Positions 1 to 64,000 of a DNA stretch of 64,000 nucleotides are shown piece after piece. The notes beneath the pieces were generated by a model that saw nothing but the letters and a program-made list of their open reading frames with translations, did not search any database and had not been told where the DNA came from. The position numbers and the translations under genes were made by a program. Position 1 is the stretch's first letter, and the number at the start of each line of letters is the position of its first letter. This DNA is from Prostheceraeus crozeri (Eukaryota > Platyhelminthes > Polycladida > Euryleptidae): the NCBI GenBank assembly GCA_907163375.1, contig CAJQUW010007287.1:1-64000 (forward strand). The letters run 5' to 3'.

Positions 1-119
1 CCTATCGATAACTAAATTAGACATGTACCTATACATGTACTAGATCGATTAACTAAATTATACATGTACCTATCCTTGTACCTATCCATGTACGTATCCA
101 GTTCCTAATGGATAACACT
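1..119. repeat. Degenerate copies of the minisatellite at 415-630
   Basis: Phrases such as acatgtacctatccatgtac and gataactaaatta recur irregularly here. They are the same building blocks as the regular array 300 bp downstream. The interval 120-414 holds no repeat or gene that I can recognise. Confidence 0.6.
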
Positions 120-414
120 AAATTTTCATGCTTAAATTAAACTTACATTGTAAATCTCTTGTCTTTTCATTTTAAACATAGTTCTGGAATTGGTTTTCTT
201 ATTGGGGAGCAACTAAATCATAGCTGCACAGTAAAGTTTCACATCTAAATAGTGCTACATTTAAAATAATTGTCACAATAGTCGCAATTGAGCAAACCCA
301 TTCAAAATCAAACAACGGACGTCTATCGGTACGTACCCAAGTGCTCAGAACCAAGCCACACAAGTTCGATCATAGACGTTCCCAAACACAGTGTACTCAA
401 CTGAGTGTACCAAA

Positions 415-630
415 CACATGTACCTATCCAGTAAAACAGATCTCATACAAGTTCCTATTCATAACACTGAATTATACATGTACCTATCCATGTGCCTATC
501 GATAACTAAATTATACATGTACCTATCCATGTACCTATCGATAACTAAATTATACATGTACCTATCCATGTTCCTATTGATAACACTAAATTTTACATGT
601 ACCTATCCATGTACCTATCCGTCGCAAGTA
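415..630. repeat. 39-41-bp minisatellite
   Basis: The word gataac(ta/acta)aa recurs at about 460, 501, 540 and 579, giving periods of 41, 39 and 39 bp. Each unit carries acatgtacctatccatgtac. Because 39 is a multiple of 3, the array stays open and gives a false repetitive ORF (391-651) that should not be annotated as protein. Confidence 0.85.
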
Positions 631-659
631 GGGCACAGTTTTCACTACTAGTAAATATC

Positions 660-1170
660 AATACATTTGTCTCAGATAGAAGTAATATAGACGTTTCACG
701 TGATGGACATGCAGGACTTCATTTTGTTGATTAATAAGCTGTCTGTGATATTTGTAATCTGAATGTTCATCAAAGGTTCCTGTGAATCGACTTCCTCCGA
801 TGAATCTATATTCTCGTATTCAATTAATCTATAATCGTCATTAAATAAGGCATAACTTTCATTCCAGGTGCTGATTATACGAAAAATTACTTTCAAACTG
901 AAGTAACCTCACCCTGTCTACCCAGAGTTATGGAGCCAAAGGACTTCCCGGTGTCATGGATTCACTGAACTATATTAGAAATAAAATGAAGATTTTAGCA
1001 GTACGTACATACATCTTGTTCCATTATTTGATGTAACATTGGTTTTTATAGGCAACAAGCATAAAGTCTAATTATGGTATTAGCAATCTCAGCATATCGC
1101 TTTAGCAAAATACCGATGTCAATTTTTTCTTGTGATAATTGTTATTCAGCGCATTTTTATTTTTCTTTAG
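660..1170. other. No gene recognised
   Basis: Only short low-quality ORFs occur, such as 696-896 on the minus strand. None shows a domain or compositional signal. The interval ends in a pyrimidine tract and AG that look like the acceptor of the next exon. Confidence 0.4.
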
Positions 1171-1321
1171 GACAATCTCGAGGAACAGAAGAACAAATTG
1201 GATATCCTCCTAGGACGGATGGATTCCAGAACTTCCACAAATCGAAAACCAGATGCGGCTGAACGATGCTATGGAGACACTTAAGAGCTGTTCGACCTTC
1301 CGTTTGAAAGAAGTTAACGAG
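1171..1321 (+). pseudogene. Decayed coiled-coil exon, BEN/DUF4806-like gene family
   Basis: The segment is bounded by ttttctttag and a gtaaaa donor, so it looks like an internal exon. The first half reads DNLEEQKNKLDILLGRMDS in one frame. The second half reads ELPQIENQMRLNDAMETLK in another frame, so one frameshift separates two heptad-like, charged stretches. A short coiled-coil exon also sits upstream of the C-terminal domain in the gene at 26.7-39.4 kb (exon 36880-37058). I infer that this is a broken relative, possibly the partner of the remnant at 6241-6696. No exon links the two and the piggyBac element lies between them. An unrelated decayed exon is possible. Confidence 0.35.
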
Positions 1322-2281
1322 GTAAAAATCTTCGTTAGATCAAAAATAATATAAGTCTCACCTCAGTGACATGATCTGTCACGTACGGCGAATAAAGTAG
1401 TCACTAGATGTCGTAACCGCTATTGTGGTATTACTCTCTTGAATGAAGTCTTGATTATAATAAAATGTCAGGTGGTATCCATGAGCTCTTACAGTGTTGA
1501 AGTCACTAAAAAAACGTAGCCCTACTTTTTTCAAACCGTGTCCACCTAAGTTCTATAAGTTACATTTGAAAAGTAATGGAGATTACTTATTAAGCATTAA
1601 CTTGACCTGAATTCAGCACTTAGAGTTAGTCATCAGTTTGGGGATTCAGATTTACTTTGTGATGGTTACTTTCATCATTCACAAGTTGGACTTACGAGAA
1701 ATGTAAAAATTGTAGTTTGATAATGAAACTTAGCGGTGATTTCATGGTTTTATGAGAAGTCAAAAGTCAAAATGATTTTATTCCAAAAATGTTGGATAAT
1801 CATAACATAATTGTAACATATCAAAATTGTACATGTATTCCAGCACCAGGAAATATGACACCAAAGAAAAGCGTTGAGAAATGTTCATTAATAAACTCAT
1901 CACGGCAATGATAAATGAACCACTAGAAGTAGGCGGGGTAGCTCCTCAGGTCTCAGAGGGTGCAGAACTTCTTATTAAAATAGTATATGAAAACGGATTT
2001 TGCTCATGTCTCTGATAGTGCATTAATGTATGAGATTCACTCAGTTATTGTTTCACATTTGCCCGTGTAGCCGTGTTTTGCGATAAAAGACTGCAAATGC
2101 GAGTGTTTTTTGTACATGATAGCGCGTTGCGGGTTAACCCACATGATCAATCTTTCAGCATGAAACTAAAAATATTAGGCCTTCAGTTTATAAGCATTCG
2201 GCAACAGGCAATTAACCTATTTCAATGAAATGAAATGCATGCGAGGTTTTTTTGTAGCAGTAGACATCATGAAATTGCTTC
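1322..2281. other. No gene recognised
   Basis: AT-rich sequence with no ORF of note, no convincing repeat and no RNA gene visible by eye. It ends at the TTAA target site of the piggyBac element. Confidence 0.4.
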
Positions 2282-2285
2282 TTAA

Positions 2286-4877
2286 CCCTCGGACGGCCAA
2301 GGTCGGTTATATTCCTAGGACGGCCAAGGGTGGCTTGAAAAGCCTCCCTCACTAATTCGACATTATATTGTTTTTATTGACTTAAATTAGTTCAAGTATG
2401 GTAACGAAAGCTTCCTCTCTGAACTGTTAGTCATAAAATTGCATTTTCGCAGAAATTATTTCGATTCTATAGCCTAGCCATAACATTTATAACATTTATC
2501 GGAAGTGAATGAGTTGTCGCGCTCGTTAATGAACTTCAAAGCAATCAGCCAAGCCTTATGTGTGTGTGTGTGTGTGTGCGTGGGTGCGTGAGAGAACAAA
2601 CCGCTTTCGCTTGTGCGTGACAATGAATGACAATGAATCAAGTCATATAGTGTGAATAGCTGTTCATCTCGGCTGTCGCTTCTTGTTTGATCGATCGTGT
2701 GCAAGAAAGCATGGCTCGCAGACAACCGAAACGAATAGCTGCTTTGACAGCTGAGCAATCTATTTGTACTGTTTTCGAAGATGGAGAAGACGCAGCATCT
2801 GATGAATCGGAATTGCTTGATGTTCAGCATATAAGTGACGTCCACGCCGAAGCTGATGGTGGGGTTGAAGATCCGAATTGGACGTGGACAGTGATGATGA
2901 AATCGTGCCATTGAGAAGACGCTTACATGAAACCGAAAGCAGCCTTATATCACAAGATACACAGCAAATCTACAGTCATAAAAATGGTAAGATGTGGTAT
3001 AGCGAAGGACTGTTCAACGCAGACGTGACGCAGCTAATATCCTGCGAAACTCTGGTGGCCCTACCAGTACCTCAGTGAAAGACACTAAAATGGAAACTTG
3101 GCAACTTTTCTGGACTGATGATCTTCTTCAGAAAGTTCTCACGTTCTCTCAAATGAAAGCGGATGCATTGAGTTTACCTATTCAATTCACAATGACATCT
3201 CTAAAAGCCTATATTGCTATTCTCTACTTTCGGGGAGCCAATCAAGACAATAAAATCCCAATCGATGAGCTTTGGAATGAGAAATATTCGACTTTCTATC
3301 GTACCGTCATGAGTCGTAATCTCTTCAAGCTGTGGAATCGCTGTCTTCGTTTGGACGACATCAATCTTCGGGAGGATCGAAAGAAAACTGACACATTTGC
3401 GGCGATGAGGGAAATTTGGGAAGATTGGAATTCACGATTGAGACTATTCTTCGAACCGGACGTCGTGTATTTGTGTTGACGAACAATTAGTTGCATCCAA
3501 GTGTAGATCTCCACATCGAATATATAATCCTTCGAAACCCGGGAAATATGGGCGAGCTCATTCGTTGGTGCTGTGACGCAAATGTTCGCTACTTTCTAAA
3601 CGGCAGTCCATTGACGAAACGCCCTGAAGATCACGACGCCCTCCTCCTGCATAAAGAAGAAAACGAAGCTAAAAGGTTGGTAATGAATCTTGCAGCGCCT
3701 TTTTTCGAAAAAGGTCTGAATGTCACAGGAGACCGTTTCTTCATTCTCTTGAGCTCGCCGAAGAACTCCTGGAGAGGAAAACTACCTATGTTGGAACTGT
3801 TGCAACCAACAAAAGGCATCTGCCGCCTGTGATTCTTCAAACGAAAGAAAAATTCGAATCTGTATTTGTTTTTGGCGGTACAGATAAAAAAGTGACACAA
3901 CAATCGCATCAATACTCAGCAAAGAAAAAAGTATTTCTCCTATCGACAATGCATCACAATTCCACAATTGAAAATAACATCAAGAAAAAGAGCGAAATAC
4001 AGATGTATTACAACTCGACTAAAGGAGCTGTAGGACACTGTGGACGAAATGTGCAAGCATACAACCACACGGGTCCCTACGCGACGATGGACAGTGGTCC
4101 ATTTTCATAATATGTTGGACGTTAGTGGCGTCAATACCTTCACATTGTTCATTTGAATCATCCTGACTGGACCCTTCTGCCAGTGGCCAAACGGCGCAGA
4201 TGTTTTCTCCACTCATTGGCACATGAACTGGCTGCTCAGCATGTGAGTGATAGACTTCAAGATCCTATTGGATTGTCATCTGCACGATTGATATTTTGAA
4301 GAAGTTTACGAACACGGAACGAGTCCACGATGAACATGAAATTAGCAGCCAATGCTTATCTGCTGTTCAAAGATGTTTTCGTTGTAAGGAAGGTGGGAAA
4401 TCTAGCAGAAATTCAAACAAGACACGTTTCTGCTGTTCCAAATGCGAGGTGCAGTTTGTGGCAAGCATTCACAGCCCTATGAGTTATGTATGTCATCAGT
4501 GTTTGTGACTCTCAACTTTATCTGTAATAGCCAATTTGGTAATAATTATACATAGGTTTATACCTCCTTTTCTATAGTACATGTACACGCTATATATGTA
4601 TGCAATTGATAGTAAAAAATTCTATATTATGTATCAAATAGAGTTGAATAGTTTTGAACACTATCGTTTTTTCGTTATTTGATGTCTAAGTGAGTACCTA
4701 AAAATTAAATTTAAATCCATTCGTTTCAAAAATATAATGCTCAAACTTTACAATTCTGATGTCAAGATACATAGGATAAAAGTCATTAACTGTCATCATT
4801 CAAAACTCTTTCGTTTATTAGTTATCTTTATTTGAATAAATAGGAGGTTCTGAGAACCACCCTTGGCCGTCCGAGGG
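2286..4877 (+). mobile_element. piggyBac DNA transposon, inactive
   Basis: The element is 2592 bp. It is bounded by perfect 17-bp terminal inverted repeats (ccctcggacggccaagg at the left, its complement at 4861-4877) and by TTAA at 2282-2285 and 4878-4881, the target preference of the piggyBac family. Just inside the left end, at about 2312-2331, a second partial copy (ctaggacggccaagggtggc) matches the right end better than the outer copy does. The transposase ORF is on the plus strand and is broken by frameshifts. The TA-flush insertion into otherwise featureless DNA and the perfect ends point to a modest age. Confidence 0.93.
2711..4508 (+). pseudogene. piggyBac transposase pseudogene
   Basis: Starting at ATG 2711, an acidic N-terminal region is followed by the DDE_Tnp_1_7 catalytic core and a C-terminal cysteine-rich finger. 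The reading moves through six consecutive frames (about 2711-2914, 2878-3078, 3075-3479, 3491-3832, 3829-4110, 4296-4508). Recognisable landmarks include CVDEQLV near 3475 (first catalytic Asp), NVTGDRFF near 3720 (second Asp), a TYVGT-type segment near 3790 in another frame, and the CxxC...HS...CxxC finger at 4370-4505. The family normally encodes one uninterrupted protein of roughly 550-600 residues, so several indels and the in-frame stops make this copy non-functional. The nested terminal repeats show that it belongs to the element at 2286-4877. Confidence 0.9.
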
Positions 4878-4881
4878 TTAA

Positions 4882-6240
4882 TACAAAGGTATTGTGCCAA
4901 ATATATATGGCTTTTGAAACGCTACTATCGTATGTTTAAGAAAGCTGAACGACGCTCACCGTCAAACCAGGTCAATCACGTTTTACATAAAATAAGCTAC
5001 CCCGATGTTTTGACAGCGATTCTAGATGTAAAACTTAGTTCCACAATATCGGCCGGGTATGGAAAACTCAGGTCTGTGAGGGTTAAACATGTACCAAATC
5101 GATGACTTTTCAAGTGCGTTCTACGTGTAATGCTGTCATTTTCACTGAAATTGTCTGACAAAAATATTCTATTTTTAACACAGTATGCTTAGAAATCTAC
5201 AAATAGTTGCTTTCTGGCTATAACATAGCGCTGCTAATTCACATCGTTAATGATGATATTTTGAAATGTGATCATATATTTTTGAAATCCTTAAATTGAG
5301 GACCTTGTGTAATTATGCATCAGTATCGCACAGGATACGTTTTTCCACATAATTGTATGACATTTAATTACTCCTTATATCAAGGATTCGACCTAGAGTG
5401 GATTTTGATCCAGACTTGCGATCAATCGGATAAAGTAACGCGACTTCTCGTCTTTTGGCCTTAACTAGGTATAAAAAACACATGTGCAAATGGCATTCGG
5501 TAATCTTCATCAGTTTCGAATATTTTTTAGTGTTTGTGATACCCAGTGAAGTCTAGTAGTCGCACTACTTAAAAGAAAAAAAAACAAGTTGAAACTAGTC
5601 ATGATCACTGAATTTAAACGAGTAATCAGATAGCCTAATCACAGAAGATATTCTCCACTCATAATTTTGTATCTGTTTTTTTCATCTGATTTGTTCCATT
5701 ACGCTTACTTGTCAATTTCCTAATAAAAGAAGTAGTGAAATATTAGAAATAAACGTTCTGACTCAATCTTGCTGTTAAGAGCAATGCTCAACAGAATAGC
5801 AATAAATAACGGTACCACAGTCGGTCGTTCATAAAAAACTGCGGGATTTGTAAAATTCCATAATGCAAGAATCCGATGAACCTGTAATGAACTGTTCATT
5901 TTTTAACAATTTTATCAATTTGGTAGCTTAAAATATTGGATTACTTCTAATTAGGTCCTAATGACAAATAAAACGTCCATGAATAACGTCTCTTAGAATT
6001 CAATAGCGAAATGACTCACGTTGTACACAGCGATTGACTGTTCGCGTTTAAAACAAGAACCTATCTAGAATCCTAGATTTTCTGTATGAATTATGTAAAA
6101 ACGATCGTGTTTAGTGTCTCATTCGTACTTAGTCATTAATAAAGCATAATAACCTACGATAATCGTTGATTGGACTAACCAAAGTAGAATAAGCACTGAC
6201 TAATTACGCAACCTTGTAATATGTGCTTCATTCTGTTTCA
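4882..6240. other. No gene recognised
   Basis: AT-rich intergenic or intronic sequence. A short ORF at 4863-5105 begins inside the piggyBac end and shows no family signal. The interval ends in tttcag, the probable acceptor of the next decayed exon. Confidence 0.4.
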
Positions 6241-6696
6241 GTTGTCGCGATTGGAAGCTATGATTCAAGGTGTGGATGAGTCATCAAAGAAGATGAGATC
6301 GACTATTCGAAAGTGCTTATGTACATTAAGTCCAAAAACCTCGACCAGTGAACAATCAACGATTAACAAAACAGCCAGGGCGGTGTTTCGGTTAATACCC
6401 CTGATGAAGTATTTCAATATTACACACGGGAATCTACAACGAAATCAACGAAAAAACCTCTGTCTTCAATACATCCTCGATTAAACCAGTTGCTGACGAC
6501 AGTCATTATGACTACTACTGGTTCTGGGCTTGACAAAAGTCGTACAGGGATTAGCTACCATCTATCACGCTGCTCCGACAGGCAGAAAAGCAGACACGTT
6601 TTTGAGATGAATTCCTCAGCGAGCAGTGATTTTTCCCATTTCGACCAACGTTCGGAAAGTGATACTGACAAAAATCTTGACGTCAACACCGATTAA
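6241..6696 (+). pseudogene. Decayed terminal exon of a BEN/DUF4806-like gene
   Basis: After tttcag, a coiled-coil-like start (LSRLEAMIQGVDESSKKMR) leads into STIRKCLCTLSP. A frameshift near 6365 is followed by a frame ending in SESDTDKNLDVNTD and a stop. The order and wording parallel the terminal exon at 44161-44618, which has NCLIRKCLYAVAP and ends ETDSDKNVSTSDDSD. I infer that the two are paralogous last exons. This copy has lost the tryptophan-rich middle and is out of frame. The match is by eye over short blocks, so alternative explanations remain. Confidence 0.45.
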
Positions 6697-6919
6697 CTTA
6701 TTTTGTTCTGTTGTCACGTGTTGTTGAACAGAATTCTCCGGTGTCTTAAGTGAAATCGGGCCTTGGCTATTTTCTAACTTTTAGCAGCTTGCTACAGACC
6801 GTCATATTTCTTCCAAAATTCTTCTAGTTCAGTTTTGGTGCACTCGTGACTGTGACAGTTACAACTGTGTTCTACTTTAGTAAATTTTATTTTATTTAAC
6901 GCATTAACTACGATGAGTA

Positions 6920-7265
6920 TGTTGAGCAAGTGACTGATTTCTCTGGAAAATCAGGTTTACATAATTGTCTTCATTTTGTACATCTGAGATGCATGTTTAG
7001 TTTTATTACTGGTACTGCAAACCCTCAACTTCTGTTGTTAAGCGACTCGTTTCTCTGTAAAATCATGCTGACGCAATTGTTTATTTTATTGTGCACTTGA
7101 GCTGCAAGTATAGTTTTATTACTGGTGCTCCAAACCCTCAACTTTTAATATAATTGTTAAACGACTAGTTTCTTCGTAAAATCAGGCTGACGTAATTGTT
7201 TTTATATTGTACACCTGAGATGTATGATTAGTTTTATTACTGGTACTCAGAACCCTCAACTTTTG
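6920..7265. repeat. 115-bp tandem repeat, three copies
   Basis: The word agttttattactggt occurs at 6999, 7113 and 7230, spaced 114 and 117 bp. Each is followed by ccctcaactt and preceded by a shared block containing gactngtttct...gtaaaatca. The units differ by several substitutions, so the array is moderately old and non-coding. Confidence 0.75.
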
Positions 7266-7500
7266 TTATTATCATAATTGTTTAGATTTCTGTATTTCAA
7301 TTTTTCTAAAATTAAATCTCAGCATTTGCATGATATTATTTTCCATCCTGCTTTAAGGACAATTTGGTTGTGAAGTAGCAATCGATTTTTATTTTAAGGA
7401 CATGTCAGTAAGAAATAGACTCAACAAAAAAGACAGTACTCATCAGTGCTTTCCGGATGTATTCAACAATTGATTCCGAAAGGTAGATAGTGGCCCTTAC

Positions 7501-7680
7501 ACCGCGGTTATTTATTTGATATCCTGTTTACTTGGTTATGGATAGTTAACGTATCTCCGCAGGTAGTGACCGCGGTTATTTATTTGATATCCTGTTTACT
7601 TGGTTATGGATAGTTAACGTATCTCCGCAGGTAGTGACCGCGGTTATTTATTTGATATCCTGTTTACTTGGTTATGGATA
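7501..7680. repeat. 68-bp tandem repeat, 2.6 copies
   Basis: accgcggttatttatttgat starts at 7501, 7569 and 7637, exactly 68 bp apart. The first two units are identical by eye and the third stops after ggttatggata. Near-identity implies a recent duplication. It lies upstream of the Gypsy remnant. The following 330 bp to about 8011 hold no recognisable gene. Confidence 0.9.
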
Positions 7681-8011
7681 TCTACCGGTACTCTGCAGCG
7701 ATTACTCTCCTTCGTTGATAGCCGTCGGGTATCACCTAACAGTAAGGAGGTGTATTACGGTGATCCGCTGATAACGGACGCTACACCGTGGTAGTCCGCA
7801 GGTATCCGTCGGATCTCATAGTGTTATCCACAGATATCAGAACGATACCTAACGCACATCCTCTGCGGTTAAATTTTGTCGTACGAAAAAAGCCGTTTAA
7901 TCCGCGGATAGTCCATCATTCATCAGTAGTCCCATCAGATTCCCATCAGTAGTCCGCCATTCCGTCTTAGAAACGCTTAAGATACGGATATCCTACAGAG
8001 CTCCCCTTGCT

Positions 8012-8878
8012 CGGTGGGATCGTTCGAAATGGGTTCATCCATTGGTGACTGTAGACAAACCAAATGGAGGTGTTAGGATTACTACAGACCTGTCGAAGCT
8101 CAACAAATATGTGATTCCGTACCGATATCCTCTGCCAAATATTCAAGATATCTATGTAAAAATTGCAAAGGCAAAGATATTCTCAAAAATCGATTTGCGT
8201 ATGGGTTATTATAACATGCAGCTCAGTCCCGAGAGTCAACTACTAACGACAACTATCACACCGAAGGGTTTATATGCGTACAACCGCTTATGCATGGGTT
8301 TATGTGATGCAAGTGCCGTATTTCAGTCAGAAATAGCGGATACCTTGAAAGACTGTCCAGGAGCTACTCCCTACATGGATGATATCATCGTGGTAGGAGA
8401 AAATCGTGACGATCACAAACGAAACCTGGTTCAGGTCCTCACAGCTCTCGACAAGAAAAATGTACGGGTAAACTTCAGCAAATGCATGTTTGAAAAGACA
8501 GAAATTCCCTTTTTAGGCCATATTATAAGCCAGGGTCAAATCAAACCCGATCCAAAGAACCTAGAGCCGATCAAAAATGCTCAGGCACCAGAAAACTTAA
8601 AGCAAGTCCAAAGTTTTCTAGGCATGTTAAACTATTACCGAGAATTTTTGCCGAACATGGCGCAGATCGCTGAACCTTTGAGAGAGCTGACCAGGAAGGA
8701 AAAACCATTTGTATGGTCCAAGAAATGTCAGTCCGCCTTCGAACAGCTTAAGAGTATAATATGCAGCGATTTGAAATTAGCAATTTTTAACCTAGTGTGC
8801 AACACGATTGTCTCGACTGACGCCTCAGAAATAGGAATTGGCGGTCTACTGTCTCAAGTCATATTCACAGCCATATGA
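8012..8878 (+). pseudogene. Ty3/Gypsy reverse transcriptase fragment
   Basis: The reading is open upstream of 8042 (SKWVHPLVTVDKPNGG), so the listed start is not a true initiation site. Palm and finger motifs of Gypsy reverse transcriptase occur in order: RITTDLSKLN, FSKIDLRMGYYNMQL, TTTITPKGLYAYNRLCMGL, YMDD (codons at 8372-8383), FLGHIISQGQI and a connection-domain segment (QVQSFLGMLNYYREFLPNM). It ends in VSTDASEIGIGGLLSQV, the beginning of RNase H, where an internal deletion cuts the frame. The catalytic aspartates of the YMDD box are present. The rest of pol is lost, so the protein cannot support retrotransposition. Confidence 0.92.
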
Positions 8879-9080
8879 AATTGTCGAAGTTCTAGGGAAT
8901 TGGACTTACAGAGTATCAGACGGTAAGACATGGAACGCTAGAAAACTCCGCAGGGCTTATGAGCAAACAGAGCATATAATGTTTGGTTTAGATGATAACG
9001 AGAATGAGTTAAGAACGCGTCGATCCTCGAGAAGGACAAAAGGCGTGCCGCTACAGCGCTACATCTTGCAGGACCATTAG
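8860..9080 (+). pseudogene. Gypsy integrase C-terminal tail
   Basis: In the frame of 8838-9080, QPYEIVEVLGNWTYRVSDG and TWNARKLRRAY match the end of Gypsy integrases, where a small beta-barrel precedes a basic tail. It continues to RYILQDH and a stop 17 bp before the candidate LTR. It is out of frame with the upstream reverse transcriptase. The junction around 8855-8865 therefore marks a deletion of roughly the RNase H and integrase core. Confidence 0.75.
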
Positions 9081-9097
9081 TTGAGAGAGGAGGGTGG

Positions 9098-9553
9098 TGT
9101 TGTATCGGTGAGATATACAATGTATGTGAATACTGATCGGCCGACAATTACATAGCCGTTTACAATCACCGCTAAAACGTCTACTAGTAAATACGATGAG
9201 TAGTATCAATGGTCATGATAACGATATGTTCACGAGAGACAATAATATGTATAACCTTCAAGATCACATGATGAGATCAGGTGATACGTGTTTGAATGTG
9301 TAAAACCGTCGGACATATTGAATAAAGGGAACAGACTCGATCGTCTGTAAAGCAAGAACGTCGTTCTCATTTCCATGATCTTAGGAAGATAATCAGCCCT
9401 TAGATCCACTATAACAAATAGAACAATATCTATATAATATATACGTCATACCGCACTATGTTTCTATCACCTTATTGCCTGATGACGTATTGCAGCTGCA
9501 ATAACGAAATTTGTGAATAAATATTAATTTATCTTGATTGAGCCATTTTCACA
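9098..9553 (+). repeat. Candidate 3' LTR of the Gypsy remnant
   Basis: It begins TGTTGTATCGG after a polypurine tract and ends TTTTCACA. A polyadenylation-like aataaa lies near 9320. The second LTR is absent, so limits are inferred from TG/CA ends only. Confidence 0.5.
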
Positions 9554-9678
9554 AAAGATATACTTCTCAAGATGCCGATTTTCAATATATTCGTGTTATT
9601 GATAAACATCAATGATAATGATCATGAATTCATCCTCAATAATGCGATTTAATTAGTAATTAGCATTCGGGACTTTAA

Positions 9679-10089
9679 ATGTCAATGAATGTCAAGCTTC
9701 TTTCACTCCATGGAAAGACATGTATCTTCTACAATTCCAGAATCTGTGCCGAAAAAAAATTGAAAATTCCGTCCAAGGATTGGAAGATGAAAAATGTCCC
9801 CCACTCTCACCAGCAGGATGGGAGTAGCTGCCAACTATTCTGTCTGATGTTTGGAGAGTATGCATGCAGTATACGGGACTCTCTCATCCTGCCACAAGAT
9901 ACAAGCATAACGAAGGAGCGCCTCAAAATTTGGCGAAAGCTAGTGATGTCTGCCGACATTCCAACTTCCCTATGTACCCACTGTGCGGAGGTGGATTGTC
10001 CTAAAAGTGCCGAAAAGGACTCGTGGGTAAGTGAAAGATGTCAATTCAGCTGTCGGCTTTGTACTGAAAACAGTCCATTTCCGGTGGAG
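9679..10089 (+). CDS. Ulp1-like (C48) protease C-terminal exon, partial
   Basis: The translation contains PHSHQQDGSSCQLFCLMFGEY. This is the Gln...Cys end of the Ulp1/sentrin-protease fold, where families usually show QxDGxSCG followed by a helix of the catalytic domain. Here Gly after the catalytic Cys is Gln. IFYNSR a little upstream sits where the catalytic Asp/Asn usually follows the beta strand. The His part of the triad would lie in an earlier exon that I cannot find. The C-terminal part is cysteine-rich (CTHCAEVDC, CQFSCRLC) and begins a zinc finger completed by the exon at 10788. The exon should end at a gt near 10079-10090. Such protease-plus-PHD proteins are common in animal genomes, often transposon-associated. 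It could be a cellular gene fragment or a domesticated one. Confidence 0.55.
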
Positions 10090-10787
10090 TAACTCAAAAA
10101 TCACTAACAGATTAGGCATGATAAATATTTAAAGCTGGAGTTCGAAACAATTCCACCTGAGAAACCTAGATCTTCGAATACAGGGTGTACCAGATGGTGG
10201 ATTACAATGTCCAGGAGGAGAAATTTTCAAATACCCAGTCACACACAGCAAGTGGTCTTCCGTGTACCAAGCGTAAAATTATGCAATACATTTGACAGTG
10301 TAATTTCTAATTCTGACCAATTTACATGTAACTATTAGTATTTGGTTGTGTATGATATCTGATGTCTCAATTCTTCAACCCCATCGGAGTTATAGCTGGC
10401 GATTGTGACCGATGTTTCAGAATTTTACACTTCATGCTCAATACCAAATCTGTAGACATCATCACTAAACCAAAAAATCATCAGGTATGTCACTATCGCA
10501 TGAAATAAATCAAATTAAGCAGGCTGAAGAAATTTCTAACGCAAAAATATGTGCCAGTGGCAGACTATGTAACTGCGCATCAAATTGGGTCCTACATATA
10601 CACTTCTACTGGCTGCACAGGTAATAGGCGTAAATAGATGGATGTTAGACATAGACTACTAGGAAATGTGCAATGGAACTACTACTGTAATCACGAGACC
10701 CGATTGAGAGCTTCAAATTTGTCACACGTATTGGCTTGAATATAAACCAATGTAATTCGATTATTCGAATGCTCTCTTTCGTTTCAG

Positions 10788-10877
10788 GTTCAGTGCAAAC
10801 GATGTCAATCCCGTTTCCATCGACAGTGTGCTGCAGGTGGCTCACTGGTGAAAGAACTTTGCCTCCTGTGCATTTGA
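10788..10877 (+). CDS. PHD-like zinc-finger terminal exon
   Basis: After gtttcag, the frame reads VQCKRCQSRFHRQCAAGG and ends ELCLLCI and a stop. With CRLC from the previous exon this gives the order C-x2-C ... C-x2-C ... H-x2-C ... C-x2-C, as in PHD-type fingers. The reading joins in phase if the upstream donor is the gt within ccggtgg (about 10084). That donor is weak, so the join is uncertain. An aataaa at 11041 lies 164 bp downstream and could serve as the polyadenylation signal. Confidence 0.5.
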   Translation, partial: VQCKRCQSRFHRQCAAGGSLVKELCLLCI

Positions 10878-11423
10878 CCCTTTTTTTGATTTGCAAATAC
10901 ATGCAGGCTTACATGTCTCCGCTATGTTTTCTCCTCTAACGAAAATTCAGATTACATTCAGACCACCTTACCTCATTTAGGTGATTACATATAAGTAGTG
11001 AAGTGACACGCCTAAGTGAAGTACCTATGTACTAGTCAGAAATAAACTTTTGCAAAATGAAAAAAAAATTTTCACGTAGTTTACTTCGCACGGGTACCGA
11101 CCTTTTTGCCAACGTGAGTGACGTGTACAGTTACATGGTGATGTTACGGTACCCGAAAATTCTGTCAATAAACTTAAGAAATTACTTTCTATGAGAAAAG
11201 CTCAAAATAAGAACGCGCATTAATTACATAGTCGATTTAGGTAGTGACCGTACCAACCGACTTGCAAGTGCAGCAAAAGTGTCTTGAACAATAAAATGGC
11301 TAGCTAAAATGGAAGCACTACATTTTTAGATGTCATTTTTCGAAAAATTAATTCAATATTTTAATTAGTCAATTTCTGGCCAATCAAAATCGAGTTGAGA
11401 ATGCGATTTCTCAATCCGATTTT
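10878..11423. other. 3' flank of the Ulp1/PHD fragment, no other gene
   Basis: AT-rich, with a poly-A-like run near 11058 and no ORF of interest. The large direct duplication begins at 11424. Confidence 0.4.
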
Positions 11424-11436
11424 AAAAGTCGCATTC

Positions 11437-11884
11437 GTGGAGGGACCACGGTTTGAATCTTACTTGGCTATAGGTATTTATCTAAAAGCTTTATTCTTTC
11501 GCCAAGATCATTGAGTTGCGGATTGGTGCTTCATCTTTCAACCTTGTGCAGTGAGCATACTGATAGAATCAACTGTTGAAAGCACCAGGTTCTGTGCAGC
11601 GTCTCTTACACATTTGGTTGTGCTTCGTCTTTTAACTATAATGACTTATTAGTGGTTGCTATAGCTTTCAAATTTTCTTGTTCAAAGAATAGGTGTGGTA
11701 CGTAAGAGTGTTGTTCTATATCTTCCTTTGTTAGATGACATCTTCGCACAACAAAATATATTAGTGAGTAGTGCTTGATTTTCAGTCTTGCTTATTCAAC
11801 TCAATGATCTTGGCGAAAGAATAAAGTTTTTAGAGCCAAGTAATACCTATAGCCAAGTAAGATTCAAACCGTGGTCCCTCCCAC
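11437..11884. repeat. Foldback element with about 85-bp inverted arms, copy A
   Basis: The left arm gtggagggaccacggtttga...ttcgccaagatcattgagttg is matched by its complement at about 11798-11884 with few differences, around a 280-bp loop. It resembles a MITE or snap-back element. The internal ORF at 11788-11991 just reads through the right arm. Confidence 0.85.
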
Positions 11885-12307
11885 TTAGAGATAAGTGTCT
11901 AAATACGCGAAAAAAAGAATTTCGAAAACTATTTCCTATCCTTCTTGTCAGAAAAAAATGTACCACTGAGAATTTCTTACTCGCCAAATAAATATATTGA
12001 GCATACTTACTGACCTAACGTTCAGCAAAAAAGATTGAGAAATGAAGGAACACTCAGTGATCAGTGATATCTTCCCACTGCAACACGTGTGCTTGGTAAC
12101 CGTGCGAAAGACAAGTACAATTTCTCGAAGCTTAATGGAAAGAAATCGTTGTAAATATTTTTTTATCTATGCAAACCACGTGCTTTAGCTGACATATGAC
12201 CAATTTTGAATACAAAGATAGAAATGACCTCAAACGGTATTCAAACAATTTTTTTTTTCTCATAAAAATGATCAATTTTCTTACTGCATAAATAGTAGGA
12301 AGCGCAG
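11885..12307. other. Non-coding upstream of the hAT exon
   Basis: No reading frame with family signal. It probably includes a hAT intron, because the next coding block begins at an AG (gaagcgcag) at 12307. Confidence 0.4.
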
Positions 12308-13900
12308 CTGTTTCATGTATTCGGTGGAGTTCCTTGGAGTATCGGCAACAAAGGGGGTGTCGTAACACAACTGAGGACGGAAATGCCCCATATGATCGAA
12401 TTGGAGGGTTGCTCACTCCATCTTGTTCACAATGCCGCGAAGGTTGCTGTTGGAACTTTTGACGATCTAGAGCAATTCGTGTGCGATGTGCATTCTTATT
12501 TCAGAAAACGTCCGAGTCTTTTCAATTTGTTCAAAGATTTTCAAAATTCCGAAGATGTTGAGAATCATCAATTTATACGCTTCGTGGAGACGAGGTGGTC
12601 ACAAATGAAACCAGTGGTTGACCGAATCATCGAGCAATATCCGGCTCTTACAAAATTCTTTGAAGAAGAATTCAAGTCATCTGATCAACGTATTATGGAA
12701 AACTTGGAATCGAAACTCACAATTGCCAAACTTTGCTTTGTGTCCTATAGTTTGACAACAATGGAAAAATTTGAGAAGCTCTTTCAGAAGGAAGGACGAC
12801 AAATTCACATCCTTCATGATGCAATGTGCGATCTGTTGAAGATTCATCTTCGAAAGTTTGTGAAATCGCGACATATTGACGAAGATGCCCCCTGGAAAAC
12901 AGACATCGGACCGAGTCAGCAATTGAAAAATTCGAAACTTCTGATCGGCGAAGCGACGAAGAAATGTGTATCCGAATTGTCTGTGACTGAAAAGGATCTT
13001 TTCTACAGTTTGGTACGCCAATTTTATGAAGTGCTGACCAGAAAACTGACGCAAACCTTGCCGTTCGAAAATCCGAATCTCAGGCGCTTGGGATTTCTCC
13101 AGTCATCAAGAAGGAAAAGTTCCTCGCTAGAAAATGATGCTGTTGGTGTAGCGAGAAGACTGAACACCGTTCTCAAGGTGCAAGAAATTGATCAACTCAG
13201 AGATGAAGTGCGAAAGTATGCCTCTCTGCAAATGCCTGATCAGCCAGGAGACGCGGACATAGTGCAGTACTGGAAAGAAATCTGCGAAGCTCATGAAGTG
13301 CCAGTGTTGAAGCGCATCGTTCGCGCATGTCTCTGCTTGCCGCATGGCAACGCGGATATCGAAAGAAGCTTCAGCCAAATAAATCTAGTCATGACTAAGA
13401 ACCGGAGCTCCATCACCAGTGGGAACCTCAACAAACTCCTGTTCACTAGAAGCCATATAGTTGCGAGAAATCTGGAACCCTGGGAAGTCGAGTTCAATGA
13501 AGATTTGATTAAGGCACTGCAAAAGGCTCATTCCCTCATGAAAAGCGAGAAACATAAAGAAAAGGAATGTGAAGAATCAAGAAAGAGACAGGCAGAAATA
13601 GACGACCTTCGAGCTGCACTGGAGGTAGAAAAGAAATTGCAAAAAATTCCGCGCCTTGAGGAAGAAGAAAAAGATCTGCTGAAAGAGAAAGAAGGGATCC
13701 AGGGGAAGAGGAAGGAGGCCGAAGAACTTCTGCGAAAAGCACAAGCTATTCTAACGGAACAGTCGAAAGCCACAAATGAGAATGAGAAGAAACTGGATGA
13801 CATCAAAAGAAAAAGGCAGCTGGCAAATGAAAAAGTCATTGATTCGGTGTTGAAATCGAAAAGATCAATGAAGGACCTTGGCAAAATTCCGAAAAAGTGA
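12308..13900 (+). CDS. hAT transposase, C-terminal two-thirds plus coiled-coil tail
   Basis: The frame opens 25 codons before ATG 12383 (VFGGVPWSIGNKGGVV), so the true exon probably starts after the AG at 12307. GNKGGVV...GCSLHLVHNAAK is the hAT catalytic-core segment in which a dinucleotide-loop-like motif precedes the conserved Cys/His block. RWSQMKPVVDRIIEQYPAL follows, then a long helical insertion. The hAT C-terminal dimerisation motif PHGNADIERSFSQINLVM lies at about residues 345-362 from ATG. After it comes an unusual tail of about 130 residues rich in E, K, R and Q, strongly predicted by eye to be coiled coil. The N-terminal zinc finger and the first catalytic Asp are not seen. An aataaa lies at 14219. 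No stop interrupts this copy, unlike the duplicate at 16271. Confidence 0.8.
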   Translation: MFHVFGGVPWSIGNKGGVVTQLRTEMPHMIELEGCSLHLVHNAAKVAVGTFDDLEQFVCDVHSYFRKRPSLFNLFKDFQNSEDVENHQFIRFVETRWSQMKPVVDRIIEQYPALTKFFEEEFKSSDQRIMENLESKLTIAKLCFVSYSLTTMEKFEKLFQKEGRQIHILHDAMCDLLKIHLRKFVKSRHIDEDAPWKTDIGPSQQLKNSKLLIGEATKKCVSELSVTEKDLFYSLVRQFYEVLTRKLTQTLPFENPNLRRLGFLQSSRRKSSSLENDAVGVARRLNTVLKVQEIDQLRDEVRKYASLQMPDQPGDADIVQYWKEICEAHEVPVLKRIVRACLCLPHGNADIERSFSQINLVMTKNRSSITSGNLNKLLFTRSHIVARNLEPWEVEFNEDLIKALQKAHSLMKSEKHKEKECEESRKRQAEIDDLRAALEVEKKLQKIPRLEEEEKDLLKEKEGIQGKRKEAEELLRKAQAILTEQSKATNENEKKLDDIKRKRQLANEKVIDSVLKSKRSMKDLGKIPKK

Positions 13901-14339
13901 TCGTACAATACGTATTCGTACATGTGGCAGGACCGCCTTTCAGTATCTTTCAGTTATCGTCTATTGAATTTAGGACATTGTTTTCAAAATTAATCAGCTA
14001 GAAGATTTTTATATTTACTGCTTTGTTTTTGTGATGAATGACTTTGACAAGTAATTTTCTCCTGCGTCTGAGCAAGCAGCTCTTATCACTTTTGTTCTTG
14101 TGTTGGATGATTTTTATTCTGATCCTGATGCATGCATATTTTTACCCAATATATTTTTTTAGAATTTCGAATTTCTACACATCTTTTCACTTCTAATTCA
14201 TGTACTGGATACTGGATCAATAAATTTGAAATTTCCCCCATGCTATGATTCCTTTATAAATCATAATATAGTGGTGCAAAGACGATCTTTTAGCGATGCA
14301 GCTTCCTGGATACAATGAATTTTCCGTTTACCATTCTCG

Positions 14340-14415
14340 AAATTGCAAATGAGCACCCCTGCGTTATTTTTGTTGACCTGCGTTATTATTTTGAAAACTC
14401 GCGCTGGCAGCCCTG
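14340..14415 (+). mobile_element. Candidate right terminus of the hAT element
   Basis: The strand complementary to 14399-14415 begins cagggctgccagcgcgag, typical of hAT termini (CAGGG...). Upstream, tgcgtta repeats occur twice. The matching left end was not found in either duplicate, so the element is incomplete or its left end has diverged. Confidence 0.4.
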
Positions 14416-14741
14416 GTCTACATCGTTTTCAAAAAAAATGCTGACAACTCTTTCGAAAACCGTGATGTCAATATAATCAGGCCTTAGGAAGAAAAATGTG
14501 ATGTTGTAAAAAAAGGTAAGCAAAGCAGATCATGCTCTGTCGTTCCCCTTTAATGATAGTGATGTTTCTGGGTAACTAATATAGTTCGTGTTTTCTTCGA
14601 AATGGGTCTCCGATCCGTTGTTTTGGCATTCTATCCTACCAAGTAATGGTAACTAACTTACATGTGACTGTAGTTGTCTATGTATTCGATGTGCAACTCT
14701 TTTGTTGCATGCTAAGTGATGCGTTTGTCTTTCATATTCAG

Positions 14742-15226
14742 GACCCGAGGCAACATTTGGAACTTCTATTGCACCAAGGGAAGAACATTCGATAGACGTA
14801 GACAGTTATTCCGATTTGGATGATACAATGGTATTCAGTGATGAATTGCGATTCAGTGATGTGGAATCAGACATGGATGGTGAATTTTTCATGGATGATG
14901 ACAACTCTGACTCCTTTCCCTCCTCCTCCTCCTCCTCTTTAAAGGATGTGCACACTCTCGAAGACGATCTTCTCTTCTTCTTCATCGGATCTAATATCAG
15001 TGCGTTTTGGATGAAATTTCTGCTGACTATGCTGAAAAAGCATTTGAATACAGTGCCAAGTTTTCATGCCCTTAACGGTTGTCCTACTTTACGGGTATAC
15101 AGCACCCGACGTCATCTTCAACGCAAGATATTTTCGCTTGTGATTCTATCAGCCAAATTTCCTTTCGTGACTTTTAATGAATATATGACCTCATTAGACC
15201 ATGAGAGCCTTGAGTTGCAATTCTAG
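14742..15226 (+). pseudogene. 5' exon of CACTA/Tnp2-like transposase, truncated copy A
   Basis: After atattcag, an acidic region (SDLDDTMVFSDELRFSDVES...) leads into NISAFWMKFLLTMLKKHLNT and FHAL. At 15075 the homology with copy B stops and unrelated sequence (NGCPTLRVYSTRRH...) runs to a stop at 15226. The remaining 500 codons of transposase are missing. This copy is useful as the unoccupied reference for the Tc1/mariner insertion in copy B, because it carries the uninterrupted ggatctaatatcag at 14986-14999. Confidence 0.7.
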
Positions 15227-15409
15227 ATATATAACTAAATAAAACTAGATAATGGTTTAAGAACGGATCGGGTGAGTCATACCCGAGTATCTTCCGTAGT
15301 TCGTTTTCATTTCAATCTTGTAATTGCGACCAACTCTATACAGTGATTGATGACCAATAATCTACAAAATAGTACATCATAAAAAGTTGAGTCAAAAAAA
15401 GTCGCATTC

Positions 15410-15852
15410 GTGGAGGGACCACGGTTTGAATCTTACTTGGCTATAGGTATTTATCTAAAAGCTTTATTCTTTCGCCAAGATCATTGAGTTGCGGATTGGT
15501 GCTTCATCTTTCAACCTTGTGCAGTGAGCATACTGATAGAATCAACTGTTGAAAGCACCAGGTTCTGTGCAGCGTCTCTTACACATTTGGTTGTGCTTCG
15601 TCTTTTAACTATAATGACTTATTAGTGGTTGCTATAGCTTTCAAATTATCTTGTTCAAAGAATAGGTGTGGTACGTAAGAGTGTTGTTCTATATCTTCCT
15701 TTGTTAGATGACATCTTCGCACAACAAAATATATTAGTGAGTAGTGCTTGATTTTCAGTCTTGCTTATTCAACTCAATGATCTTGGCGAAAGAATAAAGC
15801 TTTTAGAGAAATACCTATAGCCAAGTAAGATTCAAACCGTGGTCCCTCCCAC
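15410..15852. repeat. Foldback element, copy B
   Basis: Same inverted arms as 11437-11884. The right arm lacks about 9 bp (gagaaatacc instead of gagccaagtaatacc). Confidence 0.8.
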
Positions 15853-16270
15853 TTAGAGATAAATGTGTCTAAATACGCGAAAAAAAGAATTTCGAAAACT
15901 ATTTCCTATCCTTCTTGTCAGAAAAAAAATGTACCACTGAGAATTTCTTACTCGCCAAATAAATATATTGAACATACTTACTGACCTAACGTTCAGCAAA
16001 AAAGATTGAGAAATGAAGGAACACTCAGTGATATCTTCCCACTGCAACACGTGTGCTTGGTAACCGTGCGAAAGACAAGTACAATTTCTCGAAGCTTAAT
16101 GGAAAGAAATCGTTGTAAATATTTTTTTATCTATGCAAACCACGTGCTTTAGCTGACATATGACCAATTTTGAATACAAAGATAGAAATGACCTCAAACG
16201 GTATTCAAACAATTTTTTTTCCTCATAAAAATGATCAATTTTCTTACTGCATAAATAGTAGGAAGCGCAG

Positions 16271-16804
16271 CTGTTTCATGTATTCGGTGGAGTTCCTTGG
16301 AGTATCGGCAACAAAGGGGTGTCGTAACACAACTGAGGACGGAAATGCCCCATATGATCGAATTGGAGGGTTGCTCACTCCATCTTGTTCACAATGCCGC
16401 GAAGGTTGCTGTTGGAAGTTTTGACGATCTAGAGCAATTCGTGTGCGATGTGCATTCTTATTTCAGAAAACGTCCGAGTCTTTTTCAATTTGTTCAAAGA
16501 TTTTCAAAATTCCGAAGATGTTGAGAATCATCAATTTATACGCTTCGTGGAGACGAGGTGGTTACAAATGAAACTAGTGGTTGACCGAATCATCGAGCAA
16601 TATCCGGCTCTTACAAAATTCTTTGAAGAAGAATTCAAGTCATCTGATCAACGTACTATGGAGAACTTGGAATCGAAACTCACAATTGCCAAACTTTGCT
16701 TTGTGTCCTATAGTTTGACAACAATGGAAAAATTTGAGAAGCTCTTTCAGAAGGAAGGACCACAAATTCACATCCTTCATGATGCAATGTGCGATCTGTT
16801 GAAG
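16271..16804 (+). pseudogene. hAT transposase remnant, copy B
   Basis: Homologous to 12308-12841. The run of g after aacaaa has one base fewer than copy A (near 16315) and the run of t near 16484 is longer, so the frame breaks twice. At 16804 the sequence jumps from the equivalent of 12841 to that of 14080, sharing only AG at the breakpoints. The dimerisation domain and coiled-coil tail are gone. Downstream bases to 16921 look open but encode only the translated 3' region. Confidence 0.85.
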
Positions 16805-17465
16805 CTCTTATCACTTTTGTTCTTGTTTTGGATGATTTTTATTCTGATCATGATGCATGCATATTTTTACCCAATATATTTTTTTAGAATTTCGAATTTC
16901 TACACATCTTTTCACTTCTAATTCATGTACTGGATACTGGAACAATAAATTTGAAACTTCCCCCATGCTATTATTCCTTTATAAATCATAATATAGTGGT
17001 GCAAAGACGATCTTTTAGCGATGCAGCTTCCTGGATACAATGAATTTTCCGTTTACCATTCTCGAAATTGCAAATGAGCACCCCTGCGTTATTTTTGTTG
17101 ACCTGCGTTATTATTTTGAAAACTCGCGCTGGCAGCCCTGGTCTACATCGTTTTCAAAAAAAATGCTGACAACTCTTTCGAAAACCGTGATGTCAATATA
17201 ATCAGGCCTTAGGAAGAAAAATGTGATGTTGTAAAAAAGGTAAGCAAAGCAGATCATGCTCTGTCGTTCCCCTTTAATGATAGTGATGTTTCTGGGTAAC
17301 TAATATAGTTCGTGTTTTCTTCGAAATGGGTCTCCGATCCGTTGTTTTGGCATTCTATACTACCAAGTAATGGTAACTAACTTACATGTGACTGTAGTTG
17401 TCTATGTATTCGATGTGCAACTCTTTTGTTGCATGCTAAGTGATGCGTTTGTCTTTCATATTCAG

Positions 17466-17711
17466 GACCCGAGGCAACATTTGGAACTTCTATTGCACCA
17501 AGGGAAGAACATTCGATAGACGTAGACAGTTATTCCGATTTGGATGATACAATGGTATTCAGTGATGAATTGCGATTCAGTGATGTGGAATCAGACATGG
17601 ATGGTGAATTTTTCATGAATGATGACAACTCTGACTCCTTTCCCTCCTCCTCCACATTAAAGGATGTGCACACTCTCGAAGACGATCTTCTCTTCTTCTT
17701 CATCGGATCTA
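17466..17711 (+). pseudogene. 5' part of CACTA/Tnp2-like transposase, copy B, cut by Tc1/mariner
   Basis: Acidic N-terminal segment equivalent to 14742-14987, with a shorter serine run (the tcc repeat is three triplets shorter). The frame ends in LLFFFIGS and then hits the Tc1/mariner element, which begins at 17712. After the insertion the same frame resumes at 19133 (NISAFW). A single transposon insertion therefore accounts for the interruption. Confidence 0.75.
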
Positions 17712-19130
17712 CAGTACTGTGGAATAGTTTGGAATAATTGATAGATAGCATGGTTGCTTTGAATACAGCCATTCTTTCGATTGAAATCTGCCTCAAATCT
17801 AAGCAGCAATCGAATGCATTATTGCTATCATCCTATTGGTCTCATAGTGATACCCAACAAATGATGTGGGCTATTGAGATATTGCTTCAACGCCAATCAA
17901 GCTGTATAATAGCCACACAGATGCTGATGATTCACATCGAAGCCATGGGTAAGGCGAAGCAGGTATCTAAGATTGACAAGATCCGGATAGTGAATTTTGT
18001 GAAAACTGGAATGTCGCAAAGTGAGGTTGCAGTCTTGTTTAAGATATCATAATCAGTCGTGTCTAAAACCATGAAACGTGTTCAACAGAATGTGTCATTG
18101 TCTCGCAAGAAGCGCTCTGGACGTCAGCGAGTGACTTCAGAGAGGACCGATCGACGAGTTGTTCATTCAGTCAAGACTGTGTCAAACATAACGTCTGCTG
18201 AAATCAAGAAATCGTTTCCTGGTATTTTGGATAACGTGGATTCAAGCACCATACGTACACGTCTGACTCGACACTATGGGTTACGTGCACGCAAACCCTT
18301 ACGGAAGCCGCTGATAACACCATCGATGCGTCAGAAAATGTTGAACTTCTGCCGAAAATACATGCACTGGACCTCACAGCAGTGGGCTAAGGTCATGTTC
18401 TCGGACGAAAGCATGTTTCGACAGTTTTCTAACCCAACAAAGTTCGTTCGTCGGCCATCTGACTCATACCCTTGTGATCCCAAGTACACGGTTCCATCAG
18501 TGAAGCATTCGCCAGGTGTAATGATCTGAGGAGCCTTCTCAGCAGCTGGTCGTGCAGGTCTCTATTTCATACCCAAAGGTTGTATGATGAACGCACAACG
18601 TTATCAACAAGTTCTGGATGAACATCTCATTAATTTCATGACGATTCAGGGTTGCACAGTGTTTCAGCAGGACTCGGCCCCGTGCCATACAGCAAAGACA
18701 ACAAATAAATGGTTTCCGGACAACCATGTACAGGTGTTGGATTGGCCGGGAAACAGTCCCGACTTAAATCCAATAGAGAATTTATGGATGCTACTCAAAA
18801 AGAAGGTCTCCACAAGAAATTCATCAAACTTGGAGTAACTTAAGTCAAACATTTGGCAAGTTTGGTGCACTGAAATAACTGAAGATCTGTATAGATCACT
18901 GATAGAATCAATGACACGGAGACTTTTAGAAGTGATAAAAAAACAACAAAGGATATCCCATTAAATACTGATGCGATACATGTAATTCCATGTAATACAT
19001 GCTGAACTATCACTATAGGATAACGAAATATGAAATATGATGTTACATGGCCGACGTTTATCTATAAAACTAAATATTATCTTCGAATTGATAAACTCTA
19101 ACAATTATTCTAAACTTTTCCATAGTACTG
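17712..19130 (+). mobile_element. Tc1/mariner-type transposon
   Basis: The 1419-bp element is flanked by TA (17710-17711 and 19131-19132). The ends cagtactgtggaatagtttg and, on the other strand at the right, cagtactatggaaaagtttag form 29-bp inverted repeats with three mismatches. Copy A of the surrounding duplication has the exact empty site with one TA, which proves both the boundaries and the target duplication. Confidence 0.97.
17945..18964 (+). pseudogene. Tc1-type DD34E transposase with three nonsense codons
   Basis: One continuous frame of 339 codons, the usual length for Tc1 transposases, starts at ATG 17945. The paired helix-turn-helix region (KIDKIRIVNFVKTGMSQSEV) is followed by a GRQR hook. 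The catalytic residues sit in VMFSDES (first Asp), FQQDSAPCHTA (second Asp) and NPIENLW (Glu). Exactly 34 residues lie between the second Asp and the Glu. The frame is interrupted only by stops at 18050-18052, 18526-18528 (where the family has Trp in GxWG) and 18836-18838. No frameshift is needed, so the copy was probably inactivated recently by point mutation. Confidence 0.95.
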
Positions 19131-19149
19131 TAATATCAGTGCGTTTTGG

Positions 19150-20724
19150 ATGAAATTTCTGCTGACTATGCTGAAAAAGCATTTGAATACAGTGCCAAGT
19201 TTTCATGCCCTTAAGAAAAAGCGCTACGGGAGGAAATGTACAACCGATGTTACAGTTGCTAATGGCAATATTTGTTTGTATTCAGTGCTGGATCTATTGA
19301 AGGAATTAACTCGGAAAAATATCCTTAAGGTGAACGACACAAATCATGTACATTTTAGCATGAAGATCAATATAGATAGCTTGCCTATCTACAAGAGTTC
19401 CTCAATATCATTAACTCCTATATTAGTGTCGTTCAAGAATGTGCTTTCCGGTATTCATCCCATCGGCTTCTTTCTCGGTCGTGGTAAACCTGATGTAAAC
19501 GAATTTTTACATTCTTTCGTGGACGACTTGGTGATGCTCGTGCAAGGGAAACTGGTGGATAACATCACCTATTGTCTAAATGAAATTGTCTTCCTTTGCG
19601 ATGCACCAGCTAGAGCATATCTGCAGGGTATAAATTTTCATGGACATCGGGAAGGTTGCGGATACTGCAGAGTGACCGGAAAGTACTTGGTGAAGCGGAT
19701 GACCTACAGTTGCAAAGCTGGTTTCCCAAGGACTGATGACGACTATAGACTAGGAAATGAAAATAGTGAAATAAGCACGTCCCCACTATTGAGAATACCT
19801 AATTTTGGTCTACGATCTTCATTTCCATCCGACTATCAACATCTAGTATGCCTTGGTGTATGTAAGAGACTATTTCAATTTTATTTATTGAAAGTGAAGA
19901 ATTTTAGTCTACCTTGCCGATTGTCAGCAACACAGGTGAACGAGGTATCTATGCACATCAATGAAATTAGGAAGTACATTCCATCGGAATTCCAGCGTCG
20001 AACACGATCATTGAACGAATTGAATAACTTCAAAGCGACCGAGTTCCGATCACTTTTACTTTATCTAGGTCCGTACATTTTGCGTAAGCGTTTGAAAAAG
20101 GAGTACTTGGAGCATTTTTTACGATTGCACTTCTGTATGTATGTGTTTTGTTCAAATCGTTATTCACACTTTTATGAAAACGCCTCATATGTTCTGCAGT
20201 CGTTCGTAAAATTGGCGAAAGAGTTGTTTTCCAGAAAATGTATGACCTATAACTTTCATGTGTTGCTTCATTTGCCTGAATATTGTCAGCTGTATGGTCC
20301 CTTGGACGCGTGGTCAACTTTTCTTTTTGAAAGCTTTTTATCAAGCATCAAGCGACGTATCAAACAGACACCATATGTCCTGCAACATGTTAGAAATGTC
20401 TTGAATGTAGTCAATATTCTAGAAGTGTCTTCTAAATCGAAGTTGCATTTCACGGCAAGTGCTCCGAATAATGTCTGTGTCTGTGACGCGCATATTGTCA
20501 TGATCACAGATATTCATGATGACGGACAGATCTCTGGCAAAGTCATGAGTTTTGTGAAGAACCTGTACGAAGTTCCTTATGAATCGTGTCAATTAGGTAT
20601 TGGATTCAACAAGTTGACTGACACCGTCATTCAGCGTGTAACTCCTGTAAATAAGTGCATATGTATACCACACAAATCAATTTTTGTTTTATGGCCGTAT
20701 GCTTCTAGCGAATTCGCTGCTTGA
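19150..20724 (+). CDS. CACTA/Tnp2-like (DUF4218-type) transposase, main ORF
   Basis: A 524-codon ORF continues the acidic exon at 17466-17711 after the Tc1 insertion. The frame is already open at 19133, so ATG 19150 is not the original start. Family landmarks in order: NIDSLPIYKSSSISLTPILV (the INIDGLPLxKSS motif), FLGRGKPDVNEFL, FLCDAPARAYLQGI (the CDxPARA motif), HREGCGYC (zinc-binding CxxC with the upstream HGH), YQHLVCLGVCKRL, RSLNELNNFKATEFRSLLLY and MTYNFHVLLHLPEYC with GPLDAWSTFLFE, typical of the DUF4218 portion. The protein would cut and rejoin element DNA in the nucleus. The ORF is undamaged but disconnected from its N-terminus, so full activity is unlikely. Terminal repeats of the element were not located. 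Confidence 0.85.
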   Translation: MKFLLTMLKKHLNTVPSFHALKKKRYGRKCTTDVTVANGNICLYSVLDLLKELTRKNILKVNDTNHVHFSMKINIDSLPIYKSSSISLTPILVSFKNVLSGIHPIGFFLGRGKPDVNEFLHSFVDDLVMLVQGKLVDNITYCLNEIVFLCDAPARAYLQGINFHGHREGCGYCRVTGKYLVKRMTYSCKAGFPRTDDDYRLGNENSEISTSPLLRIPNFGLRSSFPSDYQHLVCLGVCKRLFQFYLLKVKNFSLPCRLSATQVNEVSMHINEIRKYIPSEFQRRTRSLNELNNFKATEFRSLLLYLGPYILRKRLKKEYLEHFLRLHFCMYVFCSNRYSHFYENASYVLQSFVKLAKELFSRKCMTYNFHVLLHLPEYCQLYGPLDAWSTFLFESFLSSIKRRIKQTPYVLQHVRNVLNVVNILEVSSKSKLHFTASAPNNVCVCDAHIVMITDIHDDGQISGKVMSFVKNLYEVPYESCQLGIGFNKLTDTVIQRVTPVNKCICIPHKSIFVLWPYASSEFAA

Positions 20725-21756
20725 TTGTCCGCGGTATTTTTTGTCAAATACATGTTTTATTAAGTTTGATGAACCAAGGTACATTATGATGAACGTAGCG
20801 GTATGATTCCGTATGAAAAATGTTTGATATTTGAATAGTATGTGATTTTTATAGCTGCGTGTTACTGGTTTAAAACTTCCATTTCTGATGCGTATAGAAA
20901 ATGTTCATAATCATTTCTTTAGGCATTCACTAGGTCAAATATATCTATTGGTTGTGCCAGAAACAAGGCGCAGTCATACCGCTGCTTGTAATCGTCGCCA
21001 TCCATTTTGGTCTGTGTACAGTGTGACTAAACAACTATTGTATGATAAAAGTGTGATAGAGTATGATTGTATTTAACTGTTAAATTGTACAGATATTTGC
21101 TGAATAGAAAATATATTAGATTATAACCAAGAAATTCATTTTTCCTCAGAATCATGTATAATAGCAAGATGTTGATGGTCATTCATTTTCAAAAGTAAAG
21201 AGATGGTAAGTAGACATACATATTTTCTTATTTATGCCCATGAAATCTTTGGTTTTGAAATTGAATGACCTTCAATATTTTGATATAATTGAATCTGTGT
21301 AATGTTTCATTGCTTTCTATTTTCTCCTGAAGATGATGTTTCCCTCAGCTGTTCAAATACGCCGATGCAACAGAATTAACAACCACTTGACTGTTTTTCA
21401 ACAGCAAAATTATGCGATGTCGAGGTACAACTGCTTTTGTAGATGTGCTTTTGTCAGTGTATTAACAAGTGACCAGTATAACAGTTAACCATTGTCAAGA
21501 ATTTTATTCACTTGACTGAGCCTCTGTAGTGAAGATGTGAAGTCTTAGAGACAAAGAGCAATCCAATCATACTGTAATGTCTTGCTGGCATGTGAACAAT
21601 TTCATGTTACTGTAATGATTTCTTTCTATGAAATAATTAGGCAACTTCAACTATTTTGTCATACTGCTGGATGCTACTTATATGATCACAATCCGTTGAA
21701 TACTACCCATAATTTACATGGATTATGAAGATAGCTATTCTGTTATCACTAAGAAT
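20725..21756. other. 3' flank of the Tnp2-like gene, no gene recognised
   Basis: AT-rich. The ORF at 20888-21076 has no family signal. An ATAT at 21757-21760 borders the next element. Confidence 0.4.
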
Positions 21757-21768
21757 ATATCGTCGGTG

Positions 21769-22144
21769 AATCGGTAAAAGGCCCTATGTGTAAAATTTTC
21801 GAAAATGACTTTTTAACGTAGAAATGTTCTCAATTGTGTTTTACACAACGTCCTTGAACGATATGTTCAAATTCGAACAGGAAGTTTGTTTAAATTCAGA
21901 AATGCAAAAGGCCCTATGTGTCGACAGTCCCTTTTTGTAATCGGTAAAAGGCCCTATGTGTATGTTTGTTTCTAAAATACTTCATAACATAACATTCTAA
22001 CGTAGAAAGGTTCTTAATTGTATTTTACACAATGTCCTTGAACGATAAGTTCAATTTCGAACAGGAAGTTTGTTTTAATTCAGAAATGCAAAAGGCCCTA
22101 TGTGTCGACAGTCCCTTTTTGTAATCGGTAAAAGGCCCTATGTG
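21769..22144. repeat. Left subterminal tandem repeat of about 170-184 bp
   Basis: aatcggtaaaaggccctatg begins at 21769, 21939 and 22123. Each block continues through an acacaa(c/t)gtccttgaacg segment and a second aaaaggccctatgtg followed by tcgacagtccc. The repeat therefore multiplies the putative transposase-binding motif at the left end. Confidence 0.85.
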
Positions 22145-22319
22145 TATGTTTGTTTCTAAAATACTTCGTATGACGCACGGACTAACGAGTCTTGGCAACA
22201 TTGAAATGTCCCGACAACAGCACGCTGAAAATCCACTTTTTCACGCTCGATCAGACGACAATGCTGACTCATCACAAGTATCGATAAGGTCACCTTGATG
22301 AGAACGAAATCAGTTCAGC

Positions 22320-23537
22320 GTGATGTCTTATGGGAAGAGGTGCCTCCAGGCTGCTCTTACGTTGAAAATATCAGCTAAGAAAAGAAGAACATCAACATGC
22401 ATGCAAGAAGCTGTCTCAACACGTACTACCTGGTGTGATCGTTATCCTGATGTGCATGTCTCTACTGCTACTGCCTTCGATCCTGATCCTGATGTGCACG
22501 TCTCTAGTACTGCTACTGCCTCCGATCCTGATCCTGATGTGCACGTCTCTAGTACTGCTACTGCCTCCGATCCTGATCCTGATGTGCACGTCTCTAGTAC
22601 TGCTACTGCCTCCGATCCTGATCCTGATGTGCACGTCTCTAGTACTGCTACTGCCTCCGATCCTGATCCTGATGTGCACGTCTCTAGTACTGCTACTGCC
22701 TCCGATCTTGATCCTGATGTGCACGTCTCTAGTACTGCTACTGCCTCCGATCCTGATCCTGATGTGCACGTCTCTAGTACTGCTACTGCCTCCGATCCTG
22801 ATCCTGATGTGCACGTCTCTAGTACTGCTACTGCCTCCGATCCTGATCCTGATGTGCACGTCTCTAGTACTGCTACTGCCTCCGATCCTGATCCTGATGT
22901 GCACGTCTCTAGTACTGCTACTGCCTCCGATCCTGATCCTGATGTGCACGTCTCTAGTACTGCTACTGCCTCCGATCCTGATCCTGATGTGCACGTCTCT
23001 AGTACTGCTACTGCCTCCGATCCTGATCCTGATGTGCACGTCTCTAGTACTGCTACTGCCTCCGATCCTGATCCTGATGTGCACGTCTCTACTGATAGTG
23101 TCTGCGATCGTGATGTATACGTTTCTCCTGTAGCTGATGTGAGTTTTGATTGTCCTGGTGCCATGACCTTTGATAGTGTTCATGTAGAACCTCCATGTAG
23201 TGATCCTGGCATTTCATCTGCTCATGGTAATAAACGCAAAATGTCGACTCTATCTAGACTGCATGGAAATGAATACCTAGGATATTCGCATGATAGTGTG
23301 TCAGGAGTTGCTCGTCAAGATACTATCAGATCATCACGACGTCTTGGAGTTCGATGTAATCATAGCCACACTGATAGTCCAAGTGGGTCTAGATCATGGT
23401 TGTGCAGTAGTGCATCAGATGAAAAGAGGTCTGAGCTGTTCAACGAATTTTGGAGTCTTCGCACTTGGGAGGAAAAGAGGATTTTCATCATGTCATATAT
23501 TGAGGCTAGGGAATCTGTAAGAAGAAACAGATGCTGA
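22320..23537 (+). CDS. N-terminal part of the Sola-like transposase with 45-bp repeat region
   Basis: A 405-codon ORF. After a basic start (ALTLKISAKKRRTST), about 15 repeats of DPDPDVHVSSTATAS occupy roughly residues 43-258. The C-terminal part (ELFNEFWSLRTWEEKRIFIM) matches the start of the conserved region of this transposase family, in which the reading continues with a CxxxF and zinc-binding block. That continuation is in another frame from 23554. A gtaag at 23517 could be a donor of a very short intron, or an indel may have split one gene. The acidic, low-complexity repeat is probably a linker or activation-like segment with no catalytic role. Confidence 0.65.
   Translation: MMSYGKRCLQAALTLKISAKKRRTSTCMQEAVSTRTTWCDRYPDVHVSTATAFDPDPDVHVSSTATASDPDPDVHVSSTATASDPDPDVHVSSTATASDPDPDVHVSSTATASDPDPDVHVSSTATASDLDPDVHVSSTATASDPDPDVHVSSTATASDPDPDVHVSSTATASDPDPDVHVSSTATASDPDPDVHVSSTATASDPDPDVHVSSTATASDPDPDVHVSSTATASDPDPDVHVSSTATASDPDPDVHVSTDSVCDRDVYVSPVADVSFDCPGAMTFDSVHVEPPCSDPGISSAHGNKRKMSTLSRLHGNEYLGYSHDSVSGVARQDTIRSSRRLGVRCNHSHTDSPSGSRSWLCSSASDEKRSELFNEFWSLRTWEEKRIFIMSYIEARESVRRNRC
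22449..23090. repeat. 45-bp coding minisatellite, about 15 units
   Basis: gatgtgcacgtctct recurs at 22449 (variant), 22491 and then every 45 bp to 23076. Units are almost identical; one has gatctt for gatcct near 22706. The period is a multiple of 3, so it keeps the plus-strand frame. It also leaves long open frames on the other strand (22416-23183 and 22442-23164) and in another plus frame, all shadows. Confidence 0.95.
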
Positions 23538-23553
23538 AGAAACAAATTCAGCA

Positions 23554-24909
23554 ATGAAGGAAAACGGTTTTGAATACCATCTGAAATCAGAAGATGGAAG
23601 TCGCGTCAAAGTTTGTAGAGGCATGTTCCTTAGTACATTTGCAATTGGCGAGAAGCACCTCAGAGGTTGGAGGAAAGTCATCCACCCAGGAAGTCCAGAG
23701 CAGAAATCACGGAATGATGCTCGAGCAGGAAAGATTTCTAAGGCAGAGGAATTTATTGATAGTCTTCCTGCTGTGCCAAGCCACTACTGTAGGGCATCCA
23801 CGTCGAGAAAATATGTTGATGCATCTTTCAAGTCGTGCGCAAACCTTCACTGTGCCTACATTAGATGGTGTGATGACAACAATTCCTCGCCAATCACGCG
23901 ACAATGCTTCTCCAAGCTTGCAAAGAAAAAGAATGTCTTCATTCACTGCCCTCGAAAGGACCAGTGCGATAGCTGCTTGTCACACGCGGCCGGAAATTTG
24001 TCTTGTGAAGCATATTCTCTCCACATAGAAAAAAAAGATGAAGCCAGGGAAGCAAAGAACCAGATAAAATCTGATGCCATGTTTTCCAATGGGAAAAAGC
24101 TGGCGATTACCATGGACCTACAAAGTGTGTTGAATGTCCACGTATTCAAGCTTCGGCCTTGTACTTCAAGCAGAAACTACAAATTCACAATTTCACATTT
24201 TATGACATGGTGACTAGAGATGCCGATTTGTACGTCTGGCAAGAAGCGGAAGGACAGGTAACTGCCAATGAATTCGTTAGCTGCATTTATGATTACATTA
24301 AAGGGCGAATTCAGGCATGTCAGGTCACTGAAGAAGTTTGTTTGATCAGTGATGGATGTACTTACCAAAACAGAAATAAGGTGCTCTCGAGTATGTTATC
24401 TGATTTGAGCAAAGAGATGAAGATAGTGATTATTCAACTAATTCTTGAGCGTGGACATACCATGATGGAGGTCGATTCTGTCCATGCAACGATTGAAAGA
24501 AATCTGATTGATCCTCTTTATTCCCCATCTGATTTCTACACCTCAATGACAAATACCAGGAGAGAAATCCATATCGCTTACACATATGCGATCACGATTT
24601 CTTCAGAGATTTTGACAATCGTCCTTCAAACTTTAAGTCAATCCTACCGGTGACCCCACCGTGCAAGACATACGCGGTATGCTCTACAAGTGCGACGGAT
24701 CCGTCATGTTTAAGTTGAGGCAAACAGAGGATTGGAAACTGCTACCTAGAAGACGAGGCGGGCCCAGTAATGAACTGTCAACCACTCCCCGACTCTATCA
24801 TGAGAGCTGGGGTATTTCCAAGTTGAAGTGGGAGGACCTTCAAAAAATGAAGAGTATCATGCCCATGGACTACCACTCTTTCTATGATTCTTTGAAAGGG
24901 AGGCTTTAA
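23554..24909 (+). pseudogene. Core of the Sola-like transposase, broken into three frames
   Basis: Consecutive frames 23554-24213, 24159-24653 and 24661-24909 read as one protein. Motifs in order: VKVCRGMFLSTFAIGEK, SHYCRASTSRKYVDASF, VFIHCPRKDQCDSCLSHAAG (a Cys-rich, probably zinc-binding site), HIEKKDEAREAKNQIKSD, TMDLQSVL (a probable catalytic Asp), HNFTFYDM, VCLISDGCTYQNRN (a second probable Asp), LERGHTMMEVDSVHATIER (a probable Glu/Asp site), then SIRP-type and KMKSIMPMDYHSFYD ends. This order is shared by a widespread animal family of uncharacterised transposase-like proteins. A break near 24155-24180 and stops near 24650 disable it. The assignment of catalytic residues is inference from conservation patterns. 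Confidence 0.75.
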
Positions 24910-25850
24910 CGAATGTTTGTAAGGTATGACTCGTAGGCCTTGTGTGTGTTTGATTGTAGTGTCTGATGGTGCTTGCAGTGATGTTTCTGCTTCCTGATTC
25001 AAGTTTGATTTTGTTGAGAGCATTTATGATCCATTTTGAAACCATGCGGCCTTGGTGGGACTGGTAGGCCTACAACTTAGTTCAATGATAACCCTGCTGT
25101 GATTCACAGTTTGATTGTGTTCATTCTGCTATCATCATTGATGCTATTTTTTTAAAAAAAACTTTTTTACAAACATATGTTCTCAATGAATCTTAGCGGG
25201 CATGCTTCTCTACAAAACCTATAAGTTATATAATATAACTGTGTATGATGTAGCAAAGGGACGGACTGCAATGTCAAAATTAGGACATGGTTAGAATTAG
25301 ACTTTTGCCTCATTCTATGGCAGCTGTCATATCCTATTGCATAGGCCTACAGGCACTCATCATTATACAGTGGAATAAGCTTAGTTTAATCCGTATTTAC
25401 TTGCCATGCAAGTTAGTGCACAATATGCAACAGATCACGCAAGGCTATTCTCTAGGCTACATGTAGGCCTACATACAATTGTGCCCATGTAGGACAATGT
25501 ACATGTATGCAGCCTACATGTTTTCCATCCATCAGGATTTTACATGTAGGCCTATGATTGGAGGAACGAGTCAATTGTTTATGCTTTTAATTGATGAAGT
25601 ATTTGGTACTTTGATAAGCTTTTTAGAGCATGAACTTGTAGGAAAACAAACTTCAAAAATTCTAAGCAGGGTCTACAATGCTCATGTAGGCCTAGACCTA
25701 CGATTGTAGGCTTAGGCCTGCTACAACTAACTGATATCAAGTGCAAACAGCATTTTTTGAGTTTGTCTAACCGAGAGCATTCAGAAAATATATGATATTT
25801 AGACATTTCATTAAATATCCTTGAAGAAACACCAAATCGAGTGCACTTGC
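24910..25850. other. 3' non-coding part of the Sola-like element
   Basis: Non-coding, with many copies of gtaggcctac and tacatgta between 25440 and 25740. The minus-strand ORF 25579-26136 has no family signal. Confidence 0.5.
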
Positions 25851-26096
25851 AAAAGGCCCTATGTGCACATGGAGAGGATGCAAAAGGCCCTATGTGCAGA
25901 TGGGTCCTCCAAAACCTGCCAGGACCATAATTGCAGAAACTATCCTTTGACAGGTTTAAAAGTCGTGCTAAGAGAAGAAACTTGGCTATTTCACTTTTTC
26001 TTGTTATTGCGTTTTGTTTCAAAGAGATCGAATAAACGTCCTCCTGAAAAGTTGACTTTTTGCACATAGGGCCTTTTACCGATTCGCCGACGATAT

Positions 26097-26695
26097 TATA
26101 GTGTGCAAAGTAGACATTTTTGACATAAAATACCATTTCCAGAGGAATAGTTCTGGTAATATTTTCACACGTTCTTTTTAGCAGTGTGAAACGGCCTTAA
26201 AAACATTGCCTGTATGCGTTCTCTACACATGTTATTAGTGTTCATAAGAAACAATGTAGAATCTTAGTTACGACGATCATCATTGTATTCTAGATCGATT
26301 TTGTCTGTCTTGGATTGATGCCTGTTTAAATTGGAGTTGGAATTTAAGTTGGATTCAGCTTGTTTAAAGCGATCTTTATCAACAATTACACACTGCTCTT
26401 GACTATCTGACTTCAGAACCTGTAGATCTTATTGACTACACGAGATGTTGGTCATTTCTTTTCCCTTGTATTCCTTTTATATTCTACTTAATTTCCTTAA
26501 AATCGCGAATAGGAAGTGGTTCAATTTAATACAGCAGTTCAAGAAATTAGCTAAGTCTTTATACCGACTCATAAGATCAATATAGCTCAACTTTCATATA
26601 AATGAATTGCATGAAATTCATAGCGTATTATTTTGTCATTACTTTTTTGAAGTTGCAATCTCTGAAATGCATGCATCAATTTTTTCTGATTTCAG
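26097..26695. other. No gene recognised before the first coding exon
   Basis: AT-rich, presumably the 5' part or first intron of the BEN/DUF4806-like gene. It ends in tgatttcag. Confidence 0.4.
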
Positions 26696-29600
26696 ATGCT
26701 ATACGTTGTATATTTTGAAGATGAGGCCCAGATCATTGCCTGTAATCCCGAGCTTTATTCACCCGACGAGAAGGAGTTCAATCAGCCGAGCTCAATACTG
26801 AAACTTGAAGGGAAGGTTGTAGGAACTTGTTACTACAATAACAAGGCGTATCACGGTGCTGTCCTGCTTCAGGTACAATAGAATGTCTTCTTCAGTATCC
26901 GACATGTGCATGCTAAGGAACTAAATTTCTTTCATAATTCAAGTTTAATTTATTAGTTGCCAGTGAAAAGAGTGATAAATTCAAACATGGAAGCTATTGC
27001 AGTTTTGTGGATATTAGGACAATGAAAGTCATTTATTTTAATGTGAGCAACAGTGTTGCGATTCTTGGCGTAGGGTAAAAAAAGACGCGCAAGGTCGAAA
27101 AACACCAGCACATGTATTTCCTTACAAATAAGTCAAAATGGCAACTATGATCGCTAATATTTGATGAAACGAATTTTTAAGTGGTACCTTAAGTGGTAGA
27201 TGCATACGAGCAGTGGGCCTATAGGCTATCCATTGAGTGAGATGTTAATGAACCCAAATGATCTTTGATAGGCTATACATGTGGCTTATCTAGAAACTGC
27301 ATGAAATTTGAAATTTTGATATCTTGATTTTAATATTTTAGAACCAAAGTTTTCTATTATCAAAAATTAAAAATAGAAGTCGAAAACTTAAAAAAACGCG
27401 CAAAATGGATAAAAATGGAAAAAAACACGCTTACACGCGCAAATTGTCAAAAAAACGCGCGCGCGTGTAAACACGTGCGAATCGCAACACTGGTAGGTAG
27501 TTCATCTCTTGAGAATACATTGAGAAGCAATTTCTTGGAATAGGGATGAGCTTTCTTCATTAAGTTTAAGATTTCCATATTACTGAGGTTGCTCATCTCT
27601 GAAAGTTGGCCAAGACGTCTCTCAATCTAGTAATTTCAATGCTGCTGTCATATATTGCGTAAAGTAAACCGGTTACAGGAACTTTCAAAGGATCCGCAAA
27701 TGTGAGTTCTAATCAAAGGTTACCAGCTTTTGTAACATCCACATTTTCCCCAGTAATATCACAATCTGCCTTGAGGTTGTATAATAGATATAAGTAGCCA
27801 TTCTTATACATATCCATCGTAATACCATTTGAATCGTCAGTGTTGAACATGTCTAGTGCCATGAAAGTAGAGCAATATTCGCGAACAAAATTGTTTTCCT
27901 TAAAATTCGGTTGATAGGCCTTACAAGCAACTGAATTGCCATCTGCGAATAGACCTAGTTTCGTGATACCAAAATGTTGAAAATGAAACGGATTCTTCTG
28001 AAAGTTACCACAGAATGATTCATTTTCTACAAACGCGATGTACATCGCCTTTGGTATGGCAATTGGAAGGAGGTTGGGATAATCAAAAGATGAGGTAGTC
28101 GCCGGAATCGTAAAAGTGGCTAGTGCACTATGATTGATTGGTTATGTAGCATTGTGGTTCTTCAGTCCTACAGCATGTTGATTGGTGACTGTGGGATTCA
28201 TTTTTACTCGCCTTACATTGAGGACAGCTTCAGTTGTGTATGGAAAATGGAAAAAAATACGCTTACACGCGCAAATTGTCAAAAAAACGCGTGAGCGTGT
28301 AAACACGCGCGAATCTCAACACTGGTAAGCAATGCATACTACATTGTTGTTACCTGAAATCAGAATCTAATCAAAATTCTTCTGAAAAGGTTGTGCCACT
28401 GTACGTAATATCAAAGAAAAGTAAAAAAATACAGTAGAATTCGCATATATCGGCTTCGGCTATATCGGCGGTTCGTCTATATCGGCGGTTTCTTTTTGTC
28501 CCGGCAGAATTTCCTATCTTTTCCATATAATCGAGTTCGCTTATATCGGCTTCGGCTATATCGGCGCATTTTCGCTGTCCCTGACAGAAAAAAATTCGTT
28601 TATAACGGCAGATTTCCTGGAAATCCTCAAGCGATGTGTTTTGCCTAGAAGAGTCACTAGAATGACAGCGTATGTGGACACGGATGGCTGCAGATTCTGT
28701 TAGGACTATCCGATTCTAACTATTCTAGTGGCATGTGAAAATTTAGATCTTCTACAATTCATCTCGATCATGTTTGGGGGTTTGATCAAAATTGTAGAAT
28801 CTAGCAGCGGAGGAAAGATAGCAGGCTTGCCAGTGTCTCACTGATAATTCTCACATAATTAGTCTCTCATTCGACGTGATGATTGCATCGTTAACGCCTT
28901 CACCTACGATGCTATTGTCAGACCTGACTTAGTGACTGTTGCGTCATCAAAGGAGCACAAGCTACCGTCGAAAACATTGTTGAGTTCGATTCATGTCCTC
29001 TCTCTAGACAGAAAGCGGCTCGCCACCCCATCCATCTCTATGGTTTCGCCTGCACGTGACTCTTAGCACCGTCTTGATTGACTTAGATTGGCTGGTTTCG
29101 CCTGCACGTGACTCTTAGTAGCGTCTTGATTTATGCATACTCTTCTTTGTTTTGTGCTTCATATAGCAGATAAGCATGTAGGCATGAAGAAGCTTCAATC
29201 TTCTTGATTCAAAAAGCATACTCAGTTTTTGACAAACATAGTGATATCCGGTTTGCGATACTTACGTTGCAAGCATCAGTTCAGAAAGGCACAATTTTTA
29301 GATATCTATTGATTACATAGACACAACTACATGTACATGTACTGTACATATTGGACAATAAGTCAATATGTATATGTATTTAAGTATAGCAACGCAATAA
29401 TTCATGAGTCAATACACGTATATACATTGCATGATGCATGGCATGATCTCGGAGCTCGTGTAGATTTCACAAAACTTCAAAATTCAGGGAGTTCGCATAT
29501 ATCGGCGGTTCGCGTATATCGGCGGTTTTCGTCTGTCCCTTGAGGCGCCGATATATGGGAATTCTACTGTATACGTTTCTGCTGACGTTTCGGGTTCAGA

Positions 29601-32600
29601 CCCGATATCGAGGCAATGCTACATTGTATATTAATAATTAATATTGTGTGTAATGTAATGCATGTGTAACATAACGTGTTTTGCCTCCAAAAAATGGTCT
29701 GGACCCGAGGCATCGGCAGAAACCTCGATAAGTTTCTAATTTGATATTACCTTCGGTAGTATGAATTTTTCGGGAGATATTTTAGATTTACTTCTGATTT
29801 AAGCTCTTTCCCCCGCGCACTGCCATAATTTACATTATTGTTGTGAGCATTCTACATGCCAGGCTCGTAACCGTTGTCGAAGTGCAAATAATTATTTCAT
29901 TTCTAATTAATTCAAATGTAACTTCTCTACAGGTTGCCGATGACACTAATGTGGATGCAACATTAGCATTTCTACGCCGTGTCATCATGGAGAAAACCAC
30001 CGATCCCGAGGCACTGCGAGAATTGGTGATGTTCAACGCGCTGGGCGTTGAGCGCCAACATTTTATGCCCTTAAAAGTAAATTTTTGCAAAGAATTATTG
30101 GCATTCCCCTCATCATTGATCTATTCCGCTTCAGATGATTCAAACTGACAATGAGTCGAAATTTCGCTCGAAAAAGCCAGTAAAAAAGCCGAAGCCAGCA
30201 ACCTCCGACTCGTCCGACGATGACATCGTTCCCTTGCGGAGGCGAATCATGACAGATCTTCCCCCTTTACCCGTAAGTTTCACTTATTCCCTATGCTATG
30301 AAGGAGATCTTAAGGTGAAGGGCAAGGTAGCTCTACCTTTCTCTACCCACTTCACAAATACCAGTGGCGGCTCGTGGGTATTTCCTATGAGGAGGCAAAA
30401 AATGAAAAATTAGAAATTAGATTTTAACTATGAAGCAAAAGCCAGAAGTAGTTTGACACGCTTCACAAATGGATATTTTAAAATCAATTAATTCCCAAAA
30501 TTAAAGGTATGTGCTCGCCAAAATAAGTCATACAATATAGGCCTAGTAAATTATACAGTAATGTAAAATAGGGCCTACTTTGAAAATGACAACACAGAAT
30601 GAGTTTAGCATGGCATAGTAATGCTTATTTATTTGTATAAAAAAATTCTATTCGTCTCTGCATCATAGATGCAAATTCATCGATAACTTGACACAGTAAG
30701 CCATGACACTTTTTCGTACCAATAAGCAGCATTGAAAGTACGCTTTTTTCCCGATTCCGAAGATAAGTTTGGTGTTTCTCTTCTTCTCCACTTGATGTCC
30801 AACTTTTCCTGAATAGATAAACGTGAAAACGGCTTTTCGAGAATGCTGTCCATATAGGAAACCTCCTCTGCTGTGCATTCGCAGCGGACGCCATATCGAA
30901 GCAGCAGTACCGAACGTCGAACGCGAATAATGGCTGAGGCATGCCTCCCTTTCACATTGTAAACAAGCAGCTGAATGAATCAGCCAATCACGTGTCATCA
31001 AAGTTCTCTACCGCGTATAACACTGTGAGGTGAGGCACGCCTCCCTGTGTTGTGATACAGCGAGTTTGATATCTGCGCTGCTCGGCTGAGGCGTGTTGCC
31101 GTGTGATCAATGTTACTATTTTAATGAATTAAACAAAATAGAGTAGAAAAATGTCAGGAACATAAAATATCTTGCCGCAGAAAATCATGGGGAGGCAATG
31201 CCTCCCTCGCCTCCTCTGACGAGCCGCCACTGACAAATACATATAACTACACCAAAGATAATTACATTTTAAATGCAATTTTCGTGCATGCTGTTAATAA
31301 ACTGTAATTGTAATAGAATATTTTGACATGCACATCAATTTTACAAGTGGACAGCTATGGTCAGAAGGCTCCAGAAAAAAATTAAAAGTTTTGCATGACG
31401 CAGGATTTAAAGATGAAGGTAACAGAAAAAATGGAATTGACTGAAATCATCTAATGATCAGTTTCCGCATGATGTATGGACGAGAAAATTAGTTGATTTT
31501 GTAAAACGATAGTGCTCAAAAAATCAGCCACGTTCAATTTATGAAAGAGGTAGCTCAGTTCGTATGAATTCAATGCCATGTAATACATGCATGAACATTG
31601 TAAATTGGCAGAGAGCTCATATTGTTTTCTTTGTTACCTTTGTACAGCTTGGGCGTTAGGTAGATACTGGAGATGGTGCCACAGCGCTCGCAACAAACAG
31701 CGACTAAATTGTCGAATCTTATGGTTTCCAAATGGCATGAAATGGAATAGCCTTTTAATTTTTCAGGTTCCCCAAAAATCAGCTTCTTCGGAAAGAACAC
31801 CCCGAATAAAGGACGTGGCACACATTCCATCAAGTGTAAGTTGATCAATTTATCTTCAAATAATAGAAATATATCTTTATGTCATTTTAAGATTTATCTG
31901 ATAGAACCTACAGGATGTTTTGTTCGGAAGGAATTGGATAAGAAATAACAGGTGTTGGTGATTTCGAAGTAGCATGAAACCAGCGTGCAGCTCGTCAGTT
32001 TTCCACAACCAACGTTAGGATAACACATTGATTCCTTTTTTTCAGGTTTCACAGAAATCAGTTTCCATCACACCCCCAAAATCAGGGATGTAGCACCGAG
32101 CCTCCCAATAGAGTCACATGTAAGTGGGTGATTCTCACAAATTATACAAAATCGATGTCCCGAATTTATAAAAGCAGATCTAAGCGATAGATAATGGTAT
32201 TAATGCATCCGTAGCTTCATGAGACATCTATGAATGCATCCCTGCCACATCAAGGGTAAATTTTGTAATAAAATTGAATAGCACCCAAATGTAAATTAAT
32301 AATCCCTAAAATCATTGAAATAATCCTGTCCCAAAATTGACATCACATGTTTCAACGATTCTTTTTTCCATAATATGGTTTCCAGCTGTAAGGATATTGG
32401 TTTGTTATCTCAATTACATCTTATTTTAGACATCTATCTTGAGTTTAGGTGGAAAACAATATTCCATCCCAATGTTAGGACCCACCATATACCTTCCCAG
32501 GAATTTTGTGTAACTCGTTCGATGCATAGTTAGTGAAACGTTTGTCAATTTTTCTCTTTGCATTCTATGTTTAAGAACATTTATTGAGCACGAAATATTA

Positions 32601-35600
32601 TCATAGGCTAGGTGTGCATCAGAAGTACAGGAGTTATTCTTGTGGCATTTAATGATTTGTATGATATCGGATCCTAAACATAACCATCTTTTTTAAGTGA
32701 GCAGAGAAACGTAACTCGGTCGATGCACAATCTGTGGCAGAATTGGAGGTAAGAATAGTTTAACCACCTTGTGTTTAAGAAGCACCCTAAGTATGCATAA
32801 CAATCACATGATAATTTTCTCCGAAACCTCTTCAGCTTTTGAGGCAGACTCTAAAGATACCACAAAATGTAACTCGGTCGATGCGTGACTCGTTCGATGC
32901 ACTTGCATCGAACGAGTTACAAGATGCATCGACCGAGTTACGCACGAAATTCAGATTTACTATTTTGTCTTTTATTCAACATGATATGACTCACATCATG
33001 CCCCGACTGTGTGATGAACAAAGACTCAATCATATTGCTCACCATTGCCAGTGTCGGGTCGCATAGATATCCACGAAATGTCGATTCTGATTGCGAGCCA
33101 ACGCTCTCTTACGTTCGTGTCAGTATTTTGAAATAGGCAAAGGAATATCTATGCCTGTTTTTGCGTGGCAACAATTGTCAGCGAAAAATCGGAACGCTTC
33201 GACATTCAAATATATTCTTCATTGGTCGTCTGTATCAACGTCAACGAACAGTTGAACTCATTCTGATCGGAAACTGAGGAAGCAACGGTAAGTGTTAACA
33301 TCTGGTTTTCTGTTTTGTTTAGAATCGAAGAGAATCACGTCTACACGCTATAATGCCCAAACAAAAAAGCTAACCATTGTATAATGATAGATTTCCTTAG
33401 TAAAAGGACGTATCATACTCATGCATGTAGGCCTATCGATATATGCCCACGAGTTACTGGTAGATTGCCGATAGACAGACCTATATATAAAGATGCTCCG
33501 AAAACAAATGACAGCTCAATTTCATTTTTGCTAGACGTTTTCCTCTCGACACTTGTTTCAGTCGGACCAAATTTTTGGTGTCAATCTTATCAGTGTAGCT
33601 CCTTAACCCGGTTCTTGGGGGGGGGGGGGTAGGAGCTTCTCCACACCTCTGTAAGGTTAGCTAACCTGTTTAGATTTAAAAAATAATTAAAATCTTTGAC
33701 ATGATGCTTTTCATCAATGAAATAATGAAAGCGTCATTCTAATTCTGAAATCTTGATCATATTCAGGAATGATTGCTTTCATTTAGGTAGTTTCTCCACC
33801 AATGGATTCTATAGGCTGCAACCATCCAGTCCAGGATGGAATAAACGCGCGTTTTAAAAGAAACGTATCAGGGCTGAAAGCAACAAATAAATTAAGAATA
33901 TTCATAATCAAACTTCCCACATATATTTCGGCTTAAGTTGGTCTCAATGAGATTTGGAAAAAGAAATTAGATGAGAAAACTCAAAGCTATCTCACTATTT
34001 TACTATTTTAGTTGGTACTACTAGGCCTATCTCACGATTTTAGATGGCGTCTCGCATAGCTTATAAATAATGCAGGCCTATTTCAAGATACTGGTACTGT
34101 ACTATAGCTTTTGCCATTTAGGTGTTGTAGCTCTTTCAGGCGCTTATAATCTTATATGAAGCAAATGATAATTTTTAACCGAGATGTATTTAAGAGTTTA
34201 AATAAGCATAATAGAAGTTCTTAACATTTCGCACTTGGGATTGTTCACGAGGTGAAATGGAATTGATAACAAAGATATTTTTGTATTTATTTTGTATATT
34301 CTTTTAATGTAAATCTTTGGGCATCTTTTAGGACACATATCTTCGATAAAACAGTAGCCTAGGTCTATATTATGAATATGTAGGCATACAGTAGCTACTA
34401 CTACAACTCTTCCCTTTTACAGAATGGCACGAAAGCTTACTCCAGAGCAGCGGCAAAGACAACGAGAAAGGAACCGAGAATATCGGTGGATGAAAAAGGC
34501 TTCCGGAGATCTGGCCTACTTGGAGAAGAAACGAGCAATCGATAGGAGACCCTTCGCAACAAATTAAGACCGTCAAGATTCTTGAGCAAATCGAAAATTT
34601 CTACGCAATAGAAAACTGCACATGCGTGAATATAGGAAAAACCGAAAGATAGAAGCCGAGACGTCATTTTCGAGCACCAGCAGTGTCAGTAAATCAGCAA
34701 CTGCATCTCTTTCAGAGGAGAGCAAACCTTTAAATAGCAAATGATGCTAGAGACTTCGTTCAAGCAGCACAGGATTGCAACATTACTATCGGCCTTGTTT
34801 CTGGTGATGACGAGAAACGACACCGGCTTGTTCCACCCGTTCTGCATATAATTAGAGCATCATTTTAATGTACTTTTTACGTTGCTTTGTATGCTAATCG
34901 CGAATGACTATTTTGAAATTCTTAAAGTTGCAAGGAAAATTAATTAATCATAACTGCTTTAGCTTGCTACATCGATTTCTTTCAGGATATTACTAAATGT
35001 GCACATTGCGATTAACTGTTAATTTGGTCAGCAGCTGAAAACCATTGACAAGTAAGCTTATACACCAAAATCATACATTGATGTATAATTGAATATAATT
35101 GAATTGATGAATCACAATTGAATAAATGAATATAATTGATGTATTCCCATTATGCATTTTACCCGTATTTTTCCTTAATTTGACCTCTTCAGGCTCATAA
35201 TGTGGAATGTGTTGTTGCGGCTATGCAAATGCAGAAGTGTCTGTGTCTGCTACAATGCACGCACGTGGAAACCAAGCATCCAAAAGGAGCCAGCAAGCAT
35301 GGGGCCAAGTCCTGAAGTGGAGAATGATGATCGACAAGCTGAAACTCGCCTTTGCAAAGCTGCAGCCATCAAATACTTCAAGACATTTAGATAGCCATTC
35401 CTCTACTTTTAGATTGCATGCATACTTTTAATGGAATAAAATTTTGTTTTCCGAAGACTAGAATTTAAGCAAATGTCTAAGGAAGGGGGTCAAGTTGATG
35501 GGAGATCCATGCAGCAAGCTACACTAGTTATGTGCAAAAATGGCACGAGACAATCTTATATGAGGCAAAGCAGGGTCTTACATCAAAAAACGTTTCGCCA

Positions 35601-38600
35601 AATGTTTGTGCCACGATACGTAAATGTTTCATGCAAACTGTAACTCGTTCGATGCAACAAAATTTTGAATACTGAAATACAAGATTGGTGTGATCCCCGT
35701 TATACTCTCTGCTATCTGGTCGACATCTAGAGCCTTAAAAGTTAGGTTACAAGAAATTTTGGAATGTTGACCTTCCAAGACAAATTTCGATGCAAATTTT
35801 GTATAATTTGTGGGAATCACCCAAGTACATATTTCATTTTCCGATTTTTATACTAAATGTGTATGCATTACATATCTTTATTTTCCTATTTCTACTGCAT
35901 GAAGCTTAAGACTAGCAGAAAGAAGTATATAGGGCGTTCTAAAAAAATAATTTGATTGAAATGTATAGGCCTATTGAAAATGTCGCTTGTGTCAACAAGC
36001 ATGGAGGTTACCGTCTAGGTGGCGCATCAAGGTTGTCCTACCCCAATTAGTCGTCCCAGATTGAGGTGGGCTAAAGTAGAAAACATTTTAGCGAATGAAT
36101 TGAAGTAGGGATTTCCTATTCATGCAGCTGCGTCATACTTATTTGGAACCTCATTTGCAGCACTCTTCTGACATTTTGGACGTTGACATTGACGTTGCTG
36201 ATATGACTACCGATGTTGTAAGTAATCATTTCACATTCCCATGATATTCTTCTGCTTTGACTCAACTGTTGATTAATTGTGTTGTAGGCAGCAGATGTCA
36301 CTGCTACAAAATTGGAAGTGAGTTTTAAAGTATATATTGTCAACATACTGTATTTCGAACATCATATTTTTGGTCTTTTTTAGAGACGTACAGGAATGGA
36401 AAGGTCTGTGAAAGAATTATTTTCCAAAAGAGGTTACCCCACCAACGATGAAGGTAGAGTATAACTTCTTTATTTTGCTACTGACTACGTATCTATACTT
36501 GTTATTAAATAGTAGTCGCTTCCATGTGATCACAATGAACAATTAATTACCACCTTATGTTTTCACATGACCCTATGAATTTAAAGTTATCACAAAGCTC
36601 CATCTAAGTTGGAATATGACAGCACCATCCAACCTTATGTTGGAGGAAAAGGAACAGTGAAGTGTTTCATTTTTATCACAGCCCATGGCGTTTTCTTCTA
36701 CAGGATGCCCTACAGAAAACACCAAATGTTACTCTGATCTGTTATTTTTTGGTTTTTGTGGGGCACCCTGTTGTACATAATAAGTGGATATTCATTATAT
36801 TTAATTCAATGTCGTCTGATTTTCACCAGATTAACTGATTATCAAGTTGATGTCATCAGGTAATTATTTGCTATTTCAGGTATTTTCTTTCTTCTGTGCA
36901 AAATTCTGAGTCAGATAAATGACATTATCACGCGTCTCGAAAGACTAGAAAGACGGGGGCAAATTGGACAGCAGTCTTCGACTAGTGGACTTACCGGCAT
37001 CCTGGAGATCCAAGAAATAAAGGCTCCCAAAGATCTGGAGGTAGTGCAGCCAAACCTAGTAAGCGTATTTTCATTAACTATAACTATTTCGCTATTTCTT
37101 TTGTGTAGAACGCTCGCTATTTCTTTCGCTTGACTGGTAGCTGTTGATAATGCAATGTTGATGTTATTTGATGTGTGTGTGTCAGATAGTGCACTGGCGA
37201 AAAAGCCCGGCCACTTATCCATTTCTCCTGGGCGGCCGGTTTCTAAATTATTTCTGTAGACTTGTGCTTAATGCCTAAAAATTTGGGCCAATTTTTTCTG
37301 GCTACTTTTTTCTATTAGAGTACCTAGATCAACTACTACTACAAGTGCCCTGTGAATTGAACAATGAAACAACTACCGAGAGGCAATGAATGTAGCGTAT
37401 TTATGGAATGAAGTCTCCAAAAAAAGTGAGTAAATGTATACAGTACTAGACATGGTTTCGTACCCATCATGGTACATTTAGTGTTTATCATAGTGTAGGT
37501 ATTGTTATTGAAATTGCTGACGTACAAGAAATTTCTTCTTTCTAAAAGAATCAGATTTCTAATAATTATTTATTTTTCCAAGGTATGAAGCCGACGGCCG
37601 GTTTCTAAATTAATTATTTATCCTTCAAAACTTGCCATCCGACGGCCGGTTTTTTTTTTCGACAGTACAGTATTTCCAGCTGCAGTGGCTAAGAATAGGT
37701 TCAAGATATTCGTTATTTTATAGGACTCCTCCCACCTGTATGGCTCAAGATGCTTTGCTTTCTTCTATTAAATTCCATCAACCCAATGTTTTTTCTTCAT
37801 TTAATAGATGAAACTATGACAAAGACTAGGACTTCAGAAGAACAGGCAATTACAGCTTAACATAGAAAAGTTGGTATTCTTTCATGGCATTCAAACATTT
37901 TAGACCTCACTGTTTCCATATATAGTAGTGATACCTCCTCTATTTTACTTTCACATGAGCATGTATCTGCTCATCGCATGTTTGAGTTCAGACATTCTGA
38001 ATGTTTTCACCCTATGTTTGGTTCAGGATTTCCCTAAAAACGTAAATTTCTGATTTTTTCAGCTACAGTGGATGTGTTATCAAGGCGGAACCTCCGCTAG
38101 AGACCTCGTGTTCCGCTGCCTGAATCGCCTCATCAGTCATCCGATGCAAATGAGAATCAATCGGCAGGGAACCCATGGTAAGGAGAAATTCCCGACCCAT
38201 GTGGAGAATGCACTCAATGGTGAGTTTTCGGTAGACCGATTTGGTACGTGGCCATCCAAGCAGAAATCGCATAAATTATGCCAAATTATACAGATAGGGC
38301 ATCATAATTACAATGACATGGTAAATACAACAAATAATTGAGACAATTAAAATAATTCGCGGTTGAGGGACGAGAGGATACTCGATTGTTTTTAAATTGC
38401 TTAAGAATTAAAAGATATGTAATGAATACCCGTCGAAATTTCACTACATGTAACTTGATAATTGCAAATCTCAAATTTACTCGGGAATGAGTTCAACGTT
38501 CAATAGAAAGGTGCTTGTGTCGATGTTGAGAGATGCAAACTACATGAAGGCCTGCTGACGATTCCTGATATTGGATGAAATGGCAGCTATACAGGTCTAT

Positions 38601-39419
38601 TTCCACTTTTCAACTGAGGATGCAACTCAATAATTTATTATTCTATTTACAAGTACCATGATATCCTAAATAAAGTAAATAATTGAGAAATTCAAAAAAA
38701 AACTCGTAGCAGTTGAGAGATGCGAGAAAACTCGATCACTTTAAATTGCTTAAGCCCCATGAGAGGTAGCTCTTAATTTCGCATTGAAAAGTGAAGTAAG
38801 TGTTAACAAGCTTGTTCTGCTCGCGACGTAATTTCTGAATTATTGCTTTTTCCCTTTTTCTTTCTGTTTGCTTTGAATCCAACCCAGGATTCCGAGCGAT
38901 TAACCGGCTAGATAAATTCATCGGAATGATTTTCTTGATAGACCAGCATCAAGTGGCATTAACATTTTTTATTAACCGAATAACCAATCAATTTTAATAT
39001 TCAAATATATTTCTATATAATATGAAGGTTTTATATAGATAAGCTGCATTGAATATGTGACAAACCTTGGTTTTTGTTATTTTCGTCCTTTTCAGCATTT
39101 GTTTTAACCCGCACACAGTTATAAACTCACAAACGAATTATGCATTTGATAGTTACTTATCATTTTAAAACATAATAACCTGTAGGCCTACAGAAGCAAT
39201 ATGTTGCATTTATTTGTTTTTCTCTTTTGACATGACTCAATGAATGTCAATAAACTGTCATAATTTAATCTTCACATATTTTTTTCAGAAGCTGTGATCA
39301 GATTATATCCGTCGACAACTGCATCGGAAGTTGAGAACTTAGTGATGAGATTTTTCAAGAACGCACCTGACAGGGGCGGGAACTATTCCCGGAGAGGGAG
39401 GCACAGTAGCGGGCCCTAA
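26696..39419 (+). CDS. BEN/DUF4806-like multi-exon gene
   Basis: Exons inferred from frame and GT-AG sites: 26696-26872, 29933-30076, 30135-30272, 31767-31835, 36128 (or 36161)-36217, 36288-36317, 36384-36453, 36880-37058, 38063-38219 and 39289-39419 (stop 39417-39419). The first six exons are multiples of 3; 70+179 and 157+131 nt also restore phase, giving about 380-395 residues. ATG directly follows the acceptor at 26695. The N-terminus (MLYVVYFEDEAQ...GTCYYNNKAYHGAVLLQ) resembles the N-termini of BEN/DUF4806 proteins. A basic-acidic stretch (KKPVKKPKPATSDSSDDD) may be nuclear. Exon 36880 is coiled coil (LSQINDIITRLERLERRG). The last two exons (TSARDLVFRCLNRLI ... EAVIRLYPSTTASEVENLVM) form a BEN/DUF4806-like domain, usually linked to DNA binding or chromatin. 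The role is unproven. Confidence 0.72.
27051..28324. mobile_element. hAT-like element with duplicated right end
   Basis: The left end cagtgttgcgattc matches the complement of gaatctcaacactg ending at 28324. Flanking octamers gtgagcaa (27043-27050) and gtaagcaa (28325-28332) agree at 7 of 8 bases, like a hAT target duplication. A second copy of the right end (from aaaaaaacacgcttacacg to gaatcgcaacactg) lies at 27418-27492, so the interior 27493-28240 is captured DNA or the product of a nested event. Confidence 0.6.
27713..28118 (-). pseudogene. Polinton/Maverick capsid-like protein fragment
   Basis: On the minus strand the frame is open upstream of the ATG at 28045, from about 28118 (FTIPATTSS). 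It contains FVENESFCGNFQKNPFHFQH, LFADGNSV and MFNTDDSNGITMDMYKNGY and ends VTKAGNL. This order is that of the C-terminal half of Polinton proteins usually annotated as F54H12.2-like and thought to be capsid-related. No other Polinton gene is adjacent. It sits inside an hAT-like element within an intron of the BEN/DUF4806-like gene, so it is an isolated relic or a captured piece. Confidence 0.7.
28432..29569. mobile_element. pogo/Tc1-like non-autonomous element
   Basis: The ends cagtagaattcgcatatatc (left) and cagtagaattcccatatatc (complement of the right) are flanked by TA at 28430-28431 and 29570-29571. Subterminal blocks repeat tatatcggcggttcg several times at both ends. No transposase frame is visible in its 1138 bp, and the ORF 29331-29543 is not credible. 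Confidence 0.8.
29575..29740. repeat. Inverted repeat, about 28-bp arms
   Basis: gtttctgctgacgtttcggg and ttcagacc at the left pair with ggtctggacccgaggcatcg and gcagaaac at the right across a loop of about 90 bp. Likely a MITE relic. Confidence 0.6.
30362..31234 (-). mobile_element. hAT element, 873 bp, non-autonomous
   Basis: It starts cagtggcggctcgt and ends acgagccgccactg, perfect 14-bp inverted repeats, with an exact 8-bp target duplication acaaatac at 30354-30361 and 31235-31242. It lies in the intron after exon 30135-30272. Confidence 0.95.
30677..30955 (-). pseudogene. N-terminal fragment of a ZMYM1-like hAT transposase
   Basis: The minus-strand frame contains YMDSILEKPFSRLSIQEKLD, RRETPNL and FNAAYWYEKVSWLTVSS. 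This is the region just before and inside the TTF-type zinc finger of ZMYM1/hAT proteins, where FSxLSxxEKLxxK and WYxxxxWLT are conserved. The rest of the protein is absent from the 873-bp element, so it is an internal-deletion derivative of an autonomous hAT. Confidence 0.7.
31243..31766. other. Intron of the BEN/DUF4806-like gene, nothing else seen
   Basis: AT-rich intron sequence between the hAT element and the exon at 31767. No ORF with a family signal. Confidence 0.4.
32046..32119 (+). pseudogene. Duplicated exon with a one-base loss
   Basis: After ttcag, VSQKSVSITPPK parallels VPQKSASSERTPRIKDVAHI of the exon at 31767-31835, and both end at a gtaag donor. After PPK one base is missing: restoring it would give the same RDVA block. 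The exon is 74 nt instead of a multiple of 3, so including it would shift the frame and end at a nearby TAG. It is either skipped or dead. Confidence 0.65.
32869..32941. repeat. Palindrome built from gtaactcgntcgatgca motifs
   Basis: gtaactcggtcgatgcgtga and ctcgttcgatgca face tgcatcgaacgagttac and gatgcatcgaccgagttac. Four motif copies, two per orientation, form a hairpin of about 35-bp arms. It overlaps a small exon-like ORF (32839-33066). Confidence 0.8.
34424..34744 (+). pseudogene. Basic N-terminal fragment of an unknown transposon protein
   Basis: ATG 34424 opens MARKLTPEQRQRQRERNREY. After a frameshift near 34560, the frame with RKLHMREYRKNRKIEAETSF and a serine-rich end runs to the TGA at 34742-34744. 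Arg/Lys-rich N-termini of this kind occur in several DNA-transposon proteins and probably bind DNA. No catalytic domain is visible. An exon-like stretch at 35190-35393 follows but shows no family signal. Its place inside the inverted ends 32125-35823 suggests that it belongs to that element. Confidence 0.4.
37059..38062. other. Intron with repeated ggccggtttctaaatta
   Basis: The phrase (g/a)cggccggtttctaaatta occurs near 37232 and 37596, with a shorter ccgacggccggttt near 37641. No gene was seen. Confidence 0.5.
38220..39288. other. Intron with a 70-bp direct repeat
   Basis: A block running from aattgaga through gttgag and actcgat to tttaaattgcttaag occurs at about 38336-38405 and again at about 38681-38753, with differences. 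No coding signal. Confidence 0.5.
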
Positions 39420-41421
39420 ACTCTGAACGTCTTGTGTGCTATCAGTGTGCTTCCTTCTTAATGCTTCTATCGTGCTTGCATTATTTAAGTAAACTAAGTA
39501 CAGTATCCAACCAGATGCAAAATATGAGACATGCTGTTATAAAATTTTTCATCGATATTTTTTTTATACAACTGCTCCAATTTGTACGTTTACAATAGCA
39601 ACAGTGAACCAGCCTGCAAATATAGGTTTATGTGCGGATGGCATTTTAGCTGATGAAAATGTAATTGATTCGACGGAGAAGCAATTTGTTCTTACTTTTC
39701 TAAAATGTATTTCGGCGAACTGTCCTGTTCAATCTGATTGAGAAGGGCGGGTCGTCGAATTACATTTTGGAAAAAAGAAAACAAATTTTGCGCTTCGAAT
39801 GATCAGAGGAATTTTGATTTTACTAAAATATCTAGCGACATTGTGCTTCTAATATAGATAAATTTGTGTATCCTATTGTGCATTCTTAGAAATGCGAGAA
39901 CTTATAAAAACAGCGAGTCTCATATTTTGCAATTTTTCTACATTTTGTATTGAACTGTGATTATTAGTGTTGTGCTCGTCAATTTATAGTGAAGTTTTAT
40001 CTTTCGATAAACATTTTCTTTTGTACTGACTGTATACTGTAAGTTTTCAATAATCTCAATAAATATTTTCCATTTTCTTGATGTTTTCGTATCAAACTTG
40101 ATCCGTCCTGTTGCTTGATAAAGTATCTTCATATGCGCTCCATTACTTTGAGATCACATGTCTGCTATGAAAACAATGTATGTTTTCTGTGTATTCGAGT
40201 TACTTGTATTTTTTTGTTTTTTATTGTCTCAATTTCTGGGGGACTTACATTTCTGAGCACTACTGCGGACGTCTTGAACTCCTATAAAAGCAGGCGAAAG
40301 ACTGGTCATTGCATTTTTCTACTGCTGTCTTGTAGGAAAACAATGATGAACCACTGCATGTTCCATCTGTTTTATTGGAGGTCAATTTCCGTAGTGCTAT
40401 CCAGAAACGGCAAAGTCTCTGAAGAATCGAGACATATCAGACGCTAATACAAGTGACTTAGAGTATCGTGCAGACATGTAACTCATAATTACTGAAGCGC
40501 ATATGGGGAATAAATCAAGCAGCAGGGCGGATTTTTTTTGGAACCTCCTTCGGGTACACGAGCTCGTGCCGGTTACGTGACGGTAGGAACGACCCGTTTA
40601 CCGGGCCGAGTTCGTGTTAACGAACACGTACCGGAGGCGGGCGATCTAATGGGTATAAAGTATGGATATTGCATATTATTAGTGAATATTGGATGATTGT
40701 CAGCAGTGCAGTGCTATCCGTGTATGCGAGACTTTCGATGCATACTCAGAAATGATCACCAATAATACACAAATTTATAATAAGCAGCAATCACTCCTAA
40801 GTCTTAATTTTTATTTGATTGCCTACCATGCACAGTTTTAGTCAGTCCTCCGCTTCAAAATCACAGCGATGAATTGAAGCGCAGCTGTGGGCCTCCAACT
40901 ATCACACTCATGATCTGTGCAGGCAGAGTGGGCTGTGTGTGTGGGGGGGGGAGCGGGTCGCACTTACTAATCTCGATTTTCCCGGTGTTCTCCAAATTCT
41001 ATCTGGTCTATCTTGTACTTGGCCAAGTCAAGGAGTGAGATAAAACGACATCTTGATGAATGGCACAGACGCGTTGCCCTGTGCAATCTGCATGCATAAG
41101 TTGCAATTCTTGATTGAGGACGATACAGAGTTCATGGTCATTGTCTTCAAAATGTGAGTAAGGGTCATGAATTAACATTTGCACCGCTTGATGGCGTAAA
41201 AGCCTGCCGTATCAACGTCGCCAATTAATGTAGTATTGGCGAACAAAAGTATAAATCAGAATTTGCAAGTGTCCATAATTTGATCTGTGAGATTCAAGTG
41301 ATGCTATGCTGTGAAGTGTATGCAATCTCATAACCACATTTTTATGAACCATCGTACACCAATGTAGGCCTCTAGCACAAAGGTATTTCCGTGTAACTTA
41401 TGTTATGTGTTTCACTTTCAG
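39420..41421. other. 3' flank of the BEN/DUF4806-like gene
   Basis: Includes an aataaa at 40058. It also holds a GC-rich imperfect palindrome at about 40541-40643 (cctcc...tcgtg paired with cacgt...ggagg) and a g-run near 40943. No ORF shows family similarity. Confidence 0.45.
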
Positions 41422-41543
41422 ATACTTCGTATCTTTGCTTCATTCAATGATCGAAAATACGGACGAAATTTCATCGAACAGCCTGCCAAGAATTTGCCAA
41501 GAACAGATCCAAGAAATTGTTGAGATCTCTTCAACAGTACGAG
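41422..41543 (+). CDS. Internal exon of a second BEN/DUF4806-like gene, tentative
   Basis: After ctttcag, the frame YFVSLLHSMIENTDEISSNS continues through RICQEQIQEIVEISSTVR to a gtaaat donor. It is short, helical and charged, like the coiled-coil exon that precedes the C-terminal domain in the gene at 26.7-39.4 kb. The next exon of this frame is probably 44161-44618. The phase needs one base carried over, which depends on the exact donor used. Confidence is limited because the segment is short. Confidence 0.4.
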
Positions 41544-41562
41544 TAAATCTTTTTTTACCTAC

Positions 41563-43049
41563 ATGGCCGATAGTGACAGTTCTTTGGAATATCTGACGGA
41601 GTTAGTCAAATTGGCCCCTTCATTACAAGAGAGGAAGCAGAAACGTAAATTGTATAATAAGACATGGAAGAGGGAAAATAGGAAAAGGTATAGAAATCAA
41701 AGACTTCAGGTGGATTGTGATCAGTTCCTGAAATACGAGCATTCCTCTTCAGAAGAAGAGGGAGATGAATTTGCTCCATTATACGACGATAGAAAATCAA
41801 ACAGATAGCGATGAAAGGTTTCTCATTGATCTGATTGATTCTGCTGAAGTCCAACTGAGTAAAGAGGAGGATTCCGAAATGAGCGAAGTAGAAGATGTTG
41901 GAAGCAGTTCGTCACTTTGGGATGACCTTGCGCGTTTCGTGCAAAGTAGCAACCTACTGACAACCCAGACAGATGCTTTACTTGAAATATTGAATAATCA
42001 CAAAGACGTCATCTCCACAGATTTACCTAAATCGTACAAAGGTTTATTGCACACACCCAGACATTCAGTGAAAAAGGCTACTAGAGAAATCTCTGGTCAT
42101 TCTTACTACTACTACTTTGGACTAGAAAAGCAATTGAAATTTTACTTATCAAGATTTCCAAAACAGGATACAGATTGTTTAGACTCATTAGATATAGTGT
42201 GGAATTTAGATGGGCTGCAGATTTACAACAGTAAGCGATTGACAAACTGGCCAATTTCATGTTACATTTTAAAAACGCTTTGGATTATATAGACAATTAT
42301 CAGGTGCAAATCACTTTTTGTCAGTTCGCCAAGTCTTAGAAAAGGAAAAGTACGTCTTACATCTTTACTGAAATTTTCTGCTTTATTGTTCGACGAAATT
42401 TTAGATAATTCTGAAAACGACGAATCGATCAATGCAATGGCTATTCAAAATGATGTCAGTGATCTACGTGTGTTTGTAGATGATATTTCAGTCTTCGATA
42501 ACGTCGACTCTGCAGATCTGAATGTTATTTTTTATGTTTCCGGATATGTATCGCGCTCGATGATTAATCGACAGAAGTGCTTCATTTGCATTGCAAATTT
42601 GCACAGCGACGGTGAGATTTCTATCCCTTCCTTGCCGTTGAGTGGTAGGGAGCACTTTGAAATATTTTTCGCCGGGATAAACCGTGGGGGTCTTATTCGT
42701 CCATCCAAATTTGTTTTCATGATCTCGATTGTTTGCTATACACTTTTTGAAAAATTGAGTTGTCCTACGCTACGTAATCGCTTCCTGCGCTTGAATAATT
42801 GTCGTATGGTTTTTACAGAGCTAGTTTTGTTGAAAATATCGAATGACTCGTTACTGCAATCTCTTTTGAATGTTGATTTGATCTGTGATGTTTCAGCATC
42901 TCAGTTGATAAAGTCGGTATCAACACAATTTTTTCAATTGTATGGGTAAAAAGATAACCAAAGATGTAACTGAGGAATCTCAGAAGAGACCTGTACCGTC
43001 TTCAAAAAGTGCGTCACACAGAAAAATTAAGAAACTGTGCAGTAGATGA
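41563..43049 (+). pseudogene. Chimeric or deleted transposase remnant
   Basis: Three frames read in order. MADSDSSLEYLTEL with a Lys/Arg-rich segment is followed, after a frameshift near 41790, by SLWDDLARFVQSSNLLTTQT, LPKSYKGLLHTPRH, YYYYFGLEKQL and LDIVWNLDGLQIYNSKRL. That is the N-terminal half of CACTA/Tnp2-like transposases. About 30 codons later a different type of ending starts: VIFYVSGYVSRSMINRQKCF, FFAGINRGGLIRPSKFVF and KIKKLCSR with a stop at 43047. The YxSGYxxR...KCxxC...RGGL..PS block recurs at the C-terminus of P/THAP9-like and related transposases. The central catalytic part expected after WNLDGLQ is missing. Confidence 0.65.
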
Positions 43050-43661
43050 ACTGACTTTCTTATGAATAAGATTCATTAGTCTCATTCTTTTGTGAAATTT
43101 TACTGTACTGCGTGCATATTGTATCGTACTGTGCGTCAGTTACACTTTCTGCTTCCCATTTGCTTTGAATTTTGTCAGACATCATCTTTACAAGGAACAG
43201 TATGCATAAATTCGATGAATAAACAATACTATCATTGTTGATCTAAGACTTATTTGGTGGCCTTCTTTGGGAAGTGTGGGAATTCCAGTTTCACGTCCAG
43301 AGCCACTATTATATCTAGAAGTCCATGACCAGTCCTAACCAGCATTGACGACGTAAGTATATAAAAATTATTATGACGACATATAAAACTATTTTTTCTC
43401 CTGGGATTTCTATCATATACATGTAAATACCTAGTGAAATACGATATCCTCGTCGGTTGACTGCTTTTTCTATGACAAATTTATCTTATTTATCTGCAGT
43501 GTATAAAGTTACCTGTAGATATACATACGAATAGAAAATACGGGATAATGTTGTCTAGAGATTACAATCTTGAATATTGAACTAGATTTTACCAATATAG
43601 TAATATGCTTGAAAAATTTCGGTGACATTTGGTTGAACTTGGTCTACATTGTTATATAATT
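43050..43661. other. No gene recognised
   Basis: AT-rich sequence between the transposase remnant and the foldback element. Confidence 0.4.
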
Positions 43662-43855
43662 TTTTTGTTGGGAAACCAAGTGAACAGGATGGTAATAGTT
43701 TCAGTTTTAATACTCTATTAATTTCGGCCTCCCCTTGGGCCATGATCGTATTTCTGATGATGGCATAAGAGGAGGCCGAAATTAATAAAGTAGGGTGCCT
43801 ACATGTATTGAAACTGAAACTACTACCATCTTGCTTACTTGGTTTCCCAGCAAAA
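43662..43855. repeat. Foldback element, about 70-85-bp arms
   Basis: ttttgttgggaaaccaagtg...attaatttcggcctcc pairs with ggaggccgaaattaat...cttggtttcccagcaaaa around a 38-bp loop. The right arm carries 11 extra bases (gggtgcctaca region). Confidence 0.9.
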
Positions 43856-44160
43856 GTGTTGTGTTTAATGTATTTAATTGATTGTGATATATTTGTTTAA
43901 ACGTTCATCTGCTTAAATAAAATGCACACCTCGAACAGCTGAGCACTTGAGTGGTGAAACACGTCTTGTTTTTATTTATAATACAGAAAAGTGGAAGCAT
44001 TCTGTAACAAATAAATGAACAACCAAGGCCTATTCAATACATTATCATTCATTATGCTGTTTCACTTATAAATGAACTGATCCGATAAACAGATTTGATT
44101 TAATTCCAGATGATTGCAAAGGATCGTGAATTTTCTGAGTCTTCGAAGACTTTTCTTTAG

Positions 44161-44618
44161 AAGACTCGATTCGTCGCAGAAGAGCGTTGGTCAACTGCAT
44201 GTGTGAACTTGCTCCCAGCCGGACCATGACGGCAAATGTAAACTGTTTGATTCGAAAGTGCTTATATGCAGTAGCTCCAGTATATTTGTGGCAATATTTT
44301 TCTGGTCAGGGGAGGACACATTGTAAGAAATACAATTTATTGGACCACGTTCCAAATATACACCGCGCCATATTGACAACAAGCGCCCACGTCACCCGAG
44401 CATCTCAAGAGATAATTTATTCACTCTCCAACGTGATAAAGTCCTGCAAAAATCGAACAGAGTCCAAGACATTCCGATCAAGGCATCCAGAACTTGGCCT
44501 TGTTGATGATTCGATGACAGATCATCCCGACATTGACTTACTTTGTAACGCTGATGCCGAGACAGATAGTGATAAGAACGTGTCAACTTCAGATGATTCT
44601 GATTCTAAAGAAAACTAA
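44161..44618 (+). CDS. Terminal exon of a second BEN/DUF4806-like gene
   Basis: After tttctttag, two bases complete a split codon and the frame reads DSIRRRALVNCMCELAPSRT. The domain itself follows: NCLIRKCLYAVAPVYLWQYF, GQGRTHCKKYNLLDH, RAILTTSAHVTRASQEIIYS and SNVIKSCKNR. Then comes an acidic tail (ETDSDKNVSTSDDSDSKEN) and a stop. The spacing of hydrophobic residues, the G-x-G-K-like loop and the final helix ending in xxxKNR match DUF4806/BEN-like C-termini. The order parallels the last two exons of the gene at 26.7-39.4 kb and the relic at 6241-6696. The acceptor phase (one base carried in) equals that of exon 39289, supporting common descent. The first coding exons of this gene are not visible in the window. 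Confidence 0.6.
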
Positions 44619-45970
44619 TGATTTGTAATCGAAGACAGTGCACTATCCTTTTTATTCTTCCTGATATTGTTCATGAGCTTGTTACTTGATGTACCGTATA
44701 TTGCTTGTCCAATGATGATCAATTGAAATGACGAATGACCATTAAAATTTTCGCGGAGAACTGCTGACAAAACAACAAATTTTGACATCTTGAGAAGATG
44801 TAAAACTGGATACTTATATAGTTGTCTGAATTTGGATGTCCGTATACTGAATAACGTCATTAAATGAAGAACATTTCAATAGAATGACGGCCACTCAGTT
44901 TTGTGTTAGTACGTCTGGGCGATATTCATCAACATCTCTCGACCAACTTCGAGCGCATGACGGTAACTCTGCTTTGTTTGTTTGGCTCTTATTCTATTAT
45001 CTGATGTTTTTATTACATGCTGTCCAGTGCTACTTTCTCTTCCAATCGTCGTCTCTTGAAAATAGTCGGTAATAGGCCTCGAGATGTCAAAAGTGTTGTT
45101 TTGCCTCACATTTATTTTCAGTGATGAACAATTAGATACCATGTAGGCCTACATGCACATTTCTTGCAAAATTGATCAACATTGTCATAATTGAGCATCA
45201 ACTGTTTTTATGTAATAATTTCACCATTGTGCAGCTAGCAAAGTTTCTTGTTAAGCGCACTTATAATTTTATGTCTGAAGTGGTATTCTGATATGTTCAA
45301 ATACTTTTCAATATTTCTATGCTGTACGATTTTTTATGGCATTGAGTTAAATTGCTTTTTATAATTTTGAAGATTTTATCCAGTAAATTTTATTTTGAAT
45401 ATGTTGTCTCTTACATTTTGTCGTAAAAACTAAAAAGTCATTACCAGGAGGACAACAATTTCGTACTGAATATCAATTATGCATGTAGAGCTGCAAATAT
45501 AGGCAGACTTCTGTTTATAACTTTTTTGAAAAATGTTTTTGTACGGTTATGTAGAAAAGATGCGACGACCCAAATTGGAAAACATGCGACTAGCCAAAGC
45601 TTCCCAATTACTTGTCGAATCAATCCTTCATCATTACTAAGCATTTAAGAAACTGAGAGCAAGAAGTTCATGAAGTTTGCCATGAACATGCCATTAGCCA
45701 CAAAAAATCTCATATTTCATCTGTAACACTGTACCAGCCAAAACACCTACTGCATGCCTTAATCTCTCTATTCTTCTGTTTCAATGGTGAATCTATCTAA
45801 TTTATACTGAAATATTCAACCAAGTTAAATAGGAACAAATTTATTTAATCAATAAACGGAATAGCATTCGAAGGTGTATTTCTAGAATCCTTTTGTAAAT
45901 ATATGACCTTGACTTTGTTTTTCTTCACCAACGAAACTACGTGTAAAATCATACAAATACAAATTCTGTT
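44619..45970. other. No gene recognised; possible 5' LTR body at about 45721-46034
   Basis: AT-rich. A TG...CA interval from tgtaacactg (about 45722) to ataccaca (46034) could be the 5' LTR of the BEL element. Only its last 64 bp recurs in the array, so this cannot be confirmed here. Confidence 0.35.
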
Positions 45971-46034
45971 GTACTCTCACTAAAATTGTTCATGAAACTA
46001 GAATAAACTTTTGTTTGTCGGTAAGAATACCACA

Positions 46035-46182
46035 ATTGGTGCCGTGACCACACGACGCAACGCATACACAACGCAAGCTCCTGATGTAAAAGTTTCCATT
46101 TTTATGTGCTATATAAATTTCATGTATTAAGATCAGCTGATCCCTTGTATTTATATATTTAGGTGTTATTCACTACTTGTAA
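46035..46182 (+). promoter_or_regulatory. Primer-binding-site-like leader of unit 1
   Basis: attggtgccgtgacc follows the LTR tail directly, the position of the tRNA primer site in BEL elements. A 150-bp leader precedes ATG 46183. The same leader starts the other units at 49319, 49990, 53268 and 56546. The tRNA was not identified. Confidence 0.55.
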
Positions 46183-47857
46183 ATGTCTACTTTATCAAGT
46201 CTCACTCGGCAACGTGCCGGTCACCGTTCTTACTTTAAGAAATCTTTCAATAAAGTTAAGGCATGTCTTTCTTTCTAGTGAATCTCCTGATATAAACTCA
46301 ATCAGCTTCGATCTCACCTTCTTGAAATCCAAGTTAGACGATATCCGAAATATCGATAAACTAATTATGGAAGCCTATTCCGACGATTTCATCCAGTCAG
46401 ATGAATTTTTTGCGCAGTTAGAAATTGATAACGATTTCATGCGTGACAGTTTACAGGGTCTGCATGAAATTGAAGTTTTTCTTGAAAAACATGTTGTAAA
46501 ACCCGCTGTTGTATCCGCTGCACCTACATGTAAGCCTACGCATTCTAAGCCCACGAGTTTTGCCAAGTTACCCAAGCTACAGATGGTCCATTTTGATGGT
46601 TCAGACATCCGAAAATGGTCTGAATTTTACGACACGTTCTATTCTGAGATAGAGTCAAGAACCGACATTGAAGATATCACTAAGTTCCACTATCTTAACA
46701 ACCTGTTACATGGTCGTGCTAAGGAAAGAATCAACCACATGCGTCCTTCTAACTCATCGTTTCAGCAAGCGATTCAGAAGTTGAAGGATGAGTTTAAGGA
46801 CAGAGATAGGATTAAGAACGCTCATATTGATTCTATAAATGAAATTCCATCAGCTGATAAAACAGCCTCTGATTTGAGACGTTTTTTGGATCAAATCAAG
46901 TTTGATATTTCTGCATTGAGTCATCTTTCTTATGATTCCACCATGTACGGTCCATTTATTTTACCGTCCTTGTTAAGGAAAATTCCGCATTCTCTACAGA
47001 TGAAAATGCTAGATGCCACACATGGTTCGTATCCGTCTCTTGACGAATTTATGTTTTTTCTAGAAACAGAGGTTCGTAAACTTGAGAACCTTGACTCTTT
47101 GACTCTTCATGGTAGGCCAAGTAACCATTTCCAGAATGACGTGCGTAATAGCAATTTTCAAATAGACAGACGAGACGAGTTTGTGAGTACTATGACTGTC
47201 ACTAAGAATTCCAAAAAGCCATTTTCTAAGAACTTCGTTCGGCAGTGTAGTTATTGTAAATCCGAAGATCATTCAACTTACATGTGTCCCCTAAGTGTAA
47301 GTGAGAAAATCACGTTCATCCAATCTCATAAACTGTGTTTCAACTGCTTGGGTTCTCATCTGAAGAAGGACTGTAAATCAAAGGGTAGATGCGCTAAATG
47401 TAGCAGACCTCATCATAGTTCAATTCATTCTCATTTCACAACTGAGAATGTCGGCAGTAGTAATAGTGCTACTAACAGATCTGAAGGTTGTGATCAGTCT
47501 TCTGATCAAAATGGTAAATCTCGACAGCCTCATATCAAGAACACAACCTCATGTAACGATAGTGACGTTTTAAATGATTCCGAGCACGGTGCTCATAATT
47601 CTGACGTAGTTTCTGGCGACCCAGATTCCACTTTGTCGTCCATATCGTTGACTTCTTCTGAGAAGTATAAATCTAAGGATACTTCTTCCAACGTTCTTTT
47701 GAAAACTGTAAAAGCTGTTGCATTTTCTGATGATATAAGGCTTACCGCAAAGATTCTGATCGATGAAGGATCTGGTGTGAAGCGGCAAATCCCAGTTATG
47801 TGGTCTCGAATTCATGGAGGAGCAACTGTTACTGGGAGGAGCCAAAGGAAAATGTAG
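46163..47857 (+). CDS. gag: BEL/Pao gag with protease start, unit 1
   Basis: The natural start is ATG 46183 (MSTLSSLTRQRAGHR). An extra TTTC near 46265 shifts that frame, and the remaining protein is read from the frame opened at 46163. Features in order: a helical N-terminus; the BEL-type gag core with LQMVHFDGSDIRKWSEFYDT and LNNLLHGRAKERINHMRPSN (DUF1759-like); and two zinc knuckles (CSYCKSEDHSTYMC, and CFNCLGSHLKKDCKSKGRC with CAKC following). A serine-rich linker leads to VKAVAFSDDIRLTAKILIDE, the start of the BEL aspartic protease with its D-E-G-S active-site-like turn. The frame then ends at 47857 after about 25 residues that do not belong to BEL. Gag would package RNA in cytoplasmic particles. 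No reverse transcriptase or integrase follows. Confidence 0.88.
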   Translation: MLFTTCKCLLYQVSLGNVPVTVLTLRNLSIKLRHVFLSSESPDINSISFDLTFLKSKLDDIRNIDKLIMEAYSDDFIQSDEFFAQLEIDNDFMRDSLQGLHEIEVFLEKHVVKPAVVSAAPTCKPTHSKPTSFAKLPKLQMVHFDGSDIRKWSEFYDTFYSEIESRTDIEDITKFHYLNNLLHGRAKERINHMRPSNSSFQQAIQKLKDEFKDRDRIKNAHIDSINEIPSADKTASDLRRFLDQIKFDISALSHLSYDSTMYGPFILPSLLRKIPHSLQMKMLDATHGSYPSLDEFMFFLETEVRKLENLDSLTLHGRPSNHFQNDVRNSNFQIDRRDEFVSTMTVTKNSKKPFSKNFVRQCSYCKSEDHSTYMCPLSVSEKITFIQSHKLCFNCLGSHLKKDCKSKGRCAKCSRPHHSSIHSHFTTENVGSSNSATNRSEGCDQSSDQNGKSRQPHIKNTTSCNDSDVLNDSEHGAHNSDVVSGDPDSTLSSISLTSSEKYKSKDTSSNVLLKTVKAVAFSDDIRLTAKILIDEGSGVKRQIPVMWSRIHGGATVTGRSQRKM

Positions 47858-49223
47858 CTGAAATAGTGAGAAAAATTCGGGAATGACATGTGTGAGACAG
47901 GGACCGGACACAGTGGAACGAGCGAACTCCCAGAAGGTATGGTCGACGTACATCAAACGCTAGAAAAGTGCGGCATGCAAATAAGCCAGTGCAACAAATG
48001 GAAAAGTCGGAAGAGATGTCATTACCTTTTGCGAGTGTTGGATGGCAATAAATTGTTACGCTATCTGGATAAGTCTCGACTGATATGGGATTCACTCTTC
48101 AGTGAAAGTTGTCAGAGTGACACCAAGCACAGGAGAATATTCACGCTACCCGTCATCAAAGCTGGTTTCACTGCACACGGGATAAGATATACCGTTGACA
48201 AGATAAACAGAGTGTTGCAAGTTCTCACAACTCGTACAACTAACCTTTGGTTGAGTAACATACTCACATGGGCTTTTTGTGCCAATCAAGATAAATTAGT
48301 TCTCGATACTTGGTACCAACTAGGCATGTGTTCACTTGGTGACATCGAGCAAGCACAGGCGTCAAAATATTTGGAAGAATCGCTACGACGTACTACAAGA
48401 TGGGATAACTTTGTAAAGCTAAGTTTACATCAGCAAAGTCAGATTGTAGGCATCTCTTTAATGCAAGGGCGAGGACGGAATAAGGTGGATTGGGAAAAGG
48501 AGAAGACCGCAAGGTGTGTCCCCGGATGTCAAATTAAGATGAGGTACGACTCTGTGCAAGGAGAAGAAGTGTTCCTGAATCAATTACGTGACATTCTCCG
48601 CGCATATTTAGAACCATTTGTTGATGTCCAAAAGGCCAAAGAGTTGACATGGAACAAGTTTCTGGGAGGTGCCCAACTATGGCTTACTAGTGGATCAACT
48701 GGAAGTGTACATGTGGAGTATGTAGATGGTGCCAACTACAATCAGGAGAAAGAAAACAAGCGAACAGTTGTCGATCATGTAAAAGAAGCCGACCTCAGGA
48801 ACATCTTGAGCATCACACCAGAGGTAATAGCCATGAGTAGTGACAAATTCGAAAATGGGAAGAGAAGAGCTATACGTATACGGGACGACTATGGTCGATT
48901 ATATTATCTGTTCATATTGCTTAGCCATCTACGAACCCGAATTGAACAAGTTACAGTGCCTGGAGGACGGTCTAAGAGGTATTGATGAAATATCAAGTAT
49001 CCAAAATCGATGGGTTGAGTCTTGTAAATCTCACACACATTTTACGATGGGAGACTATGCGGACTTTAACCTACAACACAGTCTTCAAGCACAATCTATG
49101 GTGTTTGCAGTCTTACGAGAGAAAGCTACCAAAACGGCTGATGTGATGAGAAGATCTCATCAGAGCGCTCTACTGGATGGAGAGAGCCCTATTGGAACAA
49201 TATTGTTATTTTCCTGTTGGTGA
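47800..49223 (+). pseudogene. Totivirus-like RdRp fragment, unit 1
   Basis: The longest frame (47888-48985) and the next (48840-49223) together cover the N-terminal region and the first polymerase motifs of a dsRNA-virus RdRp (RdRP_4 type). Visible landmarks are LMQGRGRNKVDWE (motif 1), GGAQLWLTSGSTGS, FENGKRRAI (motif 3, the K/E-x-GKxRAIYG box) and DYADFNLQHS (motif 4, polymerase motif A with its Asp). The GDD motif and the preceding SG...T block are absent: the sequence ends in the LTR-like tail. An extra A near 47872 and an altered stretch at 48873 (ctatacgtatacgg) break the frame in this unit only. It is an endogenous viral relic carried by a retroelement and not an active polymerase. Confidence 0.8.
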
Positions 49224-49318
49224 TGGGAGTGTACGAACTAATAAATAATAATAAGTACTCTCAATAAAATTGTTCATGAAACTAGAATAAACTTTTGTTT
49301 GTCGGTAAGAATACCACA

Positions 49319-49989
49319 ATTGGTGCCGTGACCACACGACGCAACGCATACACAACGCAAGCTCCTGATGTAAAAGTTTTTCATTTTTATGTGCTATATA
49401 AATTTCATGTATTAAGATCAACTGATCCCTTGTATTTATATATTTAGGTGTTATTCACTACTTGTAAATGTCTACTTTATCAAGTCTCACTCGGCAACGT
49501 GCCGGTCACCGTTTTTACTTTAAGAAATCTTTCAATAAAGTTAAGGCATGTCTTTCTAGTGAATCTCCTGATATAAACTCACTCATATTGCTTGGCCATC
49601 TACGAACCCGAATTGAACAAGTTACAGTGCCTGGAGGACGGTCTAAGAGGTATTGATGAAATATCAAGTATTCAAAATCGATGGGTTGAGTCTTGTAAAT
49701 CTCACACACATTTTACGATGGGAGACTATGCGGACTTTAACCTACAACACAGTCTTCAAGCACAATCTATGGTGTTTGCAGCCTTACGAGAAAAAGCTAC
49801 CAAAACGGCTGATGTGATGAGAAGATCTCATCAGAGCGCTCTACTGGATGGAGAGAGCCCTATTGGAACAATATTGTTATTTTCCTGTTGGTGATGGGAG
49901 TGTACGAACTAATAAATAATAATAAGTACTCTCAATAAAATTGTTCATGAAACTAGAATAAACTTTTGTTTGTCGGTAAGAATACCACA
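49319..49989 (+). mobile_element. Internally deleted 0.67-kb unit
   Basis: It keeps the leader, the first 36 gag codons (49468-) and the last part of the RdRp fragment with DYADFNLQHS (frame 49592-49894), then the LTR tail. The join lies at aaactcactcatattgc near 49578, so about 2.6 kb is missing between gag codon 36 and the polymerase. It alone has a single TTTC and the presumed ancestral gag frame (ACLSSESPDINS). Confidence 0.9.
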
Positions 49990-50117
49990 ATTGGTGCCGT
50001 GACCACACGACGCAACGCATACACAACGCAAGCTCCTGATGTAAAAGTTTCCATTTTTATGTGCTATATAAATTTCATGTATTAAGATCAGCTGATCCCT
50101 TGTATTTATATATTTAG

Positions 50118-51812
50118 GTGTTATTCACTCCTTGTAAATGTCTACTTTATCAAGTCTCACTCGGCAACGTGCCGGTCACCGTTCTTACTTTAAGAAATCT
50201 TTCAATAAAGTTAAGGCATGTCTTTCTTTCTAGTGAATATCCTGATATAAACTCAATCAACTTCGATCTCACCTTCTTGAAATCCAAGTTAGACGATATC
50301 CGAAATATCGATAAACTAATTATGGAAGCCTATTCCGACGATTTCATCCAGTCAGATGAATTTTTTGCGCAGTTAGAAATTGATAACGATTTCATGCCTG
50401 ACAGTTTACAGGGTCTGCATGAAATTGAAGTTTTTCTTGAAAAACATGTTGTAAAACCCGCTGTTGTATCCGCTGCACCTACATGTAAGCCTACGCATTC
50501 TAAGCCCACGAGTTTTGCCAAGTTACCCAAGCTACAGATGGTCCATTTTGATGGTTCAGACATCCGAAAATGGTCTGAATTTTACGACACGTTCTATTCT
50601 GAGATAGAGTCAAGAACCGACATTGAAGATGTCACTAAGTTCCACTATCTTAACAACCTGTTACATGGTCGTGCTAAGGAAAGAATCAACCACATGCGTC
50701 CTTCTAACTCATCGTTTCAGCAAGCGATTCAGAAGTTGAAGGATGAGTTTAAGGACAGAGATAGGATTAAGAACGCTCATATTGATTCTATAAATGAAAT
50801 TCCATCAGCTGATAAAACAGCCTCTGATTTGAGACGTTTTTTGGATCAAATCAAGTTTGATATTTCTGCATTGAGTCATCTTTCTTATGATTCCACCATG
50901 TACGGTCCATTTATTTTACCGTCCTTGTTAAGGAAAATTCCGCATTCTCTACAGATGAAAATGCTAGATGCCACACATGGTTCGTATCCGTCTCTTGACG
51001 AATTTATGTTTTTTCTAGAAACAGAGGTTCGTAAACTTGAGAACCTTGATTCTTTGACTCTTCATGGTAGGCCAAGTAACCATTTCCAGAATGACGTGCG
51101 TAATAGCAATTTTCAAATAGACAGACGAGACGAGTTTGTGAGTACTATGACTGTCACTAAGAATTCCAAAAAGCCATTTTCTAAGAACTTCGTTCGGCAG
51201 TGTAGTTATTGTAAATCCGAAGATCATTCAACTTACATGTGTCCCCTAAGTGTAAGTGAGAAAATCACGTTCATCCAATCTCATAAACTGTGTTTCAACT
51301 GCTTGGGTTCTCATCTGAAGAAGGACTGTAAATCAAAGGGTAGATGCGCTAAATGTAGCAGACCTCATCATAGTTCAATTCGTTCTCATTTCACAACTGA
51401 GAATGTCGGCAGTAGTAATAGTGCTACTAACAGATCTGAAGGTTGTGATCAGTCTTCTGATCAAAATGGTAAATCTCGACAGCCTCATATCAAGAACACA
51501 ACCTCATGTAACGATAGTGACGTTTTAAATGATTCCGAGCACGGTGCTCATAATTCTGACGTAGTTTCTGGCGACCCAGATTCCACTTTGTCGTCCATAT
51601 CGTTGACTTCTTCTGAGAAGTATAAATCTAAGGATACTTCTTCCAACGTTCTTTTGAAAACTGTAAAAGCTGTTGCATTTTCTGATGATATAAGGCTTAC
51701 CGCAAAGATTCTGATCGATGAAGGATCTGGTGTGAAGCGACAAATCCCAGTTATGTGGTCTCGAATTCATGGAGGAGCAACTGTTACTGGGAGGAGCCAA
51801 AGGAAAATGTAG
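50118..51812 (+). CDS. gag: BEL/Pao gag with protease start, unit 2
   Basis: Same 564-codon frame as unit 1, with the natural start displaced by the TTTC insertion near 50222. Distinguishing residues are SSEYPDINSINF near the start, Pro instead of Arg before DSLQG, IEDVTKF, SSIRSHF and LETEVRKLENL. Zinc knuckles and the DUF1759-like core are unchanged. The stop at 51810-51812 lies 90 nt into the overlap with the polymerase frame. Confidence 0.88.
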   Translation: MLFTPCKCLLYQVSLGNVPVTVLTLRNLSIKLRHVFLSSEYPDINSINFDLTFLKSKLDDIRNIDKLIMEAYSDDFIQSDEFFAQLEIDNDFMPDSLQGLHEIEVFLEKHVVKPAVVSAAPTCKPTHSKPTSFAKLPKLQMVHFDGSDIRKWSEFYDTFYSEIESRTDIEDVTKFHYLNNLLHGRAKERINHMRPSNSSFQQAIQKLKDEFKDRDRIKNAHIDSINEIPSADKTASDLRRFLDQIKFDISALSHLSYDSTMYGPFILPSLLRKIPHSLQMKMLDATHGSYPSLDEFMFFLETEVRKLENLDSLTLHGRPSNHFQNDVRNSNFQIDRRDEFVSTMTVTKNSKKPFSKNFVRQCSYCKSEDHSTYMCPLSVSEKITFIQSHKLCFNCLGSHLKKDCKSKGRCAKCSRPHHSSIRSHFTTENVGSSNSATNRSEGCDQSSDQNGKSRQPHIKNTTSCNDSDVLNDSEHGAHNSDVVSGDPDSTLSSISLTSSEKYKSKDTSSNVLLKTVKAVAFSDDIRLTAKILIDEGSGVKRQIPVMWSRIHGGATVTGRSQRKM

Positions 51813-53172
51813 CTGAAATAGTGAGAAAATTCGGGAATGACATGTGTGAGACAGGGACCGGACACAGTGGAACGAGCGAACTCCCAGAAGGTATGGTCGA
51901 CGTACATCAAACGCTAGAAAAGTGCGGCATGCAAATAAGCCAGTGCAACAAATGGAAAAGTCGGAAGAGATGTCATTACCTTTTGCGAGTGTTGGATGGC
52001 AATAAATTGTTACGCTATCTGGATAAGTCTCGACTGATATGGGATTCACTCTTCAGTGAAAGTTGTCAGAGTGACACCAAGCACAGGAGAATATTCACGC
52101 TACCCGTCATCAAAGCTGGTTTCACTGCACACGGGATAAGATATACCGTTGACAAGATAAACAGAGTGTTGCAAGTTCTCCCAACTCGTACAACTAACCT
52201 TTGGTTGAGTAACATACTCACATGGGCTTTTTGTGCCAATCAAGATAAATTAGTTCTCGATACTTGGTACCAACTAGGCATGTGTTCACTTGGTGACATC
52301 GAGCAAGCACAGGCGTCAAAATATTTGGAAGAATCGCTACGACGTACTACAAGATGGGATAACTTTGTAAAGCTAAGTTTACACCAGCAAAGTCAGATTG
52401 TAGGCATCTCTTTAATGCAAGGGCGGGGACGGAATAAGGTGGATTGGGAAAAGGAGAAGACCGCAAGGTGTGTCCCCGGATGTCAAATTAAGATGAGGTA
52501 CGACTCTGTGCAAGGAGAAGAAGTGTTCCTGAATCAATTACGTGACATTCTCCGCGCATATTTAGAACCATTTGTTGATGTCCAAAAGGCCAAAGAGTTG
52601 ACATGGAACAAGTTTCTGGGAGGTGCCCAACTATGGCTTACTAGTGGATCAACTGGAAGTGTACATGTGGAGTATGTAGATGGTGCCAACTACAATCAGG
52701 AGAAAGAAAACAAGCGAACAGTTGTCGATCATGTAAAAGAAGCCGACCTCAGGATCATCTTGAGCATCACACCAGAGGTAATAGCCATGAGTAGTGACAA
52801 ATATGAAAATGGAAAGAAAAGAGCTATATACGGACGACTATGGTCGATTATATTATCTGTTCATATTGCTTGGCCATCTACGAACCCGAATTAAACAAGT
52901 TACAGTGCCTGGAGGACGGTCTAAGAGGTATTGATGAAATATCAAGTATCCAAAATCGATGGGTTGAGTCTTGTAAATCTCACACACATTTTACGATGGG
53001 AGACTATGCGGACTTTAACCTACAACACAGTCTTCAAGCACAATCTATGGTGTTTGCAGCCTTACGAGAAAAAGCTACCAAAACGGCTGATGTGATGAGG
53101 AGATCTCATCAGAGCGCTCTACTGGATGGAGAGAGCCCTATTGGAACAATATTGTTATTTTCCTGTTGGTGA
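51755..53172 (+). pseudogene. Totivirus-like RdRp fragment, unit 2
   Basis: This is the best-preserved 5' half: a 379-codon frame from 51755 to 52894 without internal stops. It is in the -1 frame relative to gag and is open from 51722, so it overlaps gag by about 90 nt. It holds the QGRGRNKVDWE and LWLTSGSTGS blocks and YENGKKRAIYG. One g fewer near 52834 than in unit 4 then moves motif A (DYADFNLQHS, about 53002-53031) into the frame 52840-53172. If the next frame is read near the end, a further YWMERALLEQY-type helix is visible before a TAA, so the fragment stops just upstream of polymerase motif B. Confidence 0.82.
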
Positions 53173-53395
53173 TGGGAGTGTACGAACTAATAAATAATAA
53201 TAAGTACTCTCAATAAAATTGTTCATGAAACTAGAATAAACTTTTGTTTGTCGGTAAGAATACCACAATTGGTGCCGTGACCACACGACGCAACGCATAC
53301 ACAACGCAAGCTCCTGATGTAAAAGTTTCCATTTTTATGTGCTATATAAATTTCATGTATTAAGATCAGCTGATCCCTTGTATTTATATATTTAG

Positions 53396-55090
53396 GTGTT
53401 ATTCACTCCTTGTAAATGTCTACTTTATCAAGTCTCACTCGGCAACGTGCCGGTCACCGTTCTTACTTTAAGAAATCTTTCAATAAAGTTAAGGCATGTC
53501 TTTCTTTCTAGTGAATCTCCTGATATAAACTCAATCAGCTTCGATCTCACCTTCTTGAAATCCAAGTTAGACGATATCCGAAATATCGATAAACTAATTA
53601 TGGAAGCCTATTCCGACGATTTCATCCAGTCAGATGAATTTTTTGCGCAGTTAGAAATTGATAACGATTTCATGCCTGACAGTTTACAGGGTCTGCATGA
53701 AATTGAAGTTTTTCTTGAAAAACATGTTGTAAAACCCGCTGTTGTATCCACTGCACCTACATGTAAGCCTACGCATTCTAAGCCCACGAGTTTTGCCAAG
53801 TTACCCAAGCTACAGATGGTCCATTTTGATGGTTCAGACATCCGAAAATGGTCTGAATTTTACGACACGTTCTATTCTGAGATAGAGTCAAGAACCGACA
53901 TTGAAGATGTCACTAAGTTCCACTATCTTAACAACCTGTTACATGGTCGTGCTAAGGAAAGAATCAACCACATGCGTCCTTCTAACTCATCGTTTCAGCA
54001 AGCGATTCAGAAGTTGAAGGATGAGTTTAAGGACAGAGATAGGATTAAGAACGCTCATATTGATTCTATAAATGAAATTCCATCAGCTGATAAAACAGCC
54101 TCTGATTTGAGACGTTTTTTGGATCAAATCAAGTTTGATATTTCTGCATTGAGTCATCTTTCTTATGATTCCACCATGTACGGTCCATTTATTTTACCGT
54201 CCTTGTTAAGGAAAATTCCGCATTCTCTACAGATGAAAATGCTAGATGCCACACATGGTTCGTATCCGTCTCTTGACGAATTTATGTTTTTTCTAGAAAC
54301 AGAGGTTTGTAAACTTGAGAACCTTGACTCTTTGACTCTTCATGGTAGGCCAAGTAACCATTTCCAGAATGACATGCGTAATAGCAATTTTCAAATAGAC
54401 AGACGAGACGAGTTTGTGAGTACTATGACTGTCACTAAGAATTCCAAAAAGCCATTTTCTAAGAACTTCGTTCGGCAGTGTAGTTATTGTAAATCCGAAG
54501 ATCATTCAACTTACATGTGTCCCCTAAGTGTAAGTGAGAAAATCACGTTCATCCAATCTCATAAACTGTGTTTCAACTGCTTGGGTTCTCATCTGAAGAA
54601 GGACTGTAAATCAAAGGGTAGATGCGCTAAATGTAGCAGACCTCATCATAGTTCAATTCATTCTCATTTCACAACTGAGAATGTCGGCAGTAGTAATAGT
54701 GCTGCTAACAGATCTGAAGGTTGTGATCAGTCTTCTGATCAAAATGGTAAATCTCGACAGCCTCATATCAAGAACACAACCTCATGTAACGATAGTGACG
54801 TTTTAAATGATTCCGAGCACGGTGCTCATAATTCTGACGTAGTTTCTGGCGACCCAGATTCCACTTTGTCGTCCATATCGTTGACTTCTTCTGAGAAGTA
54901 TAAATCTAAGGATACTTCTTCCAACGTTCTTTTGAAAATTGTAAAAGCTGTTGCATTTTCTGATGATATAAGGCTTACCGCAAAGATTCTGATCGATGAA
55001 GGATCTGGTGTGAAGCGGCAAATCCCAGTTATGTGGTCTCGAATTCATGGAGGAGCAACTGTTACTGGGAGGAGCCAAAGGAAAATGTAG
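53396..55090 (+). CDS. gag: BEL/Pao gag with protease start, unit 3
   Basis: Same 564-codon frame. Diagnostic residues are SSESPDINSISF (as unit 1), VVSTAPT, EVCKLENL and NDMRNSNF (as unit 4), SAANRSEG and LLKIVKAV. The combination of unit-1-like and unit-4-like alleles in one copy shows exchange between units. The TTTC run has two copies, as in units 1 and 2. Confidence 0.88.
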   Translation: MLFTPCKCLLYQVSLGNVPVTVLTLRNLSIKLRHVFLSSESPDINSISFDLTFLKSKLDDIRNIDKLIMEAYSDDFIQSDEFFAQLEIDNDFMPDSLQGLHEIEVFLEKHVVKPAVVSTAPTCKPTHSKPTSFAKLPKLQMVHFDGSDIRKWSEFYDTFYSEIESRTDIEDVTKFHYLNNLLHGRAKERINHMRPSNSSFQQAIQKLKDEFKDRDRIKNAHIDSINEIPSADKTASDLRRFLDQIKFDISALSHLSYDSTMYGPFILPSLLRKIPHSLQMKMLDATHGSYPSLDEFMFFLETEVCKLENLDSLTLHGRPSNHFQNDMRNSNFQIDRRDEFVSTMTVTKNSKKPFSKNFVRQCSYCKSEDHSTYMCPLSVSEKITFIQSHKLCFNCLGSHLKKDCKSKGRCAKCSRPHHSSIHSHFTTENVGSSNSAANRSEGCDQSSDQNGKSRQPHIKNTTSCNDSDVLNDSEHGAHNSDVVSGDPDSTLSSISLTSSEKYKSKDTSSNVLLKIVKAVAFSDDIRLTAKILIDEGSGVKRQIPVMWSRIHGGATVTGRSQRKM

Positions 55091-56450
55091 CTGAAATAGT
55101 GAGAAAATTCGGGAATGACATGTGTGAGACAGGGACCGGACACAGTGGAACGAGCGAACTCCCAGAAGGTATGGTCGACGTACATCAAACGCTAGAAAAG
55201 TGCGGCATGCAAATAAGCCAGTGCAACAAATGGAAAAGTCGGAAGAGATGTCATTAACATTTGCGAGTGTTGGATGGCAATAAATTGTTACGCTATCTGG
55301 ATAAGTCTCGACTGATATGGGATTCACTCTTCAGTGAAAGTTGTCAGAGTGACACCAAGCACAGGAGAATATTCACGCTACCCGTCATCAAAGCTGGTTT
55401 CACTGCACACGGGATAAGATATACCGTTGACAAGATAAACAGAGTGTTGCAAGTTCTCCCAACTCGTACAACTAACCTTTGGTTGAGTAACATACTCACA
55501 TGGGCTTTTTGTGCCAATCAAGATAAATTAGTTCTCGATACTTGGTACCAACTAGGCATGTGTTCACTTGGTGACATCGAGCAAGCACAGGCGTCAAAAT
55601 ATTTGGAGGAATCGCTACGACGTACTACAAGATGGGATAACTTTGTAAAGCTAAGTTTACACCAGCAAAGTCAGATTGTAGGCATCTCTTTAATGCAAGG
55701 GCGAGGACGGAATAAGGTGGATTGGGAAAAGGAGAAGACCGCAAGGTGTGTCCCCGGATGTCAAATTAAGATGAGGTACGACTCTGTGCAAGGAGAAGAA
55801 GTGTTCCTGAATCAATTACGTGACATTCTCCGCGCATATTTAGAACCATTTGTTGATGTCCAAAAGGCCAAAGAGTTGACATGGAACAAGTTTCTGGGAG
55901 GTGCCCAACTATGGCTTACTAGTGGATCAACTGGAAGTGTACATGTGGAGTATGTAGATGGTGCCAACTACAATCAGGAGAAAGAAAACAAGCGAACAGT
56001 TGTCGATCATGTAAAAGAAGACGACCTCAGGATCATCTTGAGCATCACACCAGAGGTAATAGCTATGAGTAGTGACAAATATGAAAATGGAAAGAAAAGA
56101 GCTATATACGGACGACTATGGTCGATTATATTATCTGTTCATATTGCTTAGCCATCTACGAACCCGAATTAAACAAGTTACAGTGCCTGGAGGACGGTCT
56201 AAGAGGTATTGATGAAATATCAAGTATCCAAAATCGATGGGTTGAGTCTTGTAAATCTCACACACATTTTACGATGGGAGACTATGCGGACTTTAACCTA
56301 CAACACAGTCTTCAAGCACAATCTATGGTGTTTGCAGTCTTACGAGAGAAAGCTACCAAAACGGCTGATGTGATGAGAAGATCTCATCAGAGCGCTCTAC
56401 TGGATGGAGAGAGCCCTATTGGAACAATATTGTTATTTTCCTGTTGGTGA
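55033..56450 (+). pseudogene. Totivirus-like RdRp fragment, unit 3
   Basis: It reads 55033-55257, then stops at a TAA (cattaacat, where units 1 and 2 have cattacctt and unit 4 has cattgccat). It resumes in the same frame at 55261-56151. The one-base deficit before the motif A frame (56118-56450) is shared with unit 2. It has EDDLRIIL where others have EADLR. Confidence 0.8.
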
Positions 56451-56773
56451 TGGGAGTGTACGAACTAATAAATAATAATAAGTACTCTCAATAAAATTGT
56501 TCATGAAACTAGAATAAACTTTTGTTTGTCGGTAAGAATACCACAATTGGTGCCGTGACCACACGACGCAACGCATACACAACGCAAGCTCCTGATGTAA
56601 AAGTTTCCATTTTTATGTGCTATATAAATTTCATGTATTAAGATCAGCTGATCCCTTGTATTTATATATTTAGGTGTTATTCACTCCTTGTAAATGTCTA
56701 CTTTATCAAGTCTCACTCGGCAACGTGCCGGTCACCGTTCTTACTTTAAGAAATCTTTCAATAAAGTTAAGGC

Positions 56774-58372
56774 ATGTCTTTCTTTCTTTCTAGTGAATAT
56801 CCTGATATAAACTCAATCAACTTCGATCTCACCTTCTTGAAATCCAAGTTAGACGATATCCGAAATATCGATAAACTAATTATGGAAGCCTATTCCGACG
56901 ATTTCATCCAGTCAGATGAATTTTTTGCGCAGTTAGAAATTGATAACGATTTCATGCCTGACAGTTTACAGGGTCTGCATGAAATTGAAGTTTTTCTTGA
57001 AAAACATGTTGTAAAACCCGCTGTTGTATCCGCTGCACCTACATGTAAGCCTACGCATTCTAAGCCCACGAGTTTTGCCAAGTTACCCAAGCTACAGATG
57101 GTCCATTTTGATGGTTCAGACATCCGAAAATGGTCTGAATTTTACGACACGTTCTATTCTGAGATAGAGTCAAGAACCGACATTGAAGATGTCACTAAGT
57201 TCCACTATCTTAACAACCTGTTACATGGTCGTGCTAAGGAAAGAATCAACCACATGCGTCCTTCTAACTCATCGTTTCAGCAAGCGATTCAGAAGTTGAA
57301 GGATGAGTTTAAGGACAGAGATAGGATTAAGAACGCTCATATTGATTCTATAAATGAAATTCCATCAGCTGATAAAACAGCCTCTGATTTGAGACGTTTT
57401 TTGGATCAAATCAAGTTTGATATTTCTGCATTGAGTCATCTTTCTTATGATTCCACCATGTACGGTCCATTTATTTTACCGTCCTTGTTAAGGAAAATTC
57501 CGCATTCTCTACAGATGAAAATGCTAGATGCCACACATGGTTCGTATCCGTCTCTTGACGAATTTATGTTTTTTCTAGAAACAGAGGTTTGTAAACTTGA
57601 GAACCTTGATTCTTTGACTCTTCATGGTAGGCCAAGTAACCATTTCCAGAATGACATGCGTAATAGCAATTTTCAAATAGACAGACGAGACGAGTTTGTG
57701 AGTACTATGACTGTCACTAAGAATTCCAAAAAGCCATTTTCTAAGAACTTCGTTCGGCAGTGTAGTTATTGTAAATCCGAAGATCATTCAACTTACATGT
57801 GTCCCCTAAGTGTAAGTGAGAAAATCACGTTCATCCAATCTCATAAACTGTGTTTCAACTGCTTGGGTTCTCATCTGAAGAAGGACTGTAAATCAAAGGG
57901 TAGATGCGCTAAATGTAGCAGACCTCATCATAGTTCAATTCATTCTCATTTCACAACTGAGAATGTCGGCAGTAGTAATAGTGCTACTAACAGATCTGAA
58001 GGTTGTGATCAGTCTTCTGATCAAAATGGTAAATCTCGACAGCCTCATATCAAGAACACAACCTCATGTAACGATAGTGACGTTTTAAATGATTCCGAGC
58101 ACGGTGCTCATAATTCTGACGTAGTTTCTGGCGACCCAGATTCCACTTTGTCGTCCATATCGTTGACTTCTTCTGAGAAGTATAAATCTAAGGATACTTC
58201 TTCCAACGTTCTTTTGAAAACTGTAAAAGCTGTTGCATTTTCTGATGATATAAGGCTTACCGCAAAGATTCTGATCGATGAAGGATCTGGTGTGAAGCGG
58301 CAAATCCCAGTTATGTGGTCTCGAATTCATGGAGGAGCAACTGTTACTGGGAGGAGCCAAAGGAAAATGTAG
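56774..58372 (+). CDS. gag: BEL/Pao gag with protease start, unit 4
   Basis: The TTTC run has three copies (about 56777-56792), so the frame opened here starts MSFFLSSEYPDINS and is 532 codons. The natural ATG upstream at 56696 is out of frame with it. It carries SSEYPDINSINF as unit 2 but EVCKLENL and NDMRNSNF as unit 3. Otherwise identical in the core, zinc knuckles and protease start. Confidence 0.88.
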   Translation: MSFFLSSEYPDINSINFDLTFLKSKLDDIRNIDKLIMEAYSDDFIQSDEFFAQLEIDNDFMPDSLQGLHEIEVFLEKHVVKPAVVSAAPTCKPTHSKPTSFAKLPKLQMVHFDGSDIRKWSEFYDTFYSEIESRTDIEDVTKFHYLNNLLHGRAKERINHMRPSNSSFQQAIQKLKDEFKDRDRIKNAHIDSINEIPSADKTASDLRRFLDQIKFDISALSHLSYDSTMYGPFILPSLLRKIPHSLQMKMLDATHGSYPSLDEFMFFLETEVCKLENLDSLTLHGRPSNHFQNDMRNSNFQIDRRDEFVSTMTVTKNSKKPFSKNFVRQCSYCKSEDHSTYMCPLSVSEKITFIQSHKLCFNCLGSHLKKDCKSKGRCAKCSRPHHSSIHSHFTTENVGSSNSATNRSEGCDQSSDQNGKSRQPHIKNTTSCNDSDVLNDSEHGAHNSDVVSGDPDSTLSSISLTSSEKYKSKDTSSNVLLKTVKAVAFSDDIRLTAKILIDEGSGVKRQIPVMWSRIHGGATVTGRSQRKM

Positions 58373-59661
58373 CTGAAATAGTGAGAAAATTCGGGAATGA
58401 CATGTGTGAGACAGGGACCGGACACAGTGGAACGAGCGAACTCCCAGAAGGTATGGTCGACGTACATCAAACGCTAGAAAAGTGCGGCATGCAAATAAGC
58501 CAGTGCAACAAATGGAAAAGTCGGAAGAGATGTCATTGCCATTTGCGAGTGTTGGATGGCAATAAATTGTTACGCTATCTGGATAAGTCTCGACTGATAT
58601 GGGATTCACTCTTCAGTGAAAGTTGTCAGAGTGACACCAAGCACAGGAGAATATTCACGCTACCCGTCATCAAAGCTGGTTTCACTGCACACGGGATAAG
58701 ATATACCGTTGACAAGATAAACAGAGTGTTGCAAGTTCTCCCAACTCGTACAACTAACCTTTGGTTGAGTAACATACTCACATGGGCTTTTTGTGCCAAT
58801 CAAGATAAATTAGTTCTCGATACTTGGTACCAACTAGGCATGTGTTCACTTGGTGACATCGAGCAAGCACAGGCGTCAAAATATTTGGAAGAATCGCTAC
58901 GACGTACTACAAGATGGGATAACTTTGTAAAGCTAAGTTTACACCAGCAAAGTCAGATTGTAGGCATCTCTTTAATGCAAGGGCGAGGACGGAATAAGGT
59001 GGATTGGGAAAAGGAGAAGACCGCAAGGTGTGTCCCCGGATGTCAAATTAAGATGAGGTACGACTCTGTGCAAGGAGAAGAAGTGTTCCTGAATCAATTA
59101 CGTGACATTCTCCGCGCATATTTAGAACCATTTGTTGATGTCCAAAAGGCCTAAGAGTTGACATGGAACAAGTTTCTGGGAGGTGCCCAACTATGGCTTA
59201 CTAGTGGATCAACTGGAAGTGTACATGTGGAGTATGTAGATGGTGCCAACTACAATCAGGAGAAAGAAAACAAGCGAACAAGTGACAAATACGAAAATGG
59301 GAAGAAAAGAGCTATATACGGGACGACTATGGTCGATTATATTATCTGTTCATATTGCTTGGCCATCTACGAACCCGAATTGAACAAGTTACAGTGTCTG
59401 GAGGACGGTCTAAGAGGTATTGATGAAATATCAAGTATCCAAAATCGATGGGTTGAGTCTTGTAAATCTCACACACATTTTACGATGGGAGACTATGCGG
59501 ACTTTAACCTACAACACAGTCTTCAAGCACAATCTATGGTGTTTGCAGTCTTACGAGAGAAAGCTACCAAAACGGCTGATGTGATGAGAAGATCTCATCA
59601 GAGCGCTCTACTGGATGGAGAGAGCCCTATTGGAACAATACTGTTATTTTCCTGTTGGTGA
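58315..59661 (+). pseudogene. Totivirus-like RdRp fragment, unit 4
   Basis: A 279-codon frame (58315-59154) ends at a TAA that replaces AAA (gcctaagag). The frame resumes at 59158 and, unlike the other units, stays open through YENGKKRAIYGTTMVDYIIC into DYADFNLQHS. One unit therefore still shows motifs 3 and 4 in a single reading frame. About 71 bp between gcgaaca and agtgacaaa (near 59280) is deleted relative to the other units. No GDD region follows; the LTR-like tail starts near 59693. Confidence 0.82.
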
Positions 59662-60012
59662 TGGGAGTGTACGAACTAATAAATAATAATAAGTACTCTC
59701 AATAAAATTGTTCATGAAACTAGAATAAACTTTTGTTTGTCGGTAAGAATACCACACAGCTGCTACACCCACTTAGACATTTGTAAGACGTGGAATATAT
59801 ATCCAACAAATCCTACTCCAGCTGCAGTGCCGTGAAACAATACACAACAACAATAATCGATATGGCTATTTCAAACAATTGTGCCGAAGACTTATTTAAT
59901 TTAACAGTGTTTCTTGTCAGTGAAGGTTGTGTCAAAACGCTCTCGTCATATATTTCTCAAAATGAGTCAAGATTAATTTGAAGATAGAAAAAAACAATCG
60001 TTGCCAGGGAGC

Positions 60013-60303
60013 ATGGAAAAATTACGAGAGGAATTGAAGAGGAATATATTTGAGAGGAATATAGTATTTACAGATTCTTTGAGTGATATCATAGAGCCAA
60101 ATGGTGGAGAGGATAATACAATTGTAAACTTACGAAAATTCTTGTTGCATGAAAAAAGAAGCAATTCACTCAGTGTTATGTGTACAATTTTTATCGGCAA
60201 ACACATCAACTATCTTCTATCTCTTTGTGATAATGACAAGACAGATTTTCATAGTCTCTTGAAGAAAAAATCAGCTCAATTACCGAAGTTTCATTTGTTA
60301 TGA
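60013..60303 (+). CDS. Hypothetical protein, unknown
   Basis: Starting at ATG 60013, the frame reads EKLREELKRNIFERNIVFTD and continues through NTIVNLRKFLLHEKRSNSLS to a stop. A different frame just after it (MKLGKLADKFPTLCRVSVPL, 60300-60400) might be a continuation after a frameshift. I do not recognise a family. It is charged, helical and without membrane segments or cysteines of note. It lies between the BEL array and the Polinton remnant and might belong to either or to neither. Confidence 0.3.
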   Translation: MEKLREELKRNIFERNIVFTDSLSDIIEPNGGEDNTIVNLRKFLLHEKRSNSLSVMCTIFIGKHINYLLSLCDNDKTDFHSLLKKKSAQLPKFHLL

Positions 60304-60602
60304 AATTAGGTAAATTAGCAGACAAATTTCCTACGCTTTGTAGGGTGTCTGTTCCTCTTGGACTTTTCAAAACGCGACCTAACTATATTGGAAGATTGTG
60401 TAAAGCAATTGTGTGACATTCTAAATGATTCCATTCTTCTCCCAAACAATGGTGCGTCATTTAGCGACAATACCGCGCTGACATATTCAATGGAATTTGG
60501 ATGTTAAACTCCGCTATTGTTACTGCGATACGGCCGCACGACACTTTATTTTCAATGTTTAGACCTATGCCATTTCATTATAATTTTCTTGAACAATGGT
60601 GC

Positions 60603-60960
60603 GCCATTCAGCTAAAATACGGCGCTTCAACCAATTAGAACGCGTGCACGCCGTGGACAGAAATCCCATTGTTAAGAAAACTTATCATTCTTGTATCTCT
60701 GTTTTATATGCAATGCTATTTCCTTTTTTACATGTACATACAATTACTATGCCATTCAGCTAAAATACTGCGCTTCAACCAATTAGAACGCGTCCATGCC
60801 GTGGACAGAAATCCCATTGTTAAGAAAACTTATCATTCTTGTATCTCTCAGTTTTATATGCAATGCTATTTCCTGCTTTACATGTACATACAATTACTAT
60901 GCCATTCAGCTAAAATACCGCGCTTCAACCAATTAGAACGCGTCCACGCCGAGGACATAT
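60603..60960. repeat. 148-150-bp tandem repeat, 2.4 copies
   Basis: gccattcagctaaaata begins at 60603, 60751 and 60901. Each unit includes cgcttcaaccaattagaacg and, in the first two, ttaagaaaacttatcattct. A related fragment (acaatggtgcgtcattta) occurs at about 60450. Non-coding; the ORF 60669-60977 reads through it. Confidence 0.9.
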
Positions 60961-61091
60961 CTTCATGTATTCTGTGAATGTAACCAAAGTGAATGTATGC
61001 AAAGTGGATGTAACCAAAGTAAAATAAGCATGTGTTGTTTTTGATTTCACATTTACGGTAATATAATAGAAACATTTTATCTTCTATAAAA

Positions 61092-61579
61092 ATGAGCAAC
61101 ATAAATGAGTTCTTAAAAATATATGGCAAACAAACAACAACGAATTTTGATCTTAAGAAAATCGCTAATCAATTGGGAATAAAGAATTTTCACATATTGA
61201 GAGACGAATTACAATTCCTAAAAAAAATAAGCCATCAGGAACCTTCAGTTCCCGGAACAAAGTTCCAACTATAAATTTCGTAACCAATCTCCACACGTCA
61301 GATCAAAAAGGAGTACATTGGTCTGCAGGAACGTCTAATAAAAACGCAGATAATTACTATTTTGACCGCCCTGAGGCTGAGAACTATTGGTTCGACTGTT
61401 ATGGTCTTCCCCCTACAAATGAAGTCAAAGAATTACTTGGAAATGGAATTTATAATACATTTCAAATTCAAAAACCAGGAACAACTTATTCCGGTCAATT
61501 ATGTCTTTATGTTTTATTTAAATTACAAAAGGGAGTACCATTTCTTGATATTATGTTAGAATTGAATAAGGTAATTTAA
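61092..61579 (+). pseudogene. Polinton adenain-like cysteine protease
   Basis: The first frame (61092-61274) carries KIANQLGIKNFHILRDEL, the region before the protease core. The second (about 61257-61579) has KGVHWSAGTS (catalytic His in HW), NYWFDCYGLPPTNEVKELL (the Asp/Glu-type strand with the FDxxGxxPP motif) and YSGQLCLYVLFKL, where active relatives have LCGxxC. Here the first Cys is replaced by Ser-Gly. The protein would mature capsid proteins in an active element. The frameshift near 61255 and the changed Cys motif indicate a dead gene. Confidence 0.75.
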
Positions 61580-61605
61580 TTCCCGAAAAAACGTTAGTTC
61601 AAAAA

Positions 61606-62170
61606 TTAAAAATCACTTCGTTGTAATTCATTTTGATAAAATCGGCCTCTGATATCTTCATCATCTAAATCTTTGATTTCGTAAGTAATCGGATTAGTTT
61701 GATTTATTTTAGAAACTTCAAATATTTCTTTTGTCCAATAGCCAAGAAAGCCTTTTTCAAATTTATTCTTATACTTAAATATTCTAACTCTATCTCCAAT
61801 CTTAAATTTCGGCTTAAGTTTCTGCAAATTCGGATTACTCTCATTCGAGTAATTATTTTCGAATATTTTCTTACGTATCAAATCAGGGTCGTCAGAAGCA
61901 TTCTTTGGAGTTTCTTCAATACCTGAATGAATCTTATTGTTATAATCCTTAACAATTCCTGGTAATATCTTTAACCATTTCTGATTTCCCTGTTCTGTAA
62001 ATTTCTTGAATAATTTATCTTTTAACGTTCTATTGAATCTTTCTATTACTACAACCTTTCCTGCATTTTCAGTTGAATAAACTGAGCCTTGGCGATGACT
62101 TTCGTCTGTTTCAAATAGTGGCTGAACATTTCTGTTATAACTCCGATCCTTTATCAACAAACAATTTTTT
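61606..62170 (-). pseudogene. Polinton integrase, C-terminal part
   Basis: The minus-strand frame 62229-61606 includes VVIERFNRTLKDKLFKKFTE (the catalytic Glu of the DDE triad), PGIVKDYNNKIHSGIEETPK and a C-terminal chromodomain-like SH3 fold (FKIGDRVRIFKYKNKFEKGF). It ends TYEIKDLDDEDIRGRFYQNE as in Polinton integrases. Residues before about 62170 are out of frame; the N-terminal part with the two Asp is in the neighbouring frame (62135-63013). One frameshift near 62150-62170 separates them. Confidence 0.85.
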
Positions 62171-63013
62171 TGGCTTTCTATTAGTTTCTTTAAAGATTTC
62201 TTCAAACGCATATTTAACTGACAGACCACTTTTATTTTTTAAAGGCTTTACCCAAGCGTATCGTGTATATAAATCTATAACGGTCAATGCGTATTTATAA
62301 TCTTTTTCATTCGGCATATGAATTAGATCAGCACTCCAAATATCATCTTTATTAAATACTTTTACTTTCAATAGATATTTAGGCCTTCTGTATTCTTTAT
62401 GGATTTCGGACGCATAGCGTCCTAGGTCATTCGACATTTCAGACGCGTAGGTTCGAGCGTTGCTCTCAGACAGCTTTGCAGTCGTTTCATTTGCTGACGG
62501 ATCAATACCCTGTCCGAACAATATTTTAGCTTGTAAAGCTTTCTTAACAAACATTCTTTCAATTCTTTCTCTAAATGTAGGATTTTGGATACTATCTAAT
62601 TCTTGAATCATCTTCTTATCAGCTGCATGACGAGATTTTAGGTCATGATTTCGATAAGCTAAATCATGTCTGTAAGCTGCGGCATCTACTCTATTTATTG
62701 GTTCTTCACCTGGTTTCGGATTATTATTCTCATCTAGTCTGATATCTAATCGAGTTCCTGGACCGGTATATGAATGACCAGGGAGATGTTTTTCTTTTGA
62801 ATATTTACTCCAAATAAATCCAGGAAAGTTTTCTAATGTTTTTTGTATGTCACCTCCGGAATGCTGACAATTTGAGGGTTTATGTACTTTTAAGAGATAA
62901 TTCAATAAATCTAAATTAGAAATTTTTAATTTAATTAAATTTTCGGAATTCATTTTAAAAGATAAAATATTTTTAAAGATAAAATAAAATAAATGTTTTA
63001 CCGAATTGGACAA
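62135..63013 (-). pseudogene. PLA2-like domain fused to Polinton integrase N-terminal part
   Basis: A 292-codon minus-strand ORF. Residues about 40-170 form a phospholipase-A2-like domain of the type seen in parvoviral VP1 and in some Polintons: HSYTGPGTRLDIRL, INRVDAAAYRHDLAYRNHD (calcium-loop and His-Asp dyad) and SIQNPTFRERIERMFVKKAL. After a linker, YLLKVKVFNKDDIWSADLIH starts an integrase core, with SADLIH (first Asp), LTVIDLYTRYAWVKPLKNKS and FVDKGSEL (second Asp). It then breaks into the neighbouring frame. In Polintons these are normally separate genes, so the fusion may be a true joint ORF or the product of a deletion between two genes. The domain could disturb membranes during particle entry; that role is known only for the viral relatives. 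Confidence 0.75.
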
Positions 63014-63028
63014 AAGGTCCTGAGGTTA

Positions 63029-63298
63029 TTACCTAATCATACTAGGACTTAGATATATTCCAGAACCATCTTTAGTTTCTTTAATTTCAATTAAATCATC
63101 AACATTGTGGAGAATGTTTTTAAGAACTCTTTTTCCTTCATCAACTAAATTTAATTTACTAATAAAATTATCTACTATTCCTTCACCCCTAGCAACTTTC
63201 TCTAACTCTCTGTTATGACGTTTTTGTTCTTCTAATGCTGCCTTCTCTGATTTATTTTTAATAAATAATTTATTTTTCTTTTTGTAATTTAATATTCT
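63029..63298 (-). CDS. Polinton-side ORF without ATG, unknown
   Basis: The minus-strand frame is open for 89 codons from a TAG at 63299-63301 to the stop at 63029. It reads KKNKLFIKNKSEKAALEEQK and ends DGSGIYLSPSMIR. No Met occurs before the last three residues. It begins exactly where BEL sequence starts on the other side, so its N-terminus was probably cut off. No family recognised. Confidence 0.4.
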   Translation of the reverse strand, partial: RILNYKKKNKLFIKNKSEKAALEEQKRHNRELEKVARGEGIVDNFISKLNLVDEGKRVLKNILHNVDDLIEIKETKDGSGIYLSPSMIR

Positions 63299-63302
63299 CT
63301 AT

Positions 63303-64000
63303 CATTCTGCAGAAAATCGCTTGATACAGCTTGTTCAAAAAGTAGAATTTCCAAAAGAGTATGAATATTTGAATATATGAATATTGGGCTTGGTTTTAAG
63401 AGACGGTATCATCAGAACTGCAGGACGACTGCAATTGGCTAAGATCCTTGAAAGTGCGAAGTTGCCCATACCGATTCCAAAAAGTAATACGTTTTCAAAA
63501 TTGATTATCAGATATTATCACGAAGTTGTTTTCCATTTAGGCGTTCCTGCAACTGTCAACGCATTGAGACAGAAGTTTTGGTTACCATGTGGCAAGTCAC
63601 AGTGTCGAAGTGTTCTTCGCAACTGCATCATATGCAAAAAATTGACTGGTACACCTTTTCCTCTGCCTATTTCTCCTGATTTACCTGATTTTCGGGTTAA
63701 CAACACAAAGCCATTCTCTTCAATAGGAGTTGATTTCCCAGGAAGCCTTACCGCAAGAAATGAATCTACGAGCCACTTATTCCAAAAGTGCTATATCCGT
63801 ATATTTTCCTGCTGCACAACAAGAAATCTAAACCTTGAGCTTTTAAATGACATGTCGACAGAATCCTTTCTACTCGCTTTTCGTAGCCACTGCGCTGATT
63901 ATGGCACTCCAAATCTCGTTGTATCTGACAACGCCAAAACTTTCAAGCGGGCAGATCAAGAAATTCAGCAATTGTATTCTCTTCTCTGGAACGATGATTC
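63303..64000 (+). pseudogene. BEL/Pao integrase, partial, running off the window
   Basis: From about 63303 the frame reads HSAENRLIQLVQKVEFPKEY, a TGA at 63378-63380, and then LRDGIIRTAGRLQLAKILES. The H2C2 zinc finger follows (YYHEVVFHLG ... CIICKK). The integrase core comes next: SIGVDFPGSLTARNES (first Asp), DMSTESFLLAFRSHCADYG and VVSDNAKTF (second Asp). The Glu lies beyond the window. Apart from the single nonsense codon, the frame is open. Whether it belongs to the same BEL family as the gag array cannot be told, because that array lacks integrase. BEL sequence begins abruptly at the Polinton boundary. Confidence 0.88.

Follow-up and report, generated by a model that had tools for sequence, protein, structure and literature searches.

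The window, the stretch of 64,000 nucleotides of Prostheceraeus crozeri DNA analysed here, contains at 45885-59756 a head-to-tail array of chimeric units in which the gag of a BEL/Pao retrotransposon is joined to part of a totivirus-like RNA-dependent RNA polymerase (RdRp). It is likely that these units arose as BEL reverse transcriptases repeatedly switched template between BEL and totivirus-like RNA, with tandem amplification afterwards, and such capture appears to have occurred in this genome at least twice.

Structure of the array and its parts

The array reads on the forward strand and comprises four full units of 3.2-3.3 kb and one deletion unit of 671 nt. The first-pass annotation of a chimera amplified as a unit holds, with the correction that one of the five units is this deletion unit. 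Copies of a 64-nt repeat begin at 45971, 49255, 49926, 53204, 56482 and 59693, giving successive units of 3284, 671, 3278, 3278 and 3211 nt and a final repeat copy of 64 nt alone. The array had been taken to start at 45971, but comparison with BEL copies extends its first LTR 86 nt further back: the 5' LTR occupies 45885-46034 (150 of 154 nt, its first four bases TGTG absent). A primer-binding-site-like stretch, TGGTGCCGTGACC, which presumably matches tRNA-His, lies 2 nt past this LTR at 46037-46049, the same position as in BEL copies. Each full unit consists of BEL/Pao gag cut at the protease motif IDEGS and approximately 1.48 kb of totivirus-like RdRp. Alignment with unit 2 places the BEL part of unit 1 (45971-49254) up to 47772 and the viral part at 47773-49254, while sequence comparison shows the short unit (49255-49925) to be the unit start fused to the 3' part of the RdRp, with an internal deletion of approximately 2.6 kb. 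Repeat starts and unit comparison define unit 2 (49926-53203), unit 3 (53204-56481) and unit 4 (56482-59692), the last with approximately 70 nt deleted within its RdRp part, and the right end of the array (59693-59756) is the last 64 nt of the full LTR. On comparison, the left flank (44500-45881) is a repeat for which contig C3238, free of any array, has a paralogue at 88% identity, and the right flank (59757-62500) is a high-copy transposon that the array interrupts. Host repeats therefore enclose the viral gene, and the host contig extends past them (100,659 nt in all), as for an endogenous viral element.

The units differ by 0.5-0.7%, have their own individual substitutions and indels, and group as one clade (support 0.876 for the four full units), with a common 4-nt insertion present in none of 29 BEL copies, a set that includes L019, an outlier at a distance of 0.42 whose gag region fails to align. 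A genome-wide search found the gag-RdRp junction of the window at no other site in the 2.05-Gb assembly. This absence, together with the tandem arrangement of the copies, implies that the chimera was amplified at the DNA level and not by retrotransposition; it did multiply, as had been proposed, but in place.

The gag part was correctly recognised from the letters as BEL/Pao gag with zinc knuckles and the start of a protease. It matches DUF1759 at 1.2e-24, the CCHC knuckle cysteines are present in the alignment, and it ends at ILIDEGS, aligned to the protease start of BEL relatives; DUF1758 was detected in two of the four relatives scanned, in one of these under the curated cut-off. The array gag is 0.67% from the closest BEL copy. 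Sister copies L051-L054 in the same genome are complete elements of 6145-6163 nt, all four with LTRs of 154 nt, and the one examined for its reading frame, L053, has a gag-pol frame of 1877 aa. Because the 5' and 3' LTRs are identical in three of the four elements, and the 5-bp target site duplications are perfect in three and match at 4/5 bases in the fourth, the source family is, judged from its sequences, young and recently active.

Identification of the other part as a totivirus-like polymerase fragment is likewise borne out, and the lack of RdRP_4 matches that the first-pass annotation had named as a refutation did not occur. In unit 2 this part (51728-53203) is split over several frames and was defined by viral relatives and by PF02123 RdRP_4 (1.1e-7 and 1.5e-8), and the unit 4 piece matches RdRP_4 at 6.9e-15, all above the curated cut-off. 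Motif A, DYADFN, was read in window frames and in all seven totivirus-like RdRps, including Hanko totivirus 9, that were retrieved by protein search with a longer frame from contig C1034. Of the landmarks that had been reported for every full unit, ENGKKRAIYG is not read in unit 1. The window RdRP_4 matches end at profile position 334 of 465, and in units 2 and 4, GDD is absent from all three forward frames downstream of motif A as far as the end of the unit. The piece, as read from its letters, ends ahead of motifs B and C, and no polymerase function would be expected of it as a consequence. RdRP_4 matches at E <= 0.001 were confined to contigs C6060, C1034, C14000 and C5751, with none in 14 control genomes; C5751 holds another, more diverged copy of the same virus group. 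Protein search with the window piece gave no match in 1767 candidates of up to 1.75 times the query length, two pattern matches in an IMG/VR scan included no relative, and Rfam gave no match on the window. PDB sequence search gave no match for the RdRp 3' piece, and for 51755-52891 a weak match to RavO (0.0054) that we judged to be chance. The segment 51728-51942 has no profile match; we dropped its reading as an older gag remnant and call it viral from its resemblance by eye to viral-side sequence in C5751 (CEATNPSYVVS, EAANPNYVVS).

The BEL side of the breakpoint is exact, with all six compared BEL copies diverging at 51727 in unit 2. By profile and alignment, BEL gag with DUF1759, zinc knuckles and protease start occupies 50118-51727 of this unit. 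The gag-RdRp join noted there earlier is present, but the gag frame (50118-51812) and the RdRp frame (51722-52894) overlap and differ at the junction. Past 51727 the BEL homology of unit 2 is limited to the LTR piece; window units have no protease, RT, RNase H or integrase of their own, and RT and integrase profiles gave no match in the unit frames scanned. In the internal and 3' repeats the 154-nt LTR is reduced to its final 64 nt, with the break at 90/91; between the 3' junction and the LTR sequence that precedes this break, no microhomology is seen. We rejected the 64-nt repeat as a whole short LTR, the full LTR being 154 nt, and also as an exact R-U5 in which strong-stop DNA jumped to viral RNA, as the full LTR supports only a break at 90/91, which may stem equally from a jump early on or from deletion afterwards. 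The array has no two complete LTRs (the 5' LTR is without 4 nt, and the rest are 64 of 154 nt). At its start, 28 of 29 BEL copies read TGTG before GAATCC and the window reads TCTA. Since there is no target site duplication, the left LTR is 4 nt short and the two flanks are different repeats, rearrangement is needed, and insertion by BEL integrase is unsupported for the window array.

A second chimera on C1034 and C14000

Contig C1034 carries a second array, with units of approximately 3291 nt, and C14000 its unamplified counterpart. This chimera uses a different BEL family, with 27-29% protein identity to that of the window, and its gag junction lies in the gag interior, in contrast to the protease start in the window. 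Its RdRp has 65% amino acid identity to the window RdRp, with silent sites saturated; for the window and C1034, pS of 0.884 against pN of 0.208 (295 codons) fits divergence as working viruses.

The order in C14000 is gag-RdRp-RT-RNaseH-integrase. RdRP_4 (1.4e-25) continues into Pao RT/RNaseH (Peptidase_A17, 1.4e-33), and the integrase is matched by rve (2.7e-6) and H2C2 (1.6e-5), each slightly under its cut-off. Unlike in the window units, BEL sequence flanks the RdRp on both sides. The switch from virus to BEL is at the GDD codons of the RdRp and the CDD codons of the BEL element: the BEL2 RT reads AISQ, and the chimera RLHK, before a common CDDQSIAQLL. There is probable microhomology at this one switch, and the junction suggests that catalytic-motif letters in common may guide the jump. 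C14000 is 98.6% identical to the C1034 units and retains motif B, and adjacent C1034 units are 99.8% identical (BLAST). Anchors common to both loci are separated by 38,854 nt in C1034 and by 11,199 nt in C14000, and the C1034 locus is longer than its match by about eight units. One C1034 unit has an open gag-RdRp frame of 589 aa, and the RdRp is interrupted by a stop in most of the listed C1034 copies.

Origin of the chimeras

Template switching, suggested as the probable origin in the first-pass annotation, is now the best supported explanation, because in the less deleted C14000 the RdRp is flanked by BEL sequence on each side, with probable microhomology at one switch. A recently active BEL/Pao element would have reverse-transcribed its own RNA and that of a totivirus-like dsRNA virus, switching template between them. 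The growing strand would have left the viral RNA within the RdRp gene and resumed on BEL RNA where the protease begins (51727), giving LTR-PBS-gag-RdRp. The 3' side may have lost what remained of pol, along with the 90 leading nt of the LTR, at a subsequent step, or may have lacked them from the start. The defective chimera would then have been duplicated in situ head to tail, for which the simplest route would be unequal exchange involving the 64-nt LTR remnants, and an independent repeat of capture, with another BEL family and a related virus, would have produced the chimera of C14000 and C1034.

Joining at the DNA level, with chromosomal breakage, deletion or ectopic recombination bringing a BEL copy together with an ordinary endogenous viral element and no template switch involved, would fit the rearranged look of both window array ends, the 3' junction without microhomology, and the presence of the virus group as a further copy on C5751. 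It is nonetheless improbable, as in C14000 gag and RT of a single BEL family enclose the RdRp, in the order of the element and with a switch at matching catalytic codons, and two BEL families are affected with exact internal breakpoints. Very unlikely is a single ancient capture whose gag was later swapped with that of other BEL families: both chimeras end the RdRp just before motif B, in arrays of nearly equal unit length, but C14000 keeps motif B, so that the cut there is secondary, the gag junctions differ, and saturated silent sites with conserved amino acids fit a long-dead fragment poorly. The conserved amino acids and the open 589-aa frame could instead reflect a selected host gene, with the arrays as gene amplifications; the stops in most listed C1034 copies, the broken frames of the window units and their 1 synonymous against 10 nonsynonymous variable codons in gag make this highly improbable. 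A chimeric contig or falsely expanded array, for which the difficulty of assembling tandem arrays and the differing loci of the flanks might argue, is very unlikely given the distinct substitutions and indels of the units and an independent second array with an unamplified counterpart on other contigs.

Within repeated template switching, one could further imagine BEL jumps helped by matching DD codons, with gag-RdRp units kept and expanded as an inherited antiviral store, either a source of small RNAs or a gag-carried RdRp decoy; we regard this extension as unlikely. Guidance of the jump by catalytic motifs is testable in other genomes, and the differing lengths of the second locus on C1034 and C14000 provide an example of a viral fragment amplified recently.

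Comparison with known systems

The way in which RNA viruses that have no reverse transcriptase reach the germ line is generally deduced from endogenous elements on which the responsible machinery has left no trace. In this genome the retrotransposon portion remains joined to the viral one and its sister copies are present as well. For both of the unrelated BEL families the breakpoints can be read on the BEL side to single-base precision, which makes for an unusually clear record of RNA-virus entry into chromosomes. The architecture was called unusual from the letters, and it is, but it is not unprecedented (PMC5177903, PMC7642597, PMC5497376). Planthopper genomes also contain totivirus-like sequence, described as a co-opted host gene in a report whose main text uses neither "tandem" nor "LTR" (PMC10636211). 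In mice, LTR-retrotransposon machinery (IAP) recombined with a non-retroviral RNA virus, the arenavirus LCMV, and integrated it (Geuking et al., via review PMC3205384), although in an experimental system, the review reporting no endogenous LCMV. In Aedes aegypti a full-length Pao-Bel element contains AeBunya1, a fragment from an RNA virus, but this is bunyavirus-like, and its description does not mention a tandem array (PMC5497376). BEL-Pao elements of mosquitoes have captured a chuvirus glycoprotein gene (Anakin; PMC7642597), with some elements described as complete, whereas the window unit is dead and tandemly repeated, with an RdRp in place of pol. In Bursaphelenchus xylophilus, eBxnv-1 is a nodavirus RdRp inside a Bel/Pao element (Tas clade) that also has short LTRs (132 nt conserved, called truncated) and for which copy-choice recombination was proposed; BEL/Pao-RdRp chimeras are thus already known (PMC5177903). 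The report describes eBxnv-1 as a single copy in which no gag was found (PMC5177903). In contrast, the chimeras of the window and C1034 are totivirus-like, retain gag, number two, form tandem arrays, and have junctions that can be read against sister copies.

Composition of the window array

The array comprises four full units of 3284, 3278, 3278 and 3211 nt, a 671-nt unit and a 64-nt end, with the 64-nt repeat starting at 45971, 49255, 49926, 53204, 56482 and 59693, and pairwise substitution differences among the full units are 0.50-0.67%. Every full unit contains a gag frame ending in ILIDEGS, which alignment with five BEL-like proteins places at the start of the BEL protease. The gag of unit 2 (49926-53203), the sole unit scanned, matched DUF1759 (1.2e-24); DUF1758 matched in two of the four BEL-like proteins scanned, one of the two under cut-off. 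These data agree with the first-pass annotation, which had read the frame as BEL/Pao gag with the beginning of its protease. The RdRP_4-type polymerase that it proposed downstream is also recovered by profile search, in two pieces in unit 1 (3.2e-6 and 1.4e-9), two in unit 2 (1.1e-7 and 1.5e-8) and a piece of unit 4 (6.9e-15). In unit 2, gag (50118-51812) and RdRp (51722-52894) occupy different frames, and the RdRp is split into further frames.

The BEL family that supplied this gag is repeated in the 2.05-Gb assembly, with at least 42 matches to 45600-46300 (40 scored of 138 candidates). The LTR starts with TGTG followed directly by GAATCC in 28 of the 29 BEL copies read, with variants TCTG in copy L010 and TCTA in the window. 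Four two-LTR elements (6145-6163 nt, LTRs of 154 nt) show 0, 0, 0 and 4 differences between 5' and 3' LTRs, and are flanked by 5-bp duplications that are perfect in three and match at four of five bases in the other. A primer-binding-site-like sequence, presumably fitting tRNA-His, lies 2 nt downstream of the LTR. In all six BEL stretches fetched (six of the 29 copies), homology with unit 2 stops at 51727, leaving aside the LTR piece and, in five of the six, a minus-strand match of about 60 nt at chance level. The non-BEL piece of unit 2 is therefore 51728-53203, and the same comparison places entry of the 3' junction into the LTR at position 91.

The window RdRP_4 matches span profile positions 57-334 of 465. 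A search with a related frame from contig C1034 recovered seven viral RdRps (924-1021 aa, on contigs of 6.7-7.4 kb), Hanko totivirus 9 among them. All seven contain DYADFN, with motif B (SGxRxT) lying 65-67 residues and GDD 106-108 residues past it. The last window RdRp piece, 53099-53194, is in a different frame and alone gave no match in a Pfam scan; aligned to two of the viral proteins, it reaches residue 453 of P0007, whose motif B is at 462, and residue 550 of P0006, whose motif B is at 554. Units 2 and 4, examined in all three forward frames from motif A to the unit end, contain no GDD and one SG pair, in a single frame of unit 4. We take the window fragment, from its sequence, to be a dead polymerase piece.

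A second chimera on other contigs

The residues of 52340-52891 gave 23 matches in the assembly (five in the window, 14 on C1034, one on C14000, two on C5751 and one on C8367), and a PF02123 profile search gave 17 (six, nine, one and one in the window, C1034, C14000 and C5751) and none in 14 control genomes. A 1.9-kb query from one C1034 unit returned nine complete matches on that contig, spaced 3288-3296 nt. One unit has a 589-aa frame matching RdRP_4 (5.5e-18) and, just under cut-off, DUF1759 (7.9e-5); among the matches listed, most remaining copies have a stop codon in the RdRp. Up to residue 147 of this frame, the gag DNA is 98.4% identical to a copy on C13979 of a second family, BEL2, whose proteins share 27-29% identity with those of the window family (four stretches that aligned). 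In nine BEL2 copies the match to C1034 begins at one common point, about 10 nt ahead of a primer-binding-site-like sequence, and in a tenth further in. At C1034:98900-106100, the RdRp end is separated from the primer-binding site by about 0.9 kb of further repetitive sequence; this stretch, between RdRp and gag in the units, is duplicated internally over 281 and 64 nt.

Over 2.4 kb, contig C14000 matches the head of the C1034 locus at 98.1% identity. In a separate comparison of 147 codons, 3 differences between the two contigs are synonymous and 2 nonsynonymous. The C14000 RdRp continues past motif B into CDDQSIAQLL (RdRP_4 1.4e-25), and is followed by BEL RT/RNaseH (Peptidase_A17 1.4e-33), an integrase (rve 2.7e-6 and H2C2 1.6e-5, both under cut-offs) and a frame that by eye looks like a LINE; the element carries stops and a frame change. 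As normal BEL2 RT reads ALRQAISQCDDQSIAQLL, the CDD belongs to BEL and the switch falls where the virus has GDD; virus and BEL letters probably matched there. The two contigs share a pair of anchors, whose separation is 38,854 nt on C1034 and 11,199 nt on C14000, a difference of 8.4 units; the contigs may represent alleles or a segmental duplication. Units are nearly equal in length in the window (3278 nt) and on C1034 (about 3291 nt), and in both the RdRp ends near motif B, while that of C14000 runs further.

Aligned over 295 codons, the RdRps of the window and of C1034 are identical at 65% of residues; pS is 0.884 (saturated) and pN 0.208. Retention of amino acids while silent sites saturate is expected of two related working viruses rather than of a dead fragment, and from these sequences we infer two captures rather than one. 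C5751 holds a third RdRp sequence, sharing 57% and 53% of residues with the other two, its match extending to the profile end (296-460). A far more diverged scrap (41% identity) at C8367:4387-4611 may stem from an earlier integration by this virus group.

Amplification and genomic setting

The LTR-gag regions of the four full units form one clade (FastTree support 0.876), and these units have in common a 4-nt insertion that none of 29 BEL copies has, along with two substitutions present in none and one of those copies; the 29 include one, L019, that fails to align over gag. The 671-nt unit lacks the insertion, and the BEL copy closest to unit 2 is at a distance of 0.67%. The insertion falls within a frame open in BEL copy L053, so the frameshift in gag predates the copying of the full units. 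Variable codons between window units are 1 synonymous and 10 nonsynonymous in gag, and 4:7 and 4:1 in the RdRp parts; the sites are few, but nothing in them suggests that gag has been constrained since amplification. The assembly contains four matches to the junction stretch 51700-52100, all within the window, which together with the clade of full units points to amplification at the DNA level. The suggestion that the chimera had multiplied thus holds for the units of the array and not for spread beyond it. The layout observed, a single long LTR at the left and 64-nt pieces elsewhere, is what unequal exchange between the 64-nt pieces would produce.

The flanks of the window chimera speak against its simple insertion by an integrase. 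At the right end, the LTR end ACCACA abuts a high-copy transposon (1120 candidate matches, 40 of them scored) that continues upstream of the join in all nine copies checked, and as such the array interrupts a transposon copy; the other half was looked for left of the array and is not there, and some 20 kb to the right of the array, on L006, there is a related stretch. The left flank, 44500-45881, is a different repeat, whose paralogue on C3238 (88% identical) extends beyond the join point without an array. Flanks from different repeats, with no target-site duplication around the array, require rearrangement or abnormal integration. Inside or beside the right-flank transposon, a minus-strand frame at 61606-63013 encodes a PLA2-like domain (PF08398), then an integrase core (rve). 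Elsewhere the window has two related frames of hAT-transposase type, at 12383-13900 (PF05699 match, the one scanned) and 16448-16921, and a 45-bp tandem repeat at 22437-23091 (14.6 copies, 98% matches) with several frames open.

Relation to known captures

Capture of RNA-virus sequence by BEL elements is already known. Published reports describe a nodavirus RdRp inside a Bel/Pao element with 132-nt LTRs, for which copy-choice was proposed (PMC5177903), BEL-Pao elements with chuvirus glycoproteins (PMC7642597), and a full-length Pao-Bel element with a bunyavirus-like piece, with template switching named as likely (PMC5497376); the LCMV-IAP case (PMC3205384), toti-like EVEs (PMC10636211) and a survey of endogenous RdRps (PMC12548735) are also on record, the words gag and Pao being absent from the main text of the last. 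No totivirus-like RdRp joined to BEL gag was found in the literature searched, whose coverage leaves out most subscription papers and preprints, and within it this variant appears new. The architecture, described at first pass as unusual, is precedented by the nodavirus case, and what sets the present chimeras apart is their recurrence, their BEL-side breakpoints exact to the base and their tandem amplification.
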